From Oscillospiraceae bacterium (GTDB lineage Bacteria; Bacillota; Clostridia; Oscillospirales; Acutalibacteraceae): 64,000 nt of DNA. Below the pieces are notes generated by a model. That model made no database searches and had not been told where the DNA came from. It worked only from the letters and a program-made list of their open reading frames with translations. This document shows, one piece after another, positions 1 through 64,000 of this stretch (position 1 is the first letter of the stretch; every line of letters starts with the position of its first letter). A program made the translations under genes and the position numbers. The stretch is taken from positions 20,295 to 84,294 of the forward strand of contig JAKVJJ010000004.1 in assembly GCA_022487055.1 (NCBI GenBank), given 5' to 3'.

Positions 1-971
1 AAATAGCATTTGGCATCATAGCTCTGCACCAAATACTGCACCAGCACCCGTTCCAACCGCTTGTCCATTTCATTGGGCGACAGCGGCCGCGGGTCGTCAC
101 GGGAAGCAATGACCGGGCGCTTGACCAGCATCCTGTGGGACAGCAGGACTGGACTGTCCTTCATTACGACCGGACGAACTTCCGGTTCCTCCATATCTTC
201 GGTTTCGCCGGTCAATTCCTCTCTGGTCATGGGGCGCACAGTTAAAAGGGAAAATGTGATGAAAGTCCCTATCACTAGCAGAGTCCACTGCATTCCCTGC
301 GGATAAATCACCGGTGCACCGAAAATTTCCGGGCAAACGGACACCGCCGCAAAAAGCACTGCGGGAAAGCCGAATCCAAACAGCCGCCCGCGTGAAACCC
401 GTCTGGCTTCGGCATCCATCTGCGCCAGTGAAAACAGGGTAAGCGTCATAAAAAAGAGCGCACCTGTGCGTAAGATATGTCCGCTGGTGAGCGGCTCTGA
501 CAGATCCACAAAGACTTGCAGCACCAACTCCCCGAAACACCAGAAAGCAGGCCATTTTGTCAACACCGGATGTTCTGCGGCAAAATTTTGACCATCTGCC
601 GCAAAGAGGCAGCCCTGCAGACACAGAATCAGCCCCGCAAAGACCGCCAGCAGAGTACAGATGCCGGTTGTATAAGGGAACCTGCCGGTCTTGTTTCGTG
701 CCTGTGCCACCACAGCAATGCCAGAAAGCAGGATGCCGGAAAGAATGAATACAATGCTCAGAACCCGACCGCTGAATGGCAGACGCACCATGGTGTGGTC
801 CCTGCGGGACACAAAGAAGCAGACGATACAGCCTGCCGCCAACACAATACACAAGACTTCGCTCATCACGTTCCATGTTCCTGACGCATAACCAGAAAGC
901 TCACAGAAACGGATGCCCATAGCCGCTGCCAGCGATGTGACAAAAGCAACCCATGCCAATTTCAATTTCAT
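1..971 (-). CDS. Multi-pass membrane protein of unknown function, C-terminus cut by the left window edge
   Basis: Manual minus-strand translation from CAT at 969-971 gives MKLKLAWVAFVTSLAAAMGIRFCELSG... with several hydrophobic helices and no stop to the window edge. The tracked ORF 97..876(-) is in a different frame and looks spurious. Confidence 0.7.
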   Translation of the reverse strand, partial: MKLKLAWVAFVTSLAAAMGIRFCELSGYASGTWNVMSEVLCIVLAAGCIVCFFVSRRDHTMVRLPFSGRVLSIVFILSGILLSGIAVVAQARNKTGRFPYTTGICTLLAVFAGLILCLQGCLFAADGQNFAAEHPVLTKWPAFWCFGELVLQVFVDLSEPLTSGHILRTGALFFMTLTLFSLAQMDAEARRVSRGRLFGFGFPAVLFAAVSVCPEIFGAPVIYPQGMQWTLLVIGTFITFSLLTVRPMTREELTGETEDMEEPEVRPVVMKDSPVLLSHRMLVKRPVIASRDDPRPLSPNEMDKRLERVLVQYLVQSYDAKCY

Positions 972-986
972 GCAGAAAGGACACTC

Positions 987-2357
987 CTATCGTTCTTCGA
1001 TGGGGATGTAAGGCCGGAGTTTCGACAAGGAGCGGTATGCCGGGCGCATAATCCGCTTTGCCGTTTCGATTTCCTCAATTCGGTGTGCACACCAACCTGC
1101 CATGCGAGAAACAGCAAACAGCGGTGTGTAAAGATCCGACGGGATGTTCAGCATCTCGTAAACCAAGCCGGAATAAAAATCAACGTTCGCGCAAATCACT
1201 TTGGTGTCACCGCGCACTTCTTGGAAGACTTTCGGTGCCAATTTTTCCACCAGTTCAAAGATCTGGAACTTTTCCTCCATCCCCTTGTGCTGCGGTGCCA
1301 TCTTCTCCGCTTCCCGCTTTAAAATCACTGCGCGTGGGTCAGAGAGTGTATAGACTGCGTGTCCCATGCCATATATCAAGCCAGAATGATCCCCAACTTC
1401 TTTATTTACAATCTTTACTAAATAATCATGTACTTGTTTTTCACTGCTCCAGTCATCCACATGATGCATCAAATCATTCATCATCATCATCACGCGGTGA
1501 TTAGCGCCGCCGTGCTTCGGGCCTTTCAGAGAACCAATACCCGCAGCAATCGCGGAATAAATATCAGTTCCGGTAGAAGACAACACCCGCACAGCAAAGG
1601 TGGAGTTATTGCCGCCGCTGTGTTCCGCGTGCAGCATCATGCACAAATCCAGCAGATGTGCCTCATCATGTGTAAACTTGCGATCCGGCCGGATGGCGTC
1701 CAAGATAGACTCCGCAATGGACTGGGTCGGGTTTACCGGATGAAAGAACATACTCTCTTTATCAAATTTGCGGCGCTTGACCTGATAAGCATAAGTCATA
1801 ATTGCTGGAAGCTGAGAAATTAATTGGAATGACTGCCGCATATTATTTTCCAGCGAAATATCGTCCGGATTGTCATCATAGGAATAAAGTGCCAGTACAG
1901 AGCGTGCCAGCTTATTCATAATGTTACGGGACGGCGCCTTTAAAATCATATCCTCGGCGAAATTCTCCGGCAACTCACGATAATAGCTGATCACACTATG
2001 TAGCTTATCAAGCTGAGCGGTTGTAGGCAGCTTACCAAACAGCAGCAGCCACACCACTTCTTCATAGCCAAAACGGTCTGCTTTGCGGCATCCGGCCACA
2101 ATATCATACACATCAATGCCGCGATAGGTCAATACACCCTTGTCTGGCACCCGTACACTGTCATCAATCAGATAGCCATGCACATTACTGATTTGCGTCA
2201 GTCCAGCCAGTACACCTGTTCCGTCCGGATTTCGCAGGCCGCGTTTCACGCCATACAAGTCGTATTTTTCCATTGGAATCTGGTTGTTTTCCCGGAACTC
2301 ATTGCAGAGTTCCTTCAGTTCCTGCTGAACGGTCTGCTTGTCATTTTGCTGTTTCAT
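987..2357 (-). CDS. gltA: Citrate synthase
   Basis: 456 aa with citrate synthase motifs (LTYRGIDVYDI, LHAEHSGGNNSTFAVRV, GSLKGPKHGGAN, GMGHAVYTLSDPRA, NVDFYSGLVYEML). Confidence 0.95.
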   Translation of the reverse strand: MKQQNDKQTVQQELKELCNEFRENNQIPMEKYDLYGVKRGLRNPDGTGVLAGLTQISNVHGYLIDDSVRVPDKGVLTYRGIDVYDIVAGCRKADRFGYEEVVWLLLFGKLPTTAQLDKLHSVISYYRELPENFAEDMILKAPSRNIMNKLARSVLALYSYDDNPDDISLENNMRQSFQLISQLPAIMTYAYQVKRRKFDKESMFFHPVNPTQSIAESILDAIRPDRKFTHDEAHLLDLCMMLHAEHSGGNNSTFAVRVLSSTGTDIYSAIAAGIGSLKGPKHGGANHRVMMMMNDLMHHVDDWSSEKQVHDYLVKIVNKEVGDHSGLIYGMGHAVYTLSDPRAVILKREAEKMAPQHKGMEEKFQIFELVEKLAPKVFQEVRGDTKVICANVDFYSGLVYEMLNIPSDLYTPLFAVSRMAGWCAHRIEEIETAKRIMRPAYRSLSKLRPYIPIEER

Positions 2358-2585
2358 CAGATGATGAACCCCCTCTTTACCATACTCAGGGCTGCGGCCT
2401 CAGTGCAGCCATCACTCATCATAATTTTACAGCATCACTGTCCTAAAGTCAAGCTTTGGCCAGTTAAAAATGCATTTTTGATATTATTCTCTTGCATCAT
2501 GCCACTTTAAATCAGAGTTTATCACATTCCGCCGAAAATATGATGCATAATTTCTGCCTGTATCCTGTAAAATGTAAAGAAGCGA

Positions 2586-3680
2586 ATGTGCAGGGACAAC
2601 ATAAAAAAGGGAGTGTCTGAATTGAAAGGAAATACTTCGCTGCTGGTGCTGTTTTTCATACTATTGCTCATTGTGCCATGTGTCAGCCTCATCAGCCATC
2701 CGCAGCCCTCACAGCAGCGGTCCGCCTCCTCCGCTCCTGCAACCAGCCACAGTCAAGCATCCTCTACAAAAAGCAGCGCACCAACATCAAAAGCAGCAGT
2801 TTCCAAAACAAATGCACCGGCCGCAAAAAGCAGCGGAAAGACTTTTCATATTCTGGACAAAACCAGCGGAAATGTTTTGACAGTGGACGAGCTGGATTTT
2901 CTGCGCAGCACCGTTGCTACTGAAATCAGCCCGGACAGCCCTCCGGAAGCTTTGAAGGCGCAAGCTGTTGCTGCCTATACTTATTATACTCGTCTAAAAC
3001 AGCAGAATCGGCAGAAACCCGACGCTTCCTTAAAGGGTGCCGACTTTTCCTGTGAAACCGGCAAATGGAATATTTATGCCACAAACGACCAAATGAAGTC
3101 CCGCTGGAAAGAAGATTACAATAAATTTTACGGAAACCTGACCAGCACAGTGGACACCGTTTATGGCAAAGTACTGTGCAGCGGTGGAAAGCTGATTGAT
3201 GCCACTTATTATGCAATCAGCAGCGGAAAGACTGAGAATGCCGCAGATGTCTGGGGCAGTGCCAGTCCCTGTCTGGTTCCGGTTGCCAGTCCTGCGGATA
3301 TTTATGCACCCGGTTACCTGAGCACCGTGCAAATGAGCGCCACCCAGTTTCAGTCCGCTGCAAACAGTCTTGGCTGCAAACTCAACGGTTCCCCAGATTC
3401 ATGGATAGGCACTGCCCAGCGGACACCTTCCGGCATGGTCAGTACTCTGCAAATCGGCGGAAAATCTGTGAAAGGAACAGATATCCGCAAAGCATTTGAC
3501 CTGCGTTCCTCTGATTTCACGATTGCCTGTACCAGCAATTCTCTTACTTTCACTGTGAAAGGCTATGGCCATGGAGTCGGCATGAGTCAGGCCGGTGCGA
3601 TTGCCATGGCACAGCAGGGGGAATCCTATGCTAATATTCTTGCATGGTACTACCCCGGCTCCACTTTATCCAGTCTGTGA
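2586..3680 (+). CDS. spoIID: SpoIID/LytB-domain protein (stage II sporulation protein D-like)
   Basis: Signal anchor, Ser/Ala linker, then SPDSPPEALKAQAVAAYTYY and C-terminal GYGHGVGMSQAGAIAMAQQGESYANILAWYYPG. A TTG near 2620 is an alternative start. Confidence 0.9.
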   Translation: MCRDNIKKGVSELKGNTSLLVLFFILLLIVPCVSLISHPQPSQQRSASSAPATSHSQASSTKSSAPTSKAAVSKTNAPAAKSSGKTFHILDKTSGNVLTVDELDFLRSTVATEISPDSPPEALKAQAVAAYTYYTRLKQQNRQKPDASLKGADFSCETGKWNIYATNDQMKSRWKEDYNKFYGNLTSTVDTVYGKVLCSGGKLIDATYYAISSGKTENAADVWGSASPCLVPVASPADIYAPGYLSTVQMSATQFQSAANSLGCKLNGSPDSWIGTAQRTPSGMVSTLQIGGKSVKGTDIRKAFDLRSSDFTIACTSNSLTFTVKGYGHGVGMSQAGAIAMAQQGESYANILAWYYPGSTLSSL

Positions 3681-3681
3681 G

Positions 3682-5373
3682 TCAGCCGTTGAATTTATTG
3701 GCGTAAGCAAAGAAAGTCATGCCATTTTCCGCTGTAAATACACCGCCAAGTTTTGAGTCACGCAAACTCATGGATGGCACAAACAGCAATGGCACAGCAG
3801 GCACATGCTCTGCCAGCACCTTTTCCGCCGCGTGTAGTGCCTGACAATACCCTGCCGATTGCGTATCCGTCTGAAATGCTTTTGTCATCTGCTGCGTGAA
3901 TTTGGAGTTGTCCCAATTTGTCGGGTTCATCTGTCTGCCAGGCAGGAACTGCTCTAATATGGCGGCAGCATTCTGATAGGCCGGTGTCAATTCTGATATG
4001 GTCGCCTGCAGACTGCCTTTTTGGTATTTGTCCTGATAATTTTTGTACTCAAACTGTTCAACTTTACAGTTAATACCCAATTTTGCTTTCCACATACCCG
4101 CCACTGCATTTGCAGTAGTACTATATAAGGTAGACATCGGGACAGAAATTGTTATTTGCGGAAAGCCCTTGCCGCCAGGATAGCCTGCCTGTGCCAACAG
4201 CATTTGCGCCCGCCCGACACTGAACTTGTAATCTGTGGCCGCCGTGGCGAAATAGGAACCACCGGCGGTACGGAAATCATTTTTACCGCCGACATCCGCA
4301 AAGCCATGCGGCACAAAGGCATCTGCGGCCTGAAATCGGATGCCAGTCATTGCCACTGCCAAATTGTCGCGGTTAATCGCCAGCGAAAGTGCTTTGCGAA
4401 TCTGTATGTCGGACAGCGGTGCATCCTTGGTGCTGAGCTGCAAGCACAACAGATTTGCGCTATTGCTCGCCAGATAATCGCCGCGTTCCCGAATTCGTGT
4501 AAAATACTTGACCGGCAACGGTGAAATGTATTCCGTTTCATTATTGTCGTATGCGGAAAAGCGCGCTTCATCATCCTCAGAAAGCGTGCAGGTCAACCGC
4601 GATGCTGTTACTTTGTCTGCCTGATAATACTGGTCGCTTCGCTCATAAATAATATTTGACTTTACATTCCAACCAATCATTTTCATCGGGCCATTGCACA
4701 CAAAACTTGAAGAATTGCGGTCCCAGTCATTTTTGCCAACTTTATCTTCACGCAACGGCATAAAAATTGGTTGGACAAGCAACTGCGGCAAAAAATCACA
4801 CGGGGCATTCAGCGCTACCACCAACGTCCGGCTCGTCGGCGCGGAAACACCAAGCGCAGAAACATCCATCGCTCCGTCCAATATTGCACTGCCGTTTTTC
4901 AGGTGAGCAAAAAGGCCGCGCTTCTGGGCATTCTGCATAGCAATATTGCGGTGCCAAGCAAAAACGAAGTCATCTGCCGTGACTGCCTTGCCATCGGACC
5001 ACTTGATATTTGGGCGTAGGGTGAAAGTCCATGTTTTTTTGTCCGCGGATATGCTTACTTTTTCTGCCTGACCAAGCACAATCTGCCCAGTAGCATTGAT
5101 TTTATACAGGCCCTCAAAAGCAGCCGCACAATAAGAATCCGTGTCGGCACCCGTGCTTCGCGCCGGGTCAAGGGACTGCGGTTCCGGGCCAATACAGGCA
5201 TTCACTGCCGTGCCGGAATAGAGCGACTGCACAGCCGCCTTCCCCGCCGCCGAACTGGACAGCGGCTGCACGGAAGAAGCCGGCACGCTGCTGCTCTGCT
5301 GACTGCCACACCCGGCCAATGAAGCGGTTATCAGCGCCGCCGCCAGCAAGCTCGCAGTTATTCTTAATTTCAT
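3682..5373 (-). CDS. Peptide/oligopeptide ABC transporter substrate-binding lipoprotein (SBP family 5, OppA-like)
   Basis: Lipobox LITASLAGCGSQ; EPQSLDPARSTGADTDSYCAAAFEGLYKI and TFTLRPNIKWSDGKAVTADDFVFAW are typical of SBP_bac_5. Confidence 0.9.
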   Translation of the reverse strand: MKLRITASLLAAALITASLAGCGSQQSSSVPASSVQPLSSSAAGKAAVQSLYSGTAVNACIGPEPQSLDPARSTGADTDSYCAAAFEGLYKINATGQIVLGQAEKVSISADKKTWTFTLRPNIKWSDGKAVTADDFVFAWHRNIAMQNAQKRGLFAHLKNGSAILDGAMDVSALGVSAPTSRTLVVALNAPCDFLPQLLVQPIFMPLREDKVGKNDWDRNSSSFVCNGPMKMIGWNVKSNIIYERSDQYYQADKVTASRLTCTLSEDDEARFSAYDNNETEYISPLPVKYFTRIRERGDYLASNSANLLCLQLSTKDAPLSDIQIRKALSLAINRDNLAVAMTGIRFQAADAFVPHGFADVGGKNDFRTAGGSYFATAATDYKFSVGRAQMLLAQAGYPGGKGFPQITISVPMSTLYSTTANAVAGMWKAKLGINCKVEQFEYKNYQDKYQKGSLQATISELTPAYQNAAAILEQFLPGRQMNPTNWDNSKFTQQMTKAFQTDTQSAGYCQALHAAEKVLAEHVPAVPLLFVPSMSLRDSKLGGVFTAENGMTFFAYANKFNG

Positions 5374-5566
5374 GTATACGTTCCTCCAGATATGGAAAGT
5401 TCATTCTTTGTGAGAAGTGTGCTGCTGTTTTCCAGCACCGCCGCATCAGGATTGAGAAATATGCGGCCGGCAGTGCTAAATTGCCGTCGTTCCCTGCAAG
5501 ATACGCGCCTGCCTTCCTTTGTCTATTATTTTACCTGTTTTACGCTGATTTTACAAGTGCGGATAC

Positions 5567-5602
5567 AAAAAGGCCCCGCCCAAATTAGGACGGAGCCTTT
5601 TT
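5567..5602. terminator. Putative bidirectional intrinsic terminator
   Basis: AAAAAGGCCCCGCCC / GGACGGAGCCTTTTT inverted repeat with A and T tracts. Confidence 0.7.
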
Positions 5603-5709
5603 ATTGTCATATACCAAGCGGCAGCACCGGAAAACCGATGCCGCCGCCACGCAAATACAACTACACTTATTTTGTTGAGATTTGTTTTAATTTAGTTGTT
5701 GTCGGAAAA

Positions 5710-8544
5710 TTACTTTGTGACTTCAACAGCAAATACCTTGTAGGTAACGCCGTTAATCTTTGCATAGACACCGACCTTCTGACCATTGGTGGACTGGAAA
5801 GCCTTGATGGTGCGGGTAACAGTGCCATCAGCATTGATACCTGTGCCCTTCCAAGAACCAACAGCCTTGCCGTTTGCGGTCAGATAATCAAATGTTTTGA
5901 TCTTAGTGCCAGCGGCAGGAGTAATCTTGAAGGTATAGGTCTTACCGGCCTTCATCTGGAAGTCAACTGTGGTGTCGCAAGTGAACGGGCGGTCAACGAT
6001 TTCAATCTGGAAGACTCTTACGCCATTAGCGAAAACGCCAACCTTGTCGCCGACTTTGCCGTTTGCATAGACGTTGTAAGTACCAGTTGTGCCGTTCCAA
6101 GCGGAGACAGTACCAGTCTGGGCAACCTTGTCATTGCCAGTCACATACTTAATGTCAGTGATGCCAGCCTTATCAGCAGCGAAGCTAACTGTGTTGGAAG
6201 TGGACTGTGTCATCTTAATAACAGTCTCACCTGTAACAACAGTATTTTTGCCGTCGACATCTGTCACAGTTGTGGTCAGAGTTGCAGGAGTAACTACTGG
6301 AGCAGTTGCTTCAGCAACAAGCTTAACATTGACAGTAGCTGTGCTTGCGGTTGCGCCATCAACAGCCTTGCCATCTTTGTCAGTCAGAGTAGCAGTTAAC
6401 TGAACATCGTTAGCGCCATTGATGTTATCCTTTGTGTAACCAACGGACTTTACTGCGCAGGAGAGGCCGTCAGCAGACGGAGTCAACTCAACAGAGCCAG
6501 TCACGTTCGGTGTCCACTTAATCTTGTTTGTACCAAGGGAAGCTGCCGGGATGGTGGAAACAGAAACAGTCTTTGTTTCGTTCGGGCCAATGGCAACAGT
6601 GTCGGTCTGGTTTGCCTTAATGCCCTGCAGAGCAACTGTGCCTGCAGTGTATGTGCTCATCTTGTCGCTGTCAGCCTTGCTTTCAACAACCTTAACGCCA
6701 GGGATAGAGAATGCTGCTGCGCTGCCGGCCGGTGCCTTGTAAAGCACGGAACCGTTTGCGAGGTTGCTGATAACCAGCTTTGCATTGGTGGAAACAGGCT
6801 TGTTCTGGCCATAGATGGTGAAGCTGCCTGCTGGGACAACGAATGTTCCGTCAGAATCGTTGACATCGCTGGTCGTGATGGAAGCAGCGTTCAAAGTTGC
6901 GCCGCGCTCAACAAAGACCTTGCTGTCGCTGGTTCTGTCGCAGGATGTGCCTGACGGTGCAGCATCGTCAAAAGTACCAGTGTCAATCTTGCCGGCATTC
7001 AGAGTTGCGCCGGATTTAACAGTGACATCACTCATATAAGGCATATCGCCAACAGTCAGTGTGCCCTTATTCAGGACAAACTTTGCATCGTACGGGCAGT
7101 CAGCGTACCAGCCCTGTGTGCCAGCAACTTTGCCCATGTTGAGCGTCTTCACATCGGAAGATGTGGAAACTGCAACGGTACCATCCTCAGAAGTAATGTC
7201 GCCAACTGTGACAATGCCCTCAGCCTCTTTCAGGCTGGTCTGGTCACTGCTCAGATTGACATCCTTTGCATCGATGGAACCAGTCTGAATAGCAGTGTAG
7301 CCATTCAGTCTGTTCTTATCTGTTGCGCCAGTAACTGTTACAGCGTCAGCAGTTTTGATATTGCCGGTCTTAACTGTGGTCGGCTCTTTCTTTGCGCTAT
7401 CTACAGAAACGGTAACAGCCTTGTTAGCGGAGATGTTGCCAGTGGAACCATTCACTGTGAAAACAGTGGCGTTGCCAGTTGCTGTCGCATCGATGTTGCC
7501 GATGTTCGCATTTGCAGGAATTGTATAAGTTGCTGGAGCAGTTCCTGTGAAAATCAGGTCTTTGCCGGTGACATCATACTTATCACCATTAGTAGTATCA
7601 ACAGCACCTGTGGACTTATCCATCAAGTAAGTCTTGTTTGTGCCCGGGTTGTGCGGCTCAGCTAAAAGATCCTGGCTGTCAGCTGTGGCATCATTCACTT
7701 TATATGTATCTGTGTAATTGACTTTCAAGCCGGTTACAGTAGGATCAACTGCATCGTTCGCGTCCAGAGCCTGCAGTGTTGCACCGCCAACAAAGTTCGT
7801 GTTGATGCCCTGCTTTGCAACAGTAAACAAGGAGGTTGCAGTAGCGGATGGCTTGATATACTGGCTTTCCTGACTCGGAGCAACTTTTGCTGTTGCATGG
7901 GCTGTATCGGCTGTAACCGTAACAGTAGCATCAGCAGTACCAGTTTTTGATAATGTATAAATACCGAAGCTGCCCTGCTCATTCTGAGAAAGGGTTACTT
8001 CATCCGGTACTTTACCGTCAGCCAGTGTAGTACCAACGCTCTGGGGCAGAACAAAAGCTGTGCCGTCCTTATAAACGTTGAACTTAACTGTAACGGTGAC
8101 TGTTGCTTTGTAGTTCTGCATCTGCTTGTGGTTCGGGCCGACTTCAACATCGCCGAAGTCTGCATTCACTTCACGGGAAGCAGTGTAAGAACCAGTTTCC
8201 TGAGAAGGTGTCGTGGTCAAATCGCCAGGAACTGTTTCAGGGGAAATGGAAACGCCGTTGCCGCTGATATACCATTTCTGATTTGGAATCGTCTCAAGCC
8301 CTGTAGCGTCAACTTTCTTGCCGTTGCTGGCTGTCAACTTGACCTGACTCGTTAAGTCAGACAGTGAAATTGTCTTAGTAGGTACATAAGCGCCGCTAGC
8401 TTCAGCAATAGCGACCTCTTTAGTGGCCACTGATGTGGAAACACCAGCTGCAGCGAAAGCACTGCTTGTGCTCATTGCAAAAGCGCTGGAAACCATCGCA
8501 GCAGTCAGTGCGATGGCAGCGATTCTGCTAATCTTTTTGTTCAT
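5710..8544 (-). CDS. Large secreted surface protein of unknown function, Thr/Val/Ala/Asp-rich with C-terminal internal repeats
   Basis: Signal peptide MNKKISRIAAIALTAAMVSSAFAMSTSSAFAAA preceded by AAGGAGGACAAAAAGG; no LPXTG or SLH motif seen. ATG at 8544 preferred over the ORF-track start at 8577. Confidence 0.85.
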   Translation of the reverse strand: MNKKISRIAAIALTAAMVSSAFAMSTSSAFAAAGVSTSVATKEVAIAEASGAYVPTKTISLSDLTSQVKLTASNGKKVDATGLETIPNQKWYISGNGVSISPETVPGDLTTTPSQETGSYTASREVNADFGDVEVGPNHKQMQNYKATVTVTVKFNVYKDGTAFVLPQSVGTTLADGKVPDEVTLSQNEQGSFGIYTLSKTGTADATVTVTADTAHATAKVAPSQESQYIKPSATATSLFTVAKQGINTNFVGGATLQALDANDAVDPTVTGLKVNYTDTYKVNDATADSQDLLAEPHNPGTNKTYLMDKSTGAVDTTNGDKYDVTGKDLIFTGTAPATYTIPANANIGNIDATATGNATVFTVNGSTGNISANKAVTVSVDSAKKEPTTVKTGNIKTADAVTVTGATDKNRLNGYTAIQTGSIDAKDVNLSSDQTSLKEAEGIVTVGDITSEDGTVAVSTSSDVKTLNMGKVAGTQGWYADCPYDAKFVLNKGTLTVGDMPYMSDVTVKSGATLNAGKIDTGTFDDAAPSGTSCDRTSDSKVFVERGATLNAASITTSDVNDSDGTFVVPAGSFTIYGQNKPVSTNAKLVISNLANGSVLYKAPAGSAAAFSIPGVKVVESKADSDKMSTYTAGTVALQGIKANQTDTVAIGPNETKTVSVSTIPAASLGTNKIKWTPNVTGSVELTPSADGLSCAVKSVGYTKDNINGANDVQLTATLTDKDGKAVDGATASTATVNVKLVAEATAPVVTPATLTTTVTDVDGKNTVVTGETVIKMTQSTSNTVSFAADKAGITDIKYVTGNDKVAQTGTVSAWNGTTGTYNVYANGKVGDKVGVFANGVRVFQIEIVDRPFTCDTTVDFQMKAGKTYTFKITPAAGTKIKTFDYLTANGKAVGSWKGTGINADGTVTRTIKAFQSTNGQKVGVYAKINGVTYKVFAVEVTK

Positions 8545-8622
8545 CCTTTTTGTCCTCCTTAAAATAATGGTGTGCATTTGCGTGTGCTATGAGAGTAAAC
8601 AGCATAACGACACCCATGCGTG

Positions 8623-8650
8623 AAAAAAGCCCGGCGCAAACCCGCCGGAA
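8623..8650 (-). terminator. Intrinsic terminator hairpin between the 8713/8690 promoter and the 955-aa ORF
   Basis: Minus strand: CCGGCG GGTTTG CGCCGG GC TTTTTT. Confidence 0.7.
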
Positions 8651-8689
8651 AATGCTCTCCCCACAGGCGCGGTCATTTTGTTTACGCTA

Positions 8690-8718
8690 ATTATAGGATA
8701 TTGAATTGGTAAAGTCAA
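8690..8718 (-). promoter_or_regulatory. SigmaA-type promoter for the secreted protein gene
   Basis: Minus strand TTGACT - 17 nt - TATAAT. Confidence 0.75.
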
Positions 8719-8779
8719 GGGTGAATCCCTGATTTTATCGCTTTTTAAGGGAAATTTTTATTGAATGAAGGAAAAATAT

Positions 8780-10018
8780 TCACCACCGATGCGCAAAGCC
8801 GCACAGGCACCCGCCCGCTTCGGTGCCCAGTGTGCAAATGCCGCAGGGTGGCTCGCCGCCGTGGTTGCCCGGGCACCGCCGCGCCGCCCCGCCAAAGTCG
8901 CCGCAGGGGGTGTGTTTGCTGCGGCATCCGTCCCGCAGGCAGGCTGCACACACCGGCGCGGTGCAGTGCTTCACGCCGGGCATGGCCGCCCACTCCGGTG
9001 CCGCCGCCGCATCCGCACCCGGCCGCCCGCCGCACGAAATGAGGATATGCTCGGCACCGCGGCACACATCGGACCACGGCGGCCGCTGTCCATGGTGCGG
9101 TGCCTGCAGGATGCAGTAGCTGGGGTAAAGCAAAGGTTCGGCGGCAAGCAGCGCCTGGGCGGTAGCGTCGCCGGTCATCAGCACACCGCCCTCCTCCCCC
9201 TGAAAGATAACGGAGGCAGCATTCATCTGGCTGCTGTAAAGTTCCCGCGCAGCACGGTCCTGCAGCATGGCGGCAATCTCATCGGCGGCGGGCAGGCGGC
9301 GCAGCACGGGTGCCATGCCCACCAGCGCCTGCAGCAAAGACTGGGTACGCTCGGCGTCCTGCCGGCTCACAGGCTGCGCGCGGCACATTTCCAGATAGGA
9401 ATCACAGAAATCATACAGAAGGCACAGAAAGCGGCCCAGCACATCGCCCCCGCGCCGCCCGGGCATATCGGCGCAGCGGTGCAGCTCCTCCACCAATTCG
9501 GTGAACGCATTGTCGTATGGAAAATTTTCTCTTGGCGGCCAGACACATTCATACAGAATGCCGCCGTTCTCCAGCGTGTCGCCCTGCCCGAGGGAATAGA
9601 CATCCGCCTGCGGTGCGGCCTGCAGCACCCGGTAAAAGCCGGAGAGAGCGTCAGTCAGCCCGCCGGACTCCCGCAGAAACACGGCGGTGAAAGCAGCGTA
9701 TTCCAGCAGAAGCGGCAGGCCGCGGTCATCGCACGGCGGGCAGGGCAGATAAAGCTCCTCAAAAAACGCCGGTTCCTGCCGCAACAGCTCCCACAGACCG
9801 TTGACATGGTCTCGGTGGAAATGAGAGAGCAAAAAAGCCCGGTGGGGCACACTGCTGCAGCGTGCCGTCAGGCTTTGCGTCACATATTCAGAAAAGTCCT
9901 GGCCATTGGGCAGACAGGCATTCAGGCTGCCGCAATCCGCCATGAGCAGGCTGTCACCGGCGCCCAGCACAATGCACTGCCCGTAACCAACATTGTGCAG
10001 GTCTACCCACGGAATCAT
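8780..10018 (-). CDS. Metallo-beta-lactamase-fold hydrolase (ComEC/Rec2-type MBL-like) with Cys-rich C-terminal tail
   Basis: HxHxDH motif in AFLLSHFHRDHVNGLWELL; VDLHNVGYGQCIVLGAGDSLLMADCG; later VLMTGDATAQALL. ATGA overlap with the upstream MORN gene. Confidence 0.8.
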   Translation of the reverse strand: MIPWVDLHNVGYGQCIVLGAGDSLLMADCGSLNACLPNGQDFSEYVTQSLTARCSSVPHRAFLLSHFHRDHVNGLWELLRQEPAFFEELYLPCPPCDDRGLPLLLEYAAFTAVFLRESGGLTDALSGFYRVLQAAPQADVYSLGQGDTLENGGILYECVWPPRENFPYDNAFTELVEELHRCADMPGRRGGDVLGRFLCLLYDFCDSYLEMCRAQPVSRQDAERTQSLLQALVGMAPVLRRLPAADEIAAMLQDRAARELYSSQMNAASVIFQGEEGGVLMTGDATAQALLAAEPLLYPSYCILQAPHHGQRPPWSDVCRGAEHILISCGGRPGADAAAAPEWAAMPGVKHCTAPVCAACLRDGCRSKHTPCGDFGGAARRCPGNHGGEPPCGICTLGTEAGGCLCGFAHRW

Positions 10019-11622
10019 GCCTGCTCCTTTTTCACGACAATCTCGGCGGGTTTGCCGTCACAGTAATGCACGCCGCTGACGAAACCGCCGTGCTCCCATA
10101 CGCCGGTGCGCACGGTTTCCCCTGCGGCGGAGCGTTCCTCGCATGCACCCTCGGCAAAGCCGTCGCGAAAAGTGCCGGTCAAGGCGCCGCCGTCCGGCAG
10201 ATGCAGACAGCCCCGGCCGTTATAGCAGTCGCGGCGCCACTGGCCTTCATACAGAATTTTCCCATTATAATATTCGGTGCCCTGTCCATCGCGTCTGCCA
10301 TCCAACCACTGTCCGTAATAGGAGAGTGTACCGTCGCTGGCAAAGGCGGCGCCCCGTCCGGTGGGGACATTATTCTCCCACTGCCCGACAAAGAGGGAAC
10401 CGTCCCGCGCGCTGAAACTCACACCGAGTCCGCTGCGGCGGTTCTGCTTCCAGTTGCCGGCATAGCACAGCCTGCCGGACTTATAGTAATAAGTACCGAA
10501 GTCCTCACGCTTGTCGGCATGGAAGCCGCCCTCATAGGCTGTGTGACCGTTCTGCATCTGGGTGCGGCCCTGTCCCTCGCGCTTGTTATCCAGCAGTTTG
10601 CCGAAGTAAAAATAGCTTTCCGTGTCGCTCACCACGATGCGTTTGGCAGGGGTGGGCATTCCAGACACAGACTGAGCCAGCCGTGGTTCTTCCTGCGGCT
10701 GCGGCTTTTCCACCGGCCGCCGAAAAACGACCGGCACCGGCGCCACATCTTCCTCAATGACAGCGGGTTCCTCCGGCGCCTGCGTATCAATGATAACGCA
10801 GTCGTCCATTTCTTTTAGTGTTGGCAGCAGGACATTATCCCCCACCTCCAACATTAAGGGACCGTCCTCGCTTTCCAGTTCAAGATTGGGCTGAGGTGCA
10901 GTCACTTCTTCCAGTGCGTGCTCATTGCGAATAAACTGGAAGCTTATTTTTTCGGCCGGCGCCGTGTCCCAGTCCGGCACATCCTCCGCTTCCGCCTTAT
11001 CACGGTGGGCAGCGGCGTCTTTCCGCGCCTGCAGTTCGGCGGCGGTGCAATAATAGAAGCGTCCGTCGCTGGTATCCGCTGTAATATCCGGTTCTCCGGC
11101 GGCGTTGTTCATCCAGATGCGCGTGCTGTCATTTGCTTCCATCGGATAAGCGAGCAGCCGGTTATGCCGGTATTTTGCGATATGTAAATCAAAGCGCAGG
11201 CAGTCGATTTCCTCTCCCTCCGGTTTCAGCAGAAGTTCCGGGCACTTGGGATTCCCGCGAAAAAAGACGGACTGCATCCAACTGTGGTTCCGGTCAAAGT
11301 CATCTTTCTCCCGCAGGTCACCCGCGGTGTCCCATGTGAGCACCGTGTAGCCTGTCTGGGAAGCAACCGCCCGCTGGCGCACCTGCCCGCCGGAGGTAGT
11401 CAGCTCCCACTTCAGTCCGTGGCGGGTGACACGGTACTTTGCTGTGCTGTCTGCGCCGAAAGTTTCATCCGCCGCTTTGCCGTGCTGCGATGTACCGGCC
11501 TCAAAATAGCTTCTGCGCACTTTCCCCAGTAAGTCCAAGTCATCTTCCCGCATCTTCCGGCTGGTGACGGAGTAGTATATCCTGCCGCCCAATATGGCAC
11601 CCTTCTTTCCCATTTTCATCAT
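10015..11622 (-). CDS. MORN-repeat protein
   Basis: C-terminal tandem MORN-like repeats (YFGKLLDNKREGQGRTQMQNGHTAYEGGFHADKREDFGTYYY..., FVGQWENNVPTGRGAAFASDG, YYGQWLDGRRDGQGTEYYNGKILYEGQWRRDCYNGRG). Confidence 0.85.
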   Translation of the reverse strand: MMKMGKKGAILGGRIYYSVTSRKMREDDLDLLGKVRRSYFEAGTSQHGKAADETFGADSTAKYRVTRHGLKWELTTSGGQVRQRAVASQTGYTVLTWDTAGDLREKDDFDRNHSWMQSVFFRGNPKCPELLLKPEGEEIDCLRFDLHIAKYRHNRLLAYPMEANDSTRIWMNNAAGEPDITADTSDGRFYYCTAAELQARKDAAAHRDKAEAEDVPDWDTAPAEKISFQFIRNEHALEEVTAPQPNLELESEDGPLMLEVGDNVLLPTLKEMDDCVIIDTQAPEEPAVIEEDVAPVPVVFRRPVEKPQPQEEPRLAQSVSGMPTPAKRIVVSDTESYFYFGKLLDNKREGQGRTQMQNGHTAYEGGFHADKREDFGTYYYKSGRLCYAGNWKQNRRSGLGVSFSARDGSLFVGQWENNVPTGRGAAFASDGTLSYYGQWLDGRRDGQGTEYYNGKILYEGQWRRDCYNGRGCLHLPDGGALTGTFRDGFAEGACEERSAAGETVRTGVWEHGGFVSGVHYCDGKPAEIVVKKEQA

Positions 11623-11682
11623 TTACTTATTATAGAAAAAACAGCGAATGTATGCAAGCACTTTCGACAGGAACACGAAAGA

Positions 11683-11722
11683 CCGCCGCTCAGCACTCTC
11701 TGCACTGAGCGGCGGCCCTTCT
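11683..11722. terminator. Intrinsic terminator
   Basis: CCGCCGCTCAG - CACTCTCTGCA - CTGAGCGGCGG, followed by T-rich sequence on both strands. Confidence 0.7.
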
Positions 11723-11733
11723 TTACTTTAAAA

Positions 11734-11991
11734 TTACATTCCGATGCCAACCAAATGGCCAACCTCATCCATCATGCCGGTCACGGCACGTTTCGCGCGG
11801 TTTGCATTGCGGCGCAGGCGGCGGTCATTATCCATCGCCTTTTCTGCAAAAACTGCCGCAGCAATGCCAACAGCAATGCCAACACCGATTCCTCTCATCG
11901 TTCCCGCTGCACTTTTGAACATACGAATCACCCTCCCCGTTATAATTGCGGCGCCGATTATGACAAGCCCCATCATCATCATTCCCTCCAA
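11734..11991 (-). CDS. Small Gly-zipper membrane protein with basic tail
   Basis: 85 aa; AAGTMRGIGVGIAVGIAAAVFAEKAMDNDRRLRRNANRAKRAV. Correctly placed terminator downstream. Confidence 0.6.
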   Translation of the reverse strand: MEGMMMMGLVIIGAAIITGRVIRMFKSAAGTMRGIGVGIAVGIAAAVFAEKAMDNDRRLRRNANRAKRAVTGMMDEVGHLVGIGM

Positions 11992-12226
11992 GCTCTGTTT
12001 TATCTGGTGTAATTCCTGTGAAGGATGCCTGCGTCTGGCAGACTTTTTCCCTTCTCGTTTTTATCCTGCTGCTTTTTCTTTTTCAGTATTAAAGTATCTA
12101 CCTGCGCGGCAATTTCATGCGCGGAAGTTCCTTCCGGCTTTGTTTTTCATTGAAAATGTATTATAATTTGCGATGTCCGCATGAAACAAATCACAGAATC
12201 CGCACATACTAACAGAATAAGAAGGA

Positions 12227-12733
12227 ATGGATATGTATACGCTCAATCTAGTACTGGTCGAACCAGAAATTCCCCAGAATACCGGAAACATCGCCCGCAC
12301 CTGCGCACTGACGGGTGCCCGGCTGCATTTAGTCGGCCCAATGGGATTCCAAATTGACGACAAAAAGCTGAAACGCGCCGGCCTGGATTACTGGCATCTG
12401 CTGGACATCTCCTATTACAACAGTCTGGAAGAGTTCTTTGCCAAAAATAACGGCCCGTATTTCTATTTCTCCACAAAGGGGCAGCATATCCATTCTGACA
12501 TTCCATATCCTAACGGCTGTTATCTTGTTTTCGGCAAGGAAAGCGCTGGTCTGTCGGAGGAGCTGCTGAAAAAGCACCCGGAATCCTGTGTGCGTATTCC
12601 CATGCTGAACCATCCCGATGCCCGCAGCCTGAATCTTTCCAACAGTGCCGCTATCGGTGCCTATGAGGTTCTGCGTCAGTGGAATTATCCGGAACTTCTC
12701 TGCAAGGGGCAGCTTCACCATTTGCATTGGTAA
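12227..12733 (+). CDS. trmL: tRNA (cytidine(34)-2'-O)-methyltransferase (SPOUT family)
   Basis: LNLVLVEPEIPQNTGNIARTCALTGARLHLVGPMGF; VFGKESAGLSEELL; RIPMLNHPDARSLNLSNSAAI. Confidence 0.93.
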   Translation: MDMYTLNLVLVEPEIPQNTGNIARTCALTGARLHLVGPMGFQIDDKKLKRAGLDYWHLLDISYYNSLEEFFAKNNGPYFYFSTKGQHIHSDIPYPNGCYLVFGKESAGLSEELLKKHPESCVRIPMLNHPDARSLNLSNSAAIGAYEVLRQWNYPELLCKGQLHHLHW

Positions 12734-12823
12734 AAATAATAGTAAAAGATAATAGTTGTTAGGTCTGCAATCGGAAAGATTGTGAAAAAATCAACAAATT
12801 TTGCGCAAAGCGCCCGTAAATCC

Positions 12824-12852
12824 TTGAAAAAGGCCTATATTCGCTGTATAAT
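12824..12852 (+). promoter_or_regulatory. SigmaA-type promoter upstream of pgk
   Basis: TTGAAA - 17 nt - TATAAT. Confidence 0.7.
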
Positions 12853-12921
12853 TATGATGCACAAAAAGGTTTTTTATATGTATTGAATTGTTGAACCAAC
12901 TAGGAAAAAGGAGTGTTACCC

Positions 12922-14118
12922 ATGAACTACCTTAACAAAAAGACCGTCGAAGACATTGATGTCGCCGGTAAGAAGGTACTCGTCCGCTGCGATTTCAACG
13001 TCCCATTCGATGGTGCCGGAAATATCAGCGATACAAAACGCATTGACGGCGCACTGCCCACCATCAAGTATCTGATTGACCACCACGCAAAAGTGATTCT
13101 CTGCTCTCACCTCGGCCGGCCGAAGGGTGAATTCAACATGAAGTATTCCCTTGCTCCGGTTGCCAAGTGCCTCTCTCAGAAGCTTGGTCAGGAAGTCAAG
13201 ATGTCCAAAGACGTGATTGGTGAGGATGCAAAGCGCATTGCTGCTTCTCTGAAGGACGGCGAAGTCGAGCTGCTGGAAAATGTCCGCTTCCATAAAGAAG
13301 AGGAAAAGAACGATCCTGCTTTTGCAAAAGAGCTTGCTTCCATGGCTGAAATTTATGTCAATGATGCTTTCGGCACTGCTCACCGTGCGCATGCTTCCAC
13401 TGCCGGTGTCGCGGATTATCTCCCGGCTGTCTGCGGCTTCCTCATCCAGAAAGAAATTTCTGTGATGGGCAAGGCATTGCAGGATCCGAAGCGCCCATTT
13501 GTTGCAATTCTGGGCGGCGCTAAGGTTTCCGATAAGATTGGCGTCATTACTAACCTGCTGGATAAGGTGGACACGCTTATCATCGGCGGCGCAATGGCTT
13601 ATACCTTTATGAATGCGCTTGGCTACAGCATTGGTTCTTCCCGCACAGAGCCGGACAAGATTGATACCGCAAAGGATATCATGGCCAAGGCAAAGGAAAA
13701 GGGCGTTCACTTCCTGATTCCGATTGATAATGTTGTTGGCAAAGAGTTCGACGAAAATACAGAGCATCAGATTACGCCATCTGATTCCATTCCGGACGGC
13801 TGGATGGGCTTGGACATTGGACCCAAGACTTCCGCTCTGTTTGCAAATGCAATTAAAGGTGCCGGCACAGTTGTCTGGAACGGCCCGATGGGCGTTTCCG
13901 AATGGAAAGCGTTCGCAAGCGGAACAATCGCTGTGGCAAAGGCCGTGGCAGACAGCGGTGCAATCTCCATCATTGGCGGCGGCGACTCCGCAGCAGCAGT
14001 CGAAAACCTCGGCTTTGCTGATAAGATGACACACATCTCTACCGGCGGCGGCGCTTCCCTTGAATTCCTCGAGGGCAAAGTTCTGCCCGGCATTGCCTGC
14101 CTGAACGATAAAGACTAA
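12922..14118 (+). CDS. pgk: Phosphoglycerate kinase
   Basis: [63 protein letters not shown]. Confidence 0.97.
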
Positions 14119-14126
14119 TTTTTGCC

Positions 14127-14162
14127 GGAGGGACGGGGAGAATTCTCCCGTCCCTCCTTTTG
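14127..14162 (+). terminator. Intrinsic terminator after pgk
   Basis: GGAGGGACGGGGAGAATTCTCCCGTCCCTCCTTTT. Confidence 0.8.
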
Positions 14163-14241
14163 CATCTTCCGCAGTTTTATTGTATACTGGTTTCGGCCAG
14201 TCCAATTTAAAAAATTTCTGTTAAATAAAGGAGCGTTTCAC

Positions 14242-15006
14242 ATGAATAAAGCAAAGCGCAAGGCCGTCATTGCCGGTAACTGGAAAATGAACAAAACTCC
14301 AGCAGAAGCAAAAACACTAATTGAGGGAATTAAGCCGCTGGTTAAAGATGCCGGCTGCGGTGTTGTCTGCTGTGTCCCCTATGTTGACCTCTCTGTTGTG
14401 CTGGAAGCTGCCAAAGGCACCAACATTGGTGTCGGCGCTGAGAACTGCCACTGGGAAAAGAGCGGCGCCTACACCGGTGAAATTTCCGCTGAGATGCTCG
14501 CTTCCATGGGCGTGCAGTATGTGATTATCGGCCACAGTGAGCGCCGCCAGTATTTCGGCGAAACAAATGAGACCGTCAACAAGCGTGTTCGTGCCGCACT
14601 GGATGCCGGCCTGAACGTCATTCTGTGCGTTGGCGAAAGTCTTGCACAGCGTGAGCAGGGTATCACCAGCGAATTGGTCGCTCTGCAGACAAAGATTGCT
14701 CTTGGCGGAGTTTCCAAGGACGAGCTGAAGCGCGTCATCATCGCTTATGAACCAATCTGGGCAATCGGCACCGGCAAGACTGCCACCAGTGCACAGGCAA
14801 ACGAGGTCTGCAAGACAATTCGTGAAACAGTCGCTTCCATTTATGATGCAGATGCAGCCGAAGCACTGACCATTCAATACGGCGGCTCCATGAAGCCGGG
14901 CAATGCACCAGAACTGCTGGCTCAGCCAGATGTTGACGGCGGTCTTATTGGCGGCGCATCCTTGAAGCCAGACGACTTTGCAGCCATCGTCAAAGCCGCT
15001 GACTAA
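14242..15006 (+). CDS. tpiA: Triosephosphate isomerase
   Basis: VIAGNWKMNKTPAEA, VIIGHSERRQYFGE, IAYEPIWAIGTGKTA, GLIGGASLKPDDF. ATG at 14242 with GGAG upstream. Confidence 0.97.
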   Translation: MNKAKRKAVIAGNWKMNKTPAEAKTLIEGIKPLVKDAGCGVVCCVPYVDLSVVLEAAKGTNIGVGAENCHWEKSGAYTGEISAEMLASMGVQYVIIGHSERRQYFGETNETVNKRVRAALDAGLNVILCVGESLAQREQGITSELVALQTKIALGGVSKDELKRVIIAYEPIWAIGTGKTATSAQANEVCKTIRETVASIYDADAAEALTIQYGGSMKPGNAPELLAQPDVDGGLIGGASLKPDDFAAIVKAAD

Positions 15007-15119
15007 CCAGGCTAAGCCTGGATGCAGTCCGCGAGTCTGTGCGCTTTTCATAACTTTGGGCCTAAGCACCCGCGGCTGAAGGCAAGCGCAAACGAAATGT
15101 GCTTTGCAGACAATCCTAT

Positions 15120-15205
15120 ATGGGCAAAGTACAAAAGTTCCGTCCGTCTTTTCAAAGGCGGTGGGGCTTGGGGCAAAGCCTCAAGGTCTTACAGTAAAAT
15201 ATAGA
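15120..15205 (+). repeat. Possible dispersed intergenic repeat fragment
   Basis: Non-coding TTCCGTCCGTCTTTTCAAAGGCGGTGGGGCTTGGGGCAAAGCCTCAAGG between tpiA and gpmI resembles G-rich intergenic repeats I associate with Ruminococcaceae-type genomes. Recalled resemblance only. Confidence 0.3.
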
Positions 15206-15238
15206 AGCAGAATTTTTTCAACAGAAAGGATACGAACT

Positions 15239-16753
15239 ATGGCAAAAAAACCTGTTATCCTTATCATTATGGATGGCTGCGGCATCGCTCCGGAAAAGGG
15301 CAACGCCGTTGCAGCCGCCAAAAAACCGAATCTTGACCGTCTGTTCATGGCCAACCCACACACGCAAATTGGCGCTTCCGGCCTTGATGTCGGTCTGCCG
15401 GACGGCCAGATGGGCAACAGTGAAGTCGGACACACCAATATGGGTGCCGGCCGCATTGTGTATCAGGAACTCACCCGCATCACCAAGTCAATCAAAGACG
15501 GGCCATTCTTCACCAATCCGGCTTTCCAAAAAGCCATTGACAACTGCAAAAAGAACAACAGCGCTCTGCACATCTTCGGCCTGCTCTCCACAGGCGGCGT
15601 GCACAGCCACCTGACACATATTTATGCACTGGTCGAGCTGGCAAAACGTGCTGGCCTTTCTAAAGTTTATCTGCACGCTTTCCTTGACGGCCGTGACGTG
15701 CCGCCGAAGTCCGGCAAGAATTTTGCCGCACAGTGTGATGCCAAACTGAAAGAAATTGGCGTTGGCAAAATTGCCACCGTGTCCGGCCGCTATTACGCAA
15801 TGGACCGTGACAATAACTGGGACCGTCTGAATAAAGCTTATTCCGCGATTGTTTACGGCGAGGGTCAAACCGCCTCCACGGCTGAAGAAGCAATCCAGAA
15901 TTCCTATGATAAAGATACAACGGATGAATTTGTGCTGCCGACCGTCATTGACAAAGCCGGCACTGTCAAGCCAAACGATTCCATTATCTTTGCAAACTTC
16001 CGCCCGGACCGCGCACGTCAGCTTACCCGTGCCTTTGTAGACGAAAAGTTTGATGGCTTTGAGCGCAAAAACGGCTGCTTCCCGGTCACCTTTGTTACCA
16101 TGGCACAGTATGACGCGTCCATGCCGAATGTCACCGTTGCTTTCCCGCCGGAAGAACTTTCCAATACACTGGGCGAGTACATCTCCAAGCTGGGCATGAC
16201 ACAACTGCGCATCGCCGAAACCGAGAAGTACGCGCATGTGACGTTCTTCTTTAACGGCGGCGTGGAGGACCCGTATCCGGGTGAAGACCGCATTTTGGTG
16301 AAATCTCCGAAAGTTGCCACCTATGACCTGCAGCCGGAAATGAGCGCACCGGAAGTCACCGCAAAACTGGTTGATGCCATCCATTCCGGCAAGTACGACA
16401 TGATTATCCTGAACTTTGCGAACTGCGATATGGTTGGCCACACCGGTGTGTTCCCGGCTGCCGTGAAGGCAGTGGAAACCGTTGACACCTGTGTCGGAAA
16501 AGTCACAGATGCCATTGCTGACATGGGCGGCGTTGCACTTATCACGGCTGACCACGGCAATGCGGATAAGATGGTCGATGAAGACGGTAAGCCTTTCACC
16601 GCGCACACCACCAATCCGGTTCCATTCTGTGTGGTCGGTTATCCCTGCAAGCTGCGTGAGGGCGGATGCCTCGCGGACATTGCGCCCACCATGCTGCAGA
16701 TTATGAACCTCAAAAAGCCGGAAGAAATGACCGGCAAAAGCCTTATTCAGTAA
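15239..16753 (+). CDS. gpmI: 2,3-bisphosphoglycerate-independent phosphoglycerate mutase
   Basis: [64 protein letters not shown] at 15239 after AGAAAGG. Confidence 0.96.
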
Positions 16754-16834
16754 GTATGTTATAAAAAGCATCTAATGTGGCATTGCTGAAAAATCGGCTT
16801 TTCCCACTGCGGTACTTTTCTGCTGATAGAATTA

Positions 16835-16878
16835 CAAAAATCCGGTTGTCTGTTAAAAAACAGGCTGCCGGATTTTTG
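16835..16878. terminator. Bidirectional terminator between convergent gpmI and GH51 gene
   Basis: CAAAAATCCGG...TCTGTT AAAA AACAGG...CCGGATTTTTG. Confidence 0.8.
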
Positions 16879-16897
16879 TATATCTGTATTTGCTGTT

Positions 16898-18370
16898 TTA
16901 TTGAACTGTAATTTCCACAACGCTGCAGGCAGGCATATCAAATGTAATGGTGTCACCCTTGCTATGAATGTTTGTCATTGGCACAGGCTGAACGGTATCC
17001 GGTGCGTCAAAGGTATTATGTGCATTCATCTTTCCGGTCAGAATACGACCGCTGACATTATCCAGATCCTTGTTCAGGACACGACACTCAATGGTTTCCA
17101 TGCCGCTCAAGGCTGCGTTTGCCGCTGTGAAGTGCAACACACCTCCAGCATCCACCGAAGCGGAAACACTGACTTGTGGAAACTCCTCGCCCTTGTTGCC
17201 GACTTCAGTGGTGTCAACATAGCTGTCCACCAGTTCTGCGTCCTGATGGTCTTTGTACAAATCAAAGACATGATAAGTCGGTGTGAGCAGCATCTTGTCG
17301 CCCTCTGTCAGGATAACAGACTGTAGCACATTCACCATCTGGGCAACACAGGCCATAATGACACGGTCGCTGTGGTGGTTAAAGATATTCAGTGTGAGTG
17401 CCGCAATCAGCGCATCACGCATGGTGTTCTGCTGATACAGGAAGCCCGGATTCGTACCCGGCTCCACATCGTACCATGCACCCCATTCATCCACAATCAG
17501 ACCGACTCGGTGCTGCGGGTCATATTTGTTCATAATCTGCGTATGATTGGAAACCAGTTCCTCCATGCGCAGTGCTTTCTTCAGAGTCGTGTAATATTCC
17601 TCAGATGTAAAGTCTGTTGCGGAACCCTTATGCTCCCAGTCCTGCGGGGTGGTGTAATAATGAAGCGTAATGGCATCCATAAAGCGGCCAGCGCTCTCCA
17701 TCACCTTGTCCATCCAGTTGTAGTCGTCCACATTCGGACCGCACGCAATCCGGAACAGCTTATTTTCACCGTAATTGCGGGCAAACGTCTGGTAGCGACG
17801 GAACAGGTCTGCATAGTACTCCGGGCGCATATTGCCACCGCAACCCCAGTTTTCATTGCCGACACCAAAATATTTGACACCCCATGGCTTTTCGCGGCCA
17901 TTTTGTTTGCGCAATTCGGTCATTGGGGAAATGCCGTCAAAGTTCAGGTATTCCACCCATTCACTCATTTCCTGCACTGTGCCGGAACCAACATTGCCGT
18001 TGACATATGGCTGACACCCAATCTGGCGGCACAGTTCCATAAATTCATGCGTGCCAAAAGAGTTGTCCTCTGTCACACCGCCCCAGTTGGTGTTGACCAT
18101 CTTTTTGCGGTTTTCCTTTGGACCGATGCCGTCTTTCCAGTGATACTCATCGGCAAAACATCCGCCGGGCCAGCGCAGCACGGGCACACGGATATTGCGC
18201 AGCGCCGCCACAACGTCCTTGCGCATACCTTTTTCATTTGGAATGGAAGAATTTTCACCGACATAAATGCCATTATAAATGCACCTGCCAAGATGCTCTG
18301 AAAAATGGCCATAAATATTCCTGTTGATTTTGCTCTTTTTGCGAGCTGTATCAATCGTAATTCTACTCAT
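16898..18370 (-). CDS. abfA: Alpha-L-arabinofuranosidase, GH51 family
   Basis: [61 protein letters not shown]. Start at [11 protein letters not shown] preferred. Confidence 0.93.
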
Positions 18371-18754
18371 TTCAATATGCTCCTTTTCATTTGGCAAAAG
18401 ATGAAATGCGGAATGTATTTTGTCCGCATAATTTCAGTATATTGCTTTCTTTTTGTGTTTACAAGGTAAGAATCAAGCATAACAGTGGAAATCATTTCCC
18501 TCTGTTTTTGTGTATTATTAACAATACGCTCTTTAAAACCCGATGGCTGAATGTACTATTCCCTTGACAGAACCAATGGTTCCAGAATCAAGATAATCGT
18601 TATCAAAGCGTTTACAGCTTTCATAATTGAGTTTTCTGATTGCCAAGACGGTAAACATATATATGGATTTTCTTCTGCCTAATTCCATAAAATGAATTGA
18701 ATCTATTTTGAACCTGTGTCATAATAAAATTATCTGCCACAAGGAGGCTTCACA

Positions 18755-19237
18755 ATGGAAATTGAACGAAAATGGCTGATGACACAGAAACCACAGAATC
18801 TACCCGTGCTGGAGAAAGCTGTGCTGTATCAGGGATATCTAAGCACACATCCCACCGTACGCATTCGCAGCAAAGAATGCAGCGGAAAATCTGGATGGAA
18901 GCTGTGCATCAAAGGCAAGGGCACTCTGGTGCGTGAGGAAATCGAGCTGGACTTGACGCAGAAAAAATTCGAGGCACTCTCCCACCTGCTGGCCAAACCG
19001 ATGATTCGCAAAGATTACACGGCCTTTTCTCTGCCGGACGGACTCCGGCTGGAATACAGTGAAGTGGACACCGGTGCGCCAGACGCTTTCGCTTACGCGG
19101 AAGTAGAATTCGATAGTGTGGAGGCAGCACATGCCTTTGTCCCGCCAACGTTTCTCGGACGTGAAGTTACTGAAGAACCCGGCTGGACAATGGCGGATTT
19201 TTGGGAGCGCCGCGCACCCATCTGTTCCAATCCATGA
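18755..19237 (+). CDS. CYTH domain protein (triphosphate tunnel metalloenzyme family)
   Basis: N-terminal MEIERKWL, VRIRSKE, KLCIKGKGTLVREEIELD, AYAEVEFDS. Confidence 0.9.
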   Translation: MEIERKWLMTQKPQNLPVLEKAVLYQGYLSTHPTVRIRSKECSGKSGWKLCIKGKGTLVREEIELDLTQKKFEALSHLLAKPMIRKDYTAFSLPDGLRLEYSEVDTGAPDAFAYAEVEFDSVEAAHAFVPPTFLGREVTEEPGWTMADFWERRAPICSNP

Positions 19238-19249
19238 GGAGGAATCGTC

Positions 19250-20233
19250 ATGCGCTTTTTCGATTTGCACTGTGATACCGTCAGCACTCAAGTCGCACGT
19301 TCGGGCGGCAAAACGCATCTGCTGCGCAATACCGGTCACCTTGACTTGGAGCGTCTGAAAAAAAGCGGCAGTCTGGCGCAGGTCTTTGCCGCATTTCTGC
19401 CCACCCATGAGGCTGCCGCTGAGGTCGGCATTACAGTTGGCCCCAAGGAACTGTTTGACCAAATATACGCCTACTATCAGAAAGAGCTGCAGGCAAACAG
19501 CGAAATTCTGGCGTCGGCGCTCTCCGGAGCAGACATTCTTGCCAATGACCGTGCTGGCCTCCTGTCTGCCATTTTGAGCATTGAGGACTGTGTGCTGCTG
19601 GACGGCAGTTTGCGCCGTATCGGTTCCCTTTACCGCAAAGGTGTACGGATTATGACATTGACATGGAATTATGAAAATTCCCTCGGCTATCCTGCCAGCC
19701 CGATTCCGGCGGATATGACACAGGGGTTAAAGCCTTTCGGTGTGGATGCCGTGCGCAAAATGCAGGAGCTCGGCATTCTGGTGGATGTTTCCCATTTGTC
19801 GGACGGCGGTTTTCAAGATGTTGCCCGACTTTCCCGCCAATCACACATTCCTTTTGCCGCCACACATTCCTGTGCCCGTGCGCTGTGTCCGCATCCGCGC
19901 AATCTGACCGATGAAATGCTCAAAGTGATTGGAGAAACCGGTTCTGTCTGCGGCATTAATTTCAGTGCCCATTTCTTAAATGGCTTGACACAAAACTACA
20001 CCAAAACCGATGACATTGTGCAGTGCGCCCGCCACATCCGCAACCAAGCCGGCATTGATGCACTGGCACTCGGTTCTGACTTTGACGGCATTAATTCCGA
20101 GCTCGAATTTAAAGACTGCAGCGGTCTGCCTCAGCTTGCGGATGCGCTGGCAATGTACTTTCCAGCAGATGAAGTCGAAAAAATCTGCTGGAAAAATGCC
20201 CTGCGTGTTTTTACGGAAGCCACACACGGATAA
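19250..20233 (+). CDS. Membrane (renal) dipeptidase family M19
   Basis: FFDLHCDTVSTQ; LTWNYENSLGYPA; GILVDVSHLSDGGF; FAATHSCARALCPHPRNLTDEML; ALGSDFDGI. Confidence 0.92.
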   Translation: MRFFDLHCDTVSTQVARSGGKTHLLRNTGHLDLERLKKSGSLAQVFAAFLPTHEAAAEVGITVGPKELFDQIYAYYQKELQANSEILASALSGADILANDRAGLLSAILSIEDCVLLDGSLRRIGSLYRKGVRIMTLTWNYENSLGYPASPIPADMTQGLKPFGVDAVRKMQELGILVDVSHLSDGGFQDVARLSRQSHIPFAATHSCARALCPHPRNLTDEMLKVIGETGSVCGINFSAHFLNGLTQNYTKTDDIVQCARHIRNQAGIDALALGSDFDGINSELEFKDCSGLPQLADALAMYFPADEVEKICWKNALRVFTEATHG

Positions 20234-20254
20234 CCCTCACTAAAAGATATTAAA

Positions 20255-20306
20255 AAAGCATCAGCCGCTGTCATTCCGAAAATCCGGAACCAGCGGCTGA
20301 TGCTTT
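20255..20306. terminator. Bidirectional terminator
   Basis: AAAGCATCAGCCGCTG ... CAGCGGCTGATGCTTT, 16-bp perfect arms. Confidence 0.8.
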
Positions 20307-20358
20307 ATGAGCTCAGTTGCATTGGTATTTGTTATGTACCATTTCGTTCTTAAAAGAT

Positions 20359-20904
20359 TCAGTGTACAGCAAACAAATGCTGCGCAGCTTTAGAACGGTT
20401 GAGTGCATAGAACAGCACCAGTCCACCGCCGGTGCACATGATCAGCTCACCAAGGCCAACCAAACCGGCATTGGTAAAGAACATCTGCGCACCGAAATTG
20501 GCAAGCGCCAACTGGCTGCCAGTGCCAAGGCAAGTGATTTCAAAGGAAATAATCACGGCATTGCAAATGACCGGCATCAGAGAGGACACAACCGGAAGTC
20601 CTTTCCAACGAATATTCCGCAGTGCATAGCTCAGCAGCGCGCCCAGCAAGGTTGCCGCTGTGCCAAAAATCCAGTCGACCGGGCCAAGTGGGCTGGAAAG
20701 GTTGCCTAAGAAGCAACCGACCGCCAGCCCCGGCACCGCTGCCGATGTAAACACCGGCAAGATGGTCAACAGTTCACTGAAACGGCACTGCACCGCCATG
20801 GAGCCGACTCCAAGTGCATTGGCAAGGAAAGTCAGCACCACATAAATGGCTGCAATCAATCCTGCCTGTGCCAGATACACCACAGACTTTTTCGTACTTT
20901 GCAT
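20359..20904 (-). CDS. queT: QueT-family (ECF-type) transporter, putative queuosine-precursor uptake
   Basis: MQSTKKSVVYLAQAGLIAAIYVVLTFLANALGVGSMAVQCRFSELLTILPVFTSAAVPGLAVGCFLGNLSSPLGPVDWIFGTAATLLGALLSY matches the QueT pattern. Start re-called to ~20904. Confidence 0.75.
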   Translation of the reverse strand: MQSTKKSVVYLAQAGLIAAIYVVLTFLANALGVGSMAVQCRFSELLTILPVFTSAAVPGLAVGCFLGNLSSPLGPVDWIFGTAATLLGALLSYALRNIRWKGLPVVSSLMPVICNAVIISFEITCLGTGSQLALANFGAQMFFTNAGLVGLGELIMCTGGGLVLFYALNRSKAAQHLFAVH

Positions 20905-20907
20905 ATT

Positions 20908-20990
20908 CAGATTCCCCCAGTAGGCACCATCCCCTTGCAGGGACAGCACCCTAGTAAATATTTTAGGTCCGGAACTCACGACGGACCGCC
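20908..20990 (-). ncRNA. Candidate preQ1-class riboswitch leader of queT (class III suspected)
   Basis: Leader GGCGGTCCGTCGTGAGTTCCGGACCTAAAATATTTACTAGGGTGCTGTCCCTGCAAGGGGATGGTGCCTACTGGGGG: GGTCCG/CGGACC stem, A/U-rich joiner, second extended stem just before the start. No covariance check possible. Confidence 0.4.
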
Positions 20991-21051
20991 TGCCGAAAAA
21001 CAGCAGCGGAATCTATTTTACACATATCCGAGTAAAAATGCAAATCTGCAG

Positions 21052-22470
21052 TCAGGAATCTCTCTTCTCCAGTGGAGGCGGCATTGCCTTTTTCATTAAA
21101 ATACGCTCAATGCGGTGTTCCTGAATCCGCAGCGCCGTCAGGGTAAGCTGCCCGCACGTCACAGTCGGGTGCTCGCCTTCCTGCGGGATTCTGCCAAGGC
21201 GGGCCACCATCAATCCGGCAAGCGTGTCGTAATCCCCCTTCGGCAGGATAACTCCGGTCAAATCCTCCACTTCATCTATATAGAGTGAGCCGTCCACAGA
21301 CCAGCGGTTCGGCCCGTCCTCCACCACTTCTTCTTCCTCATGATCATATTCGTCCTGAATATTACCGACAATCGACTCCAGTAAATCCTCCAACGTGACG
21401 AGTCCTTCTGTGCCGCCGTATTCATCCACCACCACAGCAATTTGCCGGTGTTGTTCGGTCATCTCCTGAAACAGCTTGCTGCAGGACTGTGTTTCCGGCA
21501 CAAAGGCGGCCGGGCGCATCAAATCCGTCAGTTTGACGTCTGCCGAGGGCTGGCCGATAAATTTGAGTAAATCTTTTACATATATAAAGCCGAGGATATT
21601 GTCCAAGTCCTCATGGCAGACCGGAATGCGGGAAAATCCTTGCTCCATGGAAAGTTTCACCACAGCCTGCAGGGTATCTGTATCCTCCACGGCGGCAATT
21701 TCCGTGCGGTGCGTCATCATCTCAGAAACCGGGTTGTCATCAAAGTCAAGGACATTGGAAATCATGTCCTTTTCATTTTCTTCAATAACCCCTTTTTCTT
21801 CACCCTCATTCACCATGAGCCGGATTTCTTCCTCCGTCACAGTTTCGGCGTCATCCTGCTCCGGATGAATACCAAACAGGCGCAGTACCAGCGTTGTGCT
21901 GGCTGTCAGCAGCTTTATCAGCGGCGCAAAGAAAGTGGAAAGTCCGTTCAGAAAACCGGCAAACCGGAAGGCGATGCTTTCCGCACGGCGAATGGCCAGC
22001 TGCTTCGGGACTAGCTCGCCGAGCACCAGAGAAAAATAAGAAATGATGATGGTAATGATAACGGAAGCGATTCCCTGCAGCGCGTGTGTTGACAACCCTG
22101 TGCCACGCATGGCATGGGCAAGCATTGCTGCAAAGCTCTGGGACGCGGCCGCACTGGAGAGGAAACCGGAAAGTGTCACACCGACCTGAATCATGGCAAG
22201 GAACCGGTTGGAATCCCCCGTCAGTCGGAGGATTGTCTGTGCCTTTCGGTTGCCATCCTCCGCCATCTTTTTGACTTTGTTGTCATTCAGTGTAATAACC
22301 GCGATTTCCGCTGCGGAAAAGAAACCGTTCATCAGAATCAGGACAGCCAGCAAAAAAATGCTGACCCATGGAAAACCCACTGTACCGTCAGGGTCTGGAC
22401 CCATAAAAGGAATATCCCCTTTCAATAGAAAAAAGTAAATTTTATAAATAGGCTGCAAAGAATCTATCAA
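21052..22470 (-). CDS. CNNM/CorC-HlyC family membrane protein with CBS pair
   Basis: LLAVLILMNGFFSAAEIAVITLN; SNRFLAMIQVGVTLSGFLSSA; VMVNEGEEKGVIEE-type linker; MMTHRTEIAAVEDT CBS; VVVDEYGGTEGLVTLEDLLESIVGNIQDEYD. Start uncertain. Confidence 0.92.
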   Translation of the reverse strand: MIDSLQPIYKIYFFLLKGDIPFMGPDPDGTVGFPWVSIFLLAVLILMNGFFSAAEIAVITLNDNKVKKMAEDGNRKAQTILRLTGDSNRFLAMIQVGVTLSGFLSSAAASQSFAAMLAHAMRGTGLSTHALQGIASVIITIIISYFSLVLGELVPKQLAIRRAESIAFRFAGFLNGLSTFFAPLIKLLTASTTLVLRLFGIHPEQDDAETVTEEEIRLMVNEGEEKGVIEENEKDMISNVLDFDDNPVSEMMTHRTEIAAVEDTDTLQAVVKLSMEQGFSRIPVCHEDLDNILGFIYVKDLLKFIGQPSADVKLTDLMRPAAFVPETQSCSKLFQEMTEQHRQIAVVVDEYGGTEGLVTLEDLLESIVGNIQDEYDHEEEEVVEDGPNRWSVDGSLYIDEVEDLTGVILPKGDYDTLAGLMVARLGRIPQEGEHPTVTCGQLTLTALRIQEHRIERILMKKAMPPPLEKRDS

Positions 22471-22740
22471 ATCAAAGTAGTAACTATTATTTTACAGCAT
22501 TGGGCATGATGCTGTCAACCATCGTGCGGCAAAGCGAAAAAGCGTGCCGCTGCCTGCGCAGAAGCTGCACTGGGCAGAACCAGCTCTGCTGGAAAAATGT
22601 CGTCAGAATTTTCACACGGTTTGGCTATTTTCGCTTTACACGCAGATGAAATGGTGTTAAAATTTAGAGTGGAATGCGTGCTGCTTGCAGTCCGCACCCC
22701 ATGAGGCAATTCAGGATTCCTAAAAGGAGGAAAATATTCA

Positions 22741-25700
22741 TGGATTCTAGGAAAATGAAGACCATGGATGGCAACACCGCTGCTGCACACGTTTCTTATG
22801 CGTTCACAGATGTGGCTGCCATCTACCCAATCACACCGTCTTCTCCAATGGCTGATGAAACTGACAAATTCGCGGCTGCCAACCGCGAAAACCTCTTTGG
22901 CCAGAAGGTCAAAGTGACAGAGATGCAGTCCGAAGCTGGTGCTGCCGGTGCCGTTCACGGTGCTCTGGCTGCCGGTGCCCTGACCACAACTTACACAGCT
23001 TCTCAGGGCCTGCTGCTGATGATTCCAAATATGTACAAGATTGCCGGCGAGCTGCTGCCGGGCGTTATCCACTGCGCCGCACGTTCTCTTGCAACTCACG
23101 CACTGTGCATCTTCGGTGACCATTCCGATGTTTATGCTTGCCGCCAGACCGGCTTTGCAATGCTGTGCTCCAACAGCCCGCAGGAAGTCATGGACCTTGG
23201 CGCTGTGGCACATCTGGCTGCCATTAAGGGCCGTGTTCCGTTCCTGCACTTCTTCGATGGCTTCCGTACTTCTCATGAAGTTCAGAAGATTCATTACTGG
23301 GATTACAAGGACTTGGACGACATGCTCGACCATGACGCTGTCAATGCGTTCCGCCGCCGTGCACTGAACCCTGAGCATCCTGTAACCCGCGGCACTGCCC
23401 AGAACGATGATATTTTCTTCCAGGCAAGTGAAGCTTCCAATAAATACTATGACGATCTGCCGGAAATCGTTGTTGACTACATGAATCAGGTCAACGCGAA
23501 AATCGGCACAGATTACAAGCCTTTCAACTACTACGGCGCACCGGATGCAGAAGAAGTCATCATTGCGATGGGTTCTGTCTGTGAAGCTGCTGAAGAAGTT
23601 GTTGACTATCTCTGCGCTGCAGGCGAAAAAGTTGGTCTTGTCAAAGTCCATCTGTATCGTCCGTTTGTCGCAAAGTATCTGCTTGACGTACTGCCCAGCA
23701 CGGTCAAGAAGATTTCCGTCCTCGACCGTACCCGTGAGCCCGGCTCCATCGGCGAACCGCTGTATCTGGATATTCTGGCCGCTCTGGCTGGTTCCCAGTT
23801 CCAGGGTGCTGAAGTGCTGACCGGCCGTTATGGCCTCGGTTCCAAGGACACCACCCCGGGCGACATCGTTGCCGTTTATCGTAACATGGAGTCTGCTTCC
23901 CCGAAGAAGCGCTTCACAATCGGCATCAACGATGATGTTACTCATCTGTCCCTCGAAGTCAAGGAAAATCCTGACACAACCCCGAAGGGCACTCATTCCT
24001 GCAAATTCTGGGGCCTTGGCGCTGATGGTACCGTCGGTGCTAACAAGAACTCCATCAAGATTATCGGTGACCACACAGATATGTACGCTCAGGGCTACTT
24101 CGCTTATGACTCCAAAAAGTCCGGCGGCCTGACCGTTTCCCATCTGCGTTTTGGCGACAAGCCGATTAAATCCACTTATTACATCAGCAAGGCTGATTTT
24201 GTTGCCTGCCACAAGGCTTCCTATGTCTATGATTACGACATGGCACAGGACCTGAAAGACGGCGGCAGCTTCCTGCTCAACTGTGAGTGGAGCGATGAAG
24301 AACTCGACAAGAATCTTCCGGGCAGGATGAAGAAGTACATTGCCGACCACAACATCAACTTCTACACCATCGACGGTGTGAAACTCGGCAAGGAAATCGG
24401 TCTGGGCAAGCGTATCAACACGATTCTCCAGTCTGCATTCTTCTCCATTGCCAGCATCATCCCTGCTGAGCAGGCCATCCAGTACATGAAGGATGCTGCT
24501 ACAAAGTCCTACAGCAAAAAGGGCCAGAAGATTGTCGACATGAACCATCAGGCAATCGAGCGCGGCGCCAAAGAGTATCACAAGGTGAACGTGCCTGCAA
24601 GCTGGAAGAATGCTGCTGATGATTCCAAGGCTGCAAAGGTTTCCTGTGAATACAAGGATGCCGAGAAGTACGCAAACGAAGTCCTGATTCCGTCCAACAA
24701 ATACAAGGGCAACGAACTGCCTGTTTCCACATTTGTTGACATGGCTGACGGCACCGTTGCAGCCGGCACTGCTGCCTTTGAGAAGCGCGGCATTGCTATC
24801 GATGTTCCGGAATGGAACCCCGACAACTGCATTCAGTGTAACTTCTGCTCCTATGTCTGCCCGCACGCTGCTATCCGTCCGGTCGCGCTGACCGCTGAGG
24901 AAGCCGCAAAGATGCCGGCAAGCCAGAAGACCAAAGATATGACCGGTATGCCTGGCCTGAAGTTTGCAGTCACTGTTTCCACCTATGACTGCCAGGGCTG
25001 CGGCAGCTGTGTCAATGTCTGCCCGGGCATGAAGGGCAACAAGGCTCTGACTTTGAAGCCAATGAACACCGAACTTCCTGCACAGGAAGGCTTCAACGCT
25101 GGTCTTAAGATTGACGCAAAGCCGGAAGTCCTCGCAAAGTTCAAGGAAACCACTGTTAAGGGCAGCCAGTTCAAGCAGCCTCTGCTTGAGTACTCCGGCG
25201 CCTGCGCAGGCTGCGGCGAAACTCCGTATGCAAAGCTGGCAACTCAGCTCTTTGGCGACCGTATGTATATTGCAAACGCTACCGGTTGCTCCTCCATCTG
25301 GGGCGCATCCGCACCGTCTACTCCTTATACCCGCAACAAGCGTGGCTTTGGCCCGGCATGGGATAACTCCCTGTTTGAGGACAACGCTGAGTTCGGCCTC
25401 GGCATGACTCTGGCACAGAACTCCATCCGCGGTCGTCTGCAGAGCTATATTGAGCAGATTATGGCCAACGACAAGACTCCTGCTGGTCTGAAGGATGCCT
25501 GCAAGAAGTATCTGGACACCAAGGACAGCAGCACCGACAACCGTGCAGCAACGGATACTCTGATTCCAGAACTGCAGAAAGCTGCCGACGCTGGCTGCGA
25601 TCTGTCCAAGAAGGCACTGGAAGACAAGGATTACCTTGCTAAGAAGTCCATGTGGATATTCGGCGGCGACGGCTGGTGCTATGACATTGGCTTCGGCGGC

Positions 25701-26291
25701 GTTGACCATGTGCTTGCTACCGGCGAAGATGTCAATATCCTCGTCTTTGATACTGAAGTTTACTCCAACACCGGCGGACAGGCTTCCAAGTCCACCCCAG
25801 CTGGCGCAGTGGCTCAGTTCGCTGCAACCGGCAAGGCCACTAAGAAGAAAGACCTGCCTGGTATCGCAATGACTTATGGTTATGTCTATGTTGCTCATGT
25901 TGCCATGGGCGCTGACATGAACCAGTGCATCAAGGCCTTCCATGAGGCTGAGAGCTATCACGGCCCGTCCATTATCATTGCTTACGCTCCTTGTATCAAC
26001 CATGGTATTAAGGGCGGCATGAGCATTGTTCAGACCGAGGAGAAGAAGGCTGTTCAGGCTGGTTACTGGAAGCTGTTCCGCTTTGACCCGCGTCTGGCTC
26101 AGGACGGCAAGAATCCGTTCCAGCTCGACAGCAAGGCTCCGACTGCTAACTATCGCGACTTCATCATGGGTGAAGTTCGTTACAACAGCCTGACCCGTGC
26201 ATTCCCGGAGCGTGCAGAGAAGCTCTTTGCACAGTCTGAGGAAGATGCCAAGGTAGATTATGAGCATCTTGAGAAGTTGTCCAAATTATAA
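22741..26291 (+). CDS. nifJ: Pyruvate:ferredoxin (flavodoxin) oxidoreductase
   Basis: MKTMDGNTAAAHVSYAFTDVAAIYPITPSSPMAD; two 4Fe-4S motifs (CIQCNFCSYVCPHAAIRP, CQGCGSCVNVCPG); ACAGCGETPYAKLATQLFGDRMYIANATGCSSIWG. Confidence 0.97.
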
Positions 26292-26313
26292 GTTTTCCAG
26301 AATCCAATAAATG

Positions 26314-26349
26314 AAAAGGCCCCGCACATTCTGTGTGCAGGGCCTTTTT
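26314..26349 (+). terminator. Intrinsic terminator after nifJ
   Basis: AAAAGGCCCCGCACATTCTGTGTGCAGGGCCTTTTT. Confidence 0.8.
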
Positions 26350-26610
26350 GCATGCCATTTTTAAAAAATTATGCAAATGCTTTTCTCACAGAACAAATTC
26401 AACCTGTGCCCAAAAACTACCAAGACACGTCTGTCTGTTCAAATAAATATCTGACCACCATTTTTCATATATATAATCCACTGGCATAAACACAGGCGAA
26501 GATTTATCATCGAATTTTGTCTTTTCCGTCACGCAGTATTCACATATGGTGGGCATAATAAGAAGCACAGACAGGGAGAAATCCAAGTTCACAACCTTTT
26601 AACGGAAGGA

Positions 26611-28323
26611 ATGAGCATTATGTATAATCCAAATGAACCAAACACAAACAACGGTGAAAATACAAATGAAGTTAATGACAGTGTGAATAACACGGAAAAT
26701 ACTGCCAAATCTAATACTGAGCATAAAGCCGTCTGGAGCGGTGAAACTTATCACTCCGGCCACATTCACTCCGACAGCTACACCCCAGATGGTTTTGGCT
26801 CTTCCTCCACAAACTGGCAGGACTCAGGCAGCGGGTATTCTTCCCCTTACGGAAACAGTTCCACACCCCAGCAGCCGCCTTATTCCGGCAACCAACCTCC
26901 GCAAGATCCTGTGTGGCACCAGAGCACATGGCAGCCGCCGCAGTATCAGGATCCAGGCCAGAAACAGCCGCGCAAACCCAAAAAGAGGCGTGACAAAAAA
27001 GGGACACCGACTTGGGTGCGGATGCTGGCGGGCATCGTCGGATGTTTTGTAATTTCCGGCTGTTCCATCGGTGCTTTTGTGGCGCTGGTCAACAATGGTG
27101 TTATCCATTTTGGCAGCAACAGTGCCGGCAATGCTGCATTTGCCATCACAAAGTTAATCGATAGTTCCTCCTCGCAGAACACATCATCCTCAACTTCCGG
27201 TAAACTGCTGACAAAACAGCAGGTGTCAGAAAAAGTGATCCCCAGTGTTGTTCTGGTACAGAATTATCAGAATGTATCCAACAGCTTCAATTTCTCCGGC
27301 ACCAGCACCAATAACAACAATAAAAGCGGCAATGATGGTGATAACAGTCTTTTCGGCGGTCTTTTTGGTGGCGGCGACGAAGATGACGGCAGCACACAGG
27401 GACAGCAGGGTAACGGCAGCAACAAAAGCGGAAATGGATCCGGCAGTTCCGAATCGGAAAGCGGCATTTCTCCTGCCGGTGAGGGGTCCGGCGTCATTAC
27501 TAGCAGCGACGGTTACATTATGACAAATGCCCATGTAGTTAACAAAGCTTCTGCACTGAAAGTGGTGCTGAGCAACGGTAAAAGTTATGTAGCAAAGCTG
27601 ATTGGCAGCGACACCGTCACAGACCTCGCGCTGATTAAAATTAATGCCACTGGCTTGACCGCAGCCGAATTTGGCGACAGCAATAGCCTGAAAATTGGTG
27701 ATGAAGTTGTTGCTATCGGCAATCCGGGCGGCAGCGAGCTGGTTTCCAGTGCAACTTTTGGCAATATTTCCGCTCTGAACCGCACAATTACAGACAGTGA
27801 CACTGGTTACACCCGCGAATGCATCCAAACAGATGCAGCTATCAACCCCGGCAACTCCGGCGGTGCACTGGTGAATATGTATGGGCAGGTTATTGGCATT
27901 AACTCCAGTAAGCTGACACAGGTGGGCGGCACTTCCGCAGAAGGTCTCGGCTTTGCCATTCCGATTTCCACCGCACAGCCGGTCATCTCTAACCTGAAGC
28001 AGTACGGCTATGTGAAAGACCGCGCCGTGCTGGGCATCAGCGGCCGCATGATCGATTCTGTCACGGCCCGCATCTATGGGCTTTCCAATACCGGCTTCGT
28101 GATTCAGAAAATTTCAAATTCCGAATTGACCAAAGCGGGTGTTTCGATTGGTGATATGATTACCAAAATTGACGGCACCGAGGTCACCTCCGGCGGCACA
28201 ATCACCTCCATTGTGACAAAGAAAAAAGCCGGCGATACTGTGAAGCTAATGCTCTACAGTCTTCAGACCGGCAAAACGAAGGAAGCTACCGTCAAGCTGA
28301 TTGCTCAGACCGGTAAATCTTGA
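26611..28323 (+). CDS. htrA: HtrA/DegP-like trypsin-type serine protease with PDZ domain
   Basis: Catalytic TNAHVV, TDLALIKI, NPGNSGGAL; C-terminal PDZ; N-terminal Gln/Pro-rich cytosolic region followed by a TM helix. Confidence 0.92.
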   Translation: MSIMYNPNEPNTNNGENTNEVNDSVNNTENTAKSNTEHKAVWSGETYHSGHIHSDSYTPDGFGSSSTNWQDSGSGYSSPYGNSSTPQQPPYSGNQPPQDPVWHQSTWQPPQYQDPGQKQPRKPKKRRDKKGTPTWVRMLAGIVGCFVISGCSIGAFVALVNNGVIHFGSNSAGNAAFAITKLIDSSSSQNTSSSTSGKLLTKQQVSEKVIPSVVLVQNYQNVSNSFNFSGTSTNNNNKSGNDGDNSLFGGLFGGGDEDDGSTQGQQGNGSNKSGNGSGSSESESGISPAGEGSGVITSSDGYIMTNAHVVNKASALKVVLSNGKSYVAKLIGSDTVTDLALIKINATGLTAAEFGDSNSLKIGDEVVAIGNPGGSELVSSATFGNISALNRTITDSDTGYTRECIQTDAAINPGNSGGALVNMYGQVIGINSSKLTQVGGTSAEGLGFAIPISTAQPVISNLKQYGYVKDRAVLGISGRMIDSVTARIYGLSNTGFVIQKISNSELTKAGVSIGDMITKIDGTEVTSGGTITSIVTKKKAGDTVKLMLYSLQTGKTKEATVKLIAQTGKS

Positions 28324-28376
28324 TATTCCATTTTAAATTGCTTACAAGTATTTTTCATAAATTTCTCCTCTCTCTT

Positions 28377-28416
28377 GGAAGGCAGTCCGGTTTCTCCGGG
28401 CTGCCTTCCTATTTTA
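28377..28416 (+). terminator. Intrinsic terminator after htrA
   Basis: GGAAGGCAGTCCGG TTTCT CCGGGCTGCCTTCC TATTTTAT. Confidence 0.8.
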
Positions 28417-28430
28417 TATCTAGATTTCGT

Positions 28431-29261
28431 TCAGCAGTTGCCGGCATAAACATACTGCAAATACTGACCGGCTGTTTCGCATAGCTGCTTCACTGTGCTG
28501 ACCGGCGTTGGCTGGCCATCCTGCATTCGGTAACGGGGAAAGCAACGGGTGATATGCAAAGGAATTGCTCTGTCAATGGACGCAAGCCACTGCGCCTCAG
28601 CGTCCATTTCCTCCACAGAATCGCTGAAGCCGGGCACTGCCAGCGTTGTCACTTCCACATGGCAGGCGGAAACGGCCAGTTCTATCGTATGCCTAACGGT
28701 TTCTAAACTACCACCCAGTTTCTCATAACCGCTCTCTGTAAAACACTTCAAGTCAATATTCATAGCGTCCACAAACGGCAGCAGTGCACATAGCGGTTCC
28801 TCACAAATCATGCCATTTGTCACCACCACTGTCAGCAGACCGGCTTCTTTCGCAAGTTGTGCACAGCGAAAAACATACTCGTATCCGACCAGCGGTTCAT
28901 TATAGGTGAATGCAAGTCCCAAATTTCCACGCGGCTTTTTCGCGGCTTCCAGTGCCTGCCTGACCAGTTCTTCCGGAGAAACCTCAAGGGTGTCCGCTTC
29001 CATACCTTTCATAGAGATTTCATAATTTTGACAAAAAGGACATTTTAAATTACACCCATAACTGCCGACGGACAGAATCCAGCTTCCCGGGTGAAACCGG
29101 CACAGCGGCTTTTTTTCAATCGGGTCCAGTGCCAGTGCCGTCAGCCTGCCATAATTGGTGCTGATAATTTTTCCGTCCTCATTTTTGCGCGCATGGCAAA
29201 GACCAGCCTGTCCTGGCTCCAATGCACAATGATGCGGGCACAATGCACAGATGGTTTTCAC
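28431..29261 (-). CDS. amrS: AmmeMemoRadiSam system radical SAM enzyme
   Basis: CALCPHHCALEPGQAGLCHARKN...; radical SAM CNLKCPFCQNYEIS; ALDPIEKKPLCRFHPGS. Confidence 0.92.
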   Translation of the reverse strand: MKTICALCPHHCALEPGQAGLCHARKNEDGKIISTNYGRLTALALDPIEKKPLCRFHPGSWILSVGSYGCNLKCPFCQNYEISMKGMEADTLEVSPEELVRQALEAAKKPRGNLGLAFTYNEPLVGYEYVFRCAQLAKEAGLLTVVVTNGMICEEPLCALLPFVDAMNIDLKCFTESGYEKLGGSLETVRHTIELAVSACHVEVTTLAVPGFSDSVEEMDAEAQWLASIDRAIPLHITRCFPRYRMQDGQPTPVSTVKQLCETAGQYLQYVYAGNC

Positions 29262-30643
29262 AGATGTCTCACCACCTGAAAGCGCTGCAAATGCACCGGC
29301 TCTCCCGCCGCAATGCCCGCCTTTTCTCTGGCAATGGTCACCTGCTTCTCCGGTGTGTCCACACCAGCAAGATTCGGCAGCAACAGTCCTCTGCGTCTGC
29401 CGCTTGCCACAATCACACCGTACTTCTTCACATCCAGTTCCTGCATAGAATCGATTGATTCCGGCTGCTGCAACACATCCACGCTGTAAACCAGCCGGTC
29501 CAGTTCTTCCGGCCCGACCGGGTCAAACCGCGGGTCACGGCTGCAGGCGGAAACCGCATTGTACAGAATCTCCTCCGCAATGCTCGGTGTCTCCGGCTCA
29601 ATGGTACCAATACAGCCGCGCAAACGCTCATCTTCCTTGAGAGATACAAACACGCCTGCGCGCGCTCCAGTCATTTCCGGCGGTAGCTTTTCCGGCAGGG
29701 AAGCACGCGCTCCGGTGCGGACATAGGTCTCCACACTCAGCCTTGCCAAACGGACATAGCTGTCCTCCGCCGCTTTCTGCTGTGCCAGTTCCCGCTTCTG
29801 GTCAGCTTCCGCCTGCTCCCCGAAGTTCCGTGTCCTATCTTCTCCGGTTACTTCAAAGGATGCCACACCATAGCCAACTCCAAATGGCCCCTCATAGGAA
29901 AGCACTTCACTGCGCACAGCTTTTCTGTCCAGCGCGCCCGCCATAATCCAATAGGAGCGCAGGCCGCACTCTGCCGCTGCTTCACAAAAATCTGCGTCCA
30001 TCTCCAGCAGGGAAAGGAAATCGCCCCGCCGGAACGCTTCCACTGCCATACGGTCAAATTCCGGTCCCTCCGCCGCAAAGCCGTAAGGCCCGTCCGTCTT
30101 TAACTTATGGGACAAATCACCGCTCGCAATCAGCACAACTTTTCGGTTCAGTTTTTCCGCTGTGCGTGCAATACATTCCCCAAGTCGGTAATGTGCCAAA
30201 GGCGACAAGCCGGAAAGTCCGATACGCACTAATTTGAAATTGTCTGTCTTTTCCTGCAGAAACCGCAGAGGAATCATGGTACCGTGGTCCAATTCCGGAT
30301 TCTGCTCCCCAAAAGTCCCTGCCGGCAGATTTTCCTCACCACAGCATTTCATGAGAGCCTCCACAAAGGCGGTGTCATACACGGCGTGCATCTTTACCTG
30401 CGGTGCTCCAAACTGCCCAAAATCCCCGCCGGCGCGCTCACCGGGAGAAATGTGAAAGTAGTCTGCATACATCACCGTGTGCGGGCTGGTCACTACGACC
30501 GTGTCCGGCTGATAACTTGCCGCACGCTGCATCACCTCACGGTAGGCATCAATCGTTTTTTTTATTTTCTTTTCTTCGCCATGCCCAATTTCCGGAAGAA
30601 TAATCGGCGGATGCGGCACGGCAAAAGCTGCACAAATCGGCAT
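29258..30643 (-). CDS. Fused MEMO-like (AmrB) and AMMECR1 (AmrA) protein of the AmmeMemoRadiSam system
   Basis: N-terminal class III extradiol dioxygenase-like/MEMO (PHPPIILPEIG, VVVTSPHTVMYADYFHI, ASGDLSHKLK); C-terminal AMMECR1 (GVFVSLKEDERLRGCIGTIEP, AVSACSRDPRFDPV). ATGA overlap with amrS. Confidence 0.9.
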   Translation of the reverse strand: MPICAAFAVPHPPIILPEIGHGEEKKIKKTIDAYREVMQRAASYQPDTVVVTSPHTVMYADYFHISPGERAGGDFGQFGAPQVKMHAVYDTAFVEALMKCCGEENLPAGTFGEQNPELDHGTMIPLRFLQEKTDNFKLVRIGLSGLSPLAHYRLGECIARTAEKLNRKVVLIASGDLSHKLKTDGPYGFAAEGPEFDRMAVEAFRRGDFLSLLEMDADFCEAAAECGLRSYWIMAGALDRKAVRSEVLSYEGPFGVGYGVASFEVTGEDRTRNFGEQAEADQKRELAQQKAAEDSYVRLARLSVETYVRTGARASLPEKLPPEMTGARAGVFVSLKEDERLRGCIGTIEPETPSIAEEILYNAVSACSRDPRFDPVGPEELDRLVYSVDVLQQPESIDSMQELDVKKYGVIVASGRRRGLLLPNLAGVDTPEKQVTIAREKAGIAAGEPVHLQRFQVVRHL

Positions 30644-30730
30644 TCTTTTCACCTCATGTCTATCTAACATACTTTCCTGTATTATAACACAGCCGGAAAA
30701 TAGCATACTATGTCTCCAAATTTTCCGTAT

Positions 30731-30764
30731 AAAAAAGCAGGCAGAAAATTCCACCTGCTTTTTT
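30731..30764. terminator. Intrinsic terminator
   Basis: AAAAAAGCAGG ... CCTGCTTTTTT. Confidence 0.75.
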
Positions 30765-30770
30765 ATGTTT

Positions 30771-32084
30771 TCAGTGCAGCGAATAGTTCCCTTGTCCTTC
30801 ATCCATCAGGGACAGCGAGAAAAATTCCCGCATTGCGCGCGCAAGATATGCCGTGTCCTCACTGCCTGCCGTTTCATAGGGTGAGTGCATGGCAAGCTGT
30901 GCCAGACCAATGTCCACCGTATTCAGGGAAATATGTGCGTTGGAGATATTTCCCAAAGTGGAGCCGCCCGGCATATCGGAACGGTTGGTGAATTCCTGCC
31001 ACGGCACTTTTGCCCGGCCGCAGACTTCTTTAAATATGGCTGCCGAAACGGAATCCGTTGTGTATTTTTGGTTTGCATTATATTTAATCACAATGCCGCC
31101 ATTCATATGCGGGCGATTGACAGGGTCTGCCTTGTCCGGGCTGTTCGGATGTACGGCATGCGCATTGTCAGCGGAAACCATAAAGCTGGAGGCAATCGCG
31201 GTGCGGTGCTGCTCCGGTGTCCTTCCGCACGCAATACCGATGCGCTCCAAGGTATCGGCAAGGAAAGTGGAATCCGCACCCTGCTTGGTGCCACTGCCCA
31301 CTTCTTCATTGTCAAACACGGTAAAGACCGGCACGCTGTTCGGATTTTCTCTGGCGTCGAGGAAACCGCGGAAGTCCCCGTAAGTACACTCCAAATCGTC
31401 CAGCCGCCCCGCCGAAATGTACTCTTTCTCCGCACCCCAGACCGTGCCGGGGGTTCGGCTGTAAAGGAACAGGTCACTGCCGGCAATGTCCTCTTTTTTG
31501 ATGCCTGCGCTTTCCGCAACAATGTCCATAAATCTGCCCTTTGCGCGGCTGTCCCCCAGCACTGGCAGCATATCTTTCTGTGGATTATAAGCATGGCCGT
31601 CATTAGCTTTCCGATCCATATGGATTGCCAGACTCGGTATCATCAGCAAGTCACGGTCGATGCTGACCAGTTTGCTGACAAAGCGGCTGCCCTCCCGCAC
31701 AATTAGCTTGCCGGCAACGGACAGCGGCCGGTCCAGCCACGGAGCACACAGCATTCCGCCGTATTTTTCCACATTCAGTTTGACATAGAGATTCTCCATA
31801 TCCATTTCCGGATTCTCCTTCACCTTAAAGCTGGGAGAATCGCTGTGGGATGCCGCAATCTGATAACCGGTAAAGTCTTTCGCCGGAATACGGAAAGCAA
31901 TCAGAGAAGACTCATTGCGCACAACAAAGTATTTTCCGCCCGCTGTGCAGTTCCAACCGCTTCCCTCTGAAAGTTCTGTGTATCCAGCCCGGACAAGCGC
32001 GGCTCGAAGGTTTGCAATCACATGATAGCAGGTCGGGCTTTTCTTTAAAAAATCCAAAAGTTCTGTTGAAATTTGTTCATACAT
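30771..32084 (-). CDS. apeB: M18 family aminopeptidase (aspartyl aminopeptidase-like)
   Basis: FRIPAKDFTGYQIAASHSDSPSFKVKENPEM; GRLDDLECTYGDF; FTVFDNEEVGSGTKQGADS; SADNAHAVHPNSPDKAD. Confidence 0.93.
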   Translation of the reverse strand: MYEQISTELLDFLKKSPTCYHVIANLRAALVRAGYTELSEGSGWNCTAGGKYFVVRNESSLIAFRIPAKDFTGYQIAASHSDSPSFKVKENPEMDMENLYVKLNVEKYGGMLCAPWLDRPLSVAGKLIVREGSRFVSKLVSIDRDLLMIPSLAIHMDRKANDGHAYNPQKDMLPVLGDSRAKGRFMDIVAESAGIKKEDIAGSDLFLYSRTPGTVWGAEKEYISAGRLDDLECTYGDFRGFLDARENPNSVPVFTVFDNEEVGSGTKQGADSTFLADTLERIGIACGRTPEQHRTAIASSFMVSADNAHAVHPNSPDKADPVNRPHMNGGIVIKYNANQKYTTDSVSAAIFKEVCGRAKVPWQEFTNRSDMPGGSTLGNISNAHISLNTVDIGLAQLAMHSPYETAGSEDTAYLARAMREFFSLSLMDEGQGNYSLH

Positions 32085-32223
32085 AATATCAGGCTGCCTT
32101 TTAATAAATTATGCGGCACAGGAAAATCATGCCGTCTTTTGTCTTTCAGTATACCTTTCCCGCACATAAAAAGCAACGGCAGGGCAGGCGGCAACCCCGG
32201 CTTTATATGATGCCATCCCTATT

Positions 32224-33342
32224 TTAAAGGTCTGCCGCACGCTTCAGCAAAAGCAAGTCTGCTGTGTCTGGTGCCGGAGCCGACACGCCAGCAGATACCT
32301 CACCTTCCGGCCGCTTCATATCCGCCGCCCAAGCGCTCAGCCCTGTCAAAGGTTCCCCGCCCGCCACACACTGCCGCAGCCGCTGATAGGAGGCTTCATC
32401 CGGATGCCCACTGCCGCACAAGTCCCCCGGAATAATCAGCGTGATCGTCTGCACTGCTTGTCCATTTTTGCAAACTTTCACAACATCTCCGGTCGTCAAA
32501 TACCCCGTGCTGACGGAAACGCCAAAGGAAGTAAAGAAATGAATGTCGTTGCCCTGACTGAGCTGCACTCCATAATGATTCCGAAAATCCTGTTCCATTT
32601 CAGCCACTGTTACCGGGCCGCTGCACTGATAAAGCATGCCTGCTGGTTTTGATTCCTGACTGTCTGCACTGGATGCGGATACTGGTTCTTCGCTGCTCTC
32701 GGCCTCTGATGATGTGTCAGAAATCGTACTTGCATTTTCCGAAGATGAATCCTCGGCCTCTTGGGAAGACGTTTCCGCCGCAGAACTGCTGTCTGCGCTG
32801 GAAGGCTGTATTTCCATCTGCTGTGCCGCGTCGCTGTTCCACTGTACCGGAGCACTGCGGCGGTCTGTTTCTGTGCAGACAAGCGCTCCTGCCTGCAAAT
32901 CGATACGATATTGCACAGAACCAGCATTCTCTAAAGGATATGCCACATAGGCGGCTGCATCCAGTCTTCCGCTTCCGGCACGCAGAATCCCCTGCGCATA
33001 CGGCAAACCGACACGATTCTGCCCAATGAAAGATTCCTTGTCCGCACACTGGCAGGCGTCCAGATAAATTCCGCCGTCCCGTTTCATCAGCAGGAAAACC
33101 ACGTCTGTCTGCTTTTCCCGGCAGGCAATCTGAAGGGTTCCGGAAAAAGTGCCAATGTCTGTTTCGTCTGCCGAGAAAACCGTCAGCATATCTCCCTGTT
33201 GCCGCAGTGTTAAACCGCCGGAAAGCTGCCAAACCTTTTCTGTTCCTCCGCTGCCGGACTCTGCTGTGCATGGCAGACAAATAAGAAAGCACAGCAACCC
33301 GCAGACCAGCACAATTCCCAATCGTTTTCTGTATCGACACAT
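32224..33342 (-). CDS. Secreted protein with Ser/Glu-rich linker and degenerate dockerin-like C-terminus
   Basis: Signal peptide; Ser-rich linker; C-terminal TGDVVKVCKNGQAVQTITLIIPGDLCGSGHPDEASYQRLRQCVAGG...LSAWAADMKRPEG...DTADLLLLKRA. Confidence 0.6.
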   Translation of the reverse strand: MCRYRKRLGIVLVCGLLCFLICLPCTAESGSGGTEKVWQLSGGLTLRQQGDMLTVFSADETDIGTFSGTLQIACREKQTDVVFLLMKRDGGIYLDACQCADKESFIGQNRVGLPYAQGILRAGSGRLDAAAYVAYPLENAGSVQYRIDLQAGALVCTETDRRSAPVQWNSDAAQQMEIQPSSADSSSAAETSSQEAEDSSSENASTISDTSSEAESSEEPVSASSADSQESKPAGMLYQCSGPVTVAEMEQDFRNHYGVQLSQGNDIHFFTSFGVSVSTGYLTTGDVVKVCKNGQAVQTITLIIPGDLCGSGHPDEASYQRLRQCVAGGEPLTGLSAWAADMKRPEGEVSAGVSAPAPDTADLLLLKRAADL

Positions 33343-33460
33343 ATGAATTTATCCCACACATTCCTCTGCAATTTTTTACAAAATTCCCTTTAATTTTAAG
33401 TGTCTGTGTTTCTTAACACAAATGAATTGTGACAAAAATTCACACGGAGGCATATCCAAT

Positions 33461-33493
33461 AAAAAAACCGATGCTGATTTGCGTCAGCACCGG
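33461..33493 (-). terminator. Intrinsic terminator
   Basis: CCGATGCTGATTTGCGTCAGCACCGG hairpin next to an A7 run (T-run on the minus strand). Confidence 0.6.
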
Positions 33494-33515
33494 CAAAGTT
33501 TGATTGAATTTTCCG

Positions 33516-34055
33516 TTACAAAAGTTTATAATGCGGGCGCTCCTCACCAAAAAGGAGCCATGCCATAATATCATAAAGCAACACTGCCAGCAAGCCGACC
33601 GCACACCAACCCAAAGTAGCAAGCAGAGAAACCTGCCCTAGCAAATTATACGGCTGTCTGGAGTAATCCCAGACGTGCATGTGCAACCAGAGATTAACGA
33701 TGCACCCCGCCAAAAATTCTCCCGCCGTAATCGTAAACCCCGCTATCAGGGACTGACTGACCAGTGACCATTGCCATTTTTGTTTGCCTCGCTCCATGCC
33801 AATGACCAGGAACAGCGTCCCGCCCACTAAAAACATTGTCCAATGTGTCCAGCCGCGCCATGCAACCTCCAGCAAACAATAAAGTCCACCACCCATCAGC
33901 CACATACCCAAATGTTCCAGCGTGATGTCACTTTGGGTATGCTGGGCGGGCAGTGCCTGCACCGTCACTGCCGTCTGCATTTTGTCTGTTACCATTTCTG
34001 CCTCCTCCTCCGTCCGGCAGCAGAGGAGCCATTTGTTCATTTCCCCTGAAGCCAA
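33516..34055 (-). CDS. Putative ABC transporter permease-like membrane protein (pfam06541-type)
   Basis: WRGWTHWTMFLVGGTLFLVIG, AGEFLAGCIVNLWLHMHVWDYSRQPYNLLGQVS, FGEERPHYKLL. Confidence 0.75.
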   Translation of the reverse strand: MASGEMNKWLLCCRTEEEAEMVTDKMQTAVTVQALPAQHTQSDITLEHLGMWLMGGGLYCLLEVAWRGWTHWTMFLVGGTLFLVIGMERGKQKWQWSLVSQSLIAGFTITAGEFLAGCIVNLWLHMHVWDYSRQPYNLLGQVSLLATLGWCAVGLLAVLLYDIMAWLLFGEERPHYKLL

Positions 34056-34166
34056 TCTAACATCTGCTTCAGTAGTATTGGACAGAAACTGGTTGCTTAT
34101 GAAAAAATTTATTCGGTTAAATCAGGAAGCACTTCCGGATTTTGTTTTCATTTTCGGCAAGGCACT

Positions 34167-35123
34167 TCAGCTAACATGAAACACAAATCGCTTGCAAACT
34201 GCTTCGCCGGGAATGTGTGTGTAAATTCCGGTGTCTCCTGCCCCATAACCCACCAGATTGCACAGCCATCTGCCCGTTCCATTTGTCATTACAGGGCAGA
34301 CACACACTTTGCCCGGCGTGCCGGATGTGATAACTGGACGCTGCGGGCAGGTCAAGCCAACGGTATAACAGACACCTGCCGGCCGTGTCAAGTCCATCGT
34401 TGTGTCAATCACACATTTTGTCCAAACAAGACTGCCGGTTTTCGCGTCCAGTGCTTTTTGCGTATTTGCAGGTTGATTTTTCCAGCCGTTCAGGCCATTC
34501 TGCCGCACCATTTTCGGATAATCAGCATAAGAAATATCCGTGTCACACCCGGAACCGGAAATGTTGGCACCATCCCATTGTCCGCCTGTTTCCGGAAATT
34601 CGTTTTGCCAAATTCCGCACGCCAAATCAGACTGTTGCACACCCGGGCGGGCATACCAAAGGACATAGCTCTCCAGACTTTCCGGAACAATCTGATTCTC
34701 ATACCAGTCTTTATTGACATAATAGCCGGCGAGATATCCGGCGTTTTTCAGTCCGCCGCACTCCACCTGAAGAATGTCCGTCAGCATTTGCCGGCTGGGC
34801 ATTCCGTGTGCCGCCTTATAACCGTCCGCGTCCTCCATATCCACACAAATTGGGAACAGCGGCTTGTGCCCACGCAGCAGACGCAGGATGTGTGCCAGTT
34901 CACTCTCTGCGTCTGCTGTATCAAGGGCATAACTGTAAAGATAGACACCATAGGGGATGGACAGCCGTTCACACTCCGCCGCATTATGCGCAAAAGTCGG
35001 GTCGTCCTGATTGGTCTGATTGCTGCCATAACCACAGCGCAGCATGGCAAACTGCAATCCTGCATCCTTGGCTGTCTGCCAGTTTACTGCCCCGTTGTAC
35101 TCACTTACATCGATTCCTTTCAT
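34167..35123 (-). CDS. GH25 family lysozyme-like hydrolase
   Basis: MKGIDVSEYNGAVNWQTAKDAGLQFAMLRCGYG and PICVDMEDADGY (catalytic DxE region). Confidence 0.9.
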   Translation of the reverse strand: MKGIDVSEYNGAVNWQTAKDAGLQFAMLRCGYGSNQTNQDDPTFAHNAAECERLSIPYGVYLYSYALDTADAESELAHILRLLRGHKPLFPICVDMEDADGYKAAHGMPSRQMLTDILQVECGGLKNAGYLAGYYVNKDWYENQIVPESLESYVLWYARPGVQQSDLACGIWQNEFPETGGQWDGANISGSGCDTDISYADYPKMVRQNGLNGWKNQPANTQKALDAKTGSLVWTKCVIDTTMDLTRPAGVCYTVGLTCPQRPVITSGTPGKVCVCPVMTNGTGRWLCNLVGYGAGDTGIYTHIPGEAVCKRFVFHVS

Positions 35124-35212
35124 ATTGTCGCACCTCCTCTGCTCCTGCAAAATATGCAGCAGATTAGCTTAATGCGACAAATATTCCAAAATATAAAACT
35201 AATTTGTCCATT

Positions 35213-35848
35213 TTATTTCATCGGAACGCCATTCGGCTCCACCGGATTAAATTCTTCTGTTTCATCCTGAGAACTATCCTCCAGTATCCGTTTTTCATAG
35301 CAGCGGTGTGCATGGCGCAAAAACAACACCACCACAATATTCATCGCTCCGTCCGCAATCAGTACGGCATAAGTGAAGCGCAACCGAATGCTGTCATTTC
35401 CAAAGGGGTTTGCCAGCGCCGTCATGGCCAGCACAATGCTGAGCACCGCGGCAATCAGCACCGCCCACCATCTTTTTTCCTGCAGCCGGAGCAAATCCAT
35501 GGAATACTGCATTTTCACCAGGCTGTCCCCTAGTACCATCAGCGCTAATATTTGGCTAAAGGCAAACGCCACTTCTGTCGTACGCATCAGCGCAAATATA
35601 CCTAGCAGGATGCAGGCAGCCCCTCCCGCGAATTCAAAGTGTCCGGGTACCAAATAACGTTTCTGTAAAAAATAAGAAAAGATAAGCACAATTCCGCCAA
35701 TGATAAGCAGAATTCCCATTGCCTGACAAAGTGCCGGCAGAGAAATCTGCGGAAACATCAGCAGCAGGACTCCACCGGCAATGTATGCAACGGAAATACA
35801 GACCAGCATCACCCATGAGCTTTCAAACGTCTTTTCTTTTTGTTCCAT
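35213..35848 (-). CDS. DUF308 (HdeD-like) membrane protein
   Basis: Six hydrophobic segments; YIAGGVLLLMFPQISLPALCQAMGILLIIGGIVLIFSYF. Confidence 0.75.
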   Translation of the reverse strand: MEQKEKTFESSWVMLVCISVAYIAGGVLLLMFPQISLPALCQAMGILLIIGGIVLIFSYFLQKRYLVPGHFEFAGGAACILLGIFALMRTTEVAFAFSQILALMVLGDSLVKMQYSMDLLRLQEKRWWAVLIAAVLSIVLAMTALANPFGNDSIRLRFTYAVLIADGAMNIVVVLFLRHAHRCYEKRILEDSSQDETEEFNPVEPNGVPMK

Positions 35849-36269
35849 CGTGTTCTCCTTTTAGCAGTGCCGTATCCACGTTTTCCGCGGTGCCATATTT
35901 CACGCGCATCATCCTGTCCCACCAGCTTTAGGATGATGATGAATCAATGAAAGTATACTTTAAATTGGAATTTTTATCAACAAGATTTGTTCTTTTCCCC
36001 ACTGCTTCCCCAGAATTGTGCGCTTTGGGGTAGGCAATATTTTTCACCTGCTTTCTTAAAAATTTTAAAACAAGTATGCACCGCTTGGAAAATGTGCTAT
36101 AATATTTGATTAGTGTTCATCCTATGTTTTTCCAGATTGTTTTCTATTTATATAAGGTATAAGAGATAAAGCGATTCCATCCGTACATTAAATGATTTTT
36201 CGGACAAGTCGGTCCGGAAAAGTTCAGCAATTCCGGGCCAACAGGAATTCTGAGAGAAAGGTGAAAAGT

Positions 36270-38027
36270 TTGAAACAACAGAATCAGGAAACACAAGGCG
36301 CACAGCAGGCACAAACCATGCCAAGTCCTTTCCGCAAAAAGCTGAACCGCCTATGGCGTGATGACCGCAGCTATCGTGCACGACTGGTCATAGCGCTCAT
36401 CACCTTATTTGCGGCGTGTTTTACATTCCTCTTTTTTGGTCCAATGGAGCTAAGCGCCTATGCACAGTCCTCCCTTGTTTTCAGCATGAAGGAAGCACTG
36501 CCAATTATGGCAATATTGACTCTGGTAATTTGTGTCGGCGGTGCCCTTGTGCTGGCATTGCTGCACGGCAGAATCTTCAATTATCTGATAACGGCGGTCT
36601 TCTCCCTTTTGGTATGCGGCTATGTGCAGGGAAATTTTCTCAACGGCAGCCTTGGTGCTCTCACCGGCGATACCATCAAATGGGACCTGCAGAAAAAAGC
36701 TATGGCTGGCGATGTTCTGGTCTGGCTGCTGATTTTTTTGATTCCATTTATTATTCTTTATTTTAATAAGAATATTTGGAAAAAGGTAATTGTTTTCGGT
36801 TCGGCGGCACTCATTGTCATGCAGTCTGTCGCATTCGTCACACTTTTTACCAGCGGAGTTGCCAGTACTTCCTCCAATAAGACCAATTACCTGACACAGA
36901 AAGAGGAGGGGGACTATTCCACCAAGCACAACACCTTGATTTTCCTGCTGGACAGAATGGACTATGACCATATTGAGGAAATCCAGCGGAATGAGCCTGC
37001 ACTTTTCACAAAGCTGGATGGCTTCACAAGTTACACAAATGCCATTTCAGAACACGCACGGACAAAGCCGGCTATCAATTATCTTTTTACAAACAGCGAT
37101 CTTATCTGGAAAGTGCCGCAGGAAGAATATTTTGAAAAGTCATGGAGCGACGGTGGCAAGAACCTGCTGAAAGATGTAAAGTCACAAGGTTACACGATTG
37201 ATTTTTACACAGATATTGACCTGATTTTCGGAAATGGCAGTACGGTGAAACCCTATATTTCCAATATGTCCTCCAACAAGAGCAAGCTTAACGCCAAATC
37301 GATTATTAAAAATCTAAGCTTTCTTTCCGCTTACCGCTATCTGCCGACCATTGGCAAGCCGTTCTTTTGGTCTGACACAGATGCTGTAAACCGCGGTATT
37401 TATTATGATAATGTGCGCTATCAGATTGATGAAACGCAGTATGACCATATTCGTAATTTTACTTTGAACAAAAACACCAAGTATTTAAAATATTATCACT
37501 TCATGGGCTCCCACCCTCCCTACACTGTGAATGAGGAAGGAACCCGCACCGGCACCACCAATGTGCTGGAACAAACCAAAGGCAATTTCCGCATCCTATT
37601 TCGTGCCTTTGATAAAATGAAGAAGATGGGCATTTATAAAGATTCCACTATCCTCATCTGTGCCGACCACGGCGACCCAGTCAACGATGTCACCCCACTG
37701 CACAAAGCAAACCGCATCGGCTTTTTTTATAAACCTTCCGGAAGCGCCGGCACGAAACTGAAAGAGTCTCGCGCACCGATTTCCTTTAAGAATGTGCCTG
37801 CCTCCATTGCAAAGTCTGCTGGCATTGCGGATTATCACAAATATGGTAAGCCGATTGAAGAAGTCGGTGAAAATGATAAGGTCACACGTTATTTCTATAA
37901 GGCTGTGATGCAGGATAACTACGAAAAGAATTTGTATATTTATCAGATAAATGGCGACGCGGCAGATTTCCGCAACTGGAAAATTATCCGTGTGGATCAT
38001 CCGAGCCGTGAGGCCAGTTTCTGGTAA
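36270..38027 (+). CDS. Sulfatase/LtaS-like polytopic phosphotransferase or hydrolase
   Basis: About five N-terminal TM segments then an alkaline-phosphatase-superfamily domain (NTLIFLLDRMDYDH, YYHFMGSHPPYTVNEEG, STILICADHGDPVND). TTG start at 36270 preferred (AGAAAGGTG upstream). Confidence 0.8.
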   Translation: MKQQNQETQGAQQAQTMPSPFRKKLNRLWRDDRSYRARLVIALITLFAACFTFLFFGPMELSAYAQSSLVFSMKEALPIMAILTLVICVGGALVLALLHGRIFNYLITAVFSLLVCGYVQGNFLNGSLGALTGDTIKWDLQKKAMAGDVLVWLLIFLIPFIILYFNKNIWKKVIVFGSAALIVMQSVAFVTLFTSGVASTSSNKTNYLTQKEEGDYSTKHNTLIFLLDRMDYDHIEEIQRNEPALFTKLDGFTSYTNAISEHARTKPAINYLFTNSDLIWKVPQEEYFEKSWSDGGKNLLKDVKSQGYTIDFYTDIDLIFGNGSTVKPYISNMSSNKSKLNAKSIIKNLSFLSAYRYLPTIGKPFFWSDTDAVNRGIYYDNVRYQIDETQYDHIRNFTLNKNTKYLKYYHFMGSHPPYTVNEEGTRTGTTNVLEQTKGNFRILFRAFDKMKKMGIYKDSTILICADHGDPVNDVTPLHKANRIGFFYKPSGSAGTKLKESRAPISFKNVPASIAKSAGIADYHKYGKPIEEVGENDKVTRYFYKAVMQDNYEKNLYIYQINGDAADFRNWKIIRVDHPSREASFW

Positions 38028-38070
38028 GTTTGAATATTTTGCGTACATCGCAGATGAAAGAGGTAAAAAA

Positions 38071-38400
38071 ATGAAAAAGAGAAATAAGTTTCTGGCTTTT
38101 ACGCTGTTCTTTATTCTTGGCACATTCCTGTTTTCACCGGCAGTGAATGCCTATATCGACCCATCCGCCATGACCTATATTGTGCAGGTGATTGTCGGTA
38201 TTGTCATTGCGGGCGGTGCCGCCGTTGGCTTTTATTTTAAGAAAATCAAGAGAGCCATTACCAAAAAAGGAAAAGATGACAGCAAAGACAAGCCGCAGCA
38301 GGCAGCCGTCAGCTTCAGTGCAGATGATGATGATGACGATGACTTTGATGACAGCAAGCTGACCAGCAATGAGCTGAATCAGATGAATGGCAAAAAGTAA
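38071..38400 (+). CDS. Small YIDPS-motif membrane protein with acidic tail
   Basis: MKKRNKFLAFTLFFILGTFLFSPAVNAYIDPSAMTYIVQVIVGIVIAGGAAVGFYFKKIKRAI...DDDDDDDFDDSKL; ATG preceded by AAAGAGG. Confidence 0.75.
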   Translation: MKKRNKFLAFTLFFILGTFLFSPAVNAYIDPSAMTYIVQVIVGIVIAGGAAVGFYFKKIKRAITKKGKDDSKDKPQQAAVSFSADDDDDDDFDDSKLTSNELNQMNGKK

Positions 38401-38917
38401 GCCGCAGACAGAGCCGCGGGGCAACTACCGCTTCTTGGGATTGGTTGCTGCGGCTCTGTTTTTTGCGTTTCTGTTCACCACTTTCTGCTTTAGCATCACC
38501 ATGGTTGTGGGGCAGTCCATGGAACCGCTGCTTCATGAGCACGACTGGGTTGTCGTTGACCACCGCGCTTCTGAAAAGTCAGCCATTTCGCTTGGCGATA
38601 TGATCGTGCTGAAGAAGCCGGACGTTACCCGCCAGCTCATCATCAAGCGTGTGACTGGGCTGCCCGGCGATGTGATGGAAGTGCGCGCCGGTATTCTTTA
38701 CCGAAACGGCAACCCTGTGCCCGGCGGTTCTGCCAATGTGGACAGACAGGAAACCATGCATACTGTCACCGTGCCGCCAAAGTGTTTCTTTGTCACCGGT
38801 GACAACAGACGCTTTTCCAGTGACTCCCGTAAGTGGAAGCAGCCGTTCGTAAAACAGGAAGAAGTGGTTGGGAAAGCGCTGTGCCGCTGTTTCCCGTCTT
38901 ATCATAGTTTGCAGTGA
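38387..38917 (+). CDS. lepB: Signal peptidase I
   Basis: Catalytic GQSMEPLL and LIIKRVTGLPGDVMEV (Ser/Lys dyad) and FVTGDNRRFSSDSR. Confidence 0.9.
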   Translation: MAKSKPQTEPRGNYRFLGLVAAALFFAFLFTTFCFSITMVVGQSMEPLLHEHDWVVVDHRASEKSAISLGDMIVLKKPDVTRQLIIKRVTGLPGDVMEVRAGILYRNGNPVPGGSANVDRQETMHTVTVPPKCFFVTGDNRRFSSDSRKWKQPFVKQEEVVGKALCRCFPSYHSLQ

Positions 38918-39027
38918 CTGGAAACTTTCGGCCGGCCTGATGCCTTTGTTAGACTGGCCGAGAAATAATATCTGAAATGCGGGGGTTGCCCCCTAAGGTT
39001 ACACAAGACAATAAGGGAGTTGGATTT

Positions 39028-41121
39028 ATGGACATTATCGGCAATATACTGGGTACGCCGCTTGGCTACATCATGAAATTCTGTTACGACATCATTCACG
39101 ATTATGGACTGGCCATCATCGTGTTTACGCTGTTGACAAAGGTCATTTTGTTTCCGGTATCTCTCATGGTACAGAAAAATTCCATTAAAATGATTAAGAT
39201 GCAGCCGTTGCTGGATGCTTACAAGTACCAGTATGTAGATGATAAGGATGCTCTATTTGATGCGCAAAACGCTCTGTACAAAAAGGAAAAGTACAATCCG
39301 TTCATGGGGGTTATTCCGCTGCTCATTCAGATTCCGATTATTTTCGGTCTGATTGACGTGGTTTACCGCCCGCTGAAACATCTGCTGCATTTTCCGCAGG
39401 AAGCCATCAATGCTTTCACCACTCTGACCTGTCACCTGATGGGAGTTACACAGCTTGGTTCTTCTCCGGAGCTGGTTGTGATGAAGTGCGTGAGTGACCC
39501 TGCTCATCAGAATGCCTTTCTCGCCCTGCAAAGTTCCTCACTGAAGGGTTTCGACGTTTCTCATATGCTAGCACAGATGCACAGCATAAACATGAATTTT
39601 CTGGGTTTTGACCTTGCTGCAACTCCCAGCTTCATTCAGCTCAACCTTCTGTTCCTCATTCCGGTTCTGGCGGGTGTCAGCGCACTGATTATGTGCATCA
39701 TTCAGAATAAAATCAACGTCCTGCAAATTGAGCAAAGCCCGCTGGCACAATGGGGCATGACTATCTTTATGATTGCTTTCTCCACTTACTTTGCATTTCT
39801 AGTACCGGGCGGCGTCGGTCTGTACTGGATTTTCGGCAACCTGTTTGCCATTCCAGTTATGTACATCGTCAACATCATTTATGACCCACACAAATATATA
39901 GACTATGAAACGCTGAATCGGCTGAAGGAAAAGGCAAAGAAAGACCGTGCCCTGCAGAAAGAGAGCAATGCCCTCTCCAGCAAATATTACAAGGAACTTT
40001 GCCACAATGGTACGCTGGAAAAAATGCGCTTGATGTTTTATTCCGAGCAAGGCGGTTTCTATAAATATTTTGAAAATATTATTAATGCCCTGCTTCAGAA
40101 AACCGATGAGCCGATTTATTATGTAACCAGTGACCCGCACGACAATATTTTTCAGAATACAAATCCACAGATAAAACCCTATTATATCGGCGGCAATCAG
40201 CTCATTGCGCTGATGATGAAGCTGGAGTGCGACATGGTGATTATGACCACCCCGGACTTGGAGAAATACCACATCAAGCGTTCCAAAGTGCGTGATGACA
40301 TTGAGTATGTATTCCTTGACCACTCTTGCATGAGCCTGAACCTCACCTATCGCACCGGTGCACTGGACTATTATGACACTATTTTCGCCGTCAGCCGCAA
40401 TCAGGGCATTGAAGTGCGTGAAATGGAGAAGCTGCGCGGCACCAAGAAAAAGCACATCGTCAAAGTTGGCTTCGGGCTGATTGACAATATGCTGGAGTCC
40501 TATCGGGAGCTGCCGAAAACCCCGCATGAAAAGCCGATTATCCTCATTGCGCCTTCATGGCAGTATGACAATATTCTGGACAGTTGCCTGGACAATATTT
40601 TGGAAGGACTGCTCAGCAAAAATTATAAAGTAATTGTCCGGCCACATCCACAGTATATCCGCCGCTTCCCGGTGGAAATGGAACGCATCATGGAGAAATA
40701 CCGCAGCCGCTTCAGTGACGACTTTGAGATTCAGACGGATTTCTCCTCCAATGCAACGGTCTATACTTCTGACCTGCTGATCACTGACTGGTCTGCCATT
40801 GCCTATGAATTCAGCTTTACGACAGAAAAGCCGACGCTGTTCATCAATACCCAAATGAAAGTGGTCAACAAAGACTATAATAAGATTAAGTTACAGCCGA
40901 TGGATATCACCGCCCGTGATATTGTTGGCCGCTCCATCAGCAAGGAAGCGACCAAAGAGATTGACCAGTATGTAACAGAAATTCTGGAAAATCAGAGCAC
41001 CTATGCGCAGCAGATACGTGACCTACGTGACAGTTATTTCTACAACCTTGGTCACAGTGGAGAAGCCGCTGCGGATTACATTGTTGACCGGCTGAACGCC
41101 AGAAAGCGTACGGAAAACTAA
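39028..41121 (+). CDS. Fusion: YidC/Oxa1-like insertase domain + CDP-glycerol glycerophosphotransferase (TagF-like) domain
   Basis: N-terminus LTKVILFPVSLMVQKNSIKMIKMQPLLDAYKYQY...NPFMGVIPLLIQIPIIFGLIDVVYRPLKHLL...VGLYWIFGNLFAIPVMYIVN is YidC-like; C-terminus FLDHSCMSLNLTYRTGALDYYD...VRPHPQYIRRFP...TSDLLITDWSAIAYEFSFTTEKPTLF is TagF-like. Single uninterrupted ORF. Confidence 0.88.
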   Translation: MDIIGNILGTPLGYIMKFCYDIIHDYGLAIIVFTLLTKVILFPVSLMVQKNSIKMIKMQPLLDAYKYQYVDDKDALFDAQNALYKKEKYNPFMGVIPLLIQIPIIFGLIDVVYRPLKHLLHFPQEAINAFTTLTCHLMGVTQLGSSPELVVMKCVSDPAHQNAFLALQSSSLKGFDVSHMLAQMHSINMNFLGFDLAATPSFIQLNLLFLIPVLAGVSALIMCIIQNKINVLQIEQSPLAQWGMTIFMIAFSTYFAFLVPGGVGLYWIFGNLFAIPVMYIVNIIYDPHKYIDYETLNRLKEKAKKDRALQKESNALSSKYYKELCHNGTLEKMRLMFYSEQGGFYKYFENIINALLQKTDEPIYYVTSDPHDNIFQNTNPQIKPYYIGGNQLIALMMKLECDMVIMTTPDLEKYHIKRSKVRDDIEYVFLDHSCMSLNLTYRTGALDYYDTIFAVSRNQGIEVREMEKLRGTKKKHIVKVGFGLIDNMLESYRELPKTPHEKPIILIAPSWQYDNILDSCLDNILEGLLSKNYKVIVRPHPQYIRRFPVEMERIMEKYRSRFSDDFEIQTDFSSNATVYTSDLLITDWSAIAYEFSFTTEKPTLFINTQMKVVNKDYNKIKLQPMDITARDIVGRSISKEATKEIDQYVTEILENQSTYAQQIRDLRDSYFYNLGHSGEAAADYIVDRLNARKRTEN

Positions 41122-41130
41122 ATGATAAAC

Positions 41131-41185
41131 AAAAAGACCGAACCTTCGGCAGAGTTACAAAAGCTCTCGGAGGTTCGGTCTTTTT
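41131..41185. terminator. Bidirectional terminator
   Basis: AAAAAGACCGAACCT ... AGGTTCGGTCTTTTT, 15-bp perfect arms, between convergent genes. Confidence 0.85.
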
Positions 41186-41201
41186 GCGTTAGGAACTTGC
41201 C

Positions 41202-43007
41202 TTACTGCAATTCTTTCAGTGCTTTCAGCAAGATTTCATTGTCGGTATCATCGCGCACGGCAAGACGGATATATTCACGCCCGTCGCCGACTTTCGCACT
41301 CAAATCCTTGATGAACAATTTATACCGCACCAACAGTTCACGGGTGAGACGCGCAGAAGTGAGGCCGCCGGTCAATTCACACATGACATAATTTGCCTGT
41401 GTCGGCAGCACCCGCAGATAAGGAATCTGATGCAGGCCTGCCACAAAGCGGGTACGCGCGGCACGGAACTGCTGCATGGCCGCTGTATAATCCTTCTGAT
41501 ACTTCCCAGCTATCTGCATATAGAACTCTCCGAAAGAATTAATGTTCCAGATTGCAACATCCTTTTTCAATGCAGCAATCAATTCGGTATTAGCAGACGC
41601 CAGCACACCTAAGCGTACCCCCGGCACACCATAGGACTTGGAAATACTCTTCACCACAATCAAATGCGGATACTTTTCAAGGAGCTCATCATGAAAGAGC
41701 GTAGCATCCTGTTCATCCGCAAAGTCGACAAAGCTTTCATCCACAATCAAGGAAATGCCCGCATTCTCTGCCCAGTCAGCAGCTTGCAGCACTTCTTCTT
41801 GGGGTAAATAATTTCCCGTGGGATTGTCCGGATTGATAAGCAAAAGGGTATTAACCGGATTCTTGCTGAAAAACGCGATGAGGTCGGCCGCATGATAAGA
41901 AAAGTCCGGATAACCCGGGCGATAGACGACCGCCTGTCCTTTTTTGCAGCGGTTCGGATATTCTTCAAAGGTCGGACGTACAAAGCCAATTTTCCCGGCA
42001 GTACGACCCATCAGCGCCTTAATCAGTTCGGAAGCGCCATTGCCAACTAAAATATACTCCTGCTTAACATCAAAGTTCTTGGCTGCCAGCAAGGAATTGA
42101 CTTTCATGCCGGACGGATACTGTGTCAGCAATGTCTGGAAATTGGCCTGCATCTCATCCACTAACTTCTGCGGCGGATAGAAAGGGTTGACCAAATAACA
42201 GAAGTCCAGCAGCTTTGGGAAGCGCCAGAAACCGCCGTAAGCACCCTGCAGGGCAGCAACCTTGCCATCGTCATCCGCAAACAGCACTGACGCGATGCTG
42301 AGGTCCTGCATATCGTCAATTTCATACCATTTCTGTCCGGTCAGGCACTTTGCTCGAATGCACGGTTCATCAATTAGGGAAATCACGCGCAGCACCTGCT
42401 CGTAATACTCATTGTTTCCCAGTGCGTGTGAATAGGCCTCCAGAAACGGCACATAGTATTTCTGGGAAAATTTCTTGCCGAATTTATAGAAATTGACCGT
42501 CTTGTAATACTGGTCTTTTTCGTGAAAATCAAAACTTTTGCCGGGAATAAATTCCTGTATGGAATCGTCCTCCCCCAGCTTCACCACCGTGCCGTCCATC
42601 CAGCTCTCGTATTTATCCACCAGTGCCAGTGTATCGCGCGGGTCGTCATGCAGCATCTGCAGCACGCTGTCCTCCACAATGATATCTGACTCCAGCAGCA
42701 GCGTGTCCTCTTTGAGCAGATAGTTTCGCGCAAGCCACAGGGAATAAATATTATTCGTTGTGTCATAGATTGGATTTTCAATATATACAATCGGAATCCG
42801 CAAGCCAAGTGTTCCAATATAGTCCTTAAGCTTCTGTCCCTGATAGCCGACAACAATCACCACTCTGGAAAGCTGCAGCGCCTGAAGCTGATGCAACAGC
42901 CGGTCAATGAGCGTCACACCGTTCACCGCAACCATACATTTCGTATTCTCCGCTGTCAATTCTTTCAGGCGCCTGCCCATGCCGGCTGCCAAAATAATTC
43001 CCTGCAT
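41202..43007 (-). CDS. Fusion: LicC/PntC-like nucleotidyltransferase + HisC/CobD-like PLP-dependent aminotransferase/decarboxylase
   Basis: MQGIILAAGMGRRLKELTAENTKCMVAVNGVTLIDRLL, NPIYDTTNNIYSLWLA (LicC-type) followed by LVGNGASELIKALMG, LLINPDNPTGNYLP, VDESFVDF, VKSISKSYGVPGVRLGVLAS (fold-type I PLP enzyme). Confidence 0.85.
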   Translation of the reverse strand: MQGIILAAGMGRRLKELTAENTKCMVAVNGVTLIDRLLHQLQALQLSRVVIVVGYQGQKLKDYIGTLGLRIPIVYIENPIYDTTNNIYSLWLARNYLLKEDTLLLESDIIVEDSVLQMLHDDPRDTLALVDKYESWMDGTVVKLGEDDSIQEFIPGKSFDFHEKDQYYKTVNFYKFGKKFSQKYYVPFLEAYSHALGNNEYYEQVLRVISLIDEPCIRAKCLTGQKWYEIDDMQDLSIASVLFADDDGKVAALQGAYGGFWRFPKLLDFCYLVNPFYPPQKLVDEMQANFQTLLTQYPSGMKVNSLLAAKNFDVKQEYILVGNGASELIKALMGRTAGKIGFVRPTFEEYPNRCKKGQAVVYRPGYPDFSYHAADLIAFFSKNPVNTLLLINPDNPTGNYLPQEEVLQAADWAENAGISLIVDESFVDFADEQDATLFHDELLEKYPHLIVVKSISKSYGVPGVRLGVLASANTELIAALKKDVAIWNINSFGEFYMQIAGKYQKDYTAAMQQFRAARTRFVAGLHQIPYLRVLPTQANYVMCELTGGLTSARLTRELLVRYKLFIKDLSAKVGDGREYIRLAVRDDTDNEILLKALKELQ

Positions 43008-43227
43008 TCTGATTCCTCCGCTACCCTTTCAATTTCAAACCCTAAACTTTTGCATACACAAAAACAGCGCCGGCTGCCCAGCGCAGATTTTATTCAAATT
43101 TAATGGAAACAAAACATTATTTTAACTATTTCATATTAGCTCTTTTGTGCTGGCTTGTCAAACAAAAATTCAGCCATCAAATTGACTCCGCACTGTCAAA
43201 TCAGCATTACGGAGAGCCTGCCGGATT

Positions 43228-43468
43228 TTATTGCAAATCGTACTTTTCAAAGCTGCGCACGGACTTGCGGTAAGCCGCTGTGGTCAAAAGCAAAAAATTG
43301 AAACCGCCCATCATCAGCAGGGAAAATAGATTTCAGCGTCGTGCTTTTTCCGGCACCGTTGCGCCCAATAAAGCCGGTGATTTTTCCCTGCTCTAAGGAA
43401 AAGGATACGTTTTGCAGCGCAAATGACGGATAAGCCTTGCACAAATTTTTGATTCCCAGCACATTCAT
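43228..43468 (-). pseudogene. Deletion scar joining the ABC ATPase 5' end to the 3' end of a membrane permease
   Basis: MNVLGIKNLCKAYPSFALQNVSFSLEQGKITGFIGRNGAGKSTTLKSIF is followed in another frame by FSLLMMGGFNFLLLTTAAYRKSVRSFEKYDLQ* (TM helix plus cytosolic tail). Confidence 0.75.
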
Positions 43469-43701
43469 TCGGCATCTTCCTCGTCTCCATCATCCTCCGG
43501 CGATTCCCGAAAGACCTGCGCAGCCAACTCTTTGAGCATATCCTTGGGTGGTATGGCAATGCCGCGTTTTTTGTCTGCCAGCACCAAAATGGTATCGCCC
43601 GGATGAATGTCAAACATGTCGCGTGCCTGCTTTGGAATCACAAACTGCCCTTTTTCACCGATTTTAGCTGCCCATGCAAATTTATCTTTATTTTTCAGCA
43701 T
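43465..43701 (-). CDS. AbrB/MazE/SpoVT-type DNA-binding protein
   Basis: WAAKIGEKGQFVIPKQARDMFDIHPGDTILVLADKKRGIAI. Confidence 0.88.
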   Translation of the reverse strand: MLKNKDKFAWAAKIGEKGQFVIPKQARDMFDIHPGDTILVLADKKRGIAIPPKDMLKELAAQVFRESPEDDGDEEDAE

Positions 43702-43810
43702 GATTGTTCCTCCATTATGTTTGATAAGTATGATTTATATAACTTTTATATATCGTATCCACTCCGAGAGCTTATGTCAAGACGTTTGAATAGAAAATAT
43801 TTTTATACCA

Positions 43811-43846
43811 AAAAAGGTTTCGCAGATAGCCCCTGCGAAACCTTTT
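43811..43846. terminator. Intrinsic terminator downstream of GH127 gene
   Basis: AAAAGGTTTCGCAG ATAGCCC CTGCGAAACCTTTT. Confidence 0.8.
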
Positions 43847-43863
43847 CTGCAGTACTTGATTTT

Positions 43864-45834
43864 TTAGCCGCGCCAGTTCCGATGAAACATTGGGCTGCCG
43901 TCATTCATCCAGACACGCATTTCGCCCTTCCCACGGTTGTTCCAGAGTGCATATGGCACAGCCGTCAGTGTGCAGGCTTCATATGTCGGTTTTTCCAATC
44001 CATAAAGCGGATTATCCTTCTGCGGCATCACAGTTCTGCAGCCGCTGAAAGTCGCACTGCCGGATTCTTCAGGCAGTCCCTTGACAAAAGCCGAATGAAC
44101 CGGAGCTTCTGTATCTGCATAAATACCGGCCAGATGCGAACCATTGTCCGCTTCTTCCAAACAATAGACAACCGGGCCTTTCATTAAAGCTGTCTTGCCA
44201 ATGTTATCACTGCAATGCGGATTACAGTATACAAAACGGAATTGCACATCAAAATCAATGGATACAAGGTCTTCCCGCTTCCACATCCGCTTGATGAAAA
44301 GATACCCGTCCCGCTGTGTGCAGTCCACCTTGCTGCCATTGACACACACTTGGTACTTTGCAGAATAGGCCGGTTTGCGCACTGCCAGACTGAACGGAGC
44401 TTCCGCTGTGCTATCCGACTGAATCTCAATGTGCCCGCTGTTCGGATAATCGGCATGAAGACAAAAGCGAAGGTTTCCCCCCTTAACCGGTACCTTTACG
44501 CAGCTCTGAATAAACAGGTTGACATACAGCGCCTCTTCATCATATGCGTAAATATAATTGCTCAGGGATGCAAGCGTGCGGGCAATGTTTGGAGGACAAC
44601 AGGCAACGCCGAACCACTGCTGGCGCATTGTCTTGATATGCCGCATCGTCGGATTGTGCTCCGCAACTTCGGGAATGACCTCCAACGGATTTACATAAAA
44701 GAAATGCTTTCCGTCCAATGCAATTCCTGCAAGCAGCGTATTATATAGTGCCTGTTCCACGGTGTCCATATATTTCCCGCTGTGCGTAATCTGAAACATC
44801 CGGTTGGAAAACTGTGCCAGACCAACGGTAGCGCAGGATTCAGAATAGTTGGTATTATTGGGTAGGTCGTAGTTGCCCGTAAACCGCTCGCCATAGGAAG
44901 CCGAACCGATGCTGCCGGTGATATACATCTTTTTTTGCGTTATGTTGTTCCACAAAGCGTCACATTGCTTCAAAAGAGTATCGTCCCGCTCCTCATAGGC
45001 AACATCTGCCATACCGCTTAAAAGATAAGCCGCACGGACTGCGTGTCCTTCCACGGTCGTCTGCTCCTGCAGCGGCTTCTGCGCCATCATATAGTCCAGA
45101 CCAAAATCTGCAAACTCCGGGAAAATATAATTTCCGGTTTTGCGGCATTCTTCATTCAGAAAGTAGCTGGGGGATTTTCCCCTCTCCCGAATAAAATAAT
45201 CAGCAAGCGAAAGATAACGTTTCTCCTGTGTAACACGATACAGTCGTATCAGCGCCAGCTCAATTTCCGGGTGTCCGGGATAACCGTGTATCTTTCCTTC
45301 TTCCCGGCCGAAAGTCCTGTAAATACAGTCCGCCAGACGACAAACCGTGTCTAAAAATCTCCGCTTTCCGGTTGCTTCATAATAGGCAACCGCTGCCTCA
45401 ATCATATGGCCGGCTGTGTAAAGCTCATGTCCTTCATAAAGGTCTGACCAGCGTTTTTGTTTTGTAATAATAAAGTACGTATCAAGGTAACCGTCTGGGC
45501 ACTGTGCTCTGCTAATTAAATCGATTGCGCCATCTGCCAAGGCTTCCAGCTTTTTGTTTGGCTTTTTTGCAAGCGTATAAGCGACAGCCTCCAGCCACTT
45601 TGCAACGTCAGTGTCCTGAAATACCGTTCCGAGGTGCTCACCCTTTTCATCACCGCACGCAATACGGAAATTATGCATACAGTAACTTTTTTCGGCTCCT
45701 TCCACCCGGTCATTGATTAGTTCCCACTGGAAAGGAAGAATCACTGTTTCAACTAAATTAATATAATGGTTCCAGAATGGGTCATTGATTGTAACGTCTG
45801 ATAATTTTACATTTTGTAGCCGGTGTAATTCCAT
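43864..45834 (-). CDS. GH127 family (beta-L-arabinofuranosidase-type) glycoside hydrolase
   Basis: LSDVTINDPFWNHYINLVETVILPFQWELIND; LGTVFQDTDVAKWLEAVAYTLA; CPDGYLDTYF; HELYTAGHMIEAAVAYYEATGKR; WFGVACCPPNIARTLASLSNYIYA. Confidence 0.9.
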   Translation of the reverse strand: MELHRLQNVKLSDVTINDPFWNHYINLVETVILPFQWELINDRVEGAEKSYCMHNFRIACGDEKGEHLGTVFQDTDVAKWLEAVAYTLAKKPNKKLEALADGAIDLISRAQCPDGYLDTYFIITKQKRWSDLYEGHELYTAGHMIEAAVAYYEATGKRRFLDTVCRLADCIYRTFGREEGKIHGYPGHPEIELALIRLYRVTQEKRYLSLADYFIRERGKSPSYFLNEECRKTGNYIFPEFADFGLDYMMAQKPLQEQTTVEGHAVRAAYLLSGMADVAYEERDDTLLKQCDALWNNITQKKMYITGSIGSASYGERFTGNYDLPNNTNYSESCATVGLAQFSNRMFQITHSGKYMDTVEQALYNTLLAGIALDGKHFFYVNPLEVIPEVAEHNPTMRHIKTMRQQWFGVACCPPNIARTLASLSNYIYAYDEEALYVNLFIQSCVKVPVKGGNLRFCLHADYPNSGHIEIQSDSTAEAPFSLAVRKPAYSAKYQVCVNGSKVDCTQRDGYLFIKRMWKREDLVSIDFDVQFRFVYCNPHCSDNIGKTALMKGPVVYCLEEADNGSHLAGIYADTEAPVHSAFVKGLPEESGSATFSGCRTVMPQKDNPLYGLEKPTYEACTLTAVPYALWNNRGKGEMRVWMNDGSPMFHRNWRG

Positions 45835-45838
45835 AGTT

Positions 45839-46873
45839 TCAGTCCTTCATCTCTCGAATCGAGTCGCCTTGGACAATGCGGCATGGCAGCGTAATGTTAA
45901 TGTCTTCATTGGTCTTGTTCTCCATCTTATCGATGAGGATTTCCATGGACCGCACACCCATTTCATGCAAAGGACGCTCGACCGTGGTAATTCTCGGTGT
46001 CACATACTGAATGATGGAAGAATTATCAAAACCGCTTAAAGAAAGGTCCTGCGGTATCGATATGCCAAGTGCCCTCGCAGCGTCCATGCAGCCTGCCGCC
46101 ATGTCATCATTCATTGCAATAATCGCATCCAAATTGTCCTTTTGCTGCAAAAGCTCTGTTGCCACTTTGCGAGCAGTATCATATTTCCAGTCTCCGGTTT
46201 TCACAGCAGAAGGGTCCAGGTGAATCCCTGCTTCATCCAATGCGGTCTGAATACCCTTCATCCGCAAATGGCACGGCTCCGAAGTTTCCGCACCTTTGAT
46301 GATGCCAAAGCGGCGGTGGCCTTTCTTAATAAATTCATTGGTCAGCTCAAAGGCTGCTTTTTCATTGCTGTAACCAACGGACGTCCCTTCCCCATAAGTA
46401 TAGCAATAGCAATATACCACAGGCTTATCAATATCATGAAGGACATCACGAATCATGCGGTCATGCATTCCAACGTAGATAATTCCATCGACCTGCATCG
46501 ACATCAGGGGTTCCACCGCTTTATCAATATCCTTCTGGAATTTTGAAATATGTTCAAACTGGGATTCGATTTTGCTTAAAAGGCGCAGGTTGCTCAATAT
46601 AATTTTATAATTTGTCTTGTCTGCCGCCTCATTGATGCCGTCAATAATATAGGGCATATGGCGGACGGTTATATCTTCCACAATAACGCCTACCAGATAG
46701 GTTCGGTTAGTGCGAAGCCCCTGCGCAAGGAAATTGGAATGATAGCCCTCTTCCTTGATGATTTTTTCCACTTTGCATCGCGTTTCATCCCCGATTTTTG
46801 GGGAACCGTTCAAAACATAAGAAACCGTAGCAGTAGAAACTCCGGCACGTTCCGCAATTTCTTTCAGTGTCAT
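45839..46873 (-). CDS. LacI-family transcriptional regulator
   Basis: MTLKEIAERAGVSTATVSYVLNGSPKIGDETRCKVEKIIKEEGY. Confidence 0.95.
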   Translation of the reverse strand: MTLKEIAERAGVSTATVSYVLNGSPKIGDETRCKVEKIIKEEGYHSNFLAQGLRTNRTYLVGVIVEDITVRHMPYIIDGINEAADKTNYKIILSNLRLLSKIESQFEHISKFQKDIDKAVEPLMSMQVDGIIYVGMHDRMIRDVLHDIDKPVVYCYCYTYGEGTSVGYSNEKAAFELTNEFIKKGHRRFGIIKGAETSEPCHLRMKGIQTALDEAGIHLDPSAVKTGDWKYDTARKVATELLQQKDNLDAIIAMNDDMAAGCMDAARALGISIPQDLSLSGFDNSSIIQYVTPRITTVERPLHEMGVRSMEILIDKMENKTNEDINITLPCRIVQGDSIREMKD

Positions 46874-46914
46874 ATGGAACTCTCCTTTAAGCTGGCATTC
46901 TCCCGAATTTCATG

Positions 46915-47763
46915 TTACTTCAATCCGGTTGTTTTAATCCCACCCACCAGATATTTTGAACCAAAAATATACAGAAGCATTGGTGGAACCAGCATAAAGG
47001 TAGAAGCAGCCATGATGGATGCCCAATTTATTACAAATGCGTTTCCTGAAGTATACATGAAACTCGTCATCAGTGCAATGGTCATCGTTCTCCATTTGTC
47101 ACTGTTGATGTAAAACACCGGCTGTGTCAGCTCGTTCCACCAGAAGACACAGGACAGAATGCCGATGGTGACGATTGTCGGTTTGCTGATTGGCATAATC
47201 ACCTTAAAAAAGACCTGTGGGCGGGTGCAGCCGTCGATAATTGCCGCCTCATCCAGCTCTTTCGGGATTGACCGGAAGAACTGCCGGAAAAGGAATACAT
47301 TGTACGGATAAGCAAACCATGCCGGAACAATCATCGGGAGCAAAGAATCGAGCCAGCCAATTTTTCCAAACATAATGTACTGCGGAATAATCAGTGCAAT
47401 GTTTGGAATCAGCATGGTTGCAACAATGATAGAGAAAATAACCTTTTTCCCCGTGAAATCCATTCTTGCCAGCGGATATGCCACCAGCGCGGAGGATAAC
47501 AGCGTGCCAATCGTTGCGCCAAACATCAGGAAGAAAGTATTTGCCATGTACCTCCAGATGTTGCTGTGCTCAAAAATATACTGATAGTTCTCTGTTGTCG
47601 GATGAGCCGGGAACAAATTTGCGGTTGTTGTGAACTCTGTTAAGGTTTTAAAACCGCCTGTCAAAATCCAGATGATAGGCATAAACATAATCAGCGCCAC
47701 AAGAATCTTTAGGACATACATTCCCAAAGAATGAAGATGTGTTTTGATATGAGCAGATTCCAT
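46915..47763 (-). CDS. Carbohydrate ABC transporter permease (MalG-like)
   Basis: RSIPKELDEAAIIDGCTRPQVFFKVIMPISKPTIVTIGI EAA motif. Confidence 0.93.
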   Translation of the reverse strand: MESAHIKTHLHSLGMYVLKILVALIMFMPIIWILTGGFKTLTEFTTTANLFPAHPTTENYQYIFEHSNIWRYMANTFFLMFGATIGTLLSSALVAYPLARMDFTGKKVIFSIIVATMLIPNIALIIPQYIMFGKIGWLDSLLPMIVPAWFAYPYNVFLFRQFFRSIPKELDEAAIIDGCTRPQVFFKVIMPISKPTIVTIGILSCVFWWNELTQPVFYINSDKWRTMTIALMTSFMYTSGNAFVINWASIMAASTFMLVPPMLLYIFGSKYLVGGIKTTGLK

Positions 47764-47774
47764 GAGCCCACCCC

Positions 47775-48671
47775 TCAGTCTTCGTAATATACTGTCTTCT
47801 TTGAAATGGCAAAGATAAGTCCGCCAAAGACAGCCGCAACCAGAAACAGAATGACAGACAATGCACAGGCATAGCCGACCTTCATATTGCTGAATGCTTC
47901 TTTATAGATAAGCAGGCTTAGTACCTGTGTTGAACCATTTGGGTCACCGTTTTCACTGGTCAGTGGATAGAGTAACGCGAACGAGCCGTTCAGGGCACTG
48001 ACACAGCCGCTCACTGCATTAAACAGAATCAGCGGTGAAATCATCGGCAGTGTAATGTGGAAAAACTTCTGAATGAAGGTCGCACCATCCAAGTTGCTCG
48101 CTTCATACAGTTCTTTTGGCACATCGGACAGTCCTGAGCGAAAAATCAGCATCATCTGCCCTGTGCTGTAAGTGAACAGGGTGATGAAAAACACCACGAA
48201 ATAAATGGTGTTTTGCTGATAAAGCCAGTTCACCTCAATATTGCGCCCCGCAAACATACTCAGGATATTATTGAGCAGACCGGCATTTTTACCAAAAATG
48301 GTTCTGAAAGCATAGGCTAGAGCCACTGTTGGGACAACGGACGGCAGGAAATAGCAGAACTGAAATATCCCGTTAAATCTCTGCTTGCTGTTCAGCAGCA
48401 GTGCCATGATAATTGCCCATATGGTTGTAACCACCACCATCACAATCGTGAAAAAGATGGTCACACGCAAGGAATTCCAAAAGACAGAACTTCGAAACAT
48501 ATTTTTGTAATTTGTCAAGCCAATAAATTTAGACACACCGTTCAGTTTCCGGTTGGTCAGACTTTGCTGCACCATAAAGATAATTGGGAACAGAGTAAAA
48601 CAAAGGAATCCAATTATCCATGGCAGTATAAAAGCATAGGCTACTTTGTTGTCTTGATTTTTTCGCCGCAT
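47775..48671 (-). CDS. Sugar ABC transporter permease (MalF-like)
   Basis: LSDVPKELYEASNLDGATFIQKFFHITLPMISPLILFN. Confidence 0.93.
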   Translation of the reverse strand: MRRKNQDNKVAYAFILPWIIGFLCFTLFPIIFMVQQSLTNRKLNGVSKFIGLTNYKNMFRSSVFWNSLRVTIFFTIVMVVVTTIWAIIMALLLNSKQRFNGIFQFCYFLPSVVPTVALAYAFRTIFGKNAGLLNNILSMFAGRNIEVNWLYQQNTIYFVVFFITLFTYSTGQMMLIFRSGLSDVPKELYEASNLDGATFIQKFFHITLPMISPLILFNAVSGCVSALNGSFALLYPLTSENGDPNGSTQVLSLLIYKEAFSNMKVGYACALSVILFLVAAVFGGLIFAISKKTVYYED

Positions 48672-48744
48672 ATGCTCTCCCTCCTAAAAGATGCCGAATG
48701 TGCTGCCATCTTTTCATTAAAATATTTCTTTTATTTCCGCAGCA

Positions 48745-50022
48745 TCAGTAACCGATGGTCTCCGCCGCATAATCAGAAGCACGTTTAACAGCTTCCTCCG
48801 GTGTTGTCTGGCCAAGCAGCGCGGAATTGAACTTACTGACTGCGTTGTTTGTAACACCGGACGGCAGGCAAGTGTAACCGAAAATGCCGGAATTCAGGGA
48901 ATCTGTGATTGCGTCCCAGTTTGTTACTTTCTTTGCGGAAGCAACTTTCCATGCACCCTTCGCTGCGATCGTTTTCAGCGCAGACGGGTTGCCGCTTGCT
49001 TTGGAGTTAATTGTCTGGCCTTCTTCGCCCATCAGGTATTCAATGACTTTCCATGCTGCTGTCTGTTTCTTGCTGTTTGCATTGATGGTATAGAAGCCGG
49101 TATGCAGGGTGTTGTACTTCACCTTATTGGTTGGCAGAGAGGCAATATCCCAGTTGAAGGACAGCTTGTCCGCATAAGTCCCGACATTCCAGCTCCCCTG
49201 CCATGCCATTGCTGCCTTTCCGGCTGCAAACAGGTCTGTTGTATCAGAGGACGGCGCAGGCATAACTTTTGCATCAACCATTTCTTTGCAGTCCTTTACA
49301 AAGGAAACCGCGCCGCTGCCGATGACCATCTGACCGTTGGACGGGTCGTAAATCTTGTCGCCCGCTCCGCCAATGCCTGCCCACCATGTCTGGGTGTTGG
49401 GCAGAGCACAGCCATAGACACCGTTCTTTGTCAGCTTTTTAGCGGCTGCTTTAAAGTCCTCATACTTCCAGTTGTTTGTCGGCAGCGGGATTCCTGCGGC
49501 CTTAAACATATCTTTGTTGTAGTAAAGAATTTCTGTGGCAGCACACCACGGCAGGCCATAAGTGGCACCCATGCCACCAGAAAGTTTGGAAACCGCCGGA
49601 ATAAAGTCGCTGGTTTTGATTGTGGATTTCTTAAGATAGCTGTCCAGCGGAAGAATGCCCTTCGCTTCAGCAAAATTTTTCAGATCATTTTCCCAAACAA
49701 CCATAATGTCGGATGAAGCGTCTTTGGTGGAAACCATCTGCCCAAGTTTAGAAGAATAGTCACTTTCCGGAATAACTGTGACATTGACCTTCACACCTGT
49801 TGCCTTTTCCGCCTGCTTGTACATATTCAGCGCATCGTCCTTGCTTGGTTCATTCCAGGTCGTAATGGTGATGCTCTGACCGGAAACATCCTGAGAAGCC
49901 TGTGTGGAAGCTGCAGCAGAGCCTGCTGCCTGTGGACTGGAACTTGGCTGCGATTCACCGCAGCCAGCGAGTGTACCTGTCATCATGACAGCGGCCAACA
50001 GAAATGATACAACCTTTTTCAT
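48745..50022 (-). CDS. Extracellular sugar-binding lipoprotein (SBP family 1)
   Basis: Lipobox LAGCGESQ; ITITTWNEPSKDDALNMYKQAEKATGVKVNVTVI. Confidence 0.92.
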   Translation of the reverse strand: MKKVVSFLLAAVMMTGTLAGCGESQPSSSPQAAGSAAASTQASQDVSGQSITITTWNEPSKDDALNMYKQAEKATGVKVNVTVIPESDYSSKLGQMVSTKDASSDIMVVWENDLKNFAEAKGILPLDSYLKKSTIKTSDFIPAVSKLSGGMGATYGLPWCAATEILYYNKDMFKAAGIPLPTNNWKYEDFKAAAKKLTKNGVYGCALPNTQTWWAGIGGAGDKIYDPSNGQMVIGSGAVSFVKDCKEMVDAKVMPAPSSDTTDLFAAGKAAMAWQGSWNVGTYADKLSFNWDIASLPTNKVKYNTLHTGFYTINANSKKQTAAWKVIEYLMGEEGQTINSKASGNPSALKTIAAKGAWKVASAKKVTNWDAITDSLNSGIFGYTCLPSGVTNNAVSKFNSALLGQTTPEEAVKRASDYAAETIGY

Positions 50023-50063
50023 TTTGAATTCCTCCCATTGCCTTTTTGCAACGCTATGATGTA

Positions 50064-50151
50064 TTTAATCGATTCACCAAATTCATGTATATATTCGTGT
50101 GTAAAACCCAGTTATTCGCATATATACAAGTAGGTTAATCGATTCACTAAA
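50064..50151. promoter_or_regulatory. Two LacI-type operator candidates upstream of the SBP gene
   Basis: TTTAATCGATTCACCAAA (50064-50081) and TTAATCGATTCACTAAA (50135-50151), both centred on ATCGAT. Confidence 0.6.
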
Positions 50152-50364
50152 TAGAGTATACCTGTTCTTCACCATTTTGTCAATTAAATATATTCAACAT
50201 AGTTTATAAAATATATTTGTACATAATGTCTCACTTCCTAAAAACCTTTCTTGAATAATAAACACAGATATTTCTTGCATTTTCCTCAATGAATTGAGAG
50301 TCCGTCCTGAATTTCTGTTATATGTATTGTATGCCGAAAGCGCGCTCCCATCCATCAAAATGCA

Positions 50365-50403
50365 CAAAAAAGAGAGGTACCATTTGTTTTGGTATCTCTC
50401 TGA
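50365..50403. terminator. Intrinsic terminator downstream of the methyltransferase gene
   Basis: AGAGAGGTACC ATTTGTTTT GGTATCTCTCT next to an A-run. Confidence 0.65.
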
Positions 50404-50476
50404 AAAATCTTCATGGAATGGTTTATGCTTTTGTCAGCAGTGAATTTATGACAAGATGTTTGCTATATCTGCACAC

Positions 50477-51247
50477 TCATTTTGTGGCTGTGAAAAAGAA
50501 TCTTGGAAACCGGAATATGATTTCTCCGTTCTTCTGCTTTGGATAGGCACTGATCAGTTCCTTATAAATGTCCTTTTCAAAGTCTGTCTTATCGGTTTCC
50601 GACAAAGCATTTAGGTAAGGGCGCAGTCCCGTTGCACGATACCATTCCATAATATCGCTATGAGACTTCATCTTATGGAAATAAGTCGTTTCCCAAATAC
50701 AAAAATCAGAAGCAATATCCGACAACAGGTCATAGTATTGGCTCGGCGTCAAATTATAACAGATTCGTGGATTCTGAAATTTGGAAGACCATTTATGATT
50801 TGTGGATATTTGCTTTATGATTTGATGAATTGGTTCCTGATAGTTCATTGGCGTTTGTACTGCAAGCACTCCACTGGGTTTCAATAGGCACATCATGTTA
50901 TACAGCAGTGTATTATGATTCGGTATCCATTGAATGCAGGCATTCGAAAACACAATGTCAAAGTCCCTGCCCAATGTATGCAAATCGCTGCTTGCATCAC
51001 ACTGCACAAACCGAATATTCGGATGCTGCACTTTGGCTGCTTCTATCATAGCCGGTGAACTGTCAATGCCTAAAATATCCGCATCCGGATACCGCTGTGC
51101 CAGCACTTCAGAACTGTTTCCCGGTCCACAGCCGATATCCAATATTTTTTTCGGTTTTTCCAAATAAATGCGGTTCACCAAGTCAATGGCGGGCTGTGTC
51201 CGTTCATTGCTAAATTTTAGGTACTTTGCTGAATCCCAATCCGTCAT
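50477..51247 (-). CDS. tam: Class I SAM-dependent methyltransferase (trans-aconitate methyltransferase-like)
   Basis: MTDWDSAKYLKFSNERTQPAIDLVNRI; KILDIGCGPGNSSEVLAQRYPDADILGIDSSPAMIE; NACIQWIPNH. Confidence 0.85.
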   Translation of the reverse strand: MTDWDSAKYLKFSNERTQPAIDLVNRIYLEKPKKILDIGCGPGNSSEVLAQRYPDADILGIDSSPAMIEAAKVQHPNIRFVQCDASSDLHTLGRDFDIVFSNACIQWIPNHNTLLYNMMCLLKPSGVLAVQTPMNYQEPIHQIIKQISTNHKWSSKFQNPRICYNLTPSQYYDLLSDIASDFCIWETTYFHKMKSHSDIMEWYRATGLRPYLNALSETDKTDFEKDIYKELISAYPKQKNGEIIFRFPRFFFTATK

Positions 51248-51388
51248 AGTATTGCCTCCTTCTATCGTTACCGCAGGACAAATCCATTTTCATGTCCGAC
51301 GTTCTGTCTCATCCTTCTGCGGGAACAGGTCTATGGAAAGGTGAACGCAAAAGCAGTGTTTCTCCGGCAACCGCGGCATGGGTATGCT

Positions 51389-52267
51389 TTAGCCTTTTAT
51401 TGCGCCGGCAATAACACTTTTCTGCAACTGATCGCTGAACAGGAAATAAATAATCAAAGTAGGAACCGTAGCAATCACAAGCCCGGCCCCGATTGGCCCC
51501 CAGTGTGTGCCCTGTTGGCCGGAAAGCGACATGATGCCGACTGTAAGGGTCTTCAAATTATCGTTGCTCACAAAGGTATTGGCAAACATCAGCTCGTTCC
51601 AGGAAGAAAGGAATGTGAAAATTGCAACGGTAGCAATTGCCGGACGAACCAGCGGCAGTACGATGCTGTAAAACATTCTGTATATACCGCAGCCGTCCAG
51701 ACAGGCCGATTCCTCCATTTCTTTCGGAACATCCCGGAAGAATCCCACCATAATGAAAATTCCCATTGGCAGCGCAAAGGCTGTATAAGGAAGGATCAGG
51801 GACAAGTAGCTGTTGAGAAGCCCTAAATTTTTTAGAACAATAAACAACGGAAGAAGCGTTGCATGAAGCGGTACCATCATTCCAAGAAGAATGAAATTCA
51901 GAAACGCATGGCTCAATTTCCAGTGCATACGTGCGATTGCATAAGCCGAGGTCGTAATTAGGATGGTGGAGAGCACAATTGTAATACCGGTTACGATAAC
52001 GCTGTTTAACAGGTAAACTGCAACATTGCCGTTGGTCAATACATCGGAATAGTTTGACGCTCTCCATACCAGCGGCAACCCCATGGCATTTCCGCTGAAA
52101 ATTTCATTGTTATCTTTAAAAGAAAACAGGAAAAGCCAGATTAGGGGATAAATCTGAATGACTGCAAATATCCCCAGCAACAAGTACATGACTACGGAAG
52201 AAACTTTTATTTTCTTTTTTCCTACACTCGGTTCGCGTTTAAGATCTGCCTCCATATGTATCACCAT
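51389..52267 (-). CDS. Carbohydrate ABC transporter permease (MalG-like)
   Basis: RDVPKEMEESACLDGCGIYRMFYSIVLPLVRPAIATVAIF. Confidence 0.93.
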   Translation of the reverse strand: MVIHMEADLKREPSVGKKKIKVSSVVMYLLLGIFAVIQIYPLIWLFLFSFKDNNEIFSGNAMGLPLVWRASNYSDVLTNGNVAVYLLNSVIVTGITIVLSTILITTSAYAIARMHWKLSHAFLNFILLGMMVPLHATLLPLFIVLKNLGLLNSYLSLILPYTAFALPMGIFIMVGFFRDVPKEMEESACLDGCGIYRMFYSIVLPLVRPAIATVAIFTFLSSWNELMFANTFVSNDNLKTLTVGIMSLSGQQGTHWGPIGAGLVIATVPTLIIYFLFSDQLQKSVIAGAIKG

Positions 52268-52270
52268 TCT

Positions 52271-53161
52271 TTATTCCACTGCATTTTTGCTGAAAAGTTT
52301 ATTGATTACCAGGGTAAAAACAAGACATTCTATAATAATAAAAATCGCCATTGCGCTGCCATATCCGTACTGGTAGCGCGTAAAAATAGTTGTATACATC
52401 AGGGTTGTAGGAACTTCCGTAGAATGCAGCGGACCACCGTTTGTCATGACATAAATCAGGTCGAAAGCTTTAAACGAACCTGTTACGGCAAAAACAATGC
52501 AGACGGCGAGAATCGGCTTCATCAAAGGAATGGTTATATGGAACGCCATTGTCGCTTCTCCTGCACCATCTATGCGTGCAGCTTCATAAATATCCGGTGA
52601 AATTGATTTGGCACCGGCATACAGCAGTAGCATATAATAACCGACGTACTGCCACACCATGGCGACAAAAACCGATGCCAACGCCGTTTTCGTGTCGGCC
52701 AGCCATGCATCCGTCAGAGACCCAAGCCCAATGGCTTTCAGAACTGTGTTCAGCATACCGTAATCGTTATTATAAATTTTCATCCATAGCTGCCCGATAA
52801 CAACCGTCGAAATGATGACCGGAATAAAATATACCGTTCTGAAAAAACGTTCTCCACGAATTCCCCTTGCAAGGGTCAGCGCCAAAACCAGAGAAAACGG
52901 GATCTGAATACCGACGGAAATCAAAGCTAACACCAGCGAGTTGATAACCGCCTGGATAAAGCCGTCGGTGTTATTCACAAAAAGGTTTTTATAATTTTCA
53001 AACCCAACGAACACTTCTTTTGAAAATCCGTCCCACTTCAAAGTGCTGTAATGGAGAGAAAAGAAGATGGGTATTACAATAATTACGGTAAGCAAAATAA
53101 ATGTCGGAAGGATGAAAAGAAGTATCGTTCTTTTTCTACTAAGTAATCTGTCCATAAACAT
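52271..53161 (-). CDS. Sugar ABC transporter permease (MalF-like)
   Basis: KSISPDIYEAARIDGAGEATMAFHITIPLMKPILAVCIVF. Confidence 0.93.
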   Translation of the reverse strand: MFMDRLLSRKRTILLFILPTFILLTVIIVIPIFFSLHYSTLKWDGFSKEVFVGFENYKNLFVNNTDGFIQAVINSLVLALISVGIQIPFSLVLALTLARGIRGERFFRTVYFIPVIISTVVIGQLWMKIYNNDYGMLNTVLKAIGLGSLTDAWLADTKTALASVFVAMVWQYVGYYMLLLYAGAKSISPDIYEAARIDGAGEATMAFHITIPLMKPILAVCIVFAVTGSFKAFDLIYVMTNGGPLHSTEVPTTLMYTTIFTRYQYGYGSAMAIFIIIECLVFTLVINKLFSKNAVE

Positions 53162-53214
53162 CGGCTCTCTTTTTCAAGAATCATAGATTTGGATGACCTG
53201 TAATTTTAAAATGA

Positions 53215-53250
53215 TTTTCCCTGTTAAGAACAAAGCGATAACAGGGAAAA
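53215..53250 (-). terminator. Intercistronic hairpin between SBP and permease genes
   Basis: TTTTCCCTGTT AAGAACAAAGCGAT AACAGGGAAAA, 11-bp arms. Confidence 0.6.
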
Positions 53251-53276
53251 CCTGGGTTATTTTATGATCTGCCGTC

Positions 53277-54581
53277 TCAAGATTTGTTGATCTTCTGTTG
53301 CATCTGCTTGCTGTAATCTGCCGGTGTAATTGTTGTACCGAACAGTTTCTGAACAAGGTCATGATGCGTCTGAGCATCGTCGCCGGTCAAATACAGATCC
53401 CATGCGGGAACACTGCCGGTCGAGCCATTCACGATGTTATCCATAATCTGCTTGGAAAGCGGATCAACTTTGGACTGATCGAGAGAATCATTTTTCCACT
53501 CGGGGAGTCCACCGCCTGTCAGGTACATGGCGGAAGAGAACTTTTCTGCAAGGTACTTGATTGCTTTGACTGCCTGATCTTTATATTTTGTATTGGCACT
53601 CACTAGCAAAGCATCCGCACTGCCGCCAAGGTATTCAGTGCTGACACCCTTACCTCCGGAGATCATCGGGAACTTAACTGCGCTGACCTTCCCTTTCAGA
53701 GATTCGTCAATGAGCTGTGCATCAAAGTTGCCGCCAAAGTACATCGGGATTTTGCCCTGCGTAAACTGTGCAACGGCGTCGTCACGCGTGACACTCAGAA
53801 CGTCCTTTGAAAACGCTCCTGCCTTGACAAGGTCTTCGAGTTTCTGCGCTGCATCGGTAAACGGTGCCTGATCATAAGATGCTTTCTTGTTCAGAGCATC
53901 CAGGCAGGCTGAAGCTCCGGCTGAGCGAAGAGCAATCATGTCATAATACCACATACCGGGCCATTCGTCTTTTTCACCGACGCACATCGGCGTAATGCCT
54001 TTTGCCTTGAACGTCTTTACTGCAGTCAGCAGTTCATCAAACGTCGTCGGGATTTTCACGCCGTTCTGTTTGAACAAGTCGTTGTTCACATACAGAGCGC
54101 CTGCCTGCTGGTTATAGGTAAGGCCGTAAACCTTGCCGTTGAAAGTAATGTTGGTCAGTGCTCCGTTAAGAAGTTTGCCTTTCGTGCCATCGTTCAGATA
54201 CTCATCGACCGGAAGAATTTTTCCTGCGTCAACAAACGTCTTCGTGAACCCGCCTGCCCAGGAATAGATAATGTCCGGGGCACTGTTACCGGCGATTGCT
54301 GTCTTGATCTTCGTTTTGTACGCAGTGTTCTCCGTGGAGTTTGCATCAATTTGGATGTTCGGATTGTCTGTGTTCCACTGCTTAATAATGTTTGCCATGA
54401 CATGCTGCGAATCATTTGTGTAGTTATTCCAAAAAGTCAATGTGACCTTTTCGGAAGAAGCTGAGGTCGTTTGTGTATTACCCTTGGAGTTGCTGGAAGA
54501 CTGGGGCGTGGAACATGCGGAAGCCATCGTCAGCAAGACGGAAGCGCAAAGCGCGCCGGCAACTACTCGCCTAAATTTCAT
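53277..54581 (-). CDS. Extracellular sugar-binding lipoprotein (SBP family 1)
   Basis: Lipobox TMASACSTPQ; VTLTFWNNYTNDSQHVMANIIKQWNTDNPNIQI. Confidence 0.92.
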   Translation of the reverse strand: MKFRRVVAGALCASVLLTMASACSTPQSSSNSKGNTQTTSASSEKVTLTFWNNYTNDSQHVMANIIKQWNTDNPNIQIDANSTENTAYKTKIKTAIAGNSAPDIIYSWAGGFTKTFVDAGKILPVDEYLNDGTKGKLLNGALTNITFNGKVYGLTYNQQAGALYVNNDLFKQNGVKIPTTFDELLTAVKTFKAKGITPMCVGEKDEWPGMWYYDMIALRSAGASACLDALNKKASYDQAPFTDAAQKLEDLVKAGAFSKDVLSVTRDDAVAQFTQGKIPMYFGGNFDAQLIDESLKGKVSAVKFPMISGGKGVSTEYLGGSADALLVSANTKYKDQAVKAIKYLAEKFSSAMYLTGGGLPEWKNDSLDQSKVDPLSKQIMDNIVNGSTGSVPAWDLYLTGDDAQTHHDLVQKLFGTTITPADYSKQMQQKINKS

Positions 54582-55017
54582 AACTTACTCCCCTTAATGT
54601 AAAATATTGATAATCTGCTTTACCGCGCTGGCCCCCTGCAGTTTTCTAATCCTTTTGTCTGCCGGGTCTTTTAGGACGCGATAAAGAAGGTTGACCGACA
54701 ATTTTAAGTAAGACACATGATCATTTTGAATCCTTATTATATTAGATATTGTGGCGAAACGGACTTGCCAATTTCTCATATAGAATGCTTTACTTTTGAA
54801 TGATGCCTAAAAAATATTAAAACTTGAAATTTATTCAGTCACATTGACTATTTATAGTATAAATACATGAAATTGTTTATTCAATAGAATCCTTCAATTA
54901 CAGCAAAGGATGAGCAACATTGAGCAAGAATTGATAAGACTGCCGGCCTCCCAAAAGGTTAAAATTAGTATAGGTTAAAAATGCGATACGTCGTAATACA
55001 AATTGGAGGCTTCCCAA

Positions 55018-57189
55018 ATGACGAAGTTACCGGATTACAAAAACGAACAGCTCAGTTTTGATGATAGAGCCCGTGACCTTGTTTCTCGTATGACCTTGGA
55101 AGAAAAAATTGCGCAGATGCAGCATGAAGCTCCTGCAATTGAGCGGCTCGGCGTTCCAGACTACAACTGGTGGAGCGAGGCCCTGCACGGAGTTGCGCGC
55201 GCGGGCGTTTCGACCATGTTCCCACAGGCGATCGGTATGGCTGCAACGTTTGACCCGGAGCTGATCCATAAAGCGGCAGATATTATTTCCACCGAAGGAA
55301 GGGCAAAGTACCACGAATTCCAGCGCAAAGGCGACCATGACATTTTTAAGGGTCTGACGTTCTGGTCACCCACCATCAATATTGACCGTGACCCACGCTG
55401 GGGACGAGGTCAGGAAACTTACGGCGAAGACCCTTATCTGACGGCAAGACTCGGCGTTGCGTACATTAAGGGAATTCAGGGCGATGACCCAAAATATTTG
55501 AAAGCCGCCGCCTGTGCCAAACATTTTGCGGGGTACAGCGGGCCGGAAGGCGAGCGCCATAAATTCAATGCAGTGGTTTCAAAGAAAGACCTCTGGGAAA
55601 CATATCTTCCTGCTTTCGAAGCGGCTGTGCAGGAAGCAAACGTTGCCGGAGTCATGGGAGCATACAATAGGCTTAACGGTGAACCCTGTTGCGGAAGCAA
55701 GACACTTCTGACCGACATTCTTCGCCGTGAGTGGGGCTTTACCGGCTATGTTACTTCTGACTGTTGGGCAATCAAGGACTTTAACGAAGCGCACAAAGTA
55801 ACCGACAATATTGAGCAGTCGTCTGCCCTAGCGGTGAAAAGCGGTTGCGACCTGAACTGCGGCTGCGCTTTTGCCAGTCTCATTAAAGGTTACCGCTCCG
55901 GCCTAATTACCGAGGAGGACATCAATCGTGCGGTTTACCACCTGATGCTGATTCGCATGCGTCTGGGGATGTTCGACGAACCGAAACATGTTCGGTTTAC
56001 TTCAATCCCATATGAAGAAAACGACTGTAATGAACACCGGAGTTTTGCGCTCGAAGTATCAAAAAAATCCCTCGTGCTGCTTCACAATCGGAACAAACTC
56101 CTGCCGTTGAACAGACAAAAAATCCATTCTATAGCAGTAATCGGTCCCAACGCCGACAGCCGCGACGCATTAATTGGAAATTACGCAGGTACGGCGTCCG
56201 AATATGTCACCGTCGTTGACGGAATCCGCGAAGCGGCGCCCAAGGCAAGAATTTATTATGCGGAAGGCTGCCATCTTTATAAAAACAGCATGAGCGGCCT
56301 CTCGCAGAAAAACGACCGCCTTGCGGAAGCGGTTTCGGCCGCCGAACGGGCCGATGTGGCCATCGTTTGTCTTGGGCTGAATGCCAACCTCGAAGGCGAA
56401 GAAGGCGACGCTTCCAATGAATTTGCATCCGGCGACAAGATTAACCTCCAGCTGCCCGGCAATCAGGAAACGCTTCTCGAAGAGGTGCAAAGAACCGGCA
56501 CCCCCACTGTGGCCGTTCTTCTTGCCGGAAGTGCTCTTGCCGTCACCTGGGCGGACGAACACACCGACGCGGTCGTTGAGGCCTGGTACCCCGGAGCACA
56601 GGGAGGCCGTGCCATCGCATCCCTGCTGTTTGGCAACTTCTCGCCCAGTGGCAGACTGCCTGTCACTTTTTATCGTTCCGACCGCGATTTGCCGGATTTC
56701 CACGATTATTCCATGGAAAACAGAACATACCGCTTTTTCCACGGCACTCCGCTCTATCCTTTCGGTTACGGCCTGAGCTACGCGGATTTTGATTATTCGC
56801 AGCTCCGCCTGAGCAGCAGCACCATCACTGCGGGAAGTGAGATTCAGGTTCACACAACGGTTAAAAATACCGGATCGTGTGAGGCAGATGAAATTGTTCA
56901 GGCATATCTGCAGGATTCGGAAGCCAGCGTCCGTGTGCCGATTTATCAGCTTGCCGGGTTCCGGCGTATTCGTCTGCGGCCGGGAGAAACAGCCGAGGTC
57001 AGCTTTACCATCTCCCCCCGTCAAATGGCACTGATCGATGAAGACGGGAACTGTGTCCTTGAGCCGGGTGCCTTCCGGGTATTTGTCGGAGGAAGTCAGC
57101 CGGACAAACGCAGCGCGGAGCTGACGGGAAAGTCCGTCTCTTCAGCCAGTTTTACGGTGACTGGTTCCCCGCTGAAACTTCAGCGATAA
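55018..57189 (+). CDS. GH3 family beta-glycosidase (glucosidase/xylosidase type)
   Basis: MTLEEKIAQMQHEAPAIERLGVPDYNWWSEALHGVARAG; AAACAKHFAGYSGPEGERHKFNA; GFTGYVTSDCWAIKDF; C-terminal FnIII-like domain. Confidence 0.93.
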   Translation: MTKLPDYKNEQLSFDDRARDLVSRMTLEEKIAQMQHEAPAIERLGVPDYNWWSEALHGVARAGVSTMFPQAIGMAATFDPELIHKAADIISTEGRAKYHEFQRKGDHDIFKGLTFWSPTINIDRDPRWGRGQETYGEDPYLTARLGVAYIKGIQGDDPKYLKAAACAKHFAGYSGPEGERHKFNAVVSKKDLWETYLPAFEAAVQEANVAGVMGAYNRLNGEPCCGSKTLLTDILRREWGFTGYVTSDCWAIKDFNEAHKVTDNIEQSSALAVKSGCDLNCGCAFASLIKGYRSGLITEEDINRAVYHLMLIRMRLGMFDEPKHVRFTSIPYEENDCNEHRSFALEVSKKSLVLLHNRNKLLPLNRQKIHSIAVIGPNADSRDALIGNYAGTASEYVTVVDGIREAAPKARIYYAEGCHLYKNSMSGLSQKNDRLAEAVSAAERADVAIVCLGLNANLEGEEGDASNEFASGDKINLQLPGNQETLLEEVQRTGTPTVAVLLAGSALAVTWADEHTDAVVEAWYPGAQGGRAIASLLFGNFSPSGRLPVTFYRSDRDLPDFHDYSMENRTYRFFHGTPLYPFGYGLSYADFDYSQLRLSSSTITAGSEIQVHTTVKNTGSCEADEIVQAYLQDSEASVRVPIYQLAGFRRIRLRPGETAEVSFTISPRQMALIDEDGNCVLEPGAFRVFVGGSQPDKRSAELTGKSVSSASFTVTGSPLKLQR

Positions 57190-57248
57190 GCCGATAACTT
57201 CCGGCGCACTGATCAATTTTTTTACTTTGCCGTGAGTCTTTTAACTGC

Positions 57249-57294
57249 AAAAAAGGAAGCGCTGCATGTTTCTCCCATGCGGTGCTTCCTTTTT
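57249..57294. terminator. Bidirectional terminator
   Basis: AAAAAGGAAGCGCTGCATG TTTCTC CCATGCGGTGCTTCCTTTTT. Confidence 0.8.
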
Positions 57295-57317
57295 CATGCC
57301 ATGAAACAGCAAAAATC

Positions 57318-58217
57318 CTAAACCCGAAACTTACGAAATTTCTGTGGGGAACATCCCTTTATCTGATGAAAAAGGCGCTCAAACGTTGAAATGCTGCTGA
57401 AACCGACGGCATAAGCCGCTTCGGAAACCGTATAATTGGAATCGGTGAGCAGCACTTCGGCTTTCTTGATGCGGAATTCGTTCAAATACTGATGAAAGTT
57501 CTTCTCCGTGATTTCTTTAAATAGCCGGGAAAAATAATACTCGCTGAACCCTGCAGCACGCGAAATATCTTTCAGATGAATATCTTCCATATAATTCTTT
57601 TCGATGAATTCAAGCGACTTGCTGATCTTTTCAAGCCCCATGTTTTTGCCGTTGCCGGCTTTCGGATTGTCGATGTTGATTCGGGACGGGGTACTGCGGC
57701 AGAGCAGCACCAGGATGTCAATCATACGCGCTGTGTAATACAATTCATCGGCAAAGCCGCCGGTTTTCGATTCCTCCAGTATTTTCTGCAGCTCTGTTTC
57801 AATATATGGATGGATTTTTTCATCCTCTTCCGTGATCAGTCTCACGTCACGGAGCTGTGTATAGATACGGTCCATATCGGCGTAGGAATTTAAACTTGAC
57901 AGCTCAAAATTAATAAAGACACGCATGCCTGTAGGCGTTTCACTGCAGAACTCATGGATATTTCCGCCAGGAATATATAAAATATCTTTTTCCTTGAGTT
58001 CATACCTTTTTGAATTGACCATCACGACAAATGCGTTTTTTAAAACATAAATCAGTTCAATGGCGTTGTGCCAGTGCGGCGGATAGTTGAAATTAAGGTT
58101 CTGATTGATGATCATCCGAAACGGAAACTTCCTGTCGAAAATCTCTTTTTCATGAAGGCCTTCAATCTTCACAAAGCCCTCCCCCTCTCGACTTTCTGCC
58201 GTATTTCTGTGTTCCAT
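57318..58217 (-). CDS. AraC-family regulator with N-terminal cupin domain
   Basis: HWHNAIELIYVLKN...; C-terminal HTH FIEKNYMEDIHLKDISRAAGFSEYYFSRLFKEITEKNFHQYLNEFRIKKAEVLL. Confidence 0.93.
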   Translation of the reverse strand: MEHRNTAESREGEGFVKIEGLHEKEIFDRKFPFRMIINQNLNFNYPPHWHNAIELIYVLKNAFVVMVNSKRYELKEKDILYIPGGNIHEFCSETPTGMRVFINFELSSLNSYADMDRIYTQLRDVRLITEEDEKIHPYIETELQKILEESKTGGFADELYYTARMIDILVLLCRSTPSRINIDNPKAGNGKNMGLEKISKSLEFIEKNYMEDIHLKDISRAAGFSEYYFSRLFKEITEKNFHQYLNEFRIKKAEVLLTDSNYTVSEAAYAVGFSSISTFERLFHQIKGCSPQKFRKFRV

Positions 58218-58300
58218 TATTATATTATGAAAGTATCAGTTTGTTAAGTCATGCCCTAGAGCGATTTTAAAGAATAAACGCACAGTGATAAAATTATCTT

Positions 58301-59186
58301 GTGGAGATGATTCGCATGATACAGAAAAACGGTTCTCTGGTATTCACTAATATGACAATCCGCTCTGTTACACCGAACGCCAACAAGCAGATTACCCAGA
58401 TACACAGGTATTGCGTTTACGAAGCCTTTGATAAGATGGGATGGCTTTATGTCCCCTTTATGCCGGATAATCCCGGACCACATCCGAGCACGAAAGAATC
58501 GATCTATATCCTTAACAAAAAGCTTGCAGCCACACATAATGACGTGGAACAAGGACTGTTCGCCGCCATGAGAGATATGCTTGTGTATATCGATGAAAGA
58601 AGTTCAGACAAGCAGTATTTCTTCGGAACGGACTTCTTTGACACAGTGTGGGAGCGAATGATCGATAAGGCGTTCGGTGTTGAAGATAAAGAGCAGTATT
58701 TTCCCCGAACCCGATGGCTGCTTGATTATGGGCAGGATCCACGAAAAAAGGCCTCTGCAGCCAGATACGATTATGGTCTACGGTGATAGATACTATGTGC
58801 TTGATGCCAAACTCTACAAGTATGGATGGAGTGCGAATCCGGAACATCTGCCGAACGGCTCTGATATTAACAAACAGATTACATACGGAGAATATATAAA
58901 GCGGACAAAAGAGCTTCCGAACGAAAGATTATATAATGCTTTCATAATGCCGTACAACAAGGCCAACAATCTGTTCATGATCAACGGAAATATGGGTAAC
59001 ATCGGAGAAGCGGTCGGAGACTGGCGCGGCAACAGGGAAAACTATGAGCGTATCCAGGGAATCGTTGTCGATACGAGATATCTCATGTACAACTATATCG
59101 GTACTTCCGAACAGCAGAAAAAAGAACTTGCTGAATGCATTGAGAAAGTCAACTCCCGAGATCCGGTCCCGGATCCGGTAACATAA
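58301..59186 (+). pseudogene. LlaJI-type restriction endonuclease remnant (frameshifted, N-terminally truncated)
   Basis: Frame 1: MTIRSVTPNANKQITQIHRYCVYEAFDKMGWLY...WLLDYGQDPRK; another frame continues RPLQPDTIMVYGDRYYVLDAKLYKYGWSANPEHLPNGSDINKQITYGEYI. The shift falls at the A6 run of CCACGAAAAAAGG (~58745). Confidence 0.75.
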
Positions 59187-59609
59187 TGGCAGACAGAATT
59201 TCAAAAGAAAAGAAGCTGGAATATGTCCAGAATACGGGGCAAAGATACGAAAATCGAAACCAAGGTAAGGCAGTGGCTGTTTCATGAAGGTTTCCGTTTC
59301 AGAAAGAATGTCCAAAAACTTTCTGGAACACCGGGCATCGTTCTGCCGAAGTATAAAACGGTGATATTCGTGCACGGGTGCTTTTGGCACAGGCATCCCG
59401 GCTGCAAAAACGCAACCACGCCGAAAACCAGAACTGATTTCTGGAATGAGAAGTTCGCACGGAATGTTGCCAATGACAGAAAAAATAAAGAAAAACTGCA
59501 AACCCTTGGATGGAATGTGGTTGTAGTCTGGGAATGCGAACTTGATAACAAGCATTTTCCAGAGACGATGGAACGAGTGAAAGCGGAACTTCTAAATAAT
59601 CTGTTATAA
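59186..59609 (+). pseudogene. vsr: Very short patch repair endonuclease (Vsr) with N-terminal frameshift
   Basis: MADRISKEKK from ATG 59186, then in another frame WNMSRIRGKDTKIETKVRQWLFHEGFRFRKNV...VIFVHGCFWHRHPGCKNATTPKTRTDFWNEKFARNV. Confidence 0.85.
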
Positions 59610-59656
59610 GCGAAAAGGCTCAACCTTTTGAATGAGGTAGGGCCTTATTTTTTTGC

Positions 59657-60361
59657 CTATTTATCAAGTTGCCTGTTACGGTGCCGTTGTGCTGCTACAG
59701 CGTTAGAACATTGTTTGCAACAGTATTTCTTGTTGATCCGGGTAGCTTCCACGAGGAAGAATTTATCACGTTTGCAGTTCTGATTTTCGCACTCCTTGTA
59801 AATTTCGACTCCTGCTCTCATGTAGAAAATTGAGAAATACAACGCCTGGAGCAGATTGTCAACCTGCCATGAAGCAGTCAGTCTGCCGCCATCATATCTT
59901 GGGTGGATGCCGCCGATGTTGTGATTGATTTCTTCCGCAACAATAATCCTCGCTATTTTCAGCAAAGCAGCTTTAATGTTTTCGGAAAAGTTTTCCTCGC
60001 TGAAACGGGTATACGGAGTAATTTTTCGGAACGTTACGTCTTTAAATACCGATACCTCTGTCTGAAAATGATAAAAGAAGTCGATAAGAACCCGCACATC
60101 CTCACTTTCTGCCCGGCAGCCGACATACATTGCGACAAGGTGCTTGAACCATGTGCTCTGGCTCCCTTCAAGATCTGTTTTACTTCCCTGACGAACCGCA
60201 TTATAGAAATTATAATTGATGTGGTTGATTCCGCCGAGCATAGTGTCCGGTACAGAATATGTCCCGTAGGAAAACACCTCCTGTTCTCTGCTTATATCCG
60301 GGAAGAGATTACCAGTTACGAAACACAGATTGAACATTATACATCTTATATCAACAGTCAC
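59657..60361 (-). CDS. Protein with C-terminal CGNR-like zinc finger; 5' end probably replaced at a recombination junction
   Basis: C-terminus [41 protein letters not shown]. First residues are antisense to the recombinase fragment, so the true start is uncertain. Confidence 0.5.
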
Positions 60362-61705
60362 CCCGATTGGATGCTGGCCGGCATTTTCTCAGACGACGGC
60401 ATTTCCGGCACCAACACCAAAAAGCGCGAGGAATTTAACCGCATGATCGACGAGTGCATGGCGGACGGCATCGACATGATTATCACCAAATCCATCAGCC
60501 GATTTGCCCGAAATACGCTGGACTGCCTGAAATATATCCGACAGCTGAAAGAGAAAAACATTCCCGTCTATTTTGAGAAGGAAAACATCAACACCATGGA
60601 TTCCAAGGGCGAAGTGCTGCTGACGATTATGGCGTCCCTCGCCCAGCAGGAAAGCCAGTCCTTAAGCCAGAGCGTGAAGCTGGGCCTTCAATACCGCTAT
60701 CAGCAGGGCGAAATTCAGGTTAACTGCGCCCGCTTCCTCGGTTATACTAAGGACGAGAACAAGCATCTGGTGGTCGTACCCGAAGAAGCCGAAATCGTCA
60801 AGCGCATCTATCGGGAATACCTCGAGGGGACCAGCATGCTCAATATCTCCCGCGGGCTGGAAGCTGACGGTATTCTGAATGGCGCGGGGCACGAACGCTG
60901 GCACACCAGCAATATCAGCCAGATTTTGCGCAACGAAAAATACATTGGCGACGCTCTTTTGCAGAAGACATACGCCGTGGACTTCCTTACGAAACAGCGG
61001 GTCAAGAACAACGGCCTTGTCCCACAGTATTATGTGGAAAACAGCCACGAAGCCATCATCCCGAAGGAAATCTTCATGCAGGTGCAGGAGAAGCTGGTGC
61101 GCCGGCGTGTCGTCCACACCAGTCCGAACGGGAAAAACGTGTTTTCAGCAGCAACCACTGCCTGTCGAACATCGTGTTCTGCGGTACTTGCGGGGAGTTT
61201 TATCGCAGGATTCACTGGTACAACCGGGGCAAAAAGTCCGTTGTCTGGCGGTGCATCAGCCGCTTGGAGAACACCGGATTGTTTTGCGACGCCCGCACCG
61301 TGCCGGAAAGCCAGATCGAGCAAATTTTAGTTACCGCCATCAACCAAACGCTGTGCGACAAGGACAGCTTTCTCGCCACGCTTCAGAATAACATCGAAAC
61401 CGTCCTGAGCCAAGGGAACGATCAGGTCCTTGCCGACGTCGACAAGCGATTGAAGAAATTGCAGGCGGAGCTTTTAAAACTGGCCACATCCAACGCGGAT
61501 TATGAGAAAGTCGGCAATGAAATTTACCAATTGCGAGATGAAAAACCGGATTGCCGACATGGGAGCTTTCCTGCGGGAGCAGCCCACTGTCCTGACCGAA
61601 TACGACGAGCCGCTTGTCCGGCGGCTGATTGAAAAAGTCACCATCTGCGAGGACAAATTTATCGTGGAGTTTAAATCCGGCGTGACGGTGGATGTAAATG
61701 AATAG
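60300..61705 (+). pseudogene. Large serine recombinase remnant (5' truncated, two frameshifts)
   Basis: [52 protein letters not shown]...[20 protein letters not shown]; continues in another frame [22 protein letters not shown].. and again EMKNRIADMGAFLREQPTVLTEYDEPLVRRLIEKVTIC. Confidence 0.88.
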
Positions 61706-61719
61706 GCAAAAACGAGTAA

Positions 61720-61758
61720 GGTACCCTACGTAATTGAACGTAGGGTACCCTTTTTAAT
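61720..61758. terminator. Intrinsic terminator after the recombinase remnant
   Basis: AAGGTACCCTACG TAATTGAA CGTAGGGTACCCTTTTT. Confidence 0.8.
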
Positions 61759-61780
61759 ATAACATTGGGAGTACAGCTTC

Positions 61781-62215
61781 TTATTCATTATCGGAAGGTT
61801 TCTCTGAGCCAGAGTTCCAAAACGCTTCTCCTCGTGAAGATCTGCGCTGCGTAGTATCGATGATGTGGTTAATGAGTCTATTCCGATCTTTCCACTTCAT
61901 TGCCAGCTTTGCAGTATCCATACCATTTTCTGCAATAACATCTTTTAGTTCCTCTATATCCAAAGCCTCAAGCGCTGTCTTTAAAACTTCGACTCCTTGC
62001 TCAAGCAAAACAAACGGATTGACTTTAGCAGGCTCGCGTCGATTACCCCTTTTAGGTTTAGTATTGGTAGTTTCATGTTTGGAGAAGTTCAACTTAATTA
62101 TGCTTTCTTCAAATATTAAACCCATGCGGCTTGCAAACTCATTATTATTCGTAATCTCTTCTGCTATGCAAGCACTGATTTTTTTCCAAAGTGCAAGAAC
62201 TGTCTTTTTGTCCAT
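61781..62215 (-). CDS. ParA-partner protein with SAP-like C-terminal helices (mobile-element type)
   Basis: LEALDIEELKDVIAENGMDTAKLAMKWKDRNRLINHIIDTTQRRSSRGEAF; starts 3 nt after the parA stop. Confidence 0.6.
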   Translation of the reverse strand: MDKKTVLALWKKISACIAEEITNNNEFASRMGLIFEESIIKLNFSKHETTNTKPKRGNRREPAKVNPFVLLEQGVEVLKTALEALDIEELKDVIAENGMDTAKLAMKWKDRNRLINHIIDTTQRRSSRGEAFWNSGSEKPSDNE

Positions 62216-62218
62216 AGG

Positions 62219-63274
62219 TTATACCCCTTCCGTTAGCCTCATGAATTCTTCCGTAAACTCTATGAGGGAGTTAGATTGACCTTGGTATCCCCATTTCTGT
62301 CTAAGAGTGCTGTATTGCTGATATTCAGCTGCTTCTGCTATTTGAGCGCTCTCTGAAAAGTATGCATCAAAGACCAGAGGATAGAGCAGCTTCGACTCTC
62401 CCATTGGTTTACCTGCGTCATTACGCATTTTATTCATGGTTCTTGTATGAATAGCAGCTTGCCCGCGCACTTTTGTAGCAACTATACCTATCGGGATGAT
62501 CTCATCCTCGATTTCTTCTGAGAATTCTGCTACACGAGTAACGATCTGCGGAATGCCATACGTCGACATAACATCCGGTATCGTTGGAATAATGTAGCCA
62601 TCTGAAATACGAAGGCCATTAAGTGTAATGTATCCGAGATTTGGTGGGCAGTCTATCAAAACATAGTCATAATCGTCAACAATATCCTTTATGCCTCTAC
62701 GAAGAATATTAACCGGATTACGCGTCTGATATTTCCCAGCGGGCATCGTTATCAAGCGATCCTGTAAGTCAATTAGTTTCAAACTTGACGGTAACAAATC
62801 AACTGATTTTACTTCGCTAACATTTCCCACAGATTTTTGAAGGGTTTTTGAGAGATTAAAATTGCTACTATCTTCAATTGCATCCTCAAACAATGTAGCG
62901 AGTGTATAACCTCCTTGGTTAAGGGCAAACCACTTTTCCTCACCGATAAGCATTGTTGTGGCATTGGTCTGTGGATCTAAGTCAATGACTAAGACATGCT
63001 TATTAAAGGCCCCTGAAAGCGCCTGCGCAAGACCAACCGTTGTCGTAGTCTTTGCTACACCACCTTTAAGATTAATTGAAGAAATTACTGTTGCCGCCAT
63101 TTTGTTTCTCCTCCTATACCATTTTTTTACATGATCAGCTTGAAACACCGGGCCTGATTTCAGTATCGCGACGGGTTTAGGGAAATCTTCTGATCGACTT
63201 CTCCAATTTGTAACGGCAGCCGAACTAACATCAAACATCTTTGCAATTTCGGCTATGCCAACTAATTCAGCCAT
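62219..63274 (-). CDS. ParA/Soj-family ATPase with N-terminal helix-turn-helix
   Basis: N-terminus LVGIAEIAKMFDVSSAAVTNWRSRSEDFPKPV; deviant Walker A SSINLKGGVAKTTTTVGLAQAL; VLVIDLDPQTNAT; YDYVLIDCPPNLG. Confidence 0.9.
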   Translation of the reverse strand: MAELVGIAEIAKMFDVSSAAVTNWRSRSEDFPKPVAILKSGPVFQADHVKKWYRRRNKMAATVISSINLKGGVAKTTTTVGLAQALSGAFNKHVLVIDLDPQTNATTMLIGEEKWFALNQGGYTLATLFEDAIEDSSNFNLSKTLQKSVGNVSEVKSVDLLPSSLKLIDLQDRLITMPAGKYQTRNPVNILRRGIKDIVDDYDYVLIDCPPNLGYITLNGLRISDGYIIPTIPDVMSTYGIPQIVTRVAEFSEEIEDEIIPIGIVATKVRGQAAIHTRTMNKMRNDAGKPMGESKLLYPLVFDAYFSESAQIAEAAEYQQYSTLRQKWGYQGQSNSLIEFTEEFMRLTEGV

Positions 63275-63289
63275 AATCCCCCTCCTTCT

Positions 63290-63337
63290 TGTTTACGTTA
63301 TACACAGTATATCACAGTGTTGTGTACGGTGTAAACA
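63290..63337. promoter_or_regulatory. Inverted-repeat operator candidate upstream of parA
   Basis: TGTTTAC-GTTA-TACACA - 14 nt - TGTGTA-CGGT-GTAAACA, directly upstream of the parA RBS. Confidence 0.65.
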
Positions 63338-63402
63338 GTTTAGTTAAAAATAATTGGAAATATTTTTTTGCCCTCAGCCGATACATATCATAAGTATACC
63401 AG

Positions 63403-63475
63403 TCCGAAATGACGGTGGATGTAAATTAATAAGGATAAAAAAGCAAGGCGCCCTACGCATATTAAACCAGCCTGT
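63403..63475 (+). repeat. Degenerate second copy of the serine recombinase 3' end
   Basis: TGACGGTGGATGTAAAT at 63410-63426 is identical to 61683-61699, and similarity continues (..AATA..AAGG..CCCTACG..ATT.AAC). Confidence 0.7.
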
Positions 63476-63546
63476 GTGAAAACACAGTAATATTGCAGCT
63501 AAAATAAGCGGTTCCGCTTCCATATGTTGCTCAATAAGCAGAATAG

Positions 63547-63582
63547 GGGATAATGTGGGGAGAATTACCCCTGCATTATCCC
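63547..63582. terminator. Hairpin overlapping the transposase stop codon
   Basis: GGGATAATG...CATTATCCC, 9-bp arms around TGGGGAGAATTACCCCTG. Confidence 0.5.
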
Positions 63583-64000
63583 TACTAATTGCCTTGTCCC
63601 GACAATATTGATAGCTCGTTTCATGTTATAGACTAAAAAATGCAATAAGGATTCAGTCCTTACATTTTCTGTCCTTCTGGTCAGAAAATATGAGAACCCC
63701 ATAGCTCTTTTGACTGTTCCCCAAGGATGTTCTACCGTTTGCTTCCGTATTTTATACATATCAGCGAACTGCTTGGTTCTCTTGTCAACTCCATCGGCTA
63801 TACGTTGGAATGGTCTGTCCTGTATTGTTCTTCCTTTTTTACCGTTACTGCATTTCTCCCTTACGGGGCAATGAGAGCACGCTTCATAGTTTTGATACCG
63901 TTTGACGTCCGTTTCCTGTGTGTATTCCTTTCTGTGATGATACGCCTTTAGCAAATGGCCCTGCGGGCAGATATATCCGTCTTGGGTTGCGTCATATCTG
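63565..64000 (-). mobile_element. IS1182-type transposase C-terminal part, running off the right window edge
   Basis: DATQDGYICPQGHLLKAYHHRKEYTQETDVKRYQNYEACSHCPVREKCSNGKKGRTIQ...TVEHPWGTVKRAMGFSYFLTRRTENVRTESLLHFLVYNMKRAI. Confidence 0.88.

Follow-up and report, generated by a model that had tools for sequence, protein, structure and literature searches.

An uninterrupted open reading frame in the window, the 64,000-nucleotide stretch of DNA analysed here, joins a YidC-like domain to a TagF-like glycerophosphotransferase domain (Table 1). It runs on the + strand from an ATG at 39028 to a stop codon ending at 41121, as the first-pass annotation had described it, and both Pfam profiles score above their gathering thresholds, 60KD_IMP on residues 26-282 (120 bits, E 1e-34) and Glyphos_transf on residues 450-672 (42 bits, E 6.5e-11). 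An alternative ATG lies upstream at 38977; a GGGAG precedes 39028 and the homologues begin at the equivalent of this position. Three genes precede the fusion on the same strand, for an LtaS-like protein, a signal peptidase I and a small 'YIDPS' protein, and the operon is separated by a strong terminator from a convergent gene encoding a LicC-CobD protein. This context, like the exchange of fusion partners described below, had been passed over by the first-pass annotation. Beyond it, positions 43864-57189 hold an ordinary glycan-use region (GH127, a LacI regulator, two sugar-binding proteins and GH3).

Table 1. Features of the YidC-TagF locus, in positions of the window.
Feature	Position	Strand	Basis
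LtaS/EptA-like membrane phosphotransferase, 611 aa, about 5 TM and an extracytoplasmic alkaline-phosphatase-fold domain	36192..38027	+	Pfam, profile, model
Small 'YIDPS' protein: predicted signal peptide, AYIDPSAMTY, one TM, acidic tail	38071..38400	+	sequence
Signal peptidase I paralogue, 176 aa	38387..38917	+	TIGR02227 122.8 bits, over cut-off
YidC-TagF fusion, 697 aa	39028..41121	+	ORF, Pfam profiles, predicted model
YidC-like domain, residues 1-292	39028..39903	+	TIGR03592 105 bits; alignment to E. coli YidC
TagF-like GT-B domain, residues about 330-697, predicted cytoplasmic	40015..41118	+	Foldseek TagF/TarL; H432, RPHP (H540), TDWS (D587)
Strong hairpin terminator, between operon and convergent gene	41130..41186	.	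-36.5 kcal/mol, z -9.1
LicC/PntC-like cytidylyltransferase + CobD-like PLP domain, 601 aa, convergent to operon	41202..43007	-	profile matches

The same modules recur in two architectures: type A, in which YidC is fused to the TagF-like domain as in the window, and type B, in which YidC is fused to the LtaS-like domain and an unfused TagF-like gene adjoins. We collected 28 non-redundant type A loci, all from Clostridia in our samples, and 24 type B loci (loci whose proteins are identical over the last 200 residues were counted once, and several loci may come from one genome). At 26 of the 28 type A loci the YidC-TagF protein is accompanied by a separate LtaS-like gene, and a YidC-LtaS fusion is present at 22 of the 24 type B loci; of the two exceptions, one (L072) lies on a contig that ends within the YidC portion and the other (L126) has, about 5 kb off, an LtaS-like ORF that extends past the end of the retrieved region. 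Among 199 genomes sampled from the order, searches with the TagF domain returned the long fusion in 10 and an unfused protein of 420-470 aa in 7 (both in G161 and G197), and a search with a 908-aa YidC-LtaS-like protein, encoded beside one of the unfused genes, returned the same 7 genomes, in each of which its gene adjoins the unfused TagF gene, together with G148. Hydropathy would put the TagF domain, which follows the final transmembrane segment of YidC, on the inner side of the membrane, and the LtaS-like domain fits outside. YidC is therefore joined to the presumed inside enzyme in one architecture and to the presumed outside enzyme in the other.

The type A cassette is well conserved: the LtaS/EptA-like and YIDPS genes accompany the fusion nearly always (YIDPS within 8 kb at 27 of 28 loci) and signal peptidase I often (20 of 28). 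The YIDPS module is separate at most type A loci and fused to the LtaS-like protein at one (L110, 4781-7051), which adds a third fusion pairing of these modules, and a related motif, YIDPGTGS, forms an N-terminal anchor in the type B TagF-like proteins. At another type A locus (L066, 2803-9224) a DltB-like MBOAT gene adjoins and no LtaS-like gene was recognised; a different outer transferase may act there.

The N-terminal half of the fusion belongs to the YidC family by several measures. TIGR03592 and PF02096 score well over their cut-offs (105 bits against 84 and 120 bits against 35, respectively), and the AlphaFold model of the whole protein (pLDDT 84.8, two domains) has the five-TM YidC fold with the C1 hairpin, its N-terminal part matching YidC 3wo7 (Foldseek E 2.5e-6, TM 0.70 on the target) and 6al2. 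The reading of these helices as YidC-like was therefore correct. By alignment, the E. coli groove residues T362, R366, Q429, Y517 and N521 correspond to T34, K38, Q101, W267 and N271, which are nearly invariant among 24 type A domains, position 38 being K or R in all 24; the C1 hairpin is retained in type A as well. The lysine that had been singled out in the place of the groove arginine is indeed the counterpart of R366, but it is ordinary, the 19 clostridial YidCs that we took as canonical having K in 7 cases and R in 6. Since the groove residues are conserved and the lysine is ordinary, the YidC-like half is, as judged from its sequence, not a decayed insertase. Type B domains have N at the groove K/R position (8/8) against K or R in type A, so the two forms may work differently. 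The genome of the window also has a canonical yidC in the rpmH-rnpA-yidD-yidC-jag cluster, where the first-pass annotation had suggested looking for one, and the fusion is therefore a paralogue. This canonical YidC (L002, 1249-2382) itself has N at the groove Arg/Lys place, and those of three congeners (L019-L021) have F; all four have an aromatic residue at the Y517 position. The groove Arg/Lys of YidC has been described as strictly conserved, with an aromatic at the Y517 position making the charge dispensable (PMC8920935).

The C-terminal half has the TagF/TarL fold: Foldseek matched the model to TagF (3l7k, E 3e-10), TarL (8va1) and the TagF-like Cps3D, and a profile search also returned Cps3D (8qoy, E 1e-5). 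Identity in the structural alignment to TagF/TarL is 14-16%, that of a remote relative. The RPHP and TDWS motifs are retained, 'WHGTP' is replaced by 'DHSCM', and H432 aligns, in a low-confidence alignment, with the HGT histidine of a classical clostridial TagF, the neighbouring residues being different. The fold assigned to this half in the first-pass annotation was thus recovered, but its 'complete-looking' glycerophosphotransferase was worded too strongly, since only the C-terminal half of the domain matches the Pfam model (PF04464, cut-off 22.1 bits) and the WHGTP motif has changed. No other PF04464 protein was found in the genome of the window, which is 75% complete.

The LtaS-like protein is the sole PF00884 protein found in this genome (Pfam Sulfatase, 28 bits). 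It matches S. aureus LtaS in profile comparison (2w5r, E 2e-10) with T291 at the position of T300, and its predicted model (pLDDT 83) has a fold like those of PbgA, MCR-1, LtaS and EptA. The candidate nucleophile T291 and the candidate metal ligands D254, H441 and D492 are invariant across both architectures, the remaining candidate ligand H493 nearly so. PbgA/YejM, among the closest folds, is known chiefly for lipid binding, so the fold alone is no proof of catalysis. As for the convergent gene, the N-terminal half of its product matches LicC (1jyk, E 9e-10) and Tde-PntC (6pd1, E 2e-9), and its C-terminal half a CobD-like protein (6oux, E 3e-50) and CobD (1lc5, E 3e-32), of the phosphoserine/threonine-phosphate decarboxylase type. 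From these matches, it is probably the maker of a CDP- or CMP-linked donor.

Headgroup genes were sought around all loci, the set consisting of LicC/PntC-like cytidylyltransferase, the binding protein of an AEP-type importer, choline kinase, PepM, Ppd and PhnW. At least one lies within 8 kb at 18 of the 28 type A and 13 of the 24 type B loci, against none of 20 arbitrarily chosen 16-kb windows of carrier genomes, a comparison in which the LicC and importer models were built from these very loci and the thresholds were identical for loci and controls. The LicC-like gene is within this distance at 12 type A and 11 type B loci (23/52, the window included); about 40% of the loci, some of them with short flanks, lack any headgroup gene in this range. 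NCBIfam cut-offs were exceeded by PepM and Ppd at the type A locus L108, by PepM, Ppd and PhnW-AepZ at the type B locus L125, and by PepM at L116 and L122. The importer genes resemble PhnS2/PhnU2, below cut-off, and L068 has a choline/ethanolamine kinase with an EamA transporter. Two of these loci have further peculiarities. L116 (9961-11976) encodes a PntC-like domain joined to PEP mutase, with a type B TagF/YidC-LtaS set on either side. At L108 (6444-12647) the Ppd, LicC-like and PepM genes are joined by that of an iron alcohol dehydrogenase, a relative of the phosphonate type that scores below cut-off, and the tailoring group there may be hydroxyethylphosphonate in place of AEP.

Based on these data, we propose that the fusion performs the cytosolic transfer and the membrane step of a four-step surface-tailoring pathway, a statement to which, taken whole, we assign a probability of roughly 0.45; that the module set is tied to headgroup tailoring is, on its own, highly probable. 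The module set, its two fusion forms, its association with headgroup genes, the folds and the conserved catalytic positions are observed, and donor, acceptor, step order and flipping by YidC are inferred. In this scheme, (i) a LicC/PntC-like enzyme would make CDP-choline, CDP-ethanolamine or CMP-aminoethylphosphonate (CMP-AEP), depending on the locus, (ii) the TagF-like domain, at the cytoplasmic C-terminus of YidC, would load the headgroup-phosphate or -phosphonate onto a membrane-bound acceptor, (iii) the YidC-like domain, its groove intact, would hold this acceptor while the polar head crosses the bilayer and (iv) the outside LtaS-like enzyme would transfer the group, via a Thr-bound intermediate, to a surface glycan or lipid. 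The surface product would then be phosphocholine, phosphoethanolamine or aminoethylphosphonate. In the window the donor is probably CDP-ethanolamine or CMP-AEP, by a route at which we can guess: the CobD-like domain may form phosphoethanolamine from phosphoserine or, which is our own idea, AEP from phosphonoalanine, and the LicC-CobD fusion is then possibly a one-protein route from either substrate to the activated headgroup. A role similar to the first of these has been suggested for a relative of CobD from Sulfurospirillum (PMC4585668). A de novo phosphonate route was set aside for the genome of the window, no PEP mutase being found in it at 75% completeness. LicD was not found in 10 of 16 carriers, including this genome, so the TagF-like domain may take the place of LicD.

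YidC would hold the middle position of the chain because it is fused to the inside or to the outside transferase in the two architectures. We tentatively suggest that it acts as a dedicated flippase or scramblase of lipids bearing phosphocholine, phosphoethanolamine or aminoethylphosphonate, that its fusion partner alternates between the inside and the outside transferase and that it may have been recruited on two occasions. YidC scrambles ordinary phospholipids in vitro, lipid scrambling by insertases having been seen so far in vitro and in silico (PMC10491306). It seems to us unlikely that the domain is instead devoted to inserting or assembling the proteins of its own operon (the multi-TM LtaS-like enzyme and the YIDPS protein), with the fusion holding the complex together. 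Type A does retain every groove position together with the C1 hairpin, and the operon includes a signal peptidase paralogue, as this would have it, but the genome already has its canonical YidC, a transient event such as insertion calls for no covalent, stoichiometric tie to a transferase, and the type B domain, devoid of a positive groove residue, belongs to the very protein that needs insertion. We likewise doubt that the domain is a mere membrane anchor or scaffold placing the TagF-like or LtaS-like domain near a lipid substrate: TagF-family enzymes do work at the membrane, and the type B TagF-like proteins carry an anchor of their own, but the near invariance of the five groove residues in type A is unexpected for a plain anchor, and the whole domain is retained through two fusion arrangements when one TM would suffice.

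Of the functions proposed for the fusion at first, the use of an insertase fold for handling polymers or lipids is the one that holds up; a coupling of synthesis to membrane or protein insertion has nothing in its support except the fold, and CDP-glycerol is probably the wrong donor. The idea that the protein is a poly(glycerol-phosphate) polymerase with an insertase attached could be defended by the PF04464 match and TagF fold of the C-terminal half and by the LtaS-like partner. The survey of carriers makes it very improbable: CDP-glycerol synthase (TIGR01518) is over cut-off in one of 16 (G161), weaker matches elsewhere being possibly real in some cases, and there is no match in 7 (G198, G175, G176, G215, G121, G060 and, at 75% completeness, the genome of the window, G000), genomes 97-99% complete among them. 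LicC/PntC-like, phosphonate, choline and AEP genes stand at the loci instead, and no glycerol teichoic genes were seen flanking them. As to a sequencing or assembly artefact or a missed stop merging two genes, which nothing favours except the rarity of the architecture, it is ruled out by 14 full-length orthologues on independent contigs (55-80% identity) and by the identical architecture at 28 non-redundant loci in independent assemblies.

A fifteenth orthologue (L037) is truncated by a contig end, G019 has a further relative at 49% identity and additional ones occur in wider samples, so that the fusion is kept in at least 15 other Clostridia genomes at 49-80% identity. Carriers of the TagF-like family number 15 of 199 genomes sampled from the order, 14 of 388 from the class and 2 of 299 from the phylum, and all belong to the class Clostridia. 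Most of the named genomes are metagenome assemblies, and absences from the genome of the window are weak evidence given its completeness. Ten congeners lack the fusion and also any clear PF04464 gene. A recent foreign origin was nevertheless discarded as far as composition goes, no foreign-DNA signal being seen (GC is 0.46 in the cassette and averages 0.49, sd 0.03, over the window). In type A the YidC domains cluster together, next to the clostridial canonical YidCs, and type B is very distant, the two lying on opposite sides of one branch with support 100. A tree constrained to join them is not rejected (AU p 0.24), and we therefore do not claim two independent recruitments of YidC.

We found no description in the literature that combines YidC, CDP-glycerol glycerophosphotransferase and fusion; the qim operon of S. 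pyogenes is without YidC. If the proposed pathway is true, the YidC/Oxa1 superfamily would have a new job, a pathway role in lipid-head transport. The steps of bacterial phosphonate tailoring that follow CMP-AEP formation have been called enigmatic (PMC6697681), and the module set offers candidates for the transferase, the membrane step and the outer ligase within a single operon. Carriers whose names give a source are gut and rumen Clostridia, and the product may therefore shape the surface that host immunity sees.

The proposed logic resembles that of teichoic-acid glycosylation by CsbB-GtcA-YfhO, where a sugar is placed on C55-P, GtcA is the putative flippase and a GT-C enzyme acts outside (PMC7389260): a cytosolic transferase loads a membrane carrier, a small membrane protein flips it and an outside transferase adds the group to a polymer. 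Here, however, the cargo would be a headgroup phosphate or phosphonate, the membrane protein a YidC-family domain and the outside transferase one of alkaline-phosphatase fold. With the known Lic/Pnt clusters, for which LicD-like phosphotransferases or glycosyltransferases are described (PMC6697681), the modules share neighbouring LicC/PntC-like, PepM, Ppd, PhnW, choline kinase or AEP-type importer genes, and they differ in having the TagF-like/YidC/LtaS-like set in place of those transferases. The TagF-like domain has the GT-B fold, the RxH and TD[YW]S motifs and, by the low-confidence alignment, probably the catalytic His position of TagF/TarL (3l7k, 8va1), from which it departs by its low identity, by DHSCM for WHGTP, by the lack of a CDP-glycerol synthase in many carriers and by its fused or paired YidC. 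The YidC-like domain has the fold, groove residues and C1 hairpin of YidC/Oxa1 insertases (3wo7, 6al2), whereas it is an extra paralogue beside the canonical YidC, bears a covalent transferase and sits in a probable tailoring operon. Finally, the LtaS-like protein shares with LtaS, EptA, MCR-1 and PbgA the 5 TM, the outside alkaline-phosphatase-fold domain and the Thr nucleophile position, but is here the operon or fusion partner of a YidC-like domain.
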